In this document: one piece after another, positions 1 through 40,504 of the stretch | Layout: each line of letters opens with the position of its first letter | How positions within the stretch are numbered: the stretch's first letter is position 1 | NCBI GenBank assembly: GCA_947260005.1 | Contig: CAMYOL010000043.1 | Span: forward strand, 1 to 40,504 | Source: an uncultured Ectothiorhodospiraceae bacterium | GTDB lineage: Bacteria > Pseudomonadota > Gammaproteobacteria > UBA6429 > Thiohalophilaceae | Direction of reading: 5' to 3' | DNA length: 40,504 nucleotides | Translations under genes and position numbers: made by a program | Notes under the pieces: generated by a model | Told to the model about the DNA's origin: nothing | Databases searched by the model: none | Seen by the model: the letters and a program-made list of their open reading frames with translations, nothing else

Positions 1-99
1 GCCAAACCTGCAAACTCAAAGGCTTGGTCATCTTTGTAGCCAATAGATTGTTGCTGGACAGTGAATCCCGGGAGCTGAAATCTGCTTATCTCTTCTTTT
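1..99. repeat. Terminal direct repeat, left copy
   Basis: These 99 bases are identical to 40406-40504. An exact overlap of this size at both ends is what an assembler leaves when it closes a circular or circularly permuted map. The terminase large-subunit frame continues without a break across the joint, which confirms it. The repeat may therefore be an assembly overlap rather than a physical terminal repeat. Confidence 0.95.
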
Positions 100-467
100 A
101 CAAGACTGTAAACAGAATTCTTAATGCTTGACTGAAACTCTCGAAGGAAATACGTTTTTGATTGGTTGTCTTTTGCATCTGTAATCGCCATATCTGCAAC
201 CGTGACGGACTTTGCCGAACCACGGCCACCAAGAAGTACTATAAAACGTTTGTTTGAAGTGAGTACACGCTCTGCTTTGGCCGGAATATAGATGTCAATA
301 TCGTCTTGTGTCTCTGTCCATACCCCCTCTTTGGTTGACGTTATTGCGTGTGTTAGTCCTTTCTCGGGGTCAACGATACCATACACTGTGCGCCTTTCAT
401 TCTTCCGTCGTTGTAACTCCAATTTAGCCCTGACTTTTAATTCAAGGGCTTGTCTGGATGCACTCAT
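1..467 (-). CDS. terL: Terminase large subunit, N-terminal part (continues at the right end)
   Basis: ATPase half of the DNA-packaging motor. The frame opens at ATG 465-467 (MSASRQALEL) and runs off the left edge. Joined to the right-end part after removing the 99-base overlap it gives 1665 nt, a 554-residue protein. A Walker A motif GGRGSAKS lies at about residues 80-87, after a short charged N-terminus. Walker B and the nuclease domain lie in the right-end part. The start is just downstream of the HNH-like gene that ends at 471. The motor would bind the procapsid portal and translocate DNA. Family: PBSX/Terminase_3-type large subunits. Confidence 0.93.
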   Translation of the reverse strand, partial: MSASRQALELKVRAKLELQRRKNERRTVYGIVDPEKGLTHAITSTKEGVWTETQDDIDIYIPAKAERVLTSNKRFIVLLGGRGSAKSVTVADMAITDAKDNQSKTYFLREFQSSIKNSVYSLVKEEISRFQLPGFTVQQQSIGYKDDQAFEFAGL

Positions 468-470
468 ATA

Positions 471-1097
471 TCAAACCTCAATAAAAACATCTTTCCAAGT
501 TTTATTATTCTTTATATCTCGGATTGTTACCTTACTCACTTTATATAATTTAGCCAATAACTTTACAGGATTGTCGTGCGTTTTTAGAATGTATCTGATT
601 ACTTTTACAGCCTCAGTGTTTAATTTTGTCGCCGTTGAGTTCCTTGCGTTCACTGTTCTTGTGACCCACCTGCAATTCTCTGGGGTATAGTTTCCGTTGT
701 TATTTTCCCTATCAAGTTCATATTTATTTGTTGGTGGATCACCCATATCTTCATAGAAGCTCAGGAATCCTTTCAACCATCTATCACAAACTTTAATACC
801 TCGACCACCGTATCTACGGTAAGCCTTATTTGTTTTTCTATAACATCTGTCTATCATATTTCGATATACACTATAAGCCTTTGACTTTGTCATATCATGA
901 GTCTTACTCCTTGTTATAAGTTTTTCTATATTCAAACATCCGCATGATTTGGTCTTCCCACTCCTTACATTGTCAAATACTATTTCTTTTTCATTTCCAC
1001 ATTCACACAACCACATAGACCGCCTTTCCTTTCTACCGTTTGGCCGGACATATGGCTCAACATCATTCAATAACACTAATCTGTGATATTCAATCAT
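471..1097 (-). CDS. HNH-like (possibly homing) endonuclease with HTH tail
   Basis: About 208 residues. The N-terminal zinc ribbon has CECG and SCGCL motifs. The middle carries the degenerate HNH signature RRYGGRGIKVCDRW, then DMGDPP, LDRENNNGNYTPENCRW. A C-terminal helix-turn-helix-like segment follows (KVIRYILKTH to VSKVTIRDIKNNKTW). This layout is typical of free-standing phage HNH genes. It sits between terS and terL, which are normally adjacent, so it looks like an insertion. ATG 1097 overlaps the terS stop by 8 bases; an upstream TTG at 1103 is in frame but less likely. Homing activity is inferred only. Confidence 0.8.
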   Translation of the reverse strand: MIEYHRLVLLNDVEPYVRPNGRKERRSMWLCECGNEKEIVFDNVRSGKTKSCGCLNIEKLITRSKTHDMTKSKAYSVYRNMIDRCYRKTNKAYRRYGGRGIKVCDRWLKGFLSFYEDMGDPPTNKYELDRENNNGNYTPENCRWVTRTVNARNSTATKLNTEAVKVIRYILKTHDNPVKLLAKLYKVSKVTIRDIKNNKTWKDVFIEV

Positions 1098-1641
1098 CGT
1101 CAAGCATCGCCTTTAATTCTTCGTCTGATTTATCGGTTAAATCCTGTATACCAAGCACGCCAGATATCTGTTTTTTATCAGTAAACATAGCCATATGCTT
1201 ACCCAATAACTCTAATGATCCCTTTTTATCCAATAACTTAACCTTACTGGTTTTTCCAATATCATCACCAATAGTTGTATAATCCATACCGCCTATAGCC
1301 CTTCTTACATCTTCTGGCATTTCGTGGATCGGTAGAAGCTCCCCATTTTCGTTGTAAGCGTCTTTAATATCTATAAAGGCTATTAGAGCTAGTTCTTTTA
1401 ATACCCGATCCTGGGTTACCTCTGTTCGTTCCTGTCGTTTTAACTGCGCTTTTGTGATAGCTTCTTGAATATTAAGTTTTATTAAGTTCTGACAACCTAT
1501 TTCTTTTGCTGAGTTTTCACTGTAGCCAGCCCTAATAGCCGCTTGAGTTGCGTTTAAATCAATAAGATACTCTTGTACAAATAATGCTTGCTTGGGTGTT
1601 AGGCCGTCGTCATCTAATGTATTATCACTTCCTGCTGGCAT
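1090..1641 (-). CDS. terS: Terminase small subunit
   Basis: 183 residues, Terminase_2 type. The N-terminus GLTPKQALFVQEYLIDLNAT followed by QAAIRAGYSENSA is the classic DNA-binding HTH of this family. The remainder is the helical oligomerisation part. It recognises the packaging site and feeds DNA to TerL. The acidic C-terminus (KAMLDDD) overlaps the start of the HNH-like gene. ATG 1641 is the natural start, just downstream of the stop-side spacer of the 91-residue gene. Confidence 0.92.
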   Translation of the reverse strand: MPAGSDNTLDDDGLTPKQALFVQEYLIDLNATQAAIRAGYSENSAKEIGCQNLIKLNIQEAITKAQLKRQERTEVTQDRVLKELALIAFIDIKDAYNENGELLPIHEMPEDVRRAIGGMDYTTIGDDIGKTSKVKLLDKKGSLELLGKHMAMFTDKKQISGVLGIQDLTDKSDEELKAMLDDD

Positions 1642-1653
1642 TACTGTTTCTCT

Positions 1654-1929
1654 CTATGGGTGACAATTGTGTTTATCTATTAATGCTATTATATCGTCAA
1701 TATTTGTCCTGTTGTTGCATACGGCTATATAAGATAGCCCCGGCTCTACCTCTGTTAGTATTGATTTGTTTTCATTGCTATCGGCTATTTGCTGAACACC
1801 ATTAGAGTTATATAAATCCCATTCTTCAGTTGTTAAAGGGATTATCTGGCCTGGTTTCTTTGGTCCGGCTAGTTTTTCGCACAGACTTTTTGATACTGGG
1901 TTATCTTGATTAACTAAAAATATATTCAT
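1654..1929 (-). CDS. Hypothetical protein, 91 aa
   Basis: Not recognised. Begins MNIFLVNQDNPVSK, ends with a helical segment rich in Asn/Asp/Ile. No Cys motif or membrane segment. It lies in a virion-gene run (tail-associated genes, then terS), 11 nt after the DUF6496-like gene, so co-expression with late genes is likely. Confidence 0.75.
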   Translation of the reverse strand: MNIFLVNQDNPVSKSLCEKLAGPKKPGQIIPLTTEEWDLYNSNGVQQIADSNENKSILTEVEPGLSYIAVCNNRTNIDDIIALIDKHNCHP

Positions 1930-1940
1930 AACGATTCCTC

Positions 1941-2072
1941 TTAGGTTGTTCGCTTTTTCCTGGACTTTTTTAATGCTATTGCAATTGCCTGTTTTTGAGA
2001 CTTTCCTGCATTCATCTCTCTTTTAATATTAGCAGAGATTACTTTCTTTGATTTTCCTTTTTTTAAAGGCAT
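1941..2072 (-). CDS. Small basic protein, DUF6496-like, 43 aa
   Basis: MPLKKGKSKKVISANIKREM, then NAGKSQKQAIAIALKKSRKKRTT. This matches the widespread tiny phage protein family (DUF6496 as I recall it) with the PLKKG start and the KPQKQAVAIAL core. Very Lys-rich, probably nucleic-acid binding or structural; function is unknown. The start ATG overlaps the previous stop (TAATG at 2072). Confidence 0.8.
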   Translation of the reverse strand: MPLKKGKSKKVISANIKREMNAGKSQKQAIAIALKKSRKKRTT

Positions 2073-2374
2073 TATGAGGTTCCATCGTACAAAGAAACAT
2101 AATCGCCTGGATTTACCGCATAGTATCTAACTTCCCCTGCGGATTGTGGTAAGTATGTTGCGTCCGCTACGACAGTGTTATCCCCGAATGCTGGGTGCAC
2201 AACCGCATCGGCTCTTATTCCTACGTATCTGGTTTCTGCATTAAATGCCGAGCTTAACGTTGCAGTTGTATATGTGCTACTTTGGTTAGCTATTGCAGGC
2301 TCCTTTGGGACTTGCACAGGATAACCATTCGCGCTTCCTAAATCTTGATATTCACTAATCCAATAAGTTGCCAT
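2072..2374 (-). CDS. Putative small virion-associated protein, 100 aa
   Basis: MATYWISEYQDLGSANGYPV start, with Ala/Thr/Tyr-rich beta-type composition and no charge clusters. Proteins of this kind are common near tail or decoration genes of podoviruses. The Shine-Dalgarno AGGGG lies 7 nt before ATG, inside a preceding nine-codon ORF. Assignment to the virion is from context. Confidence 0.7.
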   Translation of the reverse strand: MATYWISEYQDLGSANGYPVQVPKEPAIANQSSTYTTATLSSAFNAETRYVGIRADAVVHPAFGDNTVVADATYLPQSAGEVRYYAVNPGDYVSLYDGTS

Positions 2375-2403
2375 TATTTACCCCTTATCCATAATGTTGC
2401 CAT
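2374..2403 (-). CDS. Nine-codon leader ORF (MATLWIRGK)
   Basis: The micro-ORF starts two bases after the stop of the 193-residue gene and its TAA overlaps the ATG of the next gene. Its start resembles the beginning of that next gene (MATYWIS), at DNA level too, so it may be a partial duplication retained as a coupling leader. It could equally be chance. Confidence 0.25.
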   Translation of the reverse strand: MATLWIRGK

Positions 2404-2404
2404 A

Positions 2405-2986
2405 TTAAGCCCCTAATTGTCCAAAATTACTCATTCCGCCGAAAAAACCGCCACCACCTGCGCTTGGCGTTAAGCCACCCGCGCTAAAATCGTCTATGCC
2501 AGCACCGGCAACGGCTCTTGGTAGCACACCTATGTTTGTCTCAGTGTTGTTAAATGTCTCTGCAACAGGACCAACTCTCGTAGTCCCGTTTAGGTTAAAA
2601 GTTATATTGTCCTCATTTGCCTCTAAATATAGTACATCACTGCCGCTCGATGCGGTTGTGTATGATCCCAGAAGAGAAAAAGTGCCGGTATCCCGCTTGT
2701 AGACTTGATACGCTCCACCGAAATACCTCACTCCGATAAAATTGCTTGAATCAGTAGACCTTAAGACGATATCAAAGTAAGCCCTTGCTAACGTCTCTAC
2801 TCGTGTGGCTTGCACAAACATATTAACATCGGCTTGATCTGGGCATGTATATAGAGATTCGCCAGCCGCAGTAAATGTTAGTATATTACTAACAATAGTC
2901 GCACAATTGGCCGCACCAACTTTAGTCCAGTTAGCCGATGCATCTAATAATTCATTTGCTCGATTGAAATTGTCTGAAAAGGCCAT
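2405..2986 (-). CDS. Putative jelly-roll/lectin-like virion protein
   Basis: 193 residues. Begins AFSDNFNRANELLDASANWT, a pattern shared by laminin-G or concanavalin-like modules in phage and bacterial surface proteins (DNF.R....L...W). Predicted all-beta, then a Gly-rich C-terminal tail (AGGGGFFGGMSNFGQLGA). Overlaps the beta-helix lipoprotein gene by one base (TAATG). Likely a tail or surface-binding protein. Family membership is by pattern only. Confidence 0.65.
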   Translation of the reverse strand: MAFSDNFNRANELLDASANWTKVGAANCATIVSNILTFTAAGESLYTCPDQADVNMFVQATRVETLARAYFDIVLRSTDSSNFIGVRYFGGAYQVYKRDTGTFSLLGSYTTASSGSDVLYLEANEDNITFNLNGTTRVGPVAETFNNTETNIGVLPRAVAGAGIDDFSAGGLTPSAGGGGFFGGMSNFGQLGA

Positions 2987-4218
2987 TAATTTAGCGTGTG
3001 GTTATTTGTTTGCACGGATTGACAATAAAACTGGTAACTTGGCGCTATACTCAAATCTACAGTTAAATCCCCTATATGGTCTACACAATTACCTGTCATA
3101 ATTTGCCTAAGTGGGTAGATTCCATTACTAATATTAGCATTAAATTCAAAATTATGCACTCTGGCAACCTTATTAGGGTCTAATCCGCTAGGGTCAGACC
3201 AATTCCCCATGGGCTGCGGTAGAATATGTAATGCTGTGGCAATTGTGCCTAATGAGTTATTTTCGATGTAATTTCTTTCAACGACTGTATCCCTTGCACC
3301 TAAAATGTTTATCGCTGCACCCGCGTCTATCGAACCTTCCGGATAGATTAGGTCGTTATGATGTATGTATGTGTCTTGTGGCGCTGGCCAATTTGTTGTG
3401 CCTTTTATCTCGAATCCAATATAAATTAACGCTATACCTCTATGAAATAAGTTGGTTTTTGGTGATTTTATTCGTTTATGTGTGTTTCCACTTATCTCAA
3501 CATTAGTTGAATTACTGGCATAAATACGTCCATCCACTGACTCGATGTAATTGTCTTTTACCGTTAAATTTGTGCATCGATGGCAAGCAATAGGGTCATC
3601 TCCCACACCTGTTATATGATTACCATAAAATACAGCATTATTAAACAATCCCAATCCAAAACCCTCGCTGCCCAACGCATTCGAATTGGCGCTTATGGTG
3701 TTATTCTCTATACGCAACCCGTCCCTGACATACTGGCCTGCACCGCTTAACCAGCCGTTGTGATTGCCTGATGTAGTCGCGCTGTACCGATATTCCCCCA
3801 AGTTAAATGTGCTTGTTGAGATAACTGCAAATTCTGTGCGCCAAAAATACAATAATCGACCTTCCTCCATAATGTTATCACCTGACACCGTGAATGCGGT
3901 ATTTGTAATTGCGCCATGCCATGGTATCTCTGCTTTGTTGTTCGCTGGGTTGCCGCCGCTGGGACCGCTTATGCCAAAATTGATAACATACGGTTCTTTC
4001 ACTTGATCTATATCAATTATTAATTCGCCACCTGTTAAGCTGGCTCCACCCCAGATGTAAACAGGCTTGGTTATTGTGATTTGACCAACTATTTCACATG
4101 TTAGGTTGTTGTCTGAGCAGTACGTTAGGGATTGTTGGATATTATTAGGGTCTATCTGAGTAGATGCATTGCAAGACGATGTGCACATTAACATTATCAA
4201 TGCAAAATACTTTTTCAT
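2986..4218 (-). CDS. Exported parallel beta-helix lipoprotein
   Basis: 410 residues. The N-terminus MKKYFALIMLMCTSSC is a lipoprotein signal peptide with a lipobox ending TSSC; CNASTQ would be the mature end. The body holds repeated right-handed beta-helix turns with Asn ladders: LRIENNTISANSN, VFYGNHITGVGDD, LTVKDNYIES, VEISGNTHKR, TYIHHNDLIYP, VVERNYIENN. Such folds bind or cut polysaccharides. A lipid-anchored export signal on a phage beta-helix protein is unusual. It may act on the host surface rather than in the virion. No catalytic residues could be assigned. Confidence 0.8.
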   Translation of the reverse strand: MKKYFALIMLMCTSSCNASTQIDPNNIQQSLTYCSDNNLTCEIVGQITITKPVYIWGGASLTGGELIIDIDQVKEPYVINFGISGPSGGNPANNKAEIPWHGAITNTAFTVSGDNIMEEGRLLYFWRTEFAVISTSTFNLGEYRYSATTSGNHNGWLSGAGQYVRDGLRIENNTISANSNALGSEGFGLGLFNNAVFYGNHITGVGDDPIACHRCTNLTVKDNYIESVDGRIYASNSTNVEISGNTHKRIKSPKTNLFHRGIALIYIGFEIKGTTNWPAPQDTYIHHNDLIYPEGSIDAGAAINILGARDTVVERNYIENNSLGTIATALHILPQPMGNWSDPSGLDPNKVARVHNFEFNANISNGIYPLRQIMTGNCVDHIGDLTVDLSIAPSYQFYCQSVQTNNHTLN

Positions 4219-4253
4219 ATAAAAACCTTATTCATTTCATAAGTTTAACATAG

Positions 4254-4463
4254 TTAAAAATCTAATCCTACCCGAATCTCATCGATCTTGTTAACCATAT
4301 TTTGTCCAATCACCCTTACCTCATCTATCGTAACCCAACCGATTGAAATCAAGAATATTATTACGATTGTTATCCACACATGTCGAAATTTCAGCGTGTC
4401 GATGATCTTTATTATAATTTCTTTCATTGATTTACCAAAATCTTCTTGACTATGACTAGTCAT
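4254..4463 (-). CDS. Small single-span membrane protein, 69 aa
   Basis: A charged N-terminus precedes one hydrophobic helix (VWITIVIIFLISIGWVTI) and an amphipathic C-terminus. The ATG at 4463 lies inside an 18-bp palindrome and the rightward promoter. An internal ATG at 4424 (MKEIIIKIID) is a possible alternative start. It could be a holin- or spanin-like accessory, but the main lysis cassette is elsewhere. Confidence 0.6.
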   Translation of the reverse strand: MTSHSQEDFGKSMKEIIIKIIDTLKFRHVWITIVIIFLISIGWVTIDEVRVIGQNMVNKIDEIRVGLDF

Positions 4464-4474
4464 AGTGCTATATT
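4446..4474 (+). promoter_or_regulatory. Rightward sigma70 promoter with 18-bp palindromic operator
   Basis: TTGACT (4446-4451), 17-nt spacer, TATATT (4469-4474). The spacer and -35 end form the perfect palindrome ACTATGACTAGTCATAGT (4449-4466), so a dimer bound there would block RNA polymerase. It also covers the start codon of the leftward gene at 4463. It faces the two-gene unit at 4513-4950. Confidence 0.75.
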
Positions 4475-4512
4475 TAAATCATACAAACAAACATTACACA
4501 GGAGTAATAATC

Positions 4513-4785
4513 ATGATCACAAACGGTAGCCAAAAACAGATAGATTATGCTAATAAAATAATTGCCACATGGACTATACAAGTTAATAACGTTGTAGATG
4601 ACGCCAAAGATCGCGTTAGTCGTAATACTATGCCTCAACAATGGCTTGATACTGTACAAGCCAGTGCAGATGCCTTTTTTACCAAATTAAATGCCACAAC
4701 TCAGGCATCACGTATAATAGATGCTCGTAATGTTAATTGCGGAGATGCAGTATTTAATGACGCATCAAAAAATTACACAAAATAG
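4513..4785 (+). CDS. Hypothetical protein of the rightward pair, 90 aa
   Basis: Starts MITNGSQKQIDYANKIIATW. The opening resembles small phage/plasmid proteins with a G-S-x-K-Q-x-x-W/Y-A motif. AGGAG precedes the ATG at 4513 by about 8 nt, which favours it over an upstream frame opening at 4465. Helical, with a Thr/Asn/Asp-rich C-terminus. First gene after the palindrome promoter; function unknown. Confidence 0.7.
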   Translation: MITNGSQKQIDYANKIIATWTIQVNNVVDDAKDRVSRNTMPQQWLDTVQASADAFFTKLNATTQASRIIDARNVNCGDAVFNDASKNYTK

Positions 4786-4794
4786 TATAAAATT

Positions 4795-4950
4795 ATGTCA
4801 TATAAAACAGTATATAAAAATAACTCTCAAAAATACAGGGATGGCCTACGCGCTAAGGGATTAGTGCCTGTTTTGTGCTGGGTATTGCCCGACAATAAAG
4901 CTAAACTTAAAAAAACCGAAGCGCAACTTCGCACTAAACTACCTCGATAA
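4795..4950 (+). CDS. MazE-like / DUF3018-like small protein, 51 aa
   Basis: MSYKTVYKNNSQKYRDGLRA then KGLVPVLCWVLPDNKAKLKK. The core Y-R-x-x-L-R-A-K-G-L-x-P-V-x-x-W-V-x-P matches antitoxin MazE-like (DUF3018) proteins, which are DNA-binding and usually autoregulatory. No toxin partner is evident; the 90-aa gene 9 nt upstream is not toxin-like to my eye. It could be the repressor of the palindromic operator at 4449-4466. The 3' end overlaps the convergent gene at 4934. Confidence 0.65.
   Translation: MSYKTVYKNNSQKYRDGLRAKGLVPVLCWVLPDNKAKLKKTEAQLRTKLPR
4909..4931 (-). terminator. Leftward intrinsic terminator candidate
   Basis: On the minus strand CGAAG-TTGCG-CTTCG forms a 5-bp hairpin followed by G and seven T. 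It lies just after the stop of the DUF1064-like gene (4934) and inside the end of the rightward 51-aa gene. It would separate the leftward early operon from the virion module. Confidence 0.5.
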
Positions 4951-5242
4951 CAACCGGGTATAAATCTTCGACCATTTTCTTTTTCATAATAAAATCTTTG
5001 GTTTGCATCCCCTTGACGTCAATGAAATGAATGGTCCCATCAGTATGAAATTCCTGGAAATCTACTCTATATTTAACCGTCCCTGGTAGATCGAATGGAA
5101 CCTGCCGTAGATAAAAGATCACCTCCCCTGATTTAATTCTCAAGTCTAGCTCAGTACAATAATCCGCTTCTTTTTTTGAATCAAATTTAATTCCATTAAC
5201 CTCTGTTTTTTTGGCGTTGTATTTATGCCTATGTATTCTCAT
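4934..5242 (-). CDS. DUF1064-like PD-(D/E)XK nuclease
   Basis: 102 residues. Opens HKYNAKKTEVNGIKFDSKKE, the hallmark of DUF1064 phage proteins. PD-(D/E)XK elements are visible: E in SKKEADY (about residue 26), D in YRVDFQEF, and FIDVKGMQTKDF carrying the D-x-K. These proteins are thought to act as phage recombination or resolvase-type nucleases. Overlaps the upstream Ref-like gene by 14 nt, together forming a recombination module with NinB. Confidence 0.82.
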   Translation of the reverse strand: MRIHRHKYNAKKTEVNGIKFDSKKEADYCTELDLRIKSGEVIFYLRQVPFDLPGTVKYRVDFQEFHTDGTIHFIDVKGMQTKDFIMKKKMVEDLYPVVIEVV

Positions 5243-5540
5243 ATTCTTTAATAAGTAAGTTCTGATATTCTAATAGTTCTCTTAATGGTAAATATCGCAT
5301 CTCAAATCTTGCTTTATACGGATGCACGCTTGTATATCTCAGCGTGTCCTTCTTACTATCGTGATGTTCGTAGCATAAACCAATCGTTAGCTTGTGTTTT
5401 TCTTGGTTCTTTTGTCCGTCCAAGTGGTGCCAAGTGCAGGGTACGCTCTCTTTACCTTCAATCTTGCATACAATACACCCGATATCCCGTATTATCTCAA
5501 ATCGGCGTTGGTTTTCTTTATTGGGTTTAACTCCATTCAT
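5229..5540 (-). CDS. Ref-like HNH recombination nuclease
   Basis: 103 residues. Pattern GCIVCKIEG...CTWHHLDG...HKLTIGLCYEHH, then HPYKARFEMRY. This is the layout of P1 Ref-type RecA-dependent HNH nucleases: zinc Cys pair, HH, second HH and a C-terminal FE.RY. In P1, Ref stimulates recombination and cuts RecA-coated DNA. Here it sits with DUF1064- and NinB-like genes. ATG 5540 immediately follows the stop of a 32-aa membrane peptide. Confidence 0.78.
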   Translation of the reverse strand: MNGVKPNKENQRRFEIIRDIGCIVCKIEGKESVPCTWHHLDGQKNQEKHKLTIGLCYEHHDSKKDTLRYTSVHPYKARFEMRYLPLRELLEYQNLLIKEYENT

Positions 5541-5543
5541 ACA

Positions 5544-5642
5544 TCACCCGCCAGCACACTTGCTTATCCAAACAACAACAAGACCCACTATGACGATCAT
5601 GCTGACTACGTTTGCTGCTGTTTTTAGTTCTTTGTCTATCAT
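5544..5642 (-). CDS. Tiny membrane protein, 32 aa
   Basis: MIDKELKTAANVVSMIVIVG then LVVVWISKCAGG: a short cytoplasmic N-terminus and one strong transmembrane helix. It fits snugly between flanking genes, and TGATG leads to the Ref-like start. Function unknown. Confidence 0.5.
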   Translation of the reverse strand: MIDKELKTAANVVSMIVIVGLVVVWISKCAGG

Positions 5643-5649
5643 TTGGCAC

Positions 5650-5964
5650 CTATTTGAGTTCCATAACTATTCCTGCGGTAATACTATAATTTCCCGGCGG
5701 TATACAAACAATTTTTCTGTCAAATAACAGTAATTCGTTTTGTATCACATTCCCATCGTACAACACTTTATTACCATTAATTAATGCTTGCATTGCAAAT
5801 GAGTCATCCGTTACACCATCGCCATGCAAAATCGGATAAGGATTATGTATTTTATTCTGGGTTAATAGCTCCTTTAATACACTACCTACCGCCGTACTGG
5901 GTAATGTCGCAGCAACGCCTATACCTAGCCCTAGTGATTTTAAAAAATTTCTTCTTGATATCAT
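5650..5964 (-). CDS. Tat-exported pectate-lyase-like protein, short
   Basis: 104 residues. The N-terminus MISRRNFLKSLGLGIGVAAT is a textbook twin-arginine signal (S-R-R-N-F-L-K) with a hydrophobic stretch and likely cleavage near TAVG. Next comes ILHGDGVTDDSFAMQALINGNK, the N-terminal cap motif of pectate-lyase-superfamily beta-helices (GDGVTDD..A.Q..IN). The protein stops after about 55 further residues, too short for a full helix. It is either a truncated remnant or a mini-protein. A Tat substrate encoded by a phage is rare. Confidence 0.75.
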   Translation of the reverse strand: MISRRNFLKSLGLGIGVAATLPSTAVGSVLKELLTQNKIHNPYPILHGDGVTDDSFAMQALINGNKVLYDGNVIQNELLLFDRKIVCIPPGNYSITAGIVMELK

Positions 5965-6107
5965 TTGGCACCTAATACATTCTTTTTCTTGAGCTTTTCC
6001 AAATGCTTATCCATTTCTGAAAACCACTCCATGGGGATGCGGCGCTTGTATTGACCGATCCCCAGTGATTTTTGTTTGTCTTCGTATTTTTTGTGCTTGT
6101 TTTGCAC
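5961..6107 (-). CDS. Hypothetical basic protein, 48 aa, GTG start
   Basis: The frame runs from GTG 6107 (VQNKHKKYEDKQKSLGIGQY) to a TGA overlapping the Tat-protein ATG. Lys-rich N-terminus, then KRRIPMEWFSEMDKHLEKLK. AGGGATAGAG upstream could be the ribosome site. Resembles small phage proteins of the K.Y..KQK.LG..RR type, function unknown. Confidence 0.55.
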   Translation of the reverse strand: MQNKHKKYEDKQKSLGIGQYKRRIPMEWFSEMDKHLEKLKKKNVLGAK

Positions 6108-6109
6108 CT

Positions 6110-6313
6110 CTATCCCTCGTCACTGCTAAACCCAAGTTCTGCGGTAAGCTTCCAATCATTTTCAGCTATTACTAATTTCTCACTATCTGCCATACCAACA
6201 TCTATATCTAGTGCATAGTAATTAGCAAAGAATAGATATGTCTCGTGGTAATCATCGTACACATATACTTTTTCGCATTGGTCATCAAATCTGAATCTAT
6301 CCATTTCGTTCAC
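6110..6313 (-). CDS. Hypothetical acidic protein, 67 aa
   Basis: MNEMDRFRFDDQCEKVYVYD, with alternating aromatic and acidic residues (YVYDDYHETYLFFANYYALD). First gene downstream of the palindrome-bearing promoter at 6346-6374. Function not recognised. Confidence 0.65.
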   Translation of the reverse strand: MNEMDRFRFDDQCEKVYVYDDYHETYLFFANYYALDIDVGMADSEKLVIAENDWKLTAELGFSSDEG

Positions 6314-6329
6314 CTTTTGTTTGTGTTTT

Positions 6330-6342
6330 CTTAACTGTTAAG
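6330..6342. promoter_or_regulatory. Start-site palindrome CTTAACTGTTAAG
   Basis: A perfect 13-bp inverted repeat (arms CTTAAC/GTTAAG around T) positioned where transcription from the TATACT box at 6346-6351 should begin. With the palindrome in the promoter spacer it makes a two-operator arrangement. Binding is inferred. Confidence 0.6.
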
Positions 6343-6345
6343 GTA

Positions 6346-6374
6346 AGTATAGGTTAGTAGGTTCCTACTGTCAA
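6346..6374 (-). promoter_or_regulatory. Leftward sigma70 promoter with operator in the spacer
   Basis: On the minus strand TTGACA (6374-6369), 17-nt spacer, TATACT (6351-6346): almost exact consensus. The spacer holds the perfect inverted repeat AGTAGG-TT-CCTACT (6356-6369 on the plus strand). A second palindrome sits at the start site. It drives 6313 leftward, a set including the Tat protein and the recombination genes. Confidence 0.82.
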
Positions 6375-6381
6375 GGATTAT

Positions 6382-6822
6382 TTACAATTTATCGCCGTAT
6401 ATTGCGTATCTCATCAAATCAGGGTCTTTTAACACCAACCCCTGGTAATCGTCGTCTGATTCTATTGATAACTTTACTTTTTCTAAAAATTTCGCAAATT
6501 CCTTAATACCAATTTCGCTTGTTCCAACCAATTTTTCTACTGGTTTGCCGGCTGTTTCAATGACTTTGTAGCCCAAAAATAACCCTTGGTAATAATATTT
6601 AAAAAACTCTGGCGGTTTCTGCAATCCATAATGCTCTAAATACCAATCAACCAATTGTTGAAACCAAAGCCACATGATTCGATTTTGTGCCACCCTTCTA
6701 ACACTTATGCATTTCTTTATTTCTATAATGTATTCTTTATCATCATCCAGGGTTTTGATATACCGATGGACATAATCTGCCCTGGTATCCTTTGTGCCTT
6801 TTTGGATGATTATTTGTTTCAA
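6382..6822 (-). CDS. ninB: NinB-like recombination protein
   Basis: 146 residues. IEIKKCISVRRVAQNRIMWL followed by WFQQLVDWYLEHYG is the NinB core (R..QN..MW). Further on are PPEFFKYYYQGLFLGYKVIE and GIKEFAKFLEKV. Lambda NinB (Orf) is a DNA-binding recombination mediator that helps load annealing/RecA functions, consistent with the annealing protein in the rightward operon. It overlaps the next upstream gene by 4 nt and lies just before the operator-bearing promoter. Confidence 0.82.
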   Translation of the reverse strand: MKQIIIQKGTKDTRADYVHRYIKTLDDDKEYIIEIKKCISVRRVAQNRIMWLWFQQLVDWYLEHYGLQKPPEFFKYYYQGLFLGYKVIETAGKPVEKLVGTSEIGIKEFAKFLEKVKLSIESDDDYQGLVLKDPDLMRYAIYGDKL

Positions 6823-7013
6823 TGTTCTGTGACTTCAAATTCTTTCAAGACTATGTCTAAATACGCTTTAGTCTCCGGGCATGTCGTGATTTCCCATGCG
6901 ACTATTAGAGATTGTAGTAGGTCATGGTTTTCGATACATGCTTGAGTATATGCTTCGTCTGTTACCCTGATCTTCTCGTTTGCGCGACGTAAAGCTGTGT
7001 TTACTATAGTCAT
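6819..7013 (-). CDS. Hypothetical helical protein, 64 aa
   Basis: ATG at 7013 (MTIVNTALRRANEKIRVTDE) preceded by GAGG 7 nt away; the longer frame begins at a TTG and is less likely. Helical and amphipathic, with two Cys. ATGA overlaps with both neighbours indicate coupled translation ahead of ninB. Confidence 0.65.
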   Translation of the reverse strand: MTIVNTALRRANEKIRVTDEAYTQACIENHDLLQSLIVAWEITTCPETKAYLDIVLKEFEVTEH

Positions 7014-7264
7014 ATACAATCCTCATTGTACGTTAACTCAATATACGCGCCGATTAAATCGGCATCCTGGCACATGAGTATCATGTCGTACTCGTCCATT
7101 TCTTCTATATCACAGCCTGGGTCACCGTCCCATCGATCACATGGTTGCCAGCCTTGATCCTTGATGTTTTTGCCATCAATCCCACAATAATCTAGTGGAT
7201 CATCGCCGTGCTTGCAATTTTTACACGATCTCATAAAACCAGCCGTCATCGTAATAACTATCAA
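7010..7264 (-). CDS. Cys-rich small protein with CxxC ribbon
   Basis: The core is RSCKNCKHGDDPLDYCGIDG then QPCDRWDGDPGCD: C..C...C...C spacing typical of a zinc knuckle. An acidic C-terminus follows (EEMDEYDMILMCQDADLIG). An internal start at 7234 (MRSCKNC) would shorten the overlap with the upstream gene from 44 to 14 nt and is more plausible. Function unknown. Confidence 0.65.
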   Translation of the reverse strand: MIVITMTAGFMRSCKNCKHGDDPLDYCGIDGKNIKDQGWQPCDRWDGDPGCDIEEMDEYDMILMCQDADLIGAYIELTYNEDCI

Positions 7265-7439
7265 TCAATCCCTTACTTATTAGTCTGTCAATTTCCGTTT
7301 TATTTTTCCGATAATCTGGATCAAAAGCCAAATCAAGAATTTTAATAACATTTGTCAGACTTATCTCTCCGCAAATTTTAATCGTGTAATAGATCATCGA
7401 TTGTCTTTGGCCTAATGGTAAGTAGTTATATTTTAACAT
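7221..7439 (-). CDS. Small winged-helix-like protein, 72 aa
   Basis: QRQSMIYYTIKICGEISLTN followed by TEIDRLISKGLIDSYYDDGW resembles a single winged-helix unit (helix, recognition helix, wing). No catalytic motif. Located directly downstream of a protein with two such modules; both may bind DNA. Confidence 0.55.
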   Translation of the reverse strand: MLKYNYLPLGQRQSMIYYTIKICGEISLTNVIKILDLAFDPDYRKNKTEIDRLISKGLIDSYYDDGWFYEIV

Positions 7440-7869
7440 AATACCCGTTCTTTAATCGCTTGATTACCTTTTCTATACCTCCACTACCGTTTAATTTACT
7501 GATCATATTCCTGATTTTTTCTGGCTTTTCATCGCTGAGGATTCTTACCACCTCAATTGATTTTTTTGGCTCTCGCAATAAACTTAATACTCTATATCTC
7601 AAACCAAGTTTATCAATAGGTAGTAATTGATACCGGTTATCTAAGTATTCTATTTTTTTGATATAACCCCGCCCCCCCTGTAAATTTTGTAACATAGTGT
7701 TAATTACACCTTTTGAATTATCGATGTTTTTATGAATTTCTTTTAGAGTTTTAGGTCCATCCTCTAATAATTCTAAAATTTTTATCCGACACGTTTTTGG
7801 TTTTATTTTAGGCTTTGGCAATGGATGATGTTTCCAGATTATTTTAGTTAACTCAACATACATGCACAT
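7426..7869 (-). CDS. Tandem winged-helix DNA-binding protein
   Basis: 147 residues with two similar halves: RIKILELLEDGPKTLKEIHK...INTMLQNLQGGRGYIKKIE and YRVLSLLREPKKSIEVVRIL...IRNMISKLNGSGGIEKVIK. Each has the wHTH pattern of a helix, a second helix and a Gly-containing wing. Basic overall. AGGTGA precedes the ATG at 7869. Likely a regulator or accessory DNA-binding factor. Confidence 0.6.
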   Translation of the reverse strand: MCMYVELTKIIWKHHPLPKPKIKPKTCRIKILELLEDGPKTLKEIHKNIDNSKGVINTMLQNLQGGRGYIKKIEYLDNRYQLLPIDKLGLRYRVLSLLREPKKSIEVVRILSDEKPEKIRNMISKLNGSGGIEKVIKRLKNGYYVKI

Positions 7870-7876
7870 ATATCAC

Positions 7877-8233
7877 CTAATCATTTTTAATATAAGTATA
7901 TTCATACATAGTGCTATTGGTGTACTCACATTTTCTTGGTTTTTTGACAACATTTGGTAAATTGACATATTTTTCCATTTCTTTTTTTGATACTAACGGG
8001 CAACCACTGTTCCATGACTTTCTTGTAACCAATTGCAGGCAAGCTCCATTGTCAAGAACTATATCGCCATTCCTTAATTCATAAGTTTTTCTACCAGATT
8101 TTATAGTATCCATAACGCACCTATTTGTTTTATTCATCGCAGCCCGTAAGCAGCTATATGCTTGCCTAAATGCTTTCTTCTTCTTTATCTGTTGGCCTGA
8201 ATGTTGGATCATCTGATTTACCTTCTTAGCCAT
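7877..8233 (-). CDS. Hypothetical protein with a duplicated AFRQAYS segment
   Basis: The longest frame starts at 8497 and would add about 44 Met-Ala pairs encoded by the hexanucleotide array. The better start is the last array ATG at 8233 (MAKKVNQMIQHSG), which overlaps the stop of the Gly-rich frame as ATGGCTAA, a reinitiation arrangement. Residues about 20-36 (KKAFRQAYSCLRAAMNKT) copy the C-terminus of the gene at 8818-9006. A second part, ELRNGDIVLDNGACLQLVTR, resembles small phage proteins I cannot name. No known function. Confidence 0.55.
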   Translation of the reverse strand: MAKKVNQMIQHSGQQIKKKKAFRQAYSCLRAAMNKTNRCVMDTIKSGRKTYELRNGDIVLDNGACLQLVTRKSWNSGCPLVSKKEMEKYVNLPNVVKKPRKCEYTNSTMYEYTYIKND

Positions 8234-8507
8234 AGCCATTGCCATTGCCATCGCCATAGCCATTGCCATCGCCATTGCCATCGCCATAGCCATTGCCATC
8301 GCCATAGCCATTGCCATCGCCATAGCCATAGCCATAGCCATTGCCATCGCCATAGCCATAGCCATAGCCATAGCCATTGCCATCGCCATAGCCATCGCCA
8401 TAGCCATAGCCATTGCCATAGCCATAGCCATAGCCATAGCCATAGCCATAGCCATTGCCATCGCCATCGCCATAGCCATCGCCATCGCCATAGCCATTGG
8501 TTACCAT
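8226..8507 (-). CDS. Alternating Gly-Tyr/Asp/Asn repeat protein, 93 aa
   Basis: MVT followed by 45 (X-Gly) pairs, X being Tyr (22), Asp (12) or Asn (11). The ATG at 8507 overlaps the stop of the DUF6948-like gene (ATGGTAA) and has GAGG 7 nt upstream, a proper ribosome site that the Met-Ala frame lacks. Absence of the fourth base at the variable position means His is excluded in this frame, while in the Met-Ala frame the change would be silent. Both points favour this frame. Related DUF6948-type phage proteins, as I recall, carry such a Gly-rich tail in frame. Confidence 0.6.
   Translation of the reverse strand: MVTNGYGDGDGYGDGDGNGYGYGYGYGYGYGNGYGYGDGYGDGNGYGYGYGYGDGNGYGYGYGDGNGYGDGNGYGDGNGDGNGYGDGNGNGYG
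8229..8500. repeat. Degenerate hexanucleotide array, about 45 units
   Basis: Tandem GCCATH units on the plus strand (minus: GGCDAT). Five positions are fixed and one varies among three bases, never the fourth. On the minus strand the variable base is T in 22 units, G in 12 and A in 11, never C. The right (promoter-distal) part repeats Tyr-Asp-Asn codon triplets, an 18-bp higher-order unit. Six is a multiple of three, so copy-number change alters length but not frame. Confidence 0.95.
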
Positions 8508-8821
8508 TTTGACACCTCAATATCAATCATGTGCTTTAATTCAGAGATAGGAGCCTTGATATTTGGCGTATTATCTAACCTTGTCTTCTCAAGTGGACCC
8601 TCCAACGCTAATTGACCAAGCCCCTTGCATGTACCCCATCGCCTGATATTTTGTGCGTTTGAAATATACAACCACTCACTATCTGTCGATAGATTTCCAA
8701 CATAGACGAACCCTTTGTCTAAAACGACAATTTTCTTACCGTGTTCCTGGGCTAGTCCTGTATTTCTGTCACCTGTATCATTTAACACAGATAGTAATTT
8801 TATCAAATCATCTATATTCAT
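8501..8821 (-). CDS. DUF6948-like phage protein, 106 aa
   Basis: GKKIVVLDKGFVYVGNLS...LYISNAQNIRRWGTCKGLGQ LALEG...KCxx-like core, ISELKHMIDIEVSKW end. It matches my memory of the DUF6948 pattern: V-x-x-D/Y-x-G-V-x-x-G, N-A-R-R-x-W, L-x-x-L-A-x-E-G. Function unknown. It ends at TAA 8501-8503 immediately before the Gly-rich repeat frame, reachable by restart at the overlapping ATG or by a -1 shift at TCA AAA TGG. Confidence 0.65.
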   Translation of the reverse strand: MNIDDLIKLLSVLNDTGDRNTGLAQEHGKKIVVLDKGFVYVGNLSTDSEWLYISNAQNIRRWGTCKGLGQLALEGPLEKTRLDNTPNIKAPISELKHMIDIEVSKW

Positions 8822-9006
8822 TTTTTCACCCTCATTGTTTTATTCATCGCCGCCCGTAGGTCGCTGTATGCTTGCCTAAATGCTTTCTTCGGCTGTTTGG
8901 TGTGTCTTAGTAATTCGTAAGTTGTTTTCAGCATCCTTGGGGTTTTGGGCTCGTCTAGCCAGAAATGTTCTCGACAGTACTGGTCTTGCATTCCTATTAA
9001 GTTCAT
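8818..9006 (-). CDS. Hypothetical protein, 62 aa, source of duplicated segment
   Basis: ATG 9006 (MNLIGMQDQYCREHFWLDEP) overlaps the previous stop as ATGA and has AAGGA upstream; the longer frame from 9045 is unlikely. It ends KKAFRQAYSDLRAAMNKTMRVKK, a segment shared with the gene at 7877-8233 at protein and DNA level. Function unknown. Confidence 0.65.
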   Translation of the reverse strand: MNLIGMQDQYCREHFWLDEPKTPRMLKTTYELLRHTKQPKKAFRQAYSDLRAAMNKTMRVKK

Positions 9007-9257
9007 ATCATTTCCTTGCAACATTCTTCGTAGTGTGTCGCGCAATGCTCGTGGATTAAAGCTATTTCTTCTATTGTTGAGCTATATGCTGGGTCTTCTG
9101 GATTAACAATTAATTCTATTATTATTTCTATTGGGTCTTTTGGGGATATTTGATTCTCTCGATATCCCTCTTTAGCTTGATATACGATATTTAGCGCAGG
9201 GTATTCGTATTCCTCTGTTACCTCGTTGTAGCGTTCTGTCTGGTATTTAGTCAGCAT
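9003..9257 (-). CDS. Hypothetical acidic protein, 84 aa
   Basis: MLTKYQTERYNEVTEEYEYP, then a helical segment EIIIELIVNPEDP and a His/Cys C-terminus (HEHCATHYEECCKEM) that might bind metal. ATG 9257 follows the 28-aa membrane peptide with no gap. Not recognised. Confidence 0.65.
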   Translation of the reverse strand: MLTKYQTERYNEVTEEYEYPALNIVYQAKEGYRENQISPKDPIEIIIELIVNPEDPAYSSTIEEIALIHEHCATHYEECCKEMI

Positions 9258-9258
9258 A

Positions 9259-9345
9259 TTAAATCCTAAAATCCGTAATGATTACCATTAGGTAAATACT
9301 GTAGAATAGTGCTAACTCTATTAGAGCAAATGTTACGGTTTTCAT
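9259..9345 (-). CDS. Tiny membrane peptide, 28 aa
   Basis: MKTVTFALIELALFYSIYLM then VIITDFRI: almost entirely one transmembrane helix. Its ATG overlaps the stop of the ribbon-helix-helix-like gene (ATGA). Coupled position on both sides supports a real gene. Confidence 0.5.
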   Translation of the reverse strand: MKTVTFALIELALFYSIYLMVIITDFRI

Positions 9346-9512
9346 GGCTTCACCTTTTTATTCACGTATTCAGATATTAAGTTTTCCATCAACCGATTAG
9401 CTGAATATCCTTCTTTTTCGGCCAACCTCTTGAACTTATTGAAGTCGGCCTGGGCCTTGTTGTTCATAGTCCGGTATGTGTATTTGATTATTGTGTGTTT
9501 TTTAGTTGGCAT
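9342..9512 (-). CDS. Arc/CopG-like ribbon-helix-helix protein, 56 aa
   Basis: MPTKKHTIIKYTYRTMNNKA, then DFNKFKRLAEKEGYSANRLM and ENLISEYVNKKVKP. A beta strand followed by two helices with A-E-K-E-G-x-S-x-N-x-L-x-x-x-L-I is the Arc-family pattern, so it is probably a DNA-binding repressor. It is second in the unit driven by the promoter at 9767-9795. Confidence 0.65.
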   Translation of the reverse strand: MPTKKHTIIKYTYRTMNNKAQADFNKFKRLAEKEGYSANRLMENLISEYVNKKVKP

Positions 9513-9517
9513 AAATC

Positions 9518-9733
9518 TTAACTCACCAATTTATAACCTAATTGTGATATCGCGTCAGTTATACCCTTGTAAGCCTCATCATAAGTAGAGCCAGCATAAT
9601 AAGGATCAAACGAAACATCTTGCCTATGATCTTCTTTTCTATCAGAAAATGTTACAAAAAACCTATAAGAAGTAGCATAAGTAACATGTGAAATAGTTGC
9701 AGTTTTTGGTCTGGTTTGTAATATGTCGTTCAT
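9518..9733 (-). CDS. Hypothetical protein, 71 aa
   Basis: MNDILQTRPKTATISHVTYA; beta-rich, with VSFDPYYAGSTYDEAYKGIT and a C-terminal helix. First gene downstream of the left copy of the duplicated promoter; CCGGAG precedes the ATG. Not recognised. Confidence 0.65.
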   Translation of the reverse strand: MNDILQTRPKTATISHVTYATSYRFFVTFSDRKEDHRQDVSFDPYYAGSTYDEAYKGITDAISQLGYKLVS

Positions 9734-9755
9734 GATTTTCTCCGGTTTTCCTCAT

Positions 9756-9807
9756 CTCTTGTAATAATTATAGCTGCCGTCTTGGTTGCCGTCAAGGTTT
9801 ATTTGTG
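9756..9807. repeat. 52-bp direct repeat (promoter cassette), left copy
   Basis: Identical base for base to 10138-10189 and carrying a complete promoter. The flanking bases differ at both ends, so the duplicated unit is the cassette itself. Confidence 0.9.
9767..9795 (-). promoter_or_regulatory. Leftward sigma70 promoter, cassette copy 1
   Basis: Minus strand TTGACG (9795-9790), 17-nt spacer, TATAAT (9772-9767). Two direct GACGGCA elements 12 nt apart overlap the -35 box and spacer, a candidate regulator site. Serves the 71-aa gene ending at 9733 and downstream genes. Confidence 0.85.
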
Positions 9808-9824
9808 CTTGTTTTGCATGTTTT

Positions 9825-10106
9825 TTACCTTACTTGACTGGCTTCAAAGCCATTTTTTACAAACCATGCTACTTTTTTATTATGTTCTGCTACTTTTTTA
9901 TTGTGTTCGCTAATTTCTTTTAATGTTTCTTCACTAAGGATATCTTCCATTTTATAACTTAAGCATTCGCCATTACCTGCTAATTTTGTTGCTTTTTTGA
10001 TTCGATAAAACATTTGATCGGTTAAACCCTGGGCAAACTTTTCACTTACGTCAATTACTTCAACTTCGCCGTTAGTTCTTTTTATTGTAATGGTAGTTTT
10101 TCTCAT
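9825..10106 (-). CDS. Hypothetical protein with internal heptad repeat, 93 aa
   Basis: MRKTTITIKRTNGEVEVIDV, a beta start, then helices ending in a perfect duplication EHNKKVAEHNKKVA (two seven-residue units) and WFVKNGFEASQVR. First gene after promoter cassette copy 2. The heptad copy may have arisen by slippage. Not recognised. Confidence 0.7.
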   Translation of the reverse strand: MRKTTITIKRTNGEVEVIDVSEKFAQGLTDQMFYRIKKATKLAGNGECLSYKMEDILSEETLKEISEHNKKVAEHNKKVAWFVKNGFEASQVR

Positions 10107-10137
10107 CGTGTTCGCCTTTTTAGTTTGTTTTCCTTAG

Positions 10138-10189
10138 CTCTTGTAATAATTATAGCTGCCGTCTTGGTTGCCGTCAAGGTTTATTTGTG
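10138..10189. repeat. 52-bp direct repeat (promoter cassette), right copy
   Basis: Second copy of 9756-9807; the two are 382 bp apart and separated by the 93-aa gene. An identical cassette before two consecutive genes suggests recent duplication or strong constraint. Confidence 0.9.
10149..10177 (-). promoter_or_regulatory. Leftward sigma70 promoter, cassette copy 2
   Basis: Same TTGACG-17-TATAAT as copy 1 with the paired GACGGCA elements, read toward the 93-aa gene that starts at 10106. Confidence 0.85.
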
Positions 10190-10215
10190 TTTATTTTTGA
10201 TTTCTTTATCCATAG

Positions 10216-10404
10216 TTATTCCTTAATTTCTTCTATATCATCTAACCCTAACTCCATGTATCCTAATATATTAATGTCATCGTCAATATATTGACCCCCA
10301 CCGTTGTTGAATAATTTTATTGCTTGCTCTTTATTGTCAGCATAAATTTCAAATGTTGTATAACCGTCCGCTCTATCTACCTTTGCATGTATATGATATT
10401 TCAT
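10216..10404 (-). CDS. Hypothetical protein, 62 aa
   Basis: ATG 10404 (MKYHIHAKVDRADGYTTFEI) with GAGGA 6 nt upstream is preferred to a frame opening at 10449. Compact alpha/beta pattern (YADNKEQAIKLFNNGG) with an acidic tail LDDIEEIKE; resembles small phage proteins that modify perception of host signals only in size. Function unknown. Confidence 0.65.
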   Translation of the reverse strand: MKYHIHAKVDRADGYTTFEIYADNKEQAIKLFNNGGGQYIDDDINILGYMELGLDDIEEIKE

Positions 10405-10438
10405 TGTCTTTCCTCTAATCTGGTTTATTTTGGAGTGT

Positions 10439-10606
10439 TCAGCATACATCTGGATCTAGGTTCATCTCCTTGCACCTTTCCCTTGATCTGCCAGCACCAG
10501 CCGAAAACAATGTTGAGTACAATTTCCAATTTTCAGGCTGTTTAATCCTACCGTCTATAAATCGCCTTACATTTCTCATGACTAGTAATTTCTCGCCGTT
10601 GTTCAT
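10439..10606 (-). CDS. Hypothetical protein, 55 aa
   Basis: ATG 10606 (MNNGEKLLVMRNVRRFIDGR) with AGAGGTG upstream. Basic, helical, ends RERCKEMNLDPDVC. The ribosome site overlaps the end of the 70-aa gene upstream. Not recognised. Confidence 0.6.
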   Translation of the reverse strand: MNNGEKLLVMRNVRRFIDGRIKQPENWKLYSTLFSAGAGRSRERCKEMNLDPDVC

Positions 10607-10613
10607 ATTGTAT

Positions 10614-10826
10614 TCACCTCTTTGTATGTTTATATTCACTTAGTGTCAGTACTGGCTTTACTTCCCTACCGGCTGGCATGTCTATGTATTCTCTGCATGG
10701 ATCGGTTTTTAAGTAGCATGTAATTTCAAACTTGCCTTTGGGATTAACTTTAGGCCGTATAAACTGAACATATCGATTACCTTGCCAGTAAAAATCATGC
10801 TTGTATGGTACGTTTTTTAGTTTCAT
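10614..10826 (-). CDS. Hypothetical basic protein, 70 aa
   Basis: MKLKNVPYKHDFYWQGNRYV, a beta-rich small basic protein with one Cys pair (CYLKTDPC). The ATG follows the leader AAACATACAAAGG, a sequence that recurs before neighbouring genes. Its end (KHTKR) is encoded by the next copy of that leader. Confidence 0.65.
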   Translation of the reverse strand: MKLKNVPYKHDFYWQGNRYVQFIRPKVNPKGKFEITCYLKTDPCREYIDMPAGREVKPVLTLSEYKHTKR

Positions 10827-10852
10827 GGCCTTTGTATGTTTATATTTATACC

Positions 10853-11320
10853 TTAAACTCTTTTGCCGCCGTGCTTATAACCTCGATTCCTGTTTTTTTC
10901 TAATTTATTTTTTATTCTGTTATCAATATCAATGCCTAACCCGCCAGTCAGGTCTAAAATCCTTATTATTTGGTCGGCGCATTCGTCAGCGAAATTTTCT
11001 TTATCATTCGCTCTGAAACCCTCTAGAGCTTCGCTTGTTTCGGACGTTATCAGCGCTAGGATTGCCGGTATTTTATAATCATCTTCCCATTCTTCTGGCG
11101 CAACTACCTCCCACCCATTAGCTCTATTTATTTGATTTATTTCTAACGCTAACGAGTTTAAATATAATGATTCTTTTGTTTCCCAGTTTTTAGCTACCTC
11201 ATATGCGTTTTGCCATTCGAATTTTACTTCCGAGTAATCATCATCAACTACCGGCGTCATTATTAATCTACGAGTTTGCTCTTTAAGTTCAATTAATGCT
11301 TCATGTTCGTTTTTGATCAT
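10853..11320 (-). CDS. MazG-like nucleotide pyrophosphohydrolase
   Basis: 155 residues. The C-terminal two thirds carry the all-alpha NTP-PPase pattern: INQINRANGW, then LITSETSEALEGFRAN (E..E..E), then ENFADECADQIIRILDL (E..D) and a basic tail IKNKLEKNRNRGYKHGGKR. Such enzymes hydrolyse (d)NTPs to monophosphates and in phages may lower alarmones or remove damaged nucleotides. The N-terminal 50 residues are an extra helical part. Preceded by AAACATACAAAGGTG. Confidence 0.8.
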   Translation of the reverse strand: MIKNEHEALIELKEQTRRLIMTPVVDDDYSEVKFEWQNAYEVAKNWETKESLYLNSLALEINQINRANGWEVVAPEEWEDDYKIPAILALITSETSEALEGFRANDKENFADECADQIIRILDLTGGLGIDIDNRIKNKLEKNRNRGYKHGGKRV

Positions 11321-11421
11321 TTTATTTCACCTTTGTATGTTTTGGTTATATTGATTCCACTGTTTTGGATATAGCTTCGCCAAGGGTGAAGGTAACAAAC
11401 CTTCCTTAAACCCATACCCAT
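11317..11421 (-). CDS. Possible 34-aa leader ORF before the MazG-like gene
   Basis: The frame MGMGLRKVCYLHPWRSYIQN ... KTYKGEIK ends in TGA overlapping the MazG-like ATG (ATGA) and contains the recurring AAACATACAAAGGTG leader. A TATAAT-like box lies just upstream. Coupling geometry is good, but there is no other evidence of coding. Confidence 0.25.
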   Translation of the reverse strand: MGMGLRKVCYLHPWRSYIQNSGINITKTYKGEIK

Positions 11422-11579
11422 ATATAATTAATATTATATACTGATATCCACAAAATGCCTTTAACTTATCCTCTCCCTGGCCAGTATCACCCAATAAACC
11501 AGTTCAATTTTTGTACTCAGTAAAGGTCTGGTACAGTCAACCTAACCCGTGGTAACGGCGCTAGACTGTTTTTCACCCT
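11422..11579. other. Gene-free segment with nested inverted repeat
   Basis: No convincing frame. On the minus strand a TATAAT-like AT-rich stretch at about 11425-11445 could serve the MazG-like gene. On the plus strand ACAGTC ... GACTGT (about 11533-11571) encloses CCGT-GGTA-ACGG and is followed by five T, a structure like a rightward transcript end. No matching gene. Confidence 0.4.
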
Positions 11580-11966
11580 CTAGAGATTTCTCGATAATTC
11601 CTTAACTAACCTATAAACCTTTCTAGCTTCGTCAATGGACCGAATATTTGCTGTATGATACTCCCAACCTAGCTTTTTAGTTAAAATCGCGTATATCTTA
11701 CCTCGTGGCATTTTGTGAGATTGCCAAATAGGGTCCAATATCTTATGTATATGCATACGTGCGTTTTTAACGTCTTTTGTTACCATGACACCCAACGGCA
11801 AAGTAGGGTTGCTTTTGTCTTTATGATGGCAACCTACATATAACCCGCAGGCGTCACACTTCCAAAATGGCAAATTAGCTAAGTCTTTTCTATGCGGATA
11901 TATTTCAGTACCGTTTGTTAGCCTGGCATCTACTTTGTAGCCACATTTACAGCAATGTATTTTCAC
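11580..11966 (-). CDS. DUF3268-like zinc-finger protein
   Basis: 128 residues. HCCKCGYKVDARLTNGTEIYPHRKDL, then FWKCDACGLYVGCHHKD, PLGVMVTKDVKNARMHIHKI, DPIWQSHKMPRGKIYAILTK. The paired CxxC, Y-x-GCH, PLG, R...H...DP-W and R-x-x-x-Y-x-x-L are the DUF3268 (zinc-finger-containing) signature. Commonly found in phage early regions; role unknown. Overlaps the next gene by 4 nt. Confidence 0.8.
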   Translation of the reverse strand: MKIHCCKCGYKVDARLTNGTEIYPHRKDLANLPFWKCDACGLYVGCHHKDKSNPTLPLGVMVTKDVKNARMHIHKILDPIWQSHKMPRGKIYAILTKKLGWEYHTANIRSIDEARKVYRLVKELSRNL

Positions 11967-12166
11967 TTATCTTTCTTCTCTTGTGGTGTACCAAGTGGAT
12001 ATAAATCGATTTGTTCACCATCAATAATTGGCCTAATCAGTAAAATATTAAGCAGTTCAGACACTTCTGATTTAGTCATGCGAATACAAGCGCACTCAGG
12101 CTCATGGCACATACCATCTTCTAGCCCGTAACACGCATCACAGATTTTGATATTGAACTCTCTCAT
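11963..12166 (-). CDS. Small Cys-rich protein, 67 aa
   Basis: IKICDACYGLEDGMCHEPEC followed by ACIRMTKSEVSELLN: four to five Cys arranged like a zinc knuckle, then a helix and an IDGEQIDLYPLGTPQEKK tail. ATGA overlap with the DUF3268-like gene. Not recognised. Confidence 0.65.
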   Translation of the reverse strand: MREFNIKICDACYGLEDGMCHEPECACIRMTKSEVSELLNILLIRPIIDGEQIDLYPLGTPQEKKDK

Positions 12167-12190
12167 AATTCCACCTAATTTAATAAGGAT

Positions 12191-12379
12191 TTAACTAAAT
12201 GAATCTTTCTTGACATCTGCCGATTCGGGGCCGGTTAATCTTGGTTGGCGCTTTTGGCAATTCGGATAACATGAGTAATAATTCGGAATTACCCCATGAG
12301 GACATTCTTTTCTAGTGCCGCCCCATAGATCACTTAATTTTAATGAATAAAATTTACATTTTCCGCAAATAGCGTCCAT
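12191..12379 (-). CDS. Small Cys-rich protein, 62 aa
   Basis: ATG 12379 (MDAICGKCKFYSLKLSDLWG) begins a compact zinc-ribbon-like protein: ICGKC, then ECPHG and SCYPNC. The longer frame to 12469 lacks a ribosome site. First leftward gene after a 500-bp gene-free stretch. Confidence 0.65.
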   Translation of the reverse strand: MDAICGKCKFYSLKLSDLWGGTRKECPHGVIPNYYSCYPNCQKRQPRLTGPESADVKKDSFS

Positions 12380-12542
12380 AATTAACCATCTCTCGTTAGT
12401 CTGACGATTGCAATGGGTGAGTAGTGGCCAGACTTGCCACTGGCAGTTAATATTTAACCATTCAGCCAACTAATTTGGTCAGGTCATAAATTAAGCACTA
12501 CTCAAAACTTTAACCATAAGTAAAAACTTAGGATTACCGGCT

Positions 12543-12570
12543 TTGACAAAGATTTGTGAGTTGTTATAAT
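12543..12570 (+). promoter_or_regulatory. Rightward sigma70 promoter of a gene-free transcript
   Basis: TTGACA (12543-12548), 16-nt spacer, TATAAT (12565-12570), both hexamers perfect. It points into a region with no plausible gene and an intrinsic terminator about 150 nt on, which suggests a small RNA. Confidence 0.75.
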
Positions 12571-12576
12571 GTGGGT

Positions 12577-12747
12577 AGTTGCTGAAGTGATTAAGCAGTT
12601 TCCCATTATTCCTGTAACAATCACAAGGTCTCGTAAACCGTTGCAATATTCTGATTATAGCCCAGCGCAACCAAAATGCAAAGGCTTAATTCTGCCTCCA
12701 CCTGGTAGAGCAATCTGGCCCTAGTCCTCACCTGCTAGGGCTTTTTT
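12577..12747 (+). ncRNA. Candidate small RNA 1
   Basis: Bounded by a consensus promoter and an intrinsic terminator; predicted length about 170 nt. No coding frame longer than about ten codons begins in it. It lies between leftward genes, so it is not antisense to a known gene over its body. Function not inferable; the exact 5' end is estimated. Confidence 0.5.
12718..12747 (+). terminator. Rightward intrinsic terminator 1
   Basis: GCCCTAG (12718-12724) pairs with CTAGGGC (12735-12741) around a 10-nt loop, followed by TTTTTT. The TCCTCACCTGCTAGGGC part recurs at about 13082-13098 inside the 136-aa gene, so the hairpin shares ancestry with that locus. Confidence 0.8.
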
Positions 12748-12748
12748 G

Positions 12749-12757
12749 TGCTATAAT
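12749..12757 (+). promoter_or_regulatory. Extended -10 promoter, second rightward unit
   Basis: TGC-TATAAT (12749-12757) immediately after the T-tract of terminator 1. There is no good -35, but the TGn extension often compensates. A second terminator follows at 12873. Confidence 0.45.
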
Positions 12758-12763
12758 TAAATT

Positions 12764-12897
12764 TCAAATAGTACTTCTGTTACGAGCAAGGTTTAATCAA
12801 CAGATAACTTAGACGAGATATGGCACATTTAATCAATACTTGCATTGAATTTCCCTGACCATATCAAGGATTAGCCCCTACCTTAGGGGCTTTTCTT
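12764..12897 (+). ncRNA. Candidate small RNA 2
   Basis: About 134 nt between the extended -10 box and the second terminator, with no gene inside. Its 3' end overlaps the last bases of the leftward 136-aa gene (stop at 12883), so it may touch that mRNA. Confidence 0.4.
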
Positions 12898-12898
12898 T
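12873..12898 (+). terminator. Rightward intrinsic terminator 2
   Basis: Perfect 8-bp stem AGCCCCTA/TAGGGGCT with a CCT loop (12873-12891), then TTTCTTT. No T-tract on the other strand, so it is rightward only. Confidence 0.75.
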
Positions 12899-13290
12899 AG
12901 ATCACCCAGTTTATTTCTAAGACTTCCTTCGCCTAAATGTATATACAACCCGTTTTCCTCAACGACTTCATACGCTGTTTCGCGGCCTGGTGCTCTTACC
13001 CAACAAACACCATTCTTTGTTTTATGTACTAATATACCGGCAATGAAATTACCATTTGTGTGCAAAAACGTAATATTCATATCCTCACCTGCTAGGGCCT
13101 CGTTGTTTACAGCTTCAAATTTCTTACAATATTTTGCCGCAGCATTCCAGTAGTCATCAAATTTCTCAACAACAAATTCTCCATCTTCCCAAATATCAGG
13201 ATTATCCTTAAGTGCCATTCTGTAATCATCAATACTACAATTGAATGCGCTATTTAAACAATTCTTACATGATCTTTCCATTTTTGTCAT
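12883..13290 (-). CDS. Two-part small protein (Cys motif plus duplicated domain)
   Basis: About 135 residues from ATG 13290 (13281 also possible). The N-terminal part RSCKNCLNSAFNCSIDD is Cys-rich. The C-terminal 65 residues (MNITFLHTNGNFIAGILVHK ... YIHLGEGSLRNKLGDL) are near-identical to the separate 66-aa protein at 13665-13865. The internal AGGTGAGGATATG before MNITF looks like a former gene start, so this is probably a fusion of two genes. Confidence 0.7.
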   Translation of the reverse strand: MTKMERSCKNCLNSAFNCSIDDYRMALKDNPDIWEDGEFVVEKFDDYWNAAAKYCKKFEAVNNEALAGEDMNITFLHTNGNFIAGILVHKTKNGVCWVRAPGRETAYEVVEENGLYIHLGEGSLRNKLGDLKKSP

Positions 13291-13573
13291 CACCTTCTCC
13301 CAAGTCGGGGCTAGTCTTTCCTAACCACATAAATTCTAATTCGCTACCGCAGTTATTTAATATTTCTTCGTCGGTATCTATGCCATAATCCCATGCTCGC
13401 AAAATATCAGCATTTATTAACTGCCATTTCCACCCATCACAAGTCATAACTCGCATTGCTTTACGTTCTACGATAATGTCATTGTCAAAAATTACACCCA
13501 TATTTGACCCTAAACTATTTCTTAATGACATAAACGCAATATTTATTGGCCTATATAATTTTGGTAGCTTCAT
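13265..13573 (-). CDS. Hypothetical protein, 102 aa
   Basis: MKLPKLYRPINIAFMSLRNS ... IIVERKAMRVMTCDGWKWQL, then an acidic segment (YGIDTDEEILNNCGSELEFM). Mixed alpha/beta, not recognised. The 3' end overlaps the start of the two-part gene. Confidence 0.65.
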   Translation of the reverse strand: MKLPKLYRPINIAFMSLRNSLGSNMGVIFDNDIIVERKAMRVMTCDGWKWQLINADILRAWDYGIDTDEEILNNCGSELEFMWLGKTSPDLGEGDDKNGKIM

Positions 13574-13664
13574 ATTTATTTCTCACTATTAAATATATGC
13601 TAAAATAATATTAATCTAAACCCTAGCAAAACTAGGTAGTAGGATTAACCCGGACTAGCCCAGT

Positions 13665-13865
13665 TCAGTTTAGATCACCCAGTTTATTCCTAAGACTTCC
13701 TTCGCCTAAATGTATATAAAACCCGTTTTCCTTAACGACTTCATACGCTGTTTCGCGGCCTCGTACCCTTACCCAATAAACACCATTCTTTGTTTTATGT
13801 ACCAATTTCCCGCCAATCAAATTGCCATTTGTGTGCAAAAACGTAATATTTATATCATTCCTCAT
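13665..13865 (-). CDS. 66-aa paralogue of the preceding gene's C-terminus
   Basis: INITFLHTNGNLIGGKLVHK ... ETAYEVVKENGFYIHLGEGS. Likely a small beta-barrel-like domain. The DNA of 13669-13856 is close to that of 12896-13083. The ancestral start ATG (before AATATTACG) is ATA here, and an upstream ATG (MRND) is used instead. Function unknown. Confidence 0.7.
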   Translation of the reverse strand: MRNDINITFLHTNGNLIGGKLVHKTKNGVYWVRVRGRETAYEVVKENGFYIHLGEGSLRNKLGDLN

Positions 13866-13867
13866 TA

Positions 13868-14035
13868 TTAATCAACTACAGCCACAAGAAAAAAACCTTT
13901 CTGTCTTGTTTTCTTTACTGACGATACAATAAAATCTGTGGCATTAAAATCTTTCGAGTTTAAATACAGTTGAATTGCTTGCTTAACATCTTCATCGGAT
14001 AACTTTATTTCGAATGGTTCTTTATTTTTCAACAC
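13868..14035 (-). CDS. Hypothetical protein, 55 aa, GTG start
   Basis: Frame LKNKEPFEIKLSDEDVKQAI then QLYLNSKDFNATDFIVSSVK ending FFLVAVVD. GGTGAGGTG lies just before GTG 14035. Alpha/beta with conserved-looking F-x-I-x-L-S-x-E/D-x-V. Not recognised. Confidence 0.55.
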   Translation of the reverse strand: MLKNKEPFEIKLSDEDVKQAIQLYLNSKDFNATDFIVSSVKKTRQKGFFLVAVVD

Positions 14036-14159
14036 GTTTCACCTCACCAATATAAATAATGTGTGTAAATAGAATAAAACAAATAGCGTGCCAATCTGTT
14101 TTGATATCAGTTGGCATACCTCGATTATCAATATATACATCTTTCCATCCAAACCACAT
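14022..14159 (-). CDS. Hypothetical protein, 45 aa
   Basis: MWFGWKDVYIDNRGMPTDIK then TDWHAICFILFTHIIYIGEV: an aromatic N-terminus and one hydrophobic segment. Preceded by GAGGAA. Overlaps the next gene by 14 nt. Not recognised. Confidence 0.5.
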   Translation of the reverse strand: MWFGWKDVYIDNRGMPTDIKTDWHAICFILFTHIIYIGEVKRVEK

Positions 14160-14174
14160 ATTTATTCCTCACTA

Positions 14175-14363
14175 TTAGGTTATAGCCATATTAATCCTAG
14201 TTTCCCTGTCTTTATCGCTCAATTTTTCCCATTCATCATAAAACCAATTATGCACGTCTAATGCTTTTTGGTTAGCCTCACAGCAATCTACACAGACACC
14301 CTCGGAGAAATCATCCTTTGGTGTTTCAAAACCGCATTGGTTGCATGGTATTAATCTATCCAT
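14175..14363 (-). CDS. Small zinc-ribbon protein, 62 aa
   Basis: IPCNQCGFETPKDDFSEGVC followed by VDCCEANQKAL: two CxxC knuckles 16 residues apart, a treble-clef or ribbon zinc site. The C-terminal helix carries EKLSDKDRETRIN. ATG 14363 (second Met) is preceded by AACAAGGGGATTAGTG. Confidence 0.65.
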   Translation of the reverse strand: MDRLIPCNQCGFETPKDDFSEGVCVDCCEANQKALDVHNWFYDEWEKLSDKDRETRINMAIT

Positions 14364-14365
14364 CA

Positions 14366-14554
14366 CTAATCCCCTTGTTTAATAAGCTCCAGAATTTCCC
14401 TTGCTAGATATATCTCGCCATCGTCTTTACCTAATTGGTAAGCATCATCAACATTACCGCCAACATAATCATCAACAATATAATCCTCATCATTGTCTTG
14501 CAAAGTAGCGTCTTTGGCTATTTTTGTTAATTTATTTATGATTTTTTTATTCAT
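14366..14554 (-). CDS. Hypothetical acidic protein ending KQGD, 62 aa
   Basis: Basic start NKKIINKLTKIAKDATLQDN, then a long acidic stretch DEDYIVDDYVGGNVDDAYQL and a C-terminal helix ending IKQGD. The terminal KQGD is encoded by the Shine-Dalgarno cassette of the next gene. Acidic composition could suit DNA mimicry, but that is speculative. Confidence 0.6.
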   Translation of the reverse strand: MNKKIINKLTKIAKDATLQDNDEDYIVDDYVGGNVDDAYQLGKDDGEIYLAREILELIKQGD

Positions 14555-14555
14555 T

Positions 14556-14792
14556 TTAGTCCCCTTGTTTATTTGGTTGTTGGTATAAATCGATACCCGC
14601 CTTAATTCTGCGTTGATCCATAGTTAGCCCTATATCGTCATATAACGCGTCGTCACACTCTCTAGAGCATACACATGGGTTTGTTGGATAACCTCTGCAG
14701 CCGCACTCATGGCCATTACAGCAATATTCTGGTTCATAGTTATCGACTGGTTTCATGCATATCAAACACGTATTAATATAATGTTCTTCCAT
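14556..14792 (-). CDS. Cys-rich zinc-binding protein ending KQGD, 78 aa
   Basis: TCLICMKPVDNYEPEYCCNG then HECGCRGYPTNPCVCSREC: about ten Cys with His, consistent with two zinc sites. The C-terminus ends NKQGD from the shared ribosome-site cassette. Not recognised. Confidence 0.65.
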   Translation of the reverse strand: MEEHYINTCLICMKPVDNYEPEYCCNGHECGCRGYPTNPCVCSRECDDALYDDIGLTMDQRRIKAGIDLYQQPNKQGD

Positions 14793-14794
14793 TT

Positions 14795-14836
14795 TTAGTC
14801 ACCTTGTTTATCTTGAACTATTTCTTTTTTATCCAT
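14795..14836 (-). CDS. 13-codon coupling ORF (MDKKEIVQDKQGD)
   Basis: The mini-ORF sits between two copies of the AACAAGG(G/T)GA cassette and also ends DKQGD. Probably a by-product of cassette duplication or a translational relay; protein function unlikely. Confidence 0.3.
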   Translation of the reverse strand: MDKKEIVQDKQGD

Positions 14837-14838
14837 TA

Positions 14839-14988
14839 CTAATCCCCTTGTTTATCTTGTTGTTTCTTAACCTGTTTCAGTGTTTCAAATATTTCCATGT
14901 ACATAATAAATACCTCATCGGATGATGGATAACACCTTAAATACTTTAGATGTTTTTCCACAAACTCTATCTGCTCATCAATATTCAT
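14839..14988 (-). CDS. Small helical protein ending KQGD, 49 aa
   Basis: MNIDEQIEFVEKHLKYLRCY then PSSDEVFIMYMEIFETLKQV and KKQQDKQGD. Two amphipathic helices. The ATG overlaps the previous stop (ATGA). Confidence 0.55.
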   Translation of the reverse strand: MNIDEQIEFVEKHLKYLRCYPSSDEVFIMYMEIFETLKQVKKQQDKQGD

Positions 14989-15242
14989 TTGCTGACCCTC
15001 TTAAATTCCGAACATCCCCACTCATCGGGGATTAAATTATTACCGTTATTTAGCAAAATTGATTGCGTCTGGCATTCGCCGTTTCTATCGCAATCTTTAC
15101 AAAATCCCTGCGCTGATAATAGTGCTTTGATTCCCTGGAAAGTGTTTTCTCGTATCTCATGCATAACTGGACTTCCATAATGATGTAGATATGTTCCAGC
15201 GTAGCTATTGAGTAGTAGCTTTAGTTCGTAGTCTATGCTCAT
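14985..15242 (-). CDS. Hypothetical protein with Cys cluster, 85 aa
   Basis: MSIDYELKLLLNSYAGTYLH, helical N-terminus, then GFCKDCDRNGECQTQSILLN and WGCSEFKRVSK: CxxC...C...C typical of a small zinc site. ATGA overlaps on both sides. Not recognised. Confidence 0.65.
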   Translation of the reverse strand: MSIDYELKLLLNSYAGTYLHHYGSPVMHEIRENTFQGIKALLSAQGFCKDCDRNGECQTQSILLNNGNNLIPDEWGCSEFKRVSK

Positions 15243-15442
15243 ATATCACCCAATTCATTTAGTCTATTAGCCGCCTCGCTTAGTACTAAATCAGCATCGC
15301 GATCTAATTCAGCAGGTATCCGCATTGTGAATTCTCTATTTACCGCATCGCTCCCTTTCGTTACCGCTTCCGCTAATTCGTCCAATCGTGCCGCCAATAC
15401 GGAATTTGGGACTTTGTCGCCATGTTTGTATTTTGTGCTCAT
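15239..15442 (-). CDS. Hypothetical protein, 67 aa
   Basis: MSTKYKHGDKVPNSVLAARL then DELAEAVTKG ... EFTMRIPAELDRDADLVLSE. The pattern R-I-P-A-E-x-D-x-D-A-D-L-V-L-S is one I associate with a conserved family of small phage early proteins; no function is known. Confidence 0.65.
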   Translation of the reverse strand: MSTKYKHGDKVPNSVLAARLDELAEAVTKGSDAVNREFTMRIPAELDRDADLVLSEAANRLNELGDI

Positions 15443-15451
15443 ATATCACCC

Positions 15452-15658
15452 TTATTCGTATGTTTTTCGATAGCACTCAACAGGGAATTCGCCATCATAT
15501 TCTTTGCATCGGCAAGTATCACAACATGGCTCATTAATGATCTTAATCTCAAGTAATTCGTACTTAATGCCTAAATCTTGCATGTCAAATCCGTCTAAGT
15601 CACCCTCAAATCGGTTTGAGATTATATCGTCTGCAAATCCTTTAAAGTCTGGTTTCAT
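15452..15658 (-). CDS. Hypothetical protein with C-terminal Cys motif, 68 aa
   Basis: ATG 15658 (MKPDFKGFADDIISNRFEGD), acidic middle, then EPCCDTCRCKEYDGEFPVEC: CCxxCxC plus a later Cys, a possible zinc site. Not recognised. Confidence 0.6.
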   Translation of the reverse strand: MKPDFKGFADDIISNRFEGDLDGFDMQDLGIKYELLEIKIINEPCCDTCRCKEYDGEFPVECYRKTYE

Positions 15659-15671
15659 CATTCAACCTCTG

Positions 15672-16073
15672 TTATTGGTTTATAACTTCATAATCATAGT
15701 CATCGTTCAAAATCTTTACTTTGATTTCCTTTACGTTATCTACTTTGTAGAAAGTCGGTTGGACGTCATAATTTGTAGCCCAAAGATCAGCCAAAAGTTT
15801 TACGACTTCCTCAAGTACATCTATGTTTTTTTGGTCTGTATCAGGCCAGTGCTCAGCATATTCCCCGTACTCGTCATACGCTTTTTCTTGCATGCTATCC
15901 ATTAAACCATAAACAAAACTTGATGCTTTCGCTTTAACGGCGTCGGCCTCAAACACTGTTACGACGTCACCCGCTTTAACGGAGTCATTAAAATAATAAC
16001 TCTCCACACACTCACTTAACTCTGTGTAAGAGTAGTCTTCATTGTTGTTGCTATAAACTTTTTCTGTTGACAT
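15672..16073 (-). CDS. Hypothetical acidic protein, 133 aa
   Basis: Probably starts at ATG 16073 (MSTEKVYSNNNEDYSYTELS). Contains an SH3-like stretch (VKAGDVVTVFEADAVKAKAS) and a helical acidic region EKAYDEYGEYAEHWPDTDQK. Ends in a Lys/Val strand and DDYDYEVINQ. Not recognised. Confidence 0.65.
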   Translation of the reverse strand: MSTEKVYSNNNEDYSYTELSECVESYYFNDSVKAGDVVTVFEADAVKAKASSFVYGLMDSMQEKAYDEYGEYAEHWPDTDQKNIDVLEEVVKLLADLWATNYDVQPTFYKVDNVKEIKVKILNDDYDYEVINQ

Positions 16074-16087
16074 TTTATCCACCTGTT

Positions 16088-16312
16088 TTATTGGTTGCCC
16101 TCAAAATAAATACCGTAAGAATTGCCCCCAAGACCTTGCAGCGCTTTCATACCTTCTTGCACTGCTTTAGCGATAGCTATTTTAGTCTCGTCTGGTATAG
16201 ACATATCAATTCTTGTATCCGATATGGTATGACCTGTAGGTCGTTCTTTTTCGGCTTCTAGCTGTTTTTTCAATTCTTTTATTTCATTCTCTAGTTCTAA
16301 TATTGTTGACAT
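16088..16312 (-). CDS. Coiled-coil protein, 74 aa
   Basis: MSTILELENEIKELKKQLEA then EKERP: five heptads of leucine-zipper type, followed by a linker and IPDETKIAIAKAVQEGMKAL. Its start overlaps the palindrome and -35 box of the rightward promoter at 16306. Likely oligomeric; role unknown. Confidence 0.65.
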   Translation of the reverse strand: MSTILELENEIKELKKQLEAEKERPTGHTISDTRIDMSIPDETKIAIAKAVQEGMKALQGLGGNSYGIYFEGNQ

Positions 16313-16335
16313 ATTATGTCACCTCGCTCTATAAT
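16306..16335 (+). promoter_or_regulatory. Rightward promoter with 15-bp palindrome
   Basis: TTGACA (16306-16311), 18-nt spacer, TATAAT (16330-16335). TGACATATTATGTCA (16307-16321) is a perfect palindrome over the -35 box and the start of the leftward gene. It runs against the leftward operon and faces the 46-codon frame at 16355. Confidence 0.65.
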
Positions 16336-16354
16336 ATTGATATGGTTAATGATT

Positions 16355-16495
16355 ATGGACAAGCACACCGCCAAGATAATCCCTTTTAAGCAGGCATGTC
16401 CTGAATTGCCCGCTCGGGTCCAGAAAGTTGTCGATGAGTTGCCCGTGTCTGCGCATATTAAAATCCTGGTGGAGCTTAAGTTACTGGCTGCTTAA
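16355..16495 (+). CDS. Possible 46-aa rightward protein
   Basis: MDKHTAKIIPFKQACPELPA then RVQKVVDELPVSAHIKILVE and LKLLAA. It lies 20 nt after a good TATAAT, is richer in G+C than its neighbours and encodes a helical protein, but has no clear ribosome site. Ends overlapping the convergent gene at 16492. A small regulator or chance frame. Confidence 0.4.
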   Translation: MDKHTAKIIPFKQACPELPARVQKVVDELPVSAHIKILVELKLLAA

Positions 16496-16737
16496 CGCCC
16501 AAAATGTCCGTTTTCATTTGCACATTTATATATCTTGTTTTTATAAAAATTTTCTATAACTTCCAGTATTTCTATTGGTTTTTCCATAACGTAAACATCA
16601 TAAGAATGAGAGAATCTAATAGTCGATCCATTTCTATGTTTTGATATTGCTGTAATCTTTGATATTTGTATCGCCTCATCATTTTGATCCGAATCATGGT
16701 TTGTTAAGATAATAAAACCGCCTAGAATTTTTATCAT
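16492..16737 (-). CDS. Hypothetical beta-domain protein, 81 aa
   Basis: ATG 16737 (MIKILGGFIILTNHDSDQND) with AAGGTG upstream is preferred over GTG 16746. ISKITAISKHRNGSTIRFSH followed by VYVMEKPIEILEVIE resembles PH-like single-domain proteins (hairpin with GS.I, then V.E.P..I). Not recognised. Confidence 0.6.
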   Translation of the reverse strand: MIKILGGFIILTNHDSDQNDEAIQISKITAISKHRNGSTIRFSHSYDVYVMEKPIEILEVIENFYKNKIYKCANENGHFGR

Positions 16738-16759
16738 TTCATTCACCTTTATAATTAGT

Positions 16760-16867
16760 TTATACCGTTTCCCAGTTTGACCACTTAGCCGGCTCGTCCC
16801 GGTTAATGTACTGGATCATGTTAATTACTTCACGTTGTTGCAGTACTCGTTTGCCGTCTTTGGTTAT
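16760..16867 (-). pseudogene. Frame remnant without a start codon
   Basis: The 35-residue stretch ITKDGKRVLQQREVINMIQY then INRDEPAKWSNWETV looks protein-like (ends in a W-x-x-W-E-x-V common in small phage proteins). It opens right after a stop with no ATG, GTG or TTG; only an internal ATG (19 residues) is available. Probably a decayed gene, or one needing readthrough of TGA from the MTase side. Confidence 0.35.
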
Positions 16868-16881
16868 AATTCATTGCTCAA

Positions 16882-17523
16882 TCAAAACATTGTCTCCTGT
16901 GCTGCTTCTCGTTTAAATCTCTCACAAGCTAAATCGTAGTATTCCTTGTCTAGCTCAATCCCTACGAAATCTACACCGTAATAATGGGCAGCAATTGCGC
17001 TTGAGCCGCTCCCTAAGTGAGTGTCGATTATCCTTTGCCCTGGTTTTGCGTAGTTGTGTAATAGCCAGTTGTAGAGTTGTACTGGCTTTTGTGTGGGGTG
17101 TATTCGTACCTCTTTGTTTTTCATGTCTCCTTGTAGCATTCCAGCCCACCTATATTTAAACAATCTAACTGCAGTTTTAAATGACGTATAAGCTAACTCG
17201 CAATCAGCAAAATGTGAATCTCCGTTATCTTTATCCCAAACTATCCAGCAACTTGATGGTACCGGTACCGCATCTATAAAATGATTAGCTCCAAATATTA
17301 TTTGGTTTTTACTTATTCGCTGCAGCTGAATAAAATATTCTTTTTTAGGGGGCGACTTATCCCACTCCTTTTTCATATATTCTACTGATTTAAATCTGTT
17401 TCTTGATACTCTGCCTGAATGTTTACTTAAACCATACGGCGGATCGACTATTGCAAGATCAAACTCATTATCTTTGCACTTAGCAATATAATCCATGCAA
17501 TCACCGTGTATTAAGTCAATCAT
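16882..17523 (-). CDS. Orphan DNA methyltransferase (N6-A or N4-C, beta-class order)
   Basis: 213 residues. Catalytic motif IV DPPYGL at about residues 27-32. The SAM site comes later: HPTQKP, then IIDTHLGSGSSAIAAHYYGV and FVGIELDKEYYDLACERF. This motif order (IV before I) is that of beta-type amino-methyltransferases. No restriction endonuclease gene is nearby, so it likely protects phage DNA from host enzymes or modulates expression. Target specificity cannot be read. It overlaps the 45-aa gene upstream by 8 nt. Confidence 0.88.
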   Translation of the reverse strand: MIDLIHGDCMDYIAKCKDNEFDLAIVDPPYGLSKHSGRVSRNRFKSVEYMKKEWDKSPPKKEYFIQLQRISKNQIIFGANHFIDAVPVPSSCWIVWDKDNGDSHFADCELAYTSFKTAVRLFKYRWAGMLQGDMKNKEVRIHPTQKPVQLYNWLLHNYAKPGQRIIDTHLGSGSSAIAAHYYGVDFVGIELDKEYYDLACERFKREAAQETMF

Positions 17524-17653
17524 TTAATAGTTTCCCGATATTATCCGCATGTTTTTTAATTTCTTCGTGAGTTAGTAATAAATCCCACTCCTGGAACATT
17601 GCGTCTATATAGCGTTCTAATTGTGTGTATTCTTCTATTTCAGTCCTATCCAT
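17516..17653 (-). CDS. Hypothetical acidic protein, 45 aa
   Basis: MDRTEIEEYTQLERYIDAMF then QEWDLLLTHEEIKKHADNIG and KLLND. Helical, acidic. Overlaps both neighbours (ATG in the end of the replication-like gene; stop within the MTase start), so it is translationally coupled. Confidence 0.6.
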   Translation of the reverse strand: MDRTEIEEYTQLERYIDAMFQEWDLLLTHEEIKKHADNIGKLLND

Positions 17654-18182
17654 TCTTAATCACCTTGTGCCCGAATACCTGTTTGTTTTTTAAAAATGCT
17701 CTACATTTTTTATTTAATTCTTCTTGGCTCTCTCCTGGTACATATATCCCCATATTTTTTAATACGTCGGCTACTTCCTGTCTTTTTTCTACTCTAACTT
17801 TAGTTCCCATACACGTGAGACATAATCTCTCATACGCATAAGCAATAGGTTCGCCACAACCGCATTTGTCCTGTGAAGGCCTGTTATCGTTTTCTGTGTA
17901 CGAACCAATGGTAAAGCCTTCCCATCGCTCCTGATTTAAATAAACAAGGATTCCAGGCATTAGCCACTCACTCTGATGCGCCCCATCTTCTTTGCGCTTC
18001 AGTTTGTACCGCACTTGCTCTAATAACGTTGCGAATATCTCATCAGCTTTTTTTTGCGACTTAATTCGAGATTTATATTTCTTCTTCGCCACTTCATAGC
18101 TCGCGCCTTTTTGCCGACAAAGTTTTGTAGAATAAACGTTCCAAAACCGTTGGAACCAATCATCAAACCAGTTCTCGGTCAT
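17646..18182 (-). CDS. Putative phage replication protein with zinc ribbon
   Basis: 178 residues. N-terminus WFDDWFQRFWNVYSTKLCRQ then AKKKYKSRIKSQKKADEIFA, LLEQVRYKLKRKE, SEWLMPGILVYLNQERWEGF. This W..F...Y..K...A...Y.......HP..WLNQ.RWE layout is the C-terminal region of many phage replication initiator-like proteins. A CGCGEPIAYAYERLCLTCMG zinc ribbon follows. No helicase or polymerase was found, so it likely recruits host factors. Initiator role is inferred. Confidence 0.65.
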   Translation of the reverse strand: MTENWFDDWFQRFWNVYSTKLCRQKGASYEVAKKKYKSRIKSQKKADEIFATLLEQVRYKLKRKEDGAHQSEWLMPGILVYLNQERWEGFTIGSYTENDNRPSQDKCGCGEPIAYAYERLCLTCMGTKVRVEKRQEVADVLKNMGIYVPGESQEELNKKCRAFLKNKQVFGHKVIKNG

Positions 18183-18379
18183 TTGATTTCCCTATATGTG
18201 ATTGTCACTACACGCTCATATCCAAGCAATCTAAGTATGTATGGCGTAAAGCAAGCCTTATTATTAAGCATGTTATACAGTTTTGACTCCGATACGCACA
18301 AATGTTTAGCAGCTTGATATTTAAACTCAAATTGATCAACAAATATTTTTAACTTCTCTATTACTTGCTCTTTTCCCAT
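18179..18379 (-). CDS. Cro/YdaS-like HTH protein, 66 aa
   Basis: MGKEQVIEKLKIFVDQFEFK then YQAAKHLCVSESKLYNMLNN and YILRLLGYERVVTI. Helix-turn-helix with A-A-x-x-L-x-V-S-x-S-x-L-Y-x-M-L and the L-G-Y tail typical of phage Cro-like proteins. ATGA overlap with the replication-like gene. May regulate the early region. Confidence 0.7.
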   Translation of the reverse strand: MGKEQVIEKLKIFVDQFEFKYQAAKHLCVSESKLYNMLNNKACFTPYILRLLGYERVVTITYREIK

Positions 18380-18382
18380 AAT

Positions 18383-18619
18383 TCACCCGTTTTTTTCTAG
18401 CGCCGCTAACTTACTACGTAATCTTACGTTTTCCTTCTCTTTTTCCACCAACGCCTTTATAGCCGCAGCGTACTTGTCTTCCATTTCTTGCTCGTAACTA
18501 ATCTCATCCTCGCGCCTTGGGCCTTTACGCCGGTCTGGGGCTCGGATTTTCATTGTAAATTCGTCCCTAAATTCACCGTTGGAGTCTTTCGGCCATTCTG
18601 GGTATTTTACGCTGTTCAT
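18383..18619 (-). CDS. Hypothetical protein with C-terminal coiled coil, 78 aa
   Basis: MNSVKYPEWPKDSNGEFRDE, a very basic-acidic middle (APDRRKGPRREDEISYEQEM), then a coiled coil AAIKALVEKEKENVRLRSKL. Not recognised. Overlaps the next upstream gene by 4 nt. Confidence 0.65.
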   Translation of the reverse strand: MNSVKYPEWPKDSNGEFRDEFTMKIRAPDRRKGPRREDEISYEQEMEDKYAAAIKALVEKEKENVRLRSKLAALEKNG

Positions 18620-18849
18620 TTCTTCGCCTTTTTTGGTTTAGAGATTGGTCTTGCTGGATAAATTGGGCAGTCATAGCTTGTGCATGCCTCTACTTGCTGT
18701 TTCCACGTTCCTATACCACCAACTGGATCGTAGATGCATTCTTTGCACTTGGCATTAATAATTGATCTTAGGCTATATTTGGCGGGAATATGACCACTCT
18801 CTCGACGTTCACGCGCCACCCGTCTAGCCTTTTCTAGTGCAATACTCAT
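18616..18849 (-). CDS. Conserved phage Cys protein, 77 aa
   Basis: SLRSIINAKCKECIYDPVGG then GTWKQQVEACTSYDCPIYPA. L-R-x-A-I-N-A-K-C-K-x-C-I-Y-D-P plus T-W-R/K-x-Q-V-E-x-C-x-x-x-x-C-P-L/I is a widespread phage pattern, probably a zinc fold. Function unknown. Confidence 0.72.
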   Translation of the reverse strand: MSIALEKARRVARERRESGHIPAKYSLRSIINAKCKECIYDPVGGIGTWKQQVEACTSYDCPIYPARPISKPKKAKK

Positions 18850-19001
18850 TTCGTCACCTTATTCGCTAATCGTTTAATGTAATCCCTAATCAATTGACTG
18901 AGGGTTGTTTTTTTATTATCTGCATATATAGCGGCATGTTCGACATCTTCTTTAATCGCGTTTATATGTAAATTGTGGTCAAACTGTTTTTTTCGTGGCA
19001 T
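18846..19001 (-). CDS. Ribbon-helix-helix-like regulator, 51 aa
   Basis: ATG 19001 (MPRKKQFDHNLHINAIKEDV) with AAGGA upstream; the longer frame to 19067 crosses the promoter region. EHAAIYADNKKTTLSQLIRD then YIKRLANKVTK matches an Arc/CopG fold. As first gene of the leftward early operon, next to divergent promoters, it is a candidate autoregulator. Confidence 0.65.
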   Translation of the reverse strand: MPRKKQFDHNLHINAIKEDVEHAAIYADNKKTTLSQLIRDYIKRLANKVTK

Positions 19002-19013
19002 TGAAAATATTCC

Positions 19014-19042
19014 TTGATTAATTTTAAACGTGTACATATAAT
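19014..19042 (+). promoter_or_regulatory. Rightward early promoter at the divergent switch
   Basis: TTGATT (19014-19019), 17-nt spacer, TATAAT (19037-19042), leading to the ATG at 19076 with AAGGTGA. On the opposite strand a TTGTTT-16-TATATT-like pair overlaps it and could start the leftward operon, so the two promoters would compete. Confidence 0.65.
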
Positions 19043-19075
19043 ATAACACATACAGATTACAAAACAAGGTGAATT

Positions 19076-19255
19076 ATGAGTGAGATAGAAAACCAATGGT
19101 ATGTCGATGCACTAGTCCGGTGGTGGGATTTGAATAGTCATGATACCGTAATGGTATTACATGGTATGTTCCTGGGCACACCTATCAATTCCATAGCTCA
19201 TGGTGAAATAATGTTTCTGCTGGAAGTGATCATGACAAAAAGAGGTTTAGCATGA
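19076..19255 (+). CDS. Hypothetical protein, 59 aa
   Basis: MSEIENQWYVDALVRWWDLN then SHDTVMVLHGMFLGTPINSI. First gene of the rightward operon; AAGGTGA 6 nt before the ATG. Helical with aromatic residues. Overlaps the next gene by 4 nt (ATGA). Not recognised. Confidence 0.65.
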   Translation: MSEIENQWYVDALVRWWDLNSHDTVMVLHGMFLGTPINSIAHGEIMFLLEVIMTKRGLA

Positions 19256-19515
19256 CAGACATACTCAACAACATCCCAATACAGCACCAACTAGCATTCT
19301 GGACAGGGTTTTGCATCCTGCTCATACTGACTGTGTTTTTCCTCGGGTTTTGGCTGGTTGCATTGCACTTAAAGGCACGTCAGTACGATAACCAGACCAG
19401 CCTGGATATTCAGCAAGCAGACCGTGAATTGAAACAGAACAAGAAACGGAGAGCCGCACAGCATTTTGTACCGGCTAGAAAGTTTAAAACTAACTATAAC
19501 AAGAGGTCTTTATAA
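19252..19515 (+). CDS. Single-span membrane protein, 87 aa
   Basis: A short N-terminus, then one long hydrophobic helix (LAFWTGFCILLILTVFFLGF and WLVALHL) and a strongly basic cytoplasmic tail (KQNKKRRAAQHFVPARKFKT). TAATG coupling to the annealing-protein gene. May tether replication or interfere with the host membrane; unknown. Confidence 0.65.
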   Translation: MTDILNNIPIQHQLAFWTGFCILLILTVFFLGFWLVALHLKARQYDNQTSLDIQQADRELKQNKKRRAAQHFVPARKFKTNYNKRSL

Positions 19516-20387
19516 TGACTGATAATTTAGAATTATGGAAATTAGTGGGTAAAACAGACCCTCGGTTTGTTAAGAGCGGTACAGGCAAAGGGTACAGCTA
19601 CAGCGCCATTGCCCCTTATTATCAAATGATGCTAGCCACCGAGCAATTCGGACCATACGGCAAAGCATGGGGATTATTTAATACTAGATTCACATTCATA
19701 CCTGACACAGATATGGTTTTGTTTGAGTGCGTGTTTAAATTCCCTGAAGGTGAATTTCCGATCTCTAACGTCATAAAATACAAAGGCATAGGTCAAAATA
19801 ATAAAGAAGATGACGACTTTGCAAAAAAAGTTGAGACTGACACAATTACTAAATCATTGTCTCGATTAGGATTTAATAATGATGTATTCCTTGGTAAATT
19901 TGATGATTCCAGGTACGTAGACGATTTAAACAGAGAGATAAACCAATCTGAATTCTTTAACCAACACCAAGAATTAATTGAATTAGTTAAGAATGGTGTT
20001 AATGCAGGGCCAACCGATCCACTGTGGATTGAATCAAGTTTAAAATGGTATTTAGCCGGCGAAGAAGTCCAAAAAGGTTTATGGGTAGCGCCCACAAAAG
20101 GCGGTCCATTCTCGACAGAAGAACGCAAAATAATCAAATCTGTGGAATGGTATAATGCAATGTATGATTCATTGGACGAACAACTAATCAACGAAGTTAT
20201 AACTCAAAGTGAAAAATACATAGAAAATCAAGACTACTCCGAGCTATATACAATATGGAGTGAATTGTCAGCGCTTGAGAAGCAAATAATAAAATACCAT
20301 ATGCCTGAAACTTTAAAACAATTGGTACATAACGCATTAACCGAACAAGCAAGGCTAATGATTCAGCATAAGAAAGGAAAATCATGA
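19515..20387 (+). CDS. Rad52-like single-strand annealing protein (DUF1071-like)
   Basis: 290 residues. The N-terminus WKLVGKTDPRFVKSGTGKGY then SAIAPYYQMMLATEQFGPYG and KAWGL is the DUF1071/Sak-type annealing-protein pattern (W..V..TDP..T........I..YY.I..AT..FG..G..WG). A Lys/Asp/Glu-rich middle with DTITKSLSRLGFNNDVFLGK follows. These proteins anneal ssDNA during recombination-dependent replication. It fits the NinB-, Ref- and DUF1064-like genes in the leftward operon. The C-terminal 120 residues are helical and unassigned. Confidence 0.75.
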   Translation: MTDNLELWKLVGKTDPRFVKSGTGKGYSYSAIAPYYQMMLATEQFGPYGKAWGLFNTRFTFIPDTDMVLFECVFKFPEGEFPISNVIKYKGIGQNNKEDDDFAKKVETDTITKSLSRLGFNNDVFLGKFDDSRYVDDLNREINQSEFFNQHQELIELVKNGVNAGPTDPLWIESSLKWYLAGEEVQKGLWVAPTKGGPFSTEERKIIKSVEWYNAMYDSLDEQLINEVITQSEKYIENQDYSELYTIWSELSALEKQIIKYHMPETLKQLVHNALTEQARLMIQHKKGKS

Positions 20388-20476
20388 AAACATTTAAAAA
20401 TTATCCGATTATACTATTAAGTAGCACTCTATTTATCTGTTTTTGTGTTTTGTTTATATTGGAGTTGAGTAAGTAA
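20384..20476 (+). CDS. Tiny membrane protein, 30 aa
   Basis: MKTFKNYPIILLSSTLFICF then CVLFILELSK: one transmembrane helix. AAGGAAA before the ATG; ATGA overlap with the annealing gene. Confidence 0.5.
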   Translation: MKTFKNYPIILLSSTLFICFCVLFILELSK

Positions 20477-20482
20477 GTTTAT

Positions 20483-20694
20483 GGGTATGCGGCGTGGAAA
20501 GTAGACATGCTGAGACGACATAAGAGCAGATTGGGTTAGTGGCAGCATGGCGAAATCCATGCCAGCGGCGCTGGTTAAAGTCTCAATAGACGCCAAGCCG
20601 GAATGCTTTCTATTGCAATATAGGACTAGACAAGATTCGGACCCATGTCGTTAACTTGCTCATTAGCCGGAGTAACGCCCGGCCATACCCGCCA
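20483..20694 (+). ncRNA. Candidate structured RNA with tRNA-acceptor-like closing stem
   Basis: A gene-free 230-bp stretch, richer in G+C than its surroundings. GGGTATG (20483-20489) pairs perfectly with CATACCC (20684-20690), followed by GCCA. Directly 5' of CATACCC is a 5-bp hairpin GCCGG-AGTAACGC-CCGGC (20666-20683), in the place of a T arm. Internal hairpins are GCATGG-CGAAAT-CCATGC (20545-20562) and CCAGC-GGC-GCTGG (20562-20574). The loop is not a canonical T loop and U8 is absent, so it is not an ordinary tRNA. A 35-codon frame from 20547 is an alternative reading. Confidence 0.45.
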
Positions 20695-20710
20695 TTAATA
20701 GGTGATATAT

Positions 20711-20776
20711 ATGCAAATGTACTTAATAATGTTTATTATTTGTATCCTACTATCAATTGTAATTCATGTATGGTGA
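20711..20776 (+). CDS. Tiny membrane peptide, 21 aa
   Basis: MQMYLIMFIICILLSIVIHV then W; essentially a single hydrophobic helix. AGGTGAT 4 nt upstream of the ATG is a strong ribosome site. Immediately follows the candidate structured RNA. Confidence 0.45.
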   Translation: MQMYLIMFIICILLSIVIHVW

Positions 20777-20779
20777 TTT

Positions 20780-20944
20780 ATGAATAAACAGGAACTAGAA
20801 GAGAAACAACTATTTGACGCAATTATGAACCGTAAGCCTGCGACCCTGGATGAAGCACTATCTATTATGTTTCAAGAGCACCAAGACCAAGCCCGGTTAT
20901 GGGATGATATGAAAACCAAACTAGTGGAGCACTACTACAAATGA
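20780..20944 (+). CDS. Hypothetical helical protein, 54 aa
   Basis: MNKQELEEKQLFDAIMNRKP then ATLDEALSIMFQEHQDQARL, acidic and amphipathic. GGTGAT before the ATG, TGA overlapping the next ATG. Not recognised. Confidence 0.6.
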   Translation: MNKQELEEKQLFDAIMNRKPATLDEALSIMFQEHQDQARLWDDMKTKLVEHYYK

Positions 20945-21165
20945 AAGTGACGAAATTATGGAACGGCAACATTGTATTAAGTGATGTTTCTAACGATGAT
21001 CTAAAGCAGCTCTATATTCGCACAAGCCTAACAAATTCGGCTGTCAATGAGGCTACAATGATTGACTATAGAGGCGAGCGCGTAAGTGGGTTCGATGGCA
21101 AGAAAGTCCCTGATACAGCATTTGGCTGTGAATTCTCGTGTCTGTTTGACGGAATTTGGGATTAA
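20941..21165 (+). CDS. Hypothetical protein, 74 aa
   Basis: MKVTKLWNGNIVLSDVSNDD, then YRGERVSGFDGKKVPDTAFG and CEFSCLFDGIWD; beta-rich with a C-terminal Cys pair. TAATG coupling to the next gene. Not recognised. Confidence 0.65.
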   Translation: MKVTKLWNGNIVLSDVSNDDLKQLYIRTSLTNSAVNEATMIDYRGERVSGFDGKKVPDTAFGCEFSCLFDGIWD

Positions 21166-21350
21166 TGCCCTACCTCCCAAACGGTGACTATTACAGCAGT
21201 ACGACGGACTGTCCGGATGTGGAGACTAAAGCCGTAACCTGCCTTTTATGCGGGAAAAAGTACGAGATTCCGCCAAGGTTTAAGGATCGGGGTTGTCCTA
21301 ATTGCGCGAATGTTGCTCTCAAACTGCGGGGTATGGTTCTGTCCAGGTGA
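21165..21350 (+). CDS. Small zinc-ribbon protein, 61 aa
   Basis: ATG 21165 (MPYLPNGDYYSSTTDCPDVE), then VTCLLCGKKYEIPPRFKDRG followed by CPNCANVALKLRG. Two CxxC motifs about 18 residues apart form a rubredoxin-like knuckle. Last gene of the rightward operon; its end overlaps the convergent 47-aa gene by 32 nt. Confidence 0.65.
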   Translation: MPYLPNGDYYSSTTDCPDVETKAVTCLLCGKKYEIPPRFKDRGCPNCANVALKLRGMVLSR

Positions 21351-21462
21351 ATGTCGAGTTCTTGACGTTGTCGACGCCCTGTTTTATTTCTGCATAAGCC
21401 CACATGGTGAAGGTCCATGTTGCGGTTGCGCCCACTATATAACCTAATAAAACGGCATTCAT
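21319..21462 (-). CDS. Small membrane protein of the lysis cassette, 47 aa
   Basis: MNAVLLGYIVGATATWTFTM then WAYAEIKQGVDNVKNSTFTW. One N-terminal transmembrane segment and a short periplasmic or cytoplasmic tail. ATGA overlap with the DUF1353-like gene. Possibly a lysis accessory; last gene before convergence with the rightward operon. Confidence 0.55.
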   Translation of the reverse strand: MNAVLLGYIVGATATWTFTMWAYAEIKQGVDNVKNSTFTWTEPYPAV

Positions 21463-21815
21463 TCCGGGTACTCTGAGTTGTAATATTTTACGGCATTATA
21501 CATCACCCAGATTTTCCAGGGTTTTACACCGTCATATTGCATGATTCGTTTAAAAATCAAATCGGATTCATCAATAGAGTACTCGTAATCTAAACCGTAT
21601 GTCGCGTAAAGATAATCATGAGCGACGCTGGCAGAACCGTATTTCCCGTTAGGTGGTAGTATATTGTGAAAAAATCGTGGAACACTGGCAAGATTTGTGA
21701 TAAATCCTTCGGGAATTACAATTTCACCGGCGTCCCACTTAACAGGGGAGGATTCTGTTACCCTATACTTTGTCGCAGATATAACCTGCAACCCGAGGTC
21801 TTGGATATTATTCAC
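21459..21815 (-). CDS. DUF1353-like protein, possible lysis enzyme
   Basis: 118 residues, GTG start at 21815. Motif IVIPEGFITNLASVPRFFHN, then ILPPNGKYGSASVAHDYLYA: the DUF1353 signature G-F-x-T-D/N-L-A-S-V-P ... A-x-x-x-H-D-x-L-Y. These proteins are frequent near phage lysis genes, and the conserved His-Asp suggests hydrolase activity, unproven. The usual motif Asp is Asn here (ITN). It may replace the decayed M15 gene nearby. Confidence 0.8.
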   Translation of the reverse strand: MNNIQDLGLQVISATKYRVTESSPVKWDAGEIVIPEGFITNLASVPRFFHNILPPNGKYGSASVAHDYLYATYGLDYEYSIDESDLIFKRIMQYDGVKPWKIWVMYNAVKYYNSEYPE

Positions 21816-21981
21816 TTAAGAATTCCGATGCTTTGTCACGGTTTTTAACCCGAATCGAGTCAAGTTCCTCCTGGGTCACGTCGCGTCCCTCAGATTGAGC
21901 TTTACTCAACAAAGCTTGTAATTCAGAACTTAATTCAAGCAATCCTGCTAAAATATCCAACACTAATATTGCGTTAGTCAT
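21808..21981 (-). CDS. Hypothetical helical protein, 57 aa
   Basis: MTNAILVLDILAGLLELSSE then LQALLSKAQSEGRDVTQEEL; amphipathic helices with a charged C-terminus. Common small companion in phage lysis regions, role unknown. Overlaps both neighbours by a few nt. Confidence 0.65.
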   Translation of the reverse strand: MTNAILVLDILAGLLELSSELQALLSKAQSEGRDVTQEELDSIRVKNRDKASEFLSE

Positions 21982-22322
21982 TATTTATCCTCCTGAGCGG
22001 CAAGTGTAGAGCGCAGCAGATCAAGCGTTGATGTAGCCAATTCTAATTGTGTTTCTGCGCTGGTAATGTCTCCGATCTTCATTGATGCATTGATGGCATT
22101 CATGGTGACTTCTATGTTTTTAACAATCTCATCCAGTTTCAATTTGGTCTCAGCAGATAACCTGCCCTCGCGTTTATGCAATAGGGCTTTATCCAGCAAC
22201 ACGCCATAGGAAATCTCAAAAGCGGCAACCTGTTTATTGAACGTATCAATTGGCGGCGTGGTAAAAAGACTACAGCCAGTAAGGAAAATAGCCAAAAGCA
22301 GGTATCGATAATCTAGTTTCAT
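21981..22322 (-). CDS. Small lipoprotein (outer-spanin-like or lysis lipoprotein)
   Basis: 113 residues. MKLDYRYLLLAIFLTGC is a lipoprotein signal with lipobox LTGC. The mature part is helical (LDKALLHKREGRLSAETKLK ... LELATSTLDLLRSTLAAQED). Position next to the holin suggests a role in the final envelope step, like an outer-membrane spanin subunit. No companion inner-membrane spanin is certain; 22749-23090 is a candidate. Confidence 0.65.
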   Translation of the reverse strand: MKLDYRYLLLAIFLTGCSLFTTPPIDTFNKQVAAFEISYGVLLDKALLHKREGRLSAETKLKLDEIVKNIEVTMNAINASMKIGDITSAETQLELATSTLDLLRSTLAAQEDK

Positions 22323-22525
22323 TTTAATTGCTCCTTGATTGACGTGTCACCGTTCATAAACCCGGTTAGGAACGCCATTAAGACACCTAACCATGCGATT
22401 AACGGGATTAACCCGAGTTGGCCAAGGGTAAGGGCCATGCCCCCCTCCATCGAGCTTAGAGAGCTAATTAGAGCGCCTAACGCACCAATCAGGCCAACGA
22501 ATAGTCGTTTTAGTTTCGGGTTCAT
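22319..22525 (-). CDS. Holin-like protein, 68 aa
   Basis: MNPKLKRLFVGLIGALGALI, then a second hydrophobic helix LGLIPLIAWLGVLMAFLTGF and a charged tail. Two transmembrane segments, positively charged N-terminus, lysis context: a small phage holin that would permeabilise the inner membrane. ATGA overlap with the lipoprotein gene. Confidence 0.7.
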   Translation of the reverse strand: MNPKLKRLFVGLIGALGALISSLSSMEGGMALTLGQLGLIPLIAWLGVLMAFLTGFMNGDTSIKEQLK

Positions 22526-22714
22526 GTAACCTCCGGGTATCGTGGTTGATATTCTAAGTGTATATGATCTTTCTCTAATACGACATCATAATGCCGGTTA
22601 AGACGTGATAACGAACTCAACACCATGTTTTCTGTACACTTCACTAGCAACAAGCAAGCCAAATAGTAGCTCTGGTGTCATGGATGGGTTAACGCTATCG
22701 TTTTTTAGATTCAT
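22522..22714 (-). pseudogene. Gutted M15-type endopeptidase (endolysin remnant)
   Basis: An N-terminal fragment MNLKNDSVNPSMTPELLFGL ... VYRKHGVEFVITS ends at 22598. A +1-shifted frame resumes at once: RLNRHYDVVLEKDHIHLEYQ then PRYPEVT, ending at 22522. Both pieces match phage M15-like D-Ala endopeptidases (..LL.A..VY...G.E.V.TS / YDVVLE.DHIH.E). The middle, which holds the first zinc ligands (S-x-H-x-x-G-x-A-x-D), is absent. It looks like a deletion with frameshift, so no active enzyme is expected unless assembled by other means. Confidence 0.7.
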
Positions 22715-22748
22715 AATTTACATTAATTTTACAGTGTTCAATAAAAGA

Positions 22749-23090
22749 TCATGGCTTGTTCTGTGTCGTTTTTGGCCAATGGTAATTCGCTCTATAATTC
22801 AGTTTGTCCACTTTATTATTAAGTAAATCATAACTATCATATAATTTGTTGTAACTTTGGATTCGTTCTAAACGATTTTCTTTTATTTCAATCTCGATAT
22901 TGTCCAGCTTTTTGTCCACATTTTTGTCATGCTGCAGACTTGCTCCGCTATCGAATGATTGTTTTATCTGCAATCCCACTAATGACACAATTCCAATGAC
23001 CACGACAGGCGCTATAATACTTCCGAATATTCTTTGTAATAGTTCGTTTTGCATATCATACGGCCTTCTGTTCATTGGTGCTGTAATCAT
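22749..23090 (-). CDS. Membrane-anchored coiled-coil protein (inner spanin-like)
   Basis: 113 residues. NRRPYDMQNELLQRIFGSII, then one hydrophobic helix APVVVIGIVSLVGLQ and a long charged coiled coil VDKKLDNIEIEIKENRLERI ... LNNKVDKLNY. This N-in single-span plus coiled-coil plan suits an inner-membrane spanin or antiholin-like protein. First gene of the lysis cassette after the tailspike. Confidence 0.6.
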   Translation of the reverse strand: MITAPMNRRPYDMQNELLQRIFGSIIAPVVVIGIVSLVGLQIKQSFDSGASLQHDKNVDKKLDNIEIEIKENRLERIQSYNKLYDSYDLLNNKVDKLNYRANYHWPKTTQNKP

Positions 23091-23132
23091 ATTTTAGCAT
23101 AGTCCTTTATAACTTGTTTAAAGTTTGATCAG

Positions 23133-25061
23133 TTACGTTAATTGCACTATTACCGATGCTTTAGGGCAATCATATACCGCACCGGTCGAATGCGAAAATG
23201 TTTGCATATTAAAAGACCCTGTACCCTGGCCGTATATATCGATGATTGGCCCAATAGTAACCCCAAAGCCCTGTCCTGTTGCTGCTACCGCGTATGTCGC
23301 TGCCGGCAATGCATTGGTAAATGTTATAGTGTAATTTCCTGTACTGTTTCTTGTAACCGTTGTCACATTAAAACCATCTGTAGGCGCATTTGCTCCAGTC
23401 AATGTCCCGTCGAATTGACACCAAGCGCTAGTTGTTTGCAACCCGTGTACAATGTTTTGTATTCCTGCGCTCGTGGTGGAATTATCAACTATTGCAATAA
23501 AGGCATTGTTTAAACTGGTAAAATCTGTGATATGCGATGGTACAGTTAATGTTATTCCAAGACCTTGATTGCTCTCAAAAATCAGGTTTGTAAATGTCCC
23601 GGTTCCAGTAAAAGTAATAACATCTGAGCCTATTTTGGTATTTTGAACTGTTAATAAACGACCTGACCCTGCAGTTGTATCTAACTCAAGAAATCCTCCA
23701 CCGGTTGGGTTATTTTCCGACCATCCATCTTTGAAGACAATATTATCAATCGCACCAGCGACACTTGGCGCTATTTTCAAGCCCATATTAGTATTATTCT
23801 GCAATAAGCAGCCATCGAAAAATACATTAGAACATGCGGTTAATAAGATACCATCAACGCACGTTTGAAACTCTGATCGATAAAAATGCAAATCACTGGA
23901 CAGTGATGGGATTGATAATCCTGTTGTGCAACCGCGAACTTTGGCATTCAGTGCATCCAACTCAAATACGTTTTCAATTTCAAGTCCTGTCGCGAAGTTC
24001 GCAATCATCACGTCTCGTAAAGTACAAGGTGCCACAGCAAGCGCCGCCGTGCCTATCTCCACACCTTTAGATGTTCCCGAACCAGGACCAATTAACGCTA
24101 AATTTTGTAATCCATATTGCCATACTGTGGAGCTACCTGTCAGACTTAACGCCGTACCACTTGTGGTTGTTGATCTTAATATTGTTCCTAAGTTGATTGA
24201 TTTACTATCCCATGCGGCATTACCAAATGGATTATTGGCGCGAACATTCTCACCCTTACCTCTAATAATTATAGATTTATCAGTGGTTAAAGTTGTGAAA
24301 GTGATATCACCGTATGGCAGCTCAATAATGGTCCCTGTGCTTGCTTTGGCAATTGCTGCCTGTAACTTACTGGTTTCATCCGATCCATCAGCCAGTACAT
24401 TAAAATCAATACCCGCGTCAATTATCCTATTTTTGTCATAATCAAATGCGTTAAATGGAGAACTGTCTGTCAACGCCCGTTCTCTTGGGCTTTTAATGTC
24501 AACATAAGCCGTATCCATAGAAGTATGAAGCGTGCTTACTACCGGAGGGCTTGAGTCGTCTATTATGTTTTTAACTGTGACTGTGGTTAATGTTGTGAAG
24601 GCACTGGTATCGATTGTCCAAAACCGATCAGCACCGCCAGTCGAATAACCTCTTCGCCCTGGTTTGTAAATTGCTGTCTGATTGCCCACAAGCGTGAAAG
24701 TCGTTGCGTTTACATAGGTTGCAACTTCCTGGCTTATCCACTCAACCTCTGTATTAAATGAAATGTTATCGGCAATTTGAGTGGCGTTTGTCGTATCGTT
24801 GGCGTCGGCTTCTGCTTCGGTCGGGAACAGCCATGCATCATAATCAGAATTTACATAAGGGATGAACCTCGGACCTAACAGCCCTGTTATAAAAAACCCT
24901 GAAGTATCCAACGGGCATTTGACTAACAATGTCCCTGCTGCCGCATCGGTTGCCATGCTCAACGGCGTTGTTGTGCCGGCTAAATAGAATTTCAGATAAT
25001 AATTAGCAAATTCAGCACTATCATACTGGGTTAATAAATTACTTACTGGTAAATACGCCAT
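23133..25061 (-). CDS. Beta-helix tailspike
   Basis: 642 residues. The N-terminal 110 residues (MAYLPVSNLLTQYDSAEFAN, YYLKFYLAGTTTPL) form a virion-binding head found on many podovirus spikes. Residues about 200-500 are a pectate-lyase-fold beta-helix: LQAAIAKASTGTIIELPYGD, IIIRGKGENV, LRDVMIANFATGLEI, VFFDGCLLQNNTNMGLK. The C-terminal part (NIVHGLQTT...) is a common trimer-cap type. It would bind and perhaps cut host surface polysaccharide. Ends at 23133; overlaps the ejection gene by one base. Confidence 0.85.
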   Translation of the reverse strand: MAYLPVSNLLTQYDSAEFANYYLKFYLAGTTTPLSMATDAAAGTLLVKCPLDTSGFFITGLLGPRFIPYVNSDYDAWLFPTEAEADANDTTNATQIADNISFNTEVEWISQEVATYVNATTFTLVGNQTAIYKPGRRGYSTGGADRFWTIDTSAFTTLTTVTVKNIIDDSSPPVVSTLHTSMDTAYVDIKSPRERALTDSSPFNAFDYDKNRIIDAGIDFNVLADGSDETSKLQAAIAKASTGTIIELPYGDITFTTLTTDKSIIIRGKGENVRANNPFGNAAWDSKSINLGTILRSTTTSGTALSLTGSSTVWQYGLQNLALIGPGSGTSKGVEIGTAALAVAPCTLRDVMIANFATGLEIENVFELDALNAKVRGCTTGLSIPSLSSDLHFYRSEFQTCVDGILLTACSNVFFDGCLLQNNTNMGLKIAPSVAGAIDNIVFKDGWSENNPTGGGFLELDTTAGSGRLLTVQNTKIGSDVITFTGTGTFTNLIFESNQGLGITLTVPSHITDFTSLNNAFIAIVDNSTTSAGIQNIVHGLQTTSAWCQFDGTLTGANAPTDGFNVTTVTRNSTGNYTITFTNALPAATYAVAATGQGFGVTIGPIIDIYGQGTGSFNMQTFSHSTGAVYDCPKASVIVQLT

Positions 25062-26920
25062 TATTGCGTTGCCTCAATCTGGACTAATGCGGGTAAAACA
25101 TTCCTGATCTCTGCTGGTTTCAGCCCTTTATCTTTTAGTACTTGAACCGCGTCAAATCGGCCCTGGCCCGTTGCTGTGAATCGAGTTAATTTTAATGCCT
25201 CAGAATCGGATAGACCCGTTAATCTGCCAAATGCACGTGCTAGCAGATTAGCTTTTGTCGTATCGCCTAACTCTACTTTTCTATTTACTGATTGCTCTGC
25301 CGCTCGCCTTAATTGCGTCTCTGACCCCCTAACCAATTTAGACATAGTATCCCTAAAAGTAACCTCTGTTTGAACGAAGTCCCTCAACTCATCAAATCCT
25401 TTTTTCCCGATTATTGATGCGATTTTTTCCTTATTATTTGACGAGCTTATAAAATTCATAGCGGCTGCTGTATCCTCTTTAACCTTACCTATTTGGTTTT
25501 TAATAGCTCCGGCCAACCCACTAAGTGCCGCCTCTTTTTCTGAAGGATTCATTGCGTTAAATTCTATTCGCGCTTGGCTTGGCGACACTTTGGTACTAAA
25601 AATATCACCGCCAAATTTTAATGAATTTAGCATTTCCGAATCCCCCGAAAACATATCCCTTGCTGTTTTATAATCTTTGTTGGTATCCAGTATTTTTAGC
25701 AATTGATTTTTAACCTTTACAACTGAAGCACCTACCTTACTTAATTTTCCAAACTCGGTTGTATTTGCTTGAATAACGTCATCTAATCCTTGCTTTATAT
25801 CATCCCATGTCTGCACATTTGCATTAGCTAAATTTTCTGGAAGCTCTCTCCCTTCGTTACTGGCGATACGTCTCGCTCTCGGTATCGCTCTTTGTACTGC
25901 ATCAGTTTGTAACAGTCTTGTTAATTTTCTTGCGACCTTTTGATTCCCTTTTATTGTTCTTGAAATAGGCTGTGAATACGCTTTCTTATATAATGGCCTT
26001 GCTTTGGCAGCTCTATCAGCCAATAATGAGACGGTGTCCTGAAAAATATCACCATCCTTACCTAAAATCTCACTTACTTTGACTTGTAGTCGTTTAGACA
26101 ATCCTCGCGTTCTAGGAACCAAACCAGACTCAGCCAAATCTCTTGTTGCTGGCGACCTTCCTACAACACTTTGGGCTAAACCCTTAAACCCTGGGGATAC
26201 ATCAGCAAGTGTGCCTCTCTCCCCAAGCCCGGCTAATTGGTTAATCAATCTATCTTCATTGCCTATTTGTTTTGCTGTTTCCTTTAACTTTTCTGCTGCT
26301 GTCGGAGCAAACAACCGCCTTGCTCCACCACCAACAGCGCCAACTACGCTTGGAGTAACACCACCGGCTATGCCTGCAACTGTTTGACCAACCGGACCAG
26401 CTCCCGATTCTCTAGCGACTTCCGCCGCTGTGCCACCGCTTACCGCTGATAATGCTTGGGTTCCTGGTGCCGCGGTCAATGCCGTAGCCACCTCCGGCAC
26501 GGCCTTTGATACGGTTTGAGCGCCAGCGATACTACCCCCAACGCCAGACAAGGCCTTTGCCGCCCCGCCAACTATTCTTTCTTGCATGGTCTCCGGTACA
26601 GGTACGCCAACATCAGTTAATACTTTTGATATTGATTGCGTTGTAGAGGGGATATCTACTCCTGGTATCATACTCAAAGCCTGCCCAAGTGCATCTGCCG
26701 CTACTGCCGGCAAAGCCAATGCACCTTCAACCCCTGCGCGAACAGTTAAACCCATCTGTCTATTTAATTGACTCCCAAAAGTATCAGTATCCACCACTTT
26801 TGTTGGCTCCTGACTTACTTCTTGTGATGCAAAAAATTCATCGATGGCTAAGCCCATCTGTTCAGGTGTAGTCCCTTCAGGAAAATTAAATGTCTTACCT
26901 TGCGCGGTTGCTGTAGGCAT
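25061..26920 (-). CDS. Ejection (DNA-transfer) protein, gp16-like
   Basis: 619 residues. The short N-terminal motif TAQGKTFNFPEGTTPEQMGL (A-x-I-D-E-F) is typical of podovirus internal proteins. An Ala/Gly-rich hydrophobic region follows (VRAGVEGALALPAVAADALG, GGTAAEVARESGAGPVGQTV), then a long helical part. P22 gp16-type proteins leave the capsid with the DNA and help cross the inner membrane. Ordered with gp20- and gp7-like genes upstream. Confidence 0.75.
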   Translation of the reverse strand: MPTATAQGKTFNFPEGTTPEQMGLAIDEFFASQEVSQEPTKVVDTDTFGSQLNRQMGLTVRAGVEGALALPAVAADALGQALSMIPGVDIPSTTQSISKVLTDVGVPVPETMQERIVGGAAKALSGVGGSIAGAQTVSKAVPEVATALTAAPGTQALSAVSGGTAAEVARESGAGPVGQTVAGIAGGVTPSVVGAVGGGARRLFAPTAAEKLKETAKQIGNEDRLINQLAGLGERGTLADVSPGFKGLAQSVVGRSPATRDLAESGLVPRTRGLSKRLQVKVSEILGKDGDIFQDTVSLLADRAAKARPLYKKAYSQPISRTIKGNQKVARKLTRLLQTDAVQRAIPRARRIASNEGRELPENLANANVQTWDDIKQGLDDVIQANTTEFGKLSKVGASVVKVKNQLLKILDTNKDYKTARDMFSGDSEMLNSLKFGGDIFSTKVSPSQARIEFNAMNPSEKEAALSGLAGAIKNQIGKVKEDTAAAMNFISSSNNKEKIASIIGKKGFDELRDFVQTEVTFRDTMSKLVRGSETQLRRAAEQSVNRKVELGDTTKANLLARAFGRLTGLSDSEALKLTRFTATGQGRFDAVQVLKDKGLKPAEIRNVLPALVQIEATQ

Positions 26921-28137
26921 TATTCCACCGTAAATTGTACGCCGCCTGATGACGTAAAGGTGCTAGGCTGCTGTGGCTCCGCTTGCTGCACATCTGGCAC
27001 AGTTAATTTTGCTCTAACAATTGCATCAATATTACTTATCTTCGATACACGTGCCTCTTGTAAATCTGTTCGTGTAGGGACCATTCTTAATAACAACTCT
27101 TGGTCTTTATCGGTGAAAATACCTTCACCCGCTGATCGAAATAATTGCTTAAGCACAGGAGCCATGGCTGCAACCGCTCCATCAGCTATCTGTTGGTTTG
27201 CGGTAATAGCCGGTATTAAACCAATGACTGGCCCTGTTTCTGTCTCAGAGAATGCCGTTGTCAAGCCTTTCATCGCGGTATCGTATACATTCAATGCGGT
27301 TTCATTTGACCGAATCGTACCGGCTCTATCCGCTATCGCCTTAGCTTGATCGAGCGCGGTTGCTACCGCTGCCTTAACTTCAGGCAACAACCCCTTTTGT
27401 GCTTTCAGCTTTTCTCGTTCTTCGGCACCCGTAATTTTTGGTTTCGTCTCAAGTTGTTCGCCAAGTTTCACGGCTTCCACTTGTTGGGCCGTCTGTACTG
27501 TCGTTGCTTGCCTTTCCTGCGCTGTCTGACCCAATCCGGACACTAATTCTACCTGGCCTTGAGGTTGTGCATTTCCTGTAATCGGAGTTAATGCGCTTTC
27601 TACCTGTCCAGAATTTGGATTTCGTCTGGTTGTGCCAAAAAATAAGTTGCCTTGTTCGTCTTTAAAGGTCTGTTGTGCGCCAAACTGAATATTGGCTTGC
27701 CTTTGCGGGTTTAATCTATTATCCAACTCAATAGCCAACATAGAGTTTTTTAATAGTTCTTGTGGATTGCTTTGTGCTAAAGCAATGGCTCTTTGTGTAT
27801 TTTCATCAGAAATTCCGGACGCTTTTAATTGTTCGGCTCTAGATTGCAGCTTTTTTATGGCGCTATCAATATTTCCTGACTGCAAATCAGGTACAATCTG
27901 TCGTGAGATATCAGCTACTGAGGCAGTAAATGCCTTTTGCTCTTTATTGAACTGACTGATATCACCTGGGACTTGAGATTGCGTAATATCAGCTTGGGCT
28001 TGTAATAACTGGTTTCTAGCCGGCGCTTGGGCTTGTTGTTGTTTTATCGACTCTATATTTTGAATGTTGGTCAAAACATTAGAGAATCTGGTTGTAGGCG
28101 TTTGGCCTTGTAAGATTAATAAGGGGTTTGTTGCCAT
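26920..28137 (-). CDS. Ejection protein, gp20-like
   Basis: 405 residues. Very Gln/Ala-rich helical protein: SIKQQQAQAPARNQLLQAQA, FNKEQKAFTASVADISRQIV, LEQL-type heptads, GEREKLKAQKGLLP region. Low Cys, no enzymatic motif. Position between gp7-like and gp16-like genes matches the P22 internal-protein order 7-20-16. Overlaps neighbours by one base each. Confidence 0.75.
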   Translation of the reverse strand: MATNPLLILQGQTPTTRFSNVLTNIQNIESIKQQQAQAPARNQLLQAQADITQSQVPGDISQFNKEQKAFTASVADISRQIVPDLQSGNIDSAIKKLQSRAEQLKASGISDENTQRAIALAQSNPQELLKNSMLAIELDNRLNPQRQANIQFGAQQTFKDEQGNLFFGTTRRNPNSGQVESALTPITGNAQPQGQVELVSGLGQTAQERQATTVQTAQQVEAVKLGEQLETKPKITGAEEREKLKAQKGLLPEVKAAVATALDQAKAIADRAGTIRSNETALNVYDTAMKGLTTAFSETETGPVIGLIPAITANQQIADGAVAAMAPVLKQLFRSAGEGIFTDKDQELLLRMVPTRTDLQEARVSKISNIDAIVRAKLTVPDVQQAEPQQPSTFTSSGGVQFTVE

Positions 28138-28772
28138 TATGTCGCGCTCGGGGTTGTTCTGCCTGAGAATTTATTAACCAATAAGGGAGTAACACTGGCC
28201 ACCCCTTCTGTTATTGCGTTTGTCTGTTGAGCCTGTGCATTGCCTAATGCGATCTCTCGCGCCGCATCAACATCACCAGCACTTGTTAGTAAATTAGAAA
28301 TATTTGAGCCTTTTCCTATCGCGACATTCGCTTGAGTTTGCGCTATTCCCGTACCGATATTTAATAAGTTCTCTATGCTTCGTTTTTGTTCGGAGACAAG
28401 GGGCTGTGCAGATAATAGAACATTTTCACTTAATCTTTGTAATGTATCACCGGCGCTTACCCTGCCGCGTGCTGCCGCTAGGTTTTGCGTGTCTTCTTGT
28501 GATTTCTGTAATGATAGTTGGAACAATGGATTGTTTTGCAAAAAATCAAACTGCTGTTTGGTATCGGTCAAAAATCCTGATTGCTCTATCCCTTGCTGCC
28601 CAAGTTCAGCAAACGGTTCCAGAAAGGTTTGCCCTTCTTCACGAGCCAATTCTTCTACAAGTTGAGCTTCTGTTATTCCACGCCTTTGAGCCTCCGCCGC
28701 TCTTTCTGCTGATTTCTTTTGTTGATTTGATGCGATTGCACCACCTATAACGGTGATAGCTGCCGCAGCCAC
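28137..28772 (-). CDS. Ejection protein, gp7-like
   Basis: 211 residues from GTG 28772 (MAAAAITVIGGAIASNQQKK), a hydrophobic Ala/Gly N-terminus then Gln/Glu-rich helices (AAEAQRRGITEAQLVEELAR, FLEPFAELGQQGIEQSGFLT, FDFLQNNPLFQLSLQKSQED). LRG/NIGTG motifs common in phage DNA-transfer proteins. The N-terminus may extend a few residues upstream (SWGF precedes GTG in frame) but offers no standard start. Confidence 0.75.
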   Translation of the reverse strand: MAAAAITVIGGAIASNQQKKSAERAAEAQRRGITEAQLVEELAREEGQTFLEPFAELGQQGIEQSGFLTDTKQQFDFLQNNPLFQLSLQKSQEDTQNLAAARGRVSAGDTLQRLSENVLLSAQPLVSEQKRSIENLLNIGTGIAQTQANVAIGKGSNISNLLTSAGDVDAAREIALGNAQAQQTNAITEGVASVTPLLVNKFSGRTTPSAT

Positions 28773-28786
28773 AAAGCCCCAAGATA

Positions 28787-29347
28787 TTAGCTTTCCACGA
28801 TATCAAACATACTATCGCCCCCCTCTATTTTATCCCAAGGGTAAGAGCATTGAGCGTAATCATCTGCCGTGACCTGTTTCTCTACTTCCTCGGTGGTTGT
28901 ACCGGTTGCCCCCGTTATGGCATACCAAATAGTATCGGTATGAGTAAATAAAGCGACTTTTGAGCCTGGGGGAACGATCTTGGTATAATGGGCCTTTACT
29001 CTTTGGGTGCCCATTTCGGTTTTAAACGTCACCTCGCCCTCTGAGATGATCCAGAAACGCTCTTTCGTCCATATCTTACTGACTATCGCTATGTTTGCAG
29101 GAATGATGATTCGACGAATATAAGCGCCGCCGACAAAGAATTCACTTAATCCGTTATCATTAACTTGGTCCATTATGCCGGTTTCACTACCGACATGGTT
29201 TTGCAGTGAGGATTGAAAGGATTCTATCTGTTTTCTGGCAATAAGACGGCCCTGTTTATCATCAACAGCAACCTCATTGGCAACTTCATTGTTTGAGACC
29301 CACTCTGGGGTAGGGATAACGAACTGTTCTTTTTCCGCTAAATACAT
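28787..29347 (-). CDS. Cupin-like virion-region protein
   Basis: 186 residues. The C-terminal half reads like a cupin: GGAYIRRIIIPANIAIVSKI, FWIISEGEVTFKTEMGTQRV, TKIVPPGSKVALFTHTDTIW. The similar family in phages (I-P-A-G...V-P-P-G-T-K-R-V..T-D-T-x-W) lacks a full metal His set, as here. Function unknown; it lies between tail and ejection genes. RBS AAGGTCAG-type upstream. Confidence 0.7.
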   Translation of the reverse strand: MYLAEKEQFVIPTPEWVSNNEVANEVAVDDKQGRLIARKQIESFQSSLQNHVGSETGIMDQVNDNGLSEFFVGGAYIRRIIIPANIAIVSKIWTKERFWIISEGEVTFKTEMGTQRVKAHYTKIVPPGSKVALFTHTDTIWYAITGATGTTTEEVEKQVTADDYAQCSYPWDKIEGGDSMFDIVES

Positions 29348-29413
29348 AACTGACCTTATTTCGGATGTATTTTAACGTTATTGGCCTACCGATTTCAGCC
29401 ATTCGCTTTCATA

Positions 29414-29422
29414 ATTATAGCA
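29414..29422 (-). promoter_or_regulatory. Late promoter candidate, extended -10
   Basis: Minus strand TGC-TATAAT (29422-29414) about 65 nt before the cupin-like ATG, in one of the few intergenic gaps of the virion module (83 nt). The -35 is poor; the TGn extension is the main evidence. It may boost ejection and tailspike genes. Confidence 0.5.
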
Positions 29423-29430
29423 TTAGTTGC

Positions 29431-29778
29431 TTATATTTCACTAGTGCCTGATATGTCTACATTTATTACGTTTGCTGTATCTGCTTTTGCTTTGACAACT
29501 TGATTATTGCCAAGTATATGACCTATTACTGGGTAACACGTCCATTCTTTTCCTGGGGCTATTATCTTCTTTGTTAGCCAATTACCGCCAGACCCCTCTG
29601 TTGCGGTAGAGCTTGTGGACAACAGCCTCCAAACTATAACCTCAACATTGCTTGTCGATGTATTTGTAAACGTAACTTGGCCTAAAAATAAATTCTCACT
29701 TGTACCGGATACAGCAATATCAGATACTGTTACACTTAATTGAGTCTCTATTGTTACGCTTTTTAATGTCGTTGGCAT
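29431..29778 (-). CDS. Hypothetical beta-rich virion protein, 115 aa
   Basis: MPTTLKSVTIETQLSVTVSD, IAVSGTSENLFLGQVTFTNT, VEVIVWRLLSTSSTATEGSG, APGKEWTCYPVIGHILGNNQ. An immunoglobulin-like or jelly-roll beta pattern with Ser/Thr-rich surface. One-base overlap with the 640-aa structural gene suggests a partner in the tail. Confidence 0.65.
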   Translation of the reverse strand: MPTTLKSVTIETQLSVTVSDIAVSGTSENLFLGQVTFTNTSTSNVEVIVWRLLSTSSTATEGSGGNWLTKKIIAPGKEWTCYPVIGHILGNNQVVKAKADTANVINVDISGTSEI

Positions 29779-31700
29779 TATAATAGCTCTACAAAATAAA
29801 AGGACACAGTGCCTTCTGAATTTACACCACTTGTTGGAGCAATAGTGGCCGTTAAGGTGCCCCCTGGAACAATCGGGCCATCTAAGAAATTCTTTGTTAA
29901 ATCAACTATTTGATTCCCTGTCCTGCCAAGCTCAATAGTAAACACAAACAACCCTCCACTAAACGCGGTCGCAGAGGTATCCTGTTCTATCGTCGACTCA
30001 CTCCCGATTGAAGAAAATGACGCATCGGTCAGAGTTGCATTGAAGTAAAACTTTATACCCACCGGCTTATTGTGTTCCGCAGACACACTAGTTAGCAGTA
30101 TTTTTGTCGCTGTTCTGTTGATCCCTCCTTGGAAGACTTCAGCGCTTCTAATGGTTAAGATAGGTATTTCGTTTGCCGTCGCATTAACGATACTGGCATC
30201 CACGCCACGTCTTGGCCCGGTTAGTTCGAATTTACCTTCAATAAATACCGCCATTGATGCTGACTTGACCGTTAAGTCGGATGTATTGGCAGCATTTATC
30301 GCAGACATACAAATCGGTAAACTGGGGTTATCAAGGCTTGGAGCAGTATTTGTATTGGAATAAGTTATCGAATGGATTAAATGAAATTCGCCGTCGTTAG
30401 GGTCTTCAACATAAAAAGTAATGAGCCCAAACCCTAGATATTGAAAACGAATCTGATAAACATTGCCTTTTGTCGGATCAAGTGTCACACCGGACAGCCC
30501 ATTCCCGTCAAAAATATCTGCGCCATTCCAATTCGCTTGAGCCACCCAGGTATCCGTTGCAACCACACCCGCCAAAGTCTGGGCAAACGTCCCAACCGCG
30601 GTAGTGGCCCCCGATAGAGAATATGTACCTGTTTGTACCTCAGATACCCATGACGTAAATATAACAGTTGACCCTGCCGCCGTGGCTTTCCAGCCCTTAC
30701 CTGTATCGGAATAGTCTGCTGCGGCTATTTCATTGGCTGTTGTTGTCGTATTTCCGCTGGCTGTTACGGCTACTGTGGCCAATGCGTCGCCATCGAGCGT
30801 TATTGTGATATTCTCCGCAGTACTGGACGCCGTTGTTATTGTCAATGTCCTTACTTCGGGATTACCGCCTTTGCGTGACATAACGCCAAAATTTACACCA
30901 TTGTAGCCAAAGAAAAACCCTTCACCACTATCACCAACCCCATGAATTTGGGTTGAATTTACCACACCTGCTGTATAAATTGTGGTGAATTTTGTAACAA
31001 ATCCTTGGCCAGCACGATAACTGACCGGCTCAACCGTTAAAGTGGTGCCGGATGAATTGGCCGCTGCTCCGGTGGAGACCGCCAACATTGAATTGGCTGC
31101 TGATACTGTACCACTTTGGTTGGGTCTGGATTCTATTAAATTGCTGTGAACAAAATCATGGGGAAACTTCAGTTGTATTAATGGCGTTACCTCAGCAACC
31201 GCTGATTCACCAAAAGCGGTTTTACCTTCTGGTGGTGGCGTGACTTGAAGCGATTGTGTATTGGTTACTTTTGCCGTTGTATTGCCTATGCCAGAGATCA
31301 CGGATTTGGTTACAATAGCATCATCTGTGGTCTCAATGCCATGACCAACCGGGATAATGTCTTGATTAAACCAACCATAATATACCGACAATTGAAAGGT
31401 GGTTTGTGCCGCTATGCCGTTTATATATCTGGCCCTGAAATATCTAGGACCTTTCCTTCCAACATGGAAATCATTAACACCCGCCGTAATAGCAAACCCC
31501 TCAGTTGGATGAGTGCGCCAATCTGTACCGTTGACCGAGTAATCAAAATAAAGCGTGCCGGCTACATCTGAAAAACATGAGGCCATTACATCGGGGACAT
31601 TATTTTGCTCTGCTGCGCCGGTAAATGTTGCGGTCCCAGCTAGCGGGGAAACCGTTGTATTCCCTGTACTTATTGCGCCATGTAATGGGGTCCAGCTCAT
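29778..31700 (-). CDS. Large virion structural protein (tail/appendage)
   Basis: 640 residues from ATG 31700 (MSWTPLHGAISTGNTTVSPL). ATGA overlaps the previous stop, so the GTG at 31712 is not needed. Beta-rich, Thr/Ser/Ala/Gly-rich, almost no Cys. Segments GPRYFRARYINGIAAQTTFQ and GKGWKATAAGSTVIFTSWVS look like repeated beta modules. The position after the gp10-like gene suggests an appendage or tail-wall protein. No enzymatic motif seen. Confidence 0.7.
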   Translation of the reverse strand: MSWTPLHGAISTGNTTVSPLAGTATFTGAAEQNNVPDVMASCFSDVAGTLYFDYSVNGTDWRTHPTEGFAITAGVNDFHVGRKGPRYFRARYINGIAAQTTFQLSVYYGWFNQDIIPVGHGIETTDDAIVTKSVISGIGNTTAKVTNTQSLQVTPPPEGKTAFGESAVAEVTPLIQLKFPHDFVHSNLIESRPNQSGTVSAANSMLAVSTGAAANSSGTTLTVEPVSYRAGQGFVTKFTTIYTAGVVNSTQIHGVGDSGEGFFFGYNGVNFGVMSRKGGNPEVRTLTITTASSTAENITITLDGDALATVAVTASGNTTTTANEIAAADYSDTGKGWKATAAGSTVIFTSWVSEVQTGTYSLSGATTAVGTFAQTLAGVVATDTWVAQANWNGADIFDGNGLSGVTLDPTKGNVYQIRFQYLGFGLITFYVEDPNDGEFHLIHSITYSNTNTAPSLDNPSLPICMSAINAANTSDLTVKSASMAVFIEGKFELTGPRRGVDASIVNATANEIPILTIRSAEVFQGGINRTATKILLTSVSAEHNKPVGIKFYFNATLTDASFSSIGSESTIEQDTSATAFSGGLFVFTIELGRTGNQIVDLTKNFLDGPIVPGGTLTATIAPTSGVNSEGTVSFYFVELL

Positions 31701-32167
31701 GTTATGAACCACTCACTTTGTTCTGATGAATATCGGCAATGTATCGATTCATAATTGGCCAGCATTTGATATGTTGAGTTGCCCACTATATTAAGCCCGT
31801 TCCCAGAAACAATAACGGTTCCTGCCGTTGTTTGCCGTATGATATGCACTTCTTCTGAATCTGCCGGACCGCTGTTTAATGATACAGTGATATTTGACGC
31901 TGCAATAACTATCTCGCTTCCTGAAGTCGTGTAATCACTCGATATCACAGAGATTGATAATAAATCCGTAATATCTTGTATGATTTGTCTCGGGTATAAC
32001 TCTCGTATTTGTTGTCGAAAAACGTCATCATTCGCACCGCCTGTTCTATTCCATAACTGAAAAAGAATCGTTCGTTGTTGCTCGAAATACGCTCTGATCT
32101 CTGGCTCTTTAAAAAAGACATCGGGTATCCGTAGTTGTGGTGGTGGATCGACATCAGTATGACTCAT
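31697..32167 (-). CDS. Putative tail needle/tail-associated protein, 156 aa
   Basis: PPPQLRIPDVFFKEPEIRAY, FEQQRTILFQLWNRTGGAND. The P-R-L-x-I-P-D-V-F-x-x-D/E-P-E-x-R-x-F/Y-F...L-F/H-Q-L-W-x-R-T-G-G motif recurs in podovirus proteins placed right after gp10 homologues. The C-terminal half is beta-rich. It may be a needle or knob-type protein (as P22 gp26 is next to gp10) but is not assigned by homology. Confidence 0.6.
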   Translation of the reverse strand: MSHTDVDPPPQLRIPDVFFKEPEIRAYFEQQRTILFQLWNRTGGANDDVFRQQIRELYPRQIIQDITDLLSISVISSDYTTSGSEIVIAASNITVSLNSGPADSEEVHIIRQTTAGTVIVSGNGLNIVGNSTYQMLANYESIHCRYSSEQSEWFIT

Positions 32168-33588
32168 CTGCCTGCTAACCGTAGGTCAATAGCGGCTGAA
32201 TAAATATTTAAAGCCACTGGATCAGATGTCGTCAATCTAACCACCATGTTATAGAATTTCTGTAAATTCCACCATTCGGCGCGAATAAACTGCCCTTGTC
32301 GCCCAATTCTTACCCATGACTTAGGGCCCCATGTGTGTCCGCCGTCATAAGATGCCTCAACCATTATTCTCGGGTTGTCGCCCTGGCCTGAAACCAAACC
32401 TGTGCCCGATTCCAGTATGAATTCCATGCGTTTCATCTGAACTCGCTTGCCTTTGAATCGGCTGTTTAAGGTTTCGCCGTTAATCGTTCCCAATATCCGC
32501 CTACGTCGCCATGCCTGACCATCCAAATCGTATCGATCAAAATCCAATTTCAGCCATTTCCCATTACTTTTATGACCGACATACAATCTCTTGTAAACAT
32601 TAAGGATCGAGCCTGCATTGTATACGCTATCTTTAATTCCTCCGGATAATTCAAACCAGCCTTTATCGTCCAAATCTTCTACTAAGCACCATGTCTTGCC
32701 CTCAGATGGAAAGCTCAATAAATACATTTCTTTCGAGTCTAGAGTAAACGTATACCCAAACGCATCATCAACACGATCATAGCTCTGTATCTGGGCAGCC
32801 ATAGCCGTATCGCTGATCGGTATTTCTTGGCCACTTCTAGCCCGGTAAACTTGTAAGTCATGGCCTAACCAATAAATAAACTGCCGGTTATGCGCGATTG
32901 AATGTTTTGCGGCCAACCCTACATTAATGGTCTGCCCTTCTATTCTGGCAACGGGTGGATTGCCTATACCAGAATTCCACCAATTGGGGCAACTTCTTGT
33001 ACCGAATCGATAGATAGTTTGATCAAACACATAATCTCTTACCGTATCGTCGGGGTTTAGCTCCGATCCTACTGCATTTAGCCCGTTTGCGGCTGACCCA
33101 TCACCAACATTACTAAAAACTGTGAGCGTTGGTTTTGTGTAAATGAATATATTGTTAATATAATCAACCGATTGAGCGCCAGATATATTTGAATCGGTAA
33201 CCGTACTCACTGTCGTTGTAGATGAATCGTATTGCGTTACTATGCCATTGGCCACGATAAACAAATTAATGCCATCGTCTGCAAATATACAGCGCTCCGT
33301 ACCAGGAATTGTGCCTCTATTGGTATGAACGCCTAGATTGGATACTTCATATAATGTATTCCCAACCACCCTATACGCGATTTCCAACATTTGGTATGAC
33401 CCGCGATCATCACCAGCGGTAACCGTACTTATAAGCGCCTGTCCTGGAAATGACTTTAGAACGAATTGATCTTTACCTTGCTCCACAATCTCAGGATATA
33501 GGTCTAAGGTTCGTTGGTAACTAAGCGGCTTAGACCTATCCTGGTACGAAGGCCCAGTTATGTTGATCGGTACAGTTTCATAAGGCAT
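32164..33588 (-). CDS. gp10-like packaged-DNA stabilisation protein
   Basis: 474 residues. SKPLSYQRTLDLYPEIVEQG then KDQFVLKSFPGQALISTVTA is the start of P22 gp10-type proteins (N-x-Y/L-P...L-R/K-S-x-P-G-x). Later it has MLEIAYRVVGNTLYEVSNLG, a beta-propeller-like body (NIFIYTKPTLTVFSNVGDGS, YVGHKSNGKWLKLDFDRYDL) and a C-terminal domain RIMVEASYDGGHTWG. It closes the portal stack after packaging and forms part of the tail hub. Overlaps neighbours by 1-4 nt. Confidence 0.82.
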   Translation of the reverse strand: MPYETVPINITGPSYQDRSKPLSYQRTLDLYPEIVEQGKDQFVLKSFPGQALISTVTAGDDRGSYQMLEIAYRVVGNTLYEVSNLGVHTNRGTIPGTERCIFADDGINLFIVANGIVTQYDSSTTTVSTVTDSNISGAQSVDYINNIFIYTKPTLTVFSNVGDGSAANGLNAVGSELNPDDTVRDYVFDQTIYRFGTRSCPNWWNSGIGNPPVARIEGQTINVGLAAKHSIAHNRQFIYWLGHDLQVYRARSGQEIPISDTAMAAQIQSYDRVDDAFGYTFTLDSKEMYLLSFPSEGKTWCLVEDLDDKGWFELSGGIKDSVYNAGSILNVYKRLYVGHKSNGKWLKLDFDRYDLDGQAWRRRRILGTINGETLNSRFKGKRVQMKRMEFILESGTGLVSGQGDNPRIMVEASYDGGHTWGPKSWVRIGRQGQFIRAEWWNLQKFYNMVVRLTTSDPVALNIYSAAIDLRLAGR

Positions 33589-34226
33589 TAAGGGATGGCT
33601 CCCTCTGTCCTCATTACTGGTGCAGGTCCGTACCGACCAAGATTATCTTTATTGTTCGCGCCTTGAATTGCTTTCATGAAACGCGCGTACATTATTTCGG
33701 CCTCAACATCTTCGTTTGTGTGGATATACAGCGCCCACATAGCACCCCATAGATAAATAGTAGGGTGATTGGTTAATACAATATTGGTGGTATTTGACGA
33801 AGACAATGCGGTAAACTCTTGATAATATTGTATTTCACCAGAGTAGACTTGATCTGACACGCGATCCATTTCAATTTGGTCAGTAATAGTAAAGAACCTT
33901 GGCAACCCTTCGTCGCCATCGGGATAGACCTCCAACTGTGATGGTGTCCTATAGAATATCTCAACACTTGGACCGCTTGTAATGGCTATTCGTAATTTAC
34001 GTGATGACTGATACCCAGTTGGTAATGCAACAAACCGGTCTGTTGTGCTTGTCGAAAAGGCTGCGAGTGTTTCCATACCGCGCAATTGAAGAGGATCGCC
34101 ATCTGAAGGTGCGTACATTTCCGATTCAGCTAAATCGATGAAATCATCAATCTTTAAATCCAAATCGTCTCTATGAGACCAATCAATGATTTCATCTTTC
34201 AAATTAGCGTAGGCATCTAAAGCCAT
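33588..34226 (-). CDS. Head-tail adaptor (gp4-like)
   Basis: 212 residues. MALDAYANLKDEIIDWSHRD then DLDLKIDDFIDLAESEMYAP, LRGMETLAAFSTSTTDRFVA, LPTGYQSSRKLRIAITSGPS: the phage adaptor family (L-K-x-x-I-x-D-W-x-x-R-x-D...I-x-x-F-I-x-L-A-E...R-x-x-P). It would sit between portal and gp10-like protein. TAATG overlap with the upstream 71-aa gene. Confidence 0.8.
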   Translation of the reverse strand: MALDAYANLKDEIIDWSHRDDLDLKIDDFIDLAESEMYAPSDGDPLQLRGMETLAAFSTSTTDRFVALPTGYQSSRKLRIAITSGPSVEIFYRTPSQLEVYPDGDEGLPRFFTITDQIEMDRVSDQVYSGEIQYYQEFTALSSSNTTNIVLTNHPTIYLWGAMWALYIHTNEDVEAEIMYARFMKAIQGANNKDNLGRYGPAPVMRTEGAIP

Positions 34227-34441
34227 TATTCAACCTTCTGATAACTTCTCGGCTTAGGTCCAGGCTTTTTCTTTTCCTCTTCAACCTTAATCATATTGTT
34301 GACACTAAACTGCATTTCTGTGGTGATTATTTCCCCGGTCAGTGAGTGCTTTACTGGTTTCAGATCAAATTCACCGTCATTTTCTGTATGAATTTTGTTG
34401 TAAATAAAATACCGACAACCGGGTTTGATTTTAACTCTCAT
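34226..34441 (-). CDS. Small basic protein with Pro-Gly-Pro-Lys tail, 71 aa
   Basis: ATG 34441 (MRVKIKPGCRYFIYNKIHTE) with AGGAGG 4-5 nt upstream. The frame opening at 34480 would read through the terminator and is rejected. A small beta N-terminus is followed by EEEKKKPGPKPRSYQKVE, an AT-hook-like basic tail. First gene after the cement-gene terminator. Not recognised. Confidence 0.65.
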   Translation of the reverse strand: MRVKIKPGCRYFIYNKIHTENDGEFDLKPVKHSLTGEIITTEMQFSVNNMIKVEEEKKKPGPKPRSYQKVE

Positions 34442-34451
34442 GGAGCCTCCT

Positions 34452-34475
34452 AAAAAAGAGGGGGCGAACCCCCTC
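34452..34475 (-). terminator. Strong leftward intrinsic terminator (UUCG loop)
   Basis: GAGGGGG-TTCG-CCCCCTC followed by six T on the minus strand (34475 down to 34452): a 7-bp GC-rich stem with the exceptionally stable UUCG tetraloop. It lies just after the cement gene stop (34484), so capsid and cement would be transcribed more than the downstream tail genes. Confidence 0.92.
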
Positions 34476-34483
34476 AACACAGG

Positions 34484-34957
34484 TTAAGTGATATCGTACC
34501 CATCGGCGTAGGTATTGTATTGGTCAGCCATTGATTTTGGCATCAAATAAGCCGAACACGTGATCGTCGGAGTAGTACCGGCGACTACGTATCGTATACC
34601 AATGTATTGCTCACTCTCCGCCAATGTCGTTGCAGGCACATCAACAGCGAATGTGAACCCAGCCACCAATAAATCGGCATCCTGAGCGGGTGCCGTCGGG
34701 GTGCCAGATTCAAAGATACGCTCTCCTACGAGCTGTCGACCTGTTGATTGCGCAGCATTTGAGGCATACTCAACTTGGAACGTGTAATCCTCATCCCCGG
34801 TTGTCTGGTCTGCAGCTACTTCAACAATGAATAAAACTGACATCGCCTCACCGTTACCAATAGAGCGGTCAACACCTAAATCTACCACATTAGTGCCAAC
34901 AGCCGTTGCAGTAACCGCTTGCGAATCAGAGAATTGCTTTTGTGCATCTAAATACAT
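34484..34957 (-). CDS. Bbp16-like capsid cement protein
   Basis: 157 residues. MYLDAQKQFSDSQAVTATAV, NVVDLGVDRSIGNGEAMSVL, TTGDEDYTFQVEYASNAAQS, YIGIRYVVAGTTPTITCSAY, LMPKSMADQ. This matches Bbp16-type decoration proteins (L-D-x-x-x-x-F-S-D-x-Q-A-x-T...D-L-G-x-D-R-D-I-G-x-G-E...). It would clip onto the capsid shell to stabilise it. Follows the capsid gene at once; ends at a strong terminator, as expected for a highly made product. Confidence 0.87.
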   Translation of the reverse strand: MYLDAQKQFSDSQAVTATAVGTNVVDLGVDRSIGNGEAMSVLFIVEVAADQTTGDEDYTFQVEYASNAAQSTGRQLVGERIFESGTPTAPAQDADLLVAGFTFAVDVPATTLAESEQYIGIRYVVAGTTPTITCSAYLMPKSMADQYNTYADGYDIT

Positions 34958-34968
34958 TATTTCTCTCC

Positions 34969-35982
34969 TTATGACACAAGTGATTCAGCATTGGTAAGAC
35001 GATCAACTATTCGGACAGGAACACCCAAGAATCGTAACTCATGGATTGTCTTACCAAATTGGTTAATAGCCGGCTCAATCGTTACCGCACTTGACGATTT
35101 ATCTAACCCGATAATTCTTAAGTGTGAAGCAACCGTTCTATTTACATAGAATGACAAATTCCCTGACATATCTTCAATACGGTCAATAGCGCGAGCCATC
35201 AACTTGATGATAGATGTTGCCGCGGTAATCGCTTGTGTACCCGTTAATCCTACCAAATCAGATACATCGATATTGGGAATACGAACAGCATTGCGCCAGT
35301 CTTTAACGACTAAACCATTATCCCAGCTCCAATCATCCAAATACGCTCGGAATCGATCATTGTTGGAATCAAATGCATCACCAATTCCTAAGTCTTGATG
35401 ATCCAATCCGGCTTTCGAGCCTTTAGGGAATACACCGTGTATCGTGTTTTCGCCCCATCCTACCAACCAGATCGAGGCATTATCAGCACCAGAACCACCA
35501 CCCACAATAATGTTTTGGGCGTTAGCGGCTGATAATGAGCTGTATCGATTAGACAATCCGACATACTCTTCAGGATTGGCCGCCGAGCCGTAAAACATAG
35601 TGTCAGCTTGTTTTTGGTTCATGGCTTCAATAAATGCCATAGCCACCGACATACGATAGGCGTTGACATTACCATTCAGTTCGGCAAGTTTAACGTCTAC
35701 CTCGCTTCTGGCTGATAACATAGCGGCATTTTCAACGACTTGTGCTGAGGTCATTTTAGATTTTGGTGTACCTTGATTCATTAACCTAAAATAAACCGTT
35801 GGTAATCCAGTCATGATGGTTGTTTGTTCGCCGGTAGGTAAATTACCTTCTTTGAACAACATGTCCTCAAGAATCTGATTTTTTTGAGATAGCAGATTAA
35901 CTATCTTTGCAGTATTGCCGTCTGGATCGAGCACCTTTGCCCAATCTGCTAACGTCGCTACTGTTGACGATAACGTAGCCAT
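34969..35982 (-). CDS. Major capsid protein (HK97-fold, BPP-1-type family)
   Basis: 337 residues. LADWAKVLDPDGNTAKIVNL, then EDMLFKEGNLPTGEQTTIMT, GLPTVYFRLMNQGTPKSKMT and SARSEVDVKLAELNGNV. NPEEYVGLSNRYSSLSAANA and SIWLVGWGENTIHGVFPKGS follow. These strings are characteristic of the BPP-1/BcepC6B capsid family. Preceded by a scaffold gene and followed by a cement gene, the expected assembly order. GGAGAAAT upstream gives the ribosome site. Confidence 0.92.
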   Translation of the reverse strand: MATLSSTVATLADWAKVLDPDGNTAKIVNLLSQKNQILEDMLFKEGNLPTGEQTTIMTGLPTVYFRLMNQGTPKSKMTSAQVVENAAMLSARSEVDVKLAELNGNVNAYRMSVAMAFIEAMNQKQADTMFYGSAANPEEYVGLSNRYSSLSAANAQNIIVGGGSGADNASIWLVGWGENTIHGVFPKGSKAGLDHQDLGIGDAFDSNNDRFRAYLDDWSWDNGLVVKDWRNAVRIPNIDVSDLVGLTGTQAITAATSIIKLMARAIDRIEDMSGNLSFYVNRTVASHLRIIGLDKSSSAVTIEPAINQFGKTIHELRFLGVPVRIVDRLTNAESLVS

Positions 35983-36004
35983 TTAATTTCTCCGTTGCGA
36001 TTAA

Positions 36005-36901
36005 TTATCGGCCTACTGTAGTGGGATATAGGCTATCCGCAGTACTAACAGGCTGCTCCGATTTCATTTTGGCTTTAGGTTTGGACACGACTGGTATTTT
36101 CTCACGCTTTTCTTTGATTTTCTTACTTTTTTCTTGTAGCTGGTCATATTTCGCCGCCTTAAGAATAGTAATCATCTCTACAGAATTGGTGAGTTTTGAA
36201 TATTTATCAAGATTGTAGCCGGATCGGACTGCATATTCATTCATCAGCTTTGTATCGTCTTCAAACACTTCAGTCGCTTTGCCGTCTTTATCCAACCACT
36301 CAGGGTTGGCAGAGAATAACTTTTCACGCTCATTCTCAATGATCGCCGGATCGTCTACTGGTGTTTCTCGTGCTTGTTTCGCTTTCTCAACAAATGATTT
36401 CCGCTTGTCGGCCTTTTCTTTTAACTCAATATACCTTTCCGGGTCTTCGTCCTTAAGCTCTGCCCAATTAATTTGCTCATCTTCGCTTACTAACGCGCTT
36501 AACTGATCTCGCAAGTTAGCTATTTCAGATTGTTCTTGGGCTAATTTCTCACGATCAACCTTGATTTCAGCTAGGTCTTTCTCTCGCTGCCTAGCGTGCT
36601 GCGTGGTCTTTTTCGTATAATCAGATTGTCTTAAATGGCCGTTTCGCCATTCTTCAACCTCATCAAGGGTATATTCTTTGCCTTTAATTTCAACAACTTG
36701 AATGACCTTGTCTTCGTCTTCTACAGTCTGATCTTCTGTTTCATCTGGTTTTTCTTCAGGTTCAACAGGTTCTTCAATGTTTTCCTTTCCCTCGGACGGC
36801 GCTTGAATCTCCGGTTTCGCTTCGGGCTTATCGGTTGGCTTTTGCTCCGGCTCACTCGATGTATAAAATTGATCAGGGTCCAGGATAGGGTTATCTGACA
36901 T
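36005..36901 (-). CDS. Scaffolding protein
   Basis: 298 residues. The acidic Pro/Glu-rich N-terminus (KPEAKPEIQAPSEGKENIEE, PVEPEEKPDETEDQ) is followed by EIKGKEYTLDEVEEWRNGHL and a long coiled coil (EKDLAEIKVDREKLAQEQSE, IANLRDQLSALVSEDE). The Lys-rich C-terminus (KSKKIKEKREKIPVVSKPKA) probably binds capsid subunits. Disordered plus helical composition and position before the capsid gene identify the procapsid scaffold. Confidence 0.85.
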   Translation of the reverse strand: MSDNPILDPDQFYTSSEPEQKPTDKPEAKPEIQAPSEGKENIEEPVEPEEKPDETEDQTVEDEDKVIQVVEIKGKEYTLDEVEEWRNGHLRQSDYTKKTTQHARQREKDLAEIKVDREKLAQEQSEIANLRDQLSALVSEDEQINWAELKDEDPERYIELKEKADKRKSFVEKAKQARETPVDDPAIIENEREKLFSANPEWLDKDGKATEVFEDDTKLMNEYAVRSGYNLDKYSKLTNSVEMITILKAAKYDQLQEKSKKIKEKREKIPVVSKPKAKMKSEQPVSTADSLYPTTVGR

Positions 36902-36902
36902 A

Positions 36903-37172
36903 TTAATCCTCTGTTTCTGTTATAGATTTTAGCTGTTCATCAGCCATTTTTCCAGTCTCTAGCAATGTGTTCAAATAATCTTCTAATGCGTTTATGTTTT
37001 TCATGGTGCGCCATGCTTCCTCGCGTACATCTGTTTGATCTTGTGTGGTATCACAGAACACCTCAAATATCTGTGCCTTTCGCAGTGTCATTGCTTGCTT
37101 ATACGCTGGGTTTTCAAGTACTTGCCTACCATATTCGGCAAATTGCACTTCTTCTTGTAATTGTTCTTTCAT
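36903..37172 (-). CDS. Hypothetical helical protein between portal and scaffold, 89 aa
   Basis: MKEQLQEEVQFAEYGRQVLE then NPAYKQAMTLRKAQIFEVFC, AWRTMKNINALEDYLNTLLE. Entirely helical, acidic. Small proteins in this slot are common in podoviruses of this group (F-x-x-x-x...A...L-R...L-E-x-x-L-x-x-x-L-x-T-G-K); function unknown. ATG overlaps the portal stop. Confidence 0.7.
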   Translation of the reverse strand: MKEQLQEEVQFAEYGRQVLENPAYKQAMTLRKAQIFEVFCDTTQDQTDVREEAWRTMKNINALEDYLNTLLETGKMADEQLKSITETED

Positions 37173-39208
37173 TGCACCCCACCGGGTAATTGTTCGTCGA
37201 ATTTAAGTTCTAACTCTGTGATCTGGGCCGCCAATTTCTTGTTGAATTGATCCTGCTTTTGCGCGGCCTCAATATTGAATTGCCGCTGATCCTCTAAGTG
37301 CTTGGCTGTCTCGATTCGTGCATCAGATTCCGCCTTTATCAAATTGCCTTGTTGTTTGATTGTTTCAGCCTCCGCCAATGGGTTCTGAAGTGCCGCAACC
37401 TGCTGTTGAAGTTGTTCGATAATACCCGACATAATCTCGTTTTGAGCAGTGATAAGCTCTTTCGGACGTTCTGGGTTATTAAAATAAAGGCTTTCTTCGG
37501 CCAATCCTGCGGCATGCGTCATTGATTTGAGGATGTTAAATCGTTTAACCTCATCGGTCATCGGTGAATTAGCTTCACGTAATTGCTGATGGATAGCCCA
37601 TAAGCCACCCATTGTCTTTAATACCTGTGCGTCATCGCCTGCACCAAGCCCTACTTTATTGCTTAATGAATGCTTGTATTTCCAATCCCTTGGGTCGACA
37701 GCAAGTTCCTCGCCCAACACTTCAATTTCTACCTTAGTGTTTTGGAAGTTTGAATCAAGCCATGCCACGCCCTCGAATAACTGTCTAAAACCTGTTTCTG
37801 ACATGACTCTGGCCACTAGCTCAATCTTGCCCTTGGATTCCTCCCGTACCCCTTCGAACCGTGTGGCCGTCTCTTTTCCAAGATCATCGGCTTCAAGACC
37901 TTGGCTGGTCATTAAAGAACCCGTTTTCTGGGCTCTGGCTTGGTCCCAGTATTGAATGACCTGCAATGCCTTATCACCAATATAGGGCACCTCAATGGCG
38001 AACATGTTCTGACCTGGGTTTGACTGGTCCTTAGTCCTGATAACCCCGTTTGGCCGCATTACAAGTAAATCATCCATGTGGACATTCTTATTGGCGGCGA
38101 TTCTTGGGTTATTAACTGCCATGATATTGTTATTAATACCGCGAAGTATTGAAGTCTTAATTCTACCAGTAGGGCATGTGATCTCTGCGCGGCTTTTACC
38201 AATGGCCTTGTGTGGCATAAGGATACTTGACATCATAGCATATGGAACATGGTTGAAGACTTCGTTTTCTATAATGACATCCTTTGATCGCAATATGTGC
38301 CGTCGCTCTGCTATTCCATCGCCATCGTAATCAATCTTTGGGTACAAGTCTTGAATCTCGACTTTCTCATTAGCCCAATGCAGTAAGGCTTGGTCCGTTT
38401 CCTCACCTCCTTCGTCTTGATCTCGGATATCCTTTAACCTAGCGTTTTCTTGTACTGTTCCGGCAAGCTGTAAACTATCGACGATATCGCGATTAATCCC
38501 CCTTGCGAGTAGTTCACCTCTCGTTACTAACTCCACGTCACCAACCAGTTGCGCATCATTCTTATTGGTCGCGTTCTTTGACATGCGAAAGTTTTCTAAC
38601 GGAACATTAGTGATTTTGACGCATTTCTTCTTACGTTCAACCTTAATAACTACTGTGTTTTCTTCGTCTTCACCATTCTGTTCTTCGCGTACAATCTCGA
38701 TATTCTTTACATCCTCTCCCTTAAGACTGTCTTGGAATACCGCTAATTCCTCATCGCTTAAGCCGGTTTTCTTATGTTCCTCAACGGTTTCTTCTTCTTC
38801 GATAAAATATTTTACGACAGATAATTTATGAATCTCGGCGTTTTTTATAAAACCTGACAGCACCTCGAAGGACCAATCTTGCTCTCTGATCTGCCAATTC
38901 ACATATTTCGTCTTACTATCGGCTTCCTTAACGTCTTCGGGGTCACTGGATTTAACCGGTTTAAATCGTAATATCTCACTTGGACCAAGAAAGACACGAG
39001 TAAGCGAGACCATGTCACTTTCAACAACGTCGAACTCATCATTAGATACGACTTTGGATTCCTCTGGCTTCTCATCCCCATAAGGATCACCATTATAACG
39101 CTCTAATAACCTTTCATTTTCAGAGATGAACGCGGAATTATTGCCCGTTGCATCGACCGACATTAAATCTAACTCAGTAACCAATTGTGATTCCGACATT
39201 TTTGGCAT
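37169..39208 (-). CDS. Portal protein
   Basis: 679 residues, P22-type portal. The N-terminal third holds ERLLERYNGDPYGDEKPEES, EFDVVESDMVSLTRVFLGPS and EILRFKPVKSSDPEDVKEAD, the contiguous portal signature. Later parts are acidic (SLKGEDVKNIEIVREEQNGE), then crown/barrel helices and a C-terminal coiled coil LQQQVAALQNPLAEAETIKQ. It forms the dodecameric ring for packaging and ejection. It starts as TAATG overlap with terL and precedes the scaffold gene. Confidence 0.9.
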   Translation of the reverse strand: MPKMSESQLVTELDLMSVDATGNNSAFISENERLLERYNGDPYGDEKPEESKVVSNDEFDVVESDMVSLTRVFLGPSEILRFKPVKSSDPEDVKEADSKTKYVNWQIREQDWSFEVLSGFIKNAEIHKLSVVKYFIEEEETVEEHKKTGLSDEELAVFQDSLKGEDVKNIEIVREEQNGEDEENTVVIKVERKKKCVKITNVPLENFRMSKNATNKNDAQLVGDVELVTRGELLARGINRDIVDSLQLAGTVQENARLKDIRDQDEGGEETDQALLHWANEKVEIQDLYPKIDYDGDGIAERRHILRSKDVIIENEVFNHVPYAMMSSILMPHKAIGKSRAEITCPTGRIKTSILRGINNNIMAVNNPRIAANKNVHMDDLLVMRPNGVIRTKDQSNPGQNMFAIEVPYIGDKALQVIQYWDQARAQKTGSLMTSQGLEADDLGKETATRFEGVREESKGKIELVARVMSETGFRQLFEGVAWLDSNFQNTKVEIEVLGEELAVDPRDWKYKHSLSNKVGLGAGDDAQVLKTMGGLWAIHQQLREANSPMTDEVKRFNILKSMTHAAGLAEESLYFNNPERPKELITAQNEIMSGIIEQLQQQVAALQNPLAEAETIKQQGNLIKAESDARIETAKHLEDQRQFNIEAAQKQDQFNKKLAAQITELELKFDEQLPGGVQ

Positions 39209-40504
39209 TAGATTATGCTCTGTGGTGGGTAGTTAAGCGGAGGAAGCGCCTGATTGTTATCAATGTATCGCATAGACATCATTACCGGGTCAGCCAAGTT
39301 TGGGCTTTTTATTTTGAATTTATTCAGCATTTCTTCTTTAGTATACAACTGCAAGTATCCATTTGAATTCGGTTTTATAGGGAGCCTGCATAATTCCGAC
39401 CGCAACTTTTGTATTGCTTTGATATTTGAGCTAAAACTAATCATCCTGTTTGGATCATAGTATTCATTATACATTATAGCCCGATAAGTTGTGTATATTC
39501 TGTCCCTTAGCTCAAAATAGTATTGGTTTCGTTTATTCCTAAACACATCCTTAATCAATCTTTGGCCAGTCACGTTGTCCAATACCGGTTTATATATCTC
39601 TTCTGGATTGTCCGGGCTCTCACTGCCTTTAAACATCTCAATATCAATAGGCTTTCCGGCTAACGAGTTGACGGTCTTTTCATTCAATCCAACGCCCATC
39701 CCGTCACAATCCCATGTATAATAATCAATTACTTGGTTAATAGCGAGATTTAACGCCCAGTCGCCACCCTCAGCTATGTCTCCAGCTGTCTTTTCTTGCA
39801 CATCTAATACTACACTGCCATGCCGCATAGTATACCCTTTTGCATCACGACCAGTATCGCTTGGATCGTGCGCCGCAATCTTTACCCCTTCAGGTTTAAA
39901 TCCTAGACGCAGGTGGGCGTCAACACAGGCGTCAAACCATTCCGCCATAATCAGGCCATCATCAACATCATCGTTAAATTCGGCCAACCACTTGTGGTCA
40001 TAGAATGCTCTGGACCTGTTGTCGTAATCCCATTGGCGTTCGCCATCCAAACCACTTTCGTCAAACCAAGGGTTATCTGTGTAGTTCATTTTAACGATAG
40101 TGTGTAAGTCATCCTCGTAAAACCCATGTTCGTCAAGGTGTACTTTAAAGGGTAGGATAAACCGCTGGCTAAATGGGTCTTCGCTGCTACCTGTGTTGGC
40201 TACAAAAACAACTGAGATATGCTCCAAATCTGGGTGATCTTCTAAATCTTCAAGTAATGTCATAAATTTATCTGGTAAGCCATTCTTTGGTTTATGTCGT
40301 AGCGTAGCTGTCAAGGCATCGAGTGATTGTTCTGATATGAATTGGGCTTCCTCAACAGAGAACCGCTTAAATCCGTGCGTGCTCTTAACACTATCAATGT
40401 TCCGAGCCAAACCTGCAAACTCAAAGGCTTGGTCATCTTTGTAGCCAATAGATTGTTGCTGGACAGTGAATCCCGGGAGCTGAAATCTGCTTATCTCTTC
40501 TTTT
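39208..40504 (-). CDS. terL: Terminase large subunit, C-terminal part (continues at left end)
   Basis: Frame open at the right edge and completed by 1-467. It contains the Walker B/catalytic segment STHGFKRFSVEEAQFISEQS (acidic pair EE at about residues 174-175). The nuclease-type Asp cluster (KIAAHDPSDTGRDAKGYTMR; IDYYTWDCDGMGVGL) lies in the C-terminal half. Ends at 39208 overlapping the portal ATG. The coding sequence of bases 40406-40504 is the same as that of 1-99 and must be counted once. Confidence 0.93.
   Translation of the reverse strand, partial: KEEISRFQLPGFTVQQQSIGYKDDQAFEFAGLARNIDSVKSTHGFKRFSVEEAQFISEQSLDALTATLRHKPKNGLPDKFMTLLEDLEDHPDLEHISVVFVANTGSSEDPFSQRFILPFKVHLDEHGFYEDDLHTIVKMNYTDNPWFDESGLDGERQWDYDNRSRAFYDHKWLAEFNDDVDDGLIMAEWFDACVDAHLRLGFKPEGVKIAAHDPSDTGRDAKGYTMRHGSVVLDVQEKTAGDIAEGGDWALNLAINQVIDYYTWDCDGMGVGLNEKTVNSLAGKPIDIEMFKGSESPDNPEEIYKPVLDNVTGQRLIKDVFRNKRNQYYFELRDRIYTTYRAIMYNEYYDPNRMISFSSNIKAIQKLRSELCRLPIKPNSNGYLQLYTKEEMLNKFKIKSPNLADPVMMSMRYIDNNQALPPLNYPPQSII
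40406..40504. repeat. Terminal direct repeat, right copy
   Basis: Identical to 1-99; see the left copy. Removing one copy leaves about 40,405 bases and restores a continuous terminase gene. Confidence 0.95.

Follow-up and report, generated by a model that had tools for sequence, protein, structure and literature searches.

What controls the promoter that lies between a NinB-like gene and a run of small genes in an uncultured phage, and do its two palindromes serve as operators for one repressor, for two, or for none? The window (the whole 40,504-nt stretch of DNA that was analysed, contig C43 of its genome) carries an identical 99-bp direct repeat at both ends (1–99 and 40406–40504) and, because of this repeat, reads as a circular phage of ~40.4 kb, though an assembly overlap would give the same picture. 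The portal protein matched 275 phage records, all at <60% identity (LUZ24-type, 27%; Pelagibacter phage, 29.6%), with relatives on five metagenome viral contigs (L008–L012; 62–68% identity) that have mainly structural genes in common with the window. A megablast of positions 1–25000 against phages and plasmids returned nothing. For a LUZ24-type phage, the available part of the published account predicts promoters and leaves a repressor unmentioned (PMC3890496). The window also holds an array of repeats in 12- and 18-nt steps (8179–8557, within a 206-aa ORF at 7877–8497 and the next ORF) and a 188-bp direct repeat with 93% identity (12896–13083 and 13669–13856). The promoter looks real and is probably a regulated accessory promoter of an ordinary phage, nothing was found at it beyond normal phage gene control, and it offers a concrete, testable point at which the phage may control its recombination and accessory genes.

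The promoter matches the sigma-70 consensus at 11 of 12 positions, with its boxes 17 bp apart (16–18 bp in sigma-70 promoters). All of the elements listed in a first-pass annotation of this DNA, TTGACA-17-TATACT and two perfect palindromes of differing sequence, were present, with the promoter on the minus strand (Table 1). The spacer palindrome AGTAGGAACCTACT starts on the final base of the −35 box, while CTTAACAGTTAAG spans the predicted start, and a 35-nt leader that includes the AAGGTGA motif runs to an ATG at 6304. The entire arrangement sits in the short gap between the NinB-like gene, which ends at 6382, and the 64-aa gene. A 5′ RNA hairpin was considered and rejected, as folding from 6339 gave −0.4 kcal/mol.

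Table 1. Coordinates of the promoter elements, the neighbouring genes, and the proposed binder within the window
Feature	Position	Strand	Basis or remark
-35 box TTGACA	6369–6374	-	Sequence
-10 box TATACT	6346–6351	-	17-nt spacing from -35
Spacer palindrome AGTAGGAACCTACT (AGTAGG-AA-CCTACT)	6356–6369		Perfect; proposed operator
Start-point palindrome CTTAACAGTTAAG (CTTAAC-A-GTTAAG)	6330–6342		Possible second operator or chance dyad
Predicted transcription start	6339 (~±2)	-	Inferred from distance to -10 box
Shine-Dalgarno-like AAGGTGA	6310–6316	-	Read from sequence
NinB-like gene, upstream of promoter	6382–6822	-	phrog_72, E 3.5e-13
64-aa gene, first in unit	6110–6304	-	No family match
48-aa gene, GTG start	5961–6107	-	No family match
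104-aa protein	5650–5964	-	Tat-signal-like start and part of a pectate-lyase-like domain; neither match reaches its Pfam cut-off
32-aa ORF, membrane-helix-like	5544–5642	-	By eye
Ref-like RecA-dependent nuclease family gene	5229–5540	-	Family match
DUF1064/Holliday-junction-resolvase-like gene	4934–5242	-	Family match
Terminator-like hairpin and T run, unit end	4917–4935	-	No folding advantage over shuffles, z 0.20
Arc-like repressor candidate, proposed binder	9342–9512	-	Arc-like repressor family, E 3.5e-4

The gene order only partly bears out the unit as originally described, with a Tat protein and three recombination genes under this promoter. Two recombination genes (Ref-like and DUF1064) are downstream and the NinB-like gene is upstream; a 104-aa product with a Tat-signal-like start is indeed downstream, but its match falls below the Pfam cut-off. 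Relatives of the 104-aa and 64-aa proteins were absent from the phage collection, those of the Ref-like and 64-aa proteins from short-peptide scans of viral contigs, and those of the Ref-like protein from 57 other genomes. In a possible parallel to phage moron units, small accessory genes are flanked by a strong promoter string and by a terminator-like hairpin that is present yet weak; the unit differs from morons in also having recombination genes, and its expression from a prophage is putative.

Under the proposed mechanism, a host-type sigma-70 promoter, situated where this tailed phage carries its recombination genes, would start a short accessory transcript at ~6339 on the minus strand. 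The transcript would cover the 64-aa gene, the 48-aa gene, the Tat-signal-like gene, the 32-aa ORF, and the Ref-like and DUF1064 genes, six in all, and stop at the hairpin (4935–4917). A small DNA-binding protein of the phage, acting as a dimer, would occupy the spacer palindrome, and the bound dyad would block RNA polymerase, such that the unit is quieted as the repressor accumulates; the simplest choice for it is a ribbon-helix-helix protein, for example the Arc-like product encoded at 9342–9512. The palindrome over the start point could be an additional operator or could have arisen by chance. An accessory sigma-70 promoter with a spacer palindrome bound by a small dimeric phage repressor is the preferred reading, to which we assign an even chance, and the prospect of one operator is put at even or better.

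Perfect palindromes (arm ≥6, loop ≤3) were compared to a background of 20 Markov simulations. The window contained 35 distinct perfect palindromes (simulated mean, 40.9), and promoter-like strings as a class were likewise not enriched in positions 1–20000 (70, compared to a mean of 71.8 in shuffles). The absence of palindrome enrichment, along with the fact that neither dyad recurs or is conserved, is consistent with a strong constitutive early promoter in which both dyads arose by chance. However, the uncommon part is the coincidence of two dyads within one promoter, which is unlikely by chance. Among simulated 47-nt blocks (n = 21,544), 3.5% had at least one palindrome and 0.056% had at least two, and for the five promoter-like sites scoring 11–12 of 12 across the whole window, ~0.003 double hits would be expected by our own post hoc arithmetic. 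The constitutive promoter is considered unlikely.

Repression by a single protein at the spacer dyad is further favoured by a near-consensus promoter followed by a leader and a start codon, and by the presence in the same phage of an Arc-like gene (E 3.5e-4, with weak fold support). In both respects the locus resembles the Arc/Mnt-type phage promoters repressed by ribbon-helix-helix proteins, where a dyad likewise lies in a sigma-70 promoter; the spacer dyad does not resemble the Arc operator, and binding here is putative. A single-sequence model of 9342–9512 (mean pLDDT 77.6) has two helices and lacks the N-terminal strand, and while its 46 weak Foldseek hits include the ribbon-helix-helix domains of CopASO, PutA52, Arc, and FitA, none reached E ≤ 0.001 and its best and sole Pfam match was unrelated and sub-threshold, all of which weakens its claim as the binder. 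Among the other DNA-binding candidates named at the outset, 4795–4950 held up alongside the Arc-like protein, with a MazE-like match just above the Pfam cut-off, but family support was weak for the supposed ribbon-helix-helix protein 18846–19001 (DUF6364 match below the Pfam cut-off) and absent for the supposed helix-turn-helix protein 18179–18379 (no firm family match; predicted model too uncertain, mean pLDDT 58.7). TrmB/ArsR-like matches to 7426–7869 were sub-threshold. The 48-aa product of the unit aligned with 4795–4950 and with a 46-aa ORF of L009 at 20–23% identity, a level that does not prove kinship. No phage gene could be linked to either dyad, which counts against a named binder at the spacer site.

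Control by two different repressors, one at the spacer dyad and another at the start-point dyad, was the original interpretation. The operator-like character of the dyads is well supported by the anatomy, but control by two proteins is inferred, since each dyad occurs as a single exact copy in the phage and neither relative with a NinB-family gene (L011 and L009) has a promoter directly after it. Both dyads are perfect and unlike in sequence, the phage encodes several candidate DNA-binding proteins, and a promoter in an unrelated phage (L045) combines a spacer dyad with AGTTAACAGTTAACT at the start. Conversely, neither dyad has a known binder, and the short, A+T-rich start dyad has near matches in the window (≤3 mismatches) at chance level (17 compared to 14.17 expected). 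A second, different repressor may act here, but this is unproven and on balance doubtful.

The absence from the window of a second exact copy of either dyad also weighs against the single-repressor reading, and the proposed search for the palindromes in related phages had a mixed outcome in which neither dyad was conserved but the layout was found with other letters. In L012, a promoter-like site whose spacer contains the dyad CTGTGACACAG adjoins a divergent ribbon-helix-helix-like gene (NikA-like, E 1.1e-4, below the Pfam cut-off; repressor phrog_876, E 1.8e-4), and in L009 a similar site, with the dyad CTTGCGCGCAAG in its spacer, precedes the 46-aa ORF and the NinB-family gene. The layout therefore recurs in the group, with letters differing each time, in keeping with a single repressor. 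Against this reading, neither L011 nor L009 has a promoter scoring ≥10 of 12 directly after its NinB-family gene, which in L011 is a 26% tblastn hit to the window's NinB-like protein (next gene begins at once by sequence reading) and in L009 was identified by profile (E 5.1e-8; next ORF overlaps). Exact patterns joining the spacer dyad to a −35 box or promoter matched no viral contig. The full promoter pattern occurred in one of 58 related genomes, its own, and was absent from the 57 others, and the species-genome collection had a single match to the spacer dyad with its promoter, which falls within a 340-aa frame on the opposite strand and was judged to be chance. Among the papers listed for the palindrome letters, none was by its title about a phage operator. 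A host regulon for the spacer dyad was rejected, with AGTAGGNNCCTACT at ≤2 mismatches having 29 forward matches in its own genome compared to 119 in the reversed control and its only exact copy there being that of the window.

A likeness beyond the group is to divergent repressor switches of temperate phages such as those of L045 and L052, which likewise combine a spacer dyad with TTAAC-N-GTTAA at the start. In L045, the spacer-dyad promoter, with a near-copy of the dyad upstream (by eye), lies between divergent helix-turn-helix regulator genes, an arrangement that supports the single-repressor layout, and L052 has TATACTTACATTAACAGTTAAG as its start region between divergent regulator genes. 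In contrast, the window promoter belongs to a one-way operon. Its upstream NinB-like gene is on the same strand, divergent regulators are absent, and each dyad has a single copy in the window, unlike the repeated operators of CI/Cro-type switches. Comparison with L045 and L052 hints, if faintly, that TTAACAGTTAA is a recurrent motif at the start points of phage promoters.

Alternatively, a host response regulator of the LytTR type might recognise the start-point element. LytTR sites are two direct repeats of a 9-mer upstream of the −35 box, whereas sequence inspection found one copy here, over +1. The host does carry two LytTR genes. In the available part of a staphylococcal study, the gel-shift probe of AgrA contains the same 12 letters TTAACAGTTAAG in a different arrangement (PMC5179057). 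However, CTTAACNGTTAAG was not enriched in the host genome (≤1 mismatch; 11 forward compared to 12 in the reversed control), a result on which a host regulon for the start dyad was also rejected, and a LytTR site is given hardly any credence.

Across viral sequences, TATAMT-2..5-CTTAACNGTTAAG was found in nine stretches, two of which (L018 and L021) were judged real promoters, and TTGAC-17..19-TATNNT-2..6-TTAACNGTTAA in 47, with redundant families included, of which 27 were tagged intergenic. A scan with gaps of 0–30 gave at least 120 stretches, and the 80 matches listed formed 52 clusters. Among these listed matches, the 28 intergenic clusters had gaps of 3–8 in 11 cases, 9–30 in 16, and <3 in one (P = 0.018 for a positional excess), and the 24 coding control clusters, where no excess is expected, had the same lean (8, 15, and 1, respectively; P = 0.10). 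The promoter with its start element had no match in 369 genomes of the class other than the window. In 299 genomes of the phylum, TATAAT-0..30-TTAACNGTTAA had 20 matches compared to 16 in the reversed control (our count), with gaps of 3–8 in six of the 20 (3.9 expected if uniform; no clear excess). TTAACNGTTAA is thus found at the start points of other phage promoters, with an excess that is weak relative to the coding control. Because the coding control leans alike and the bacterial genomes lack a clear excess, a general start-point rule has no statistical footing and is not established. It is very unlikely that strong promoters from many unrelated phages share TTAACNGTTAA over +1 as an element recognised by a common factor, the window promoter being one case that adds a private spacer operator.

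Of seven hand-chosen promoter candidates in the phage, three (4446+, 6374−, and 16306+) carry a perfect dyad that overlaps or abuts the −35 box. Two of these dyads, those of 4446+ and 16306+, are weaker as operators, since each also coincides with a possible gene start on the opposite strand. The former site (4446–4474, plus strand) has the promoter-like string TTGACT-17-TATATT with an 18-bp perfect palindrome, ACTATGACTAGTCATAGT, across the −35 box and spacer, and precedes a 106-aa ORF and the MazE-like gene, while at the latter (16306–16335, plus strand) TGACATATTATGTCA overlaps a full-consensus TTGACA-18-TATAAT string where a minus-strand ORF begins. A 91-bp repeat on the minus strand (9745–9835 and 10127–10217; 87% identical) carries TTGACG-17-TATAAT in both copies, with GACGGCA repeated in the spacer.
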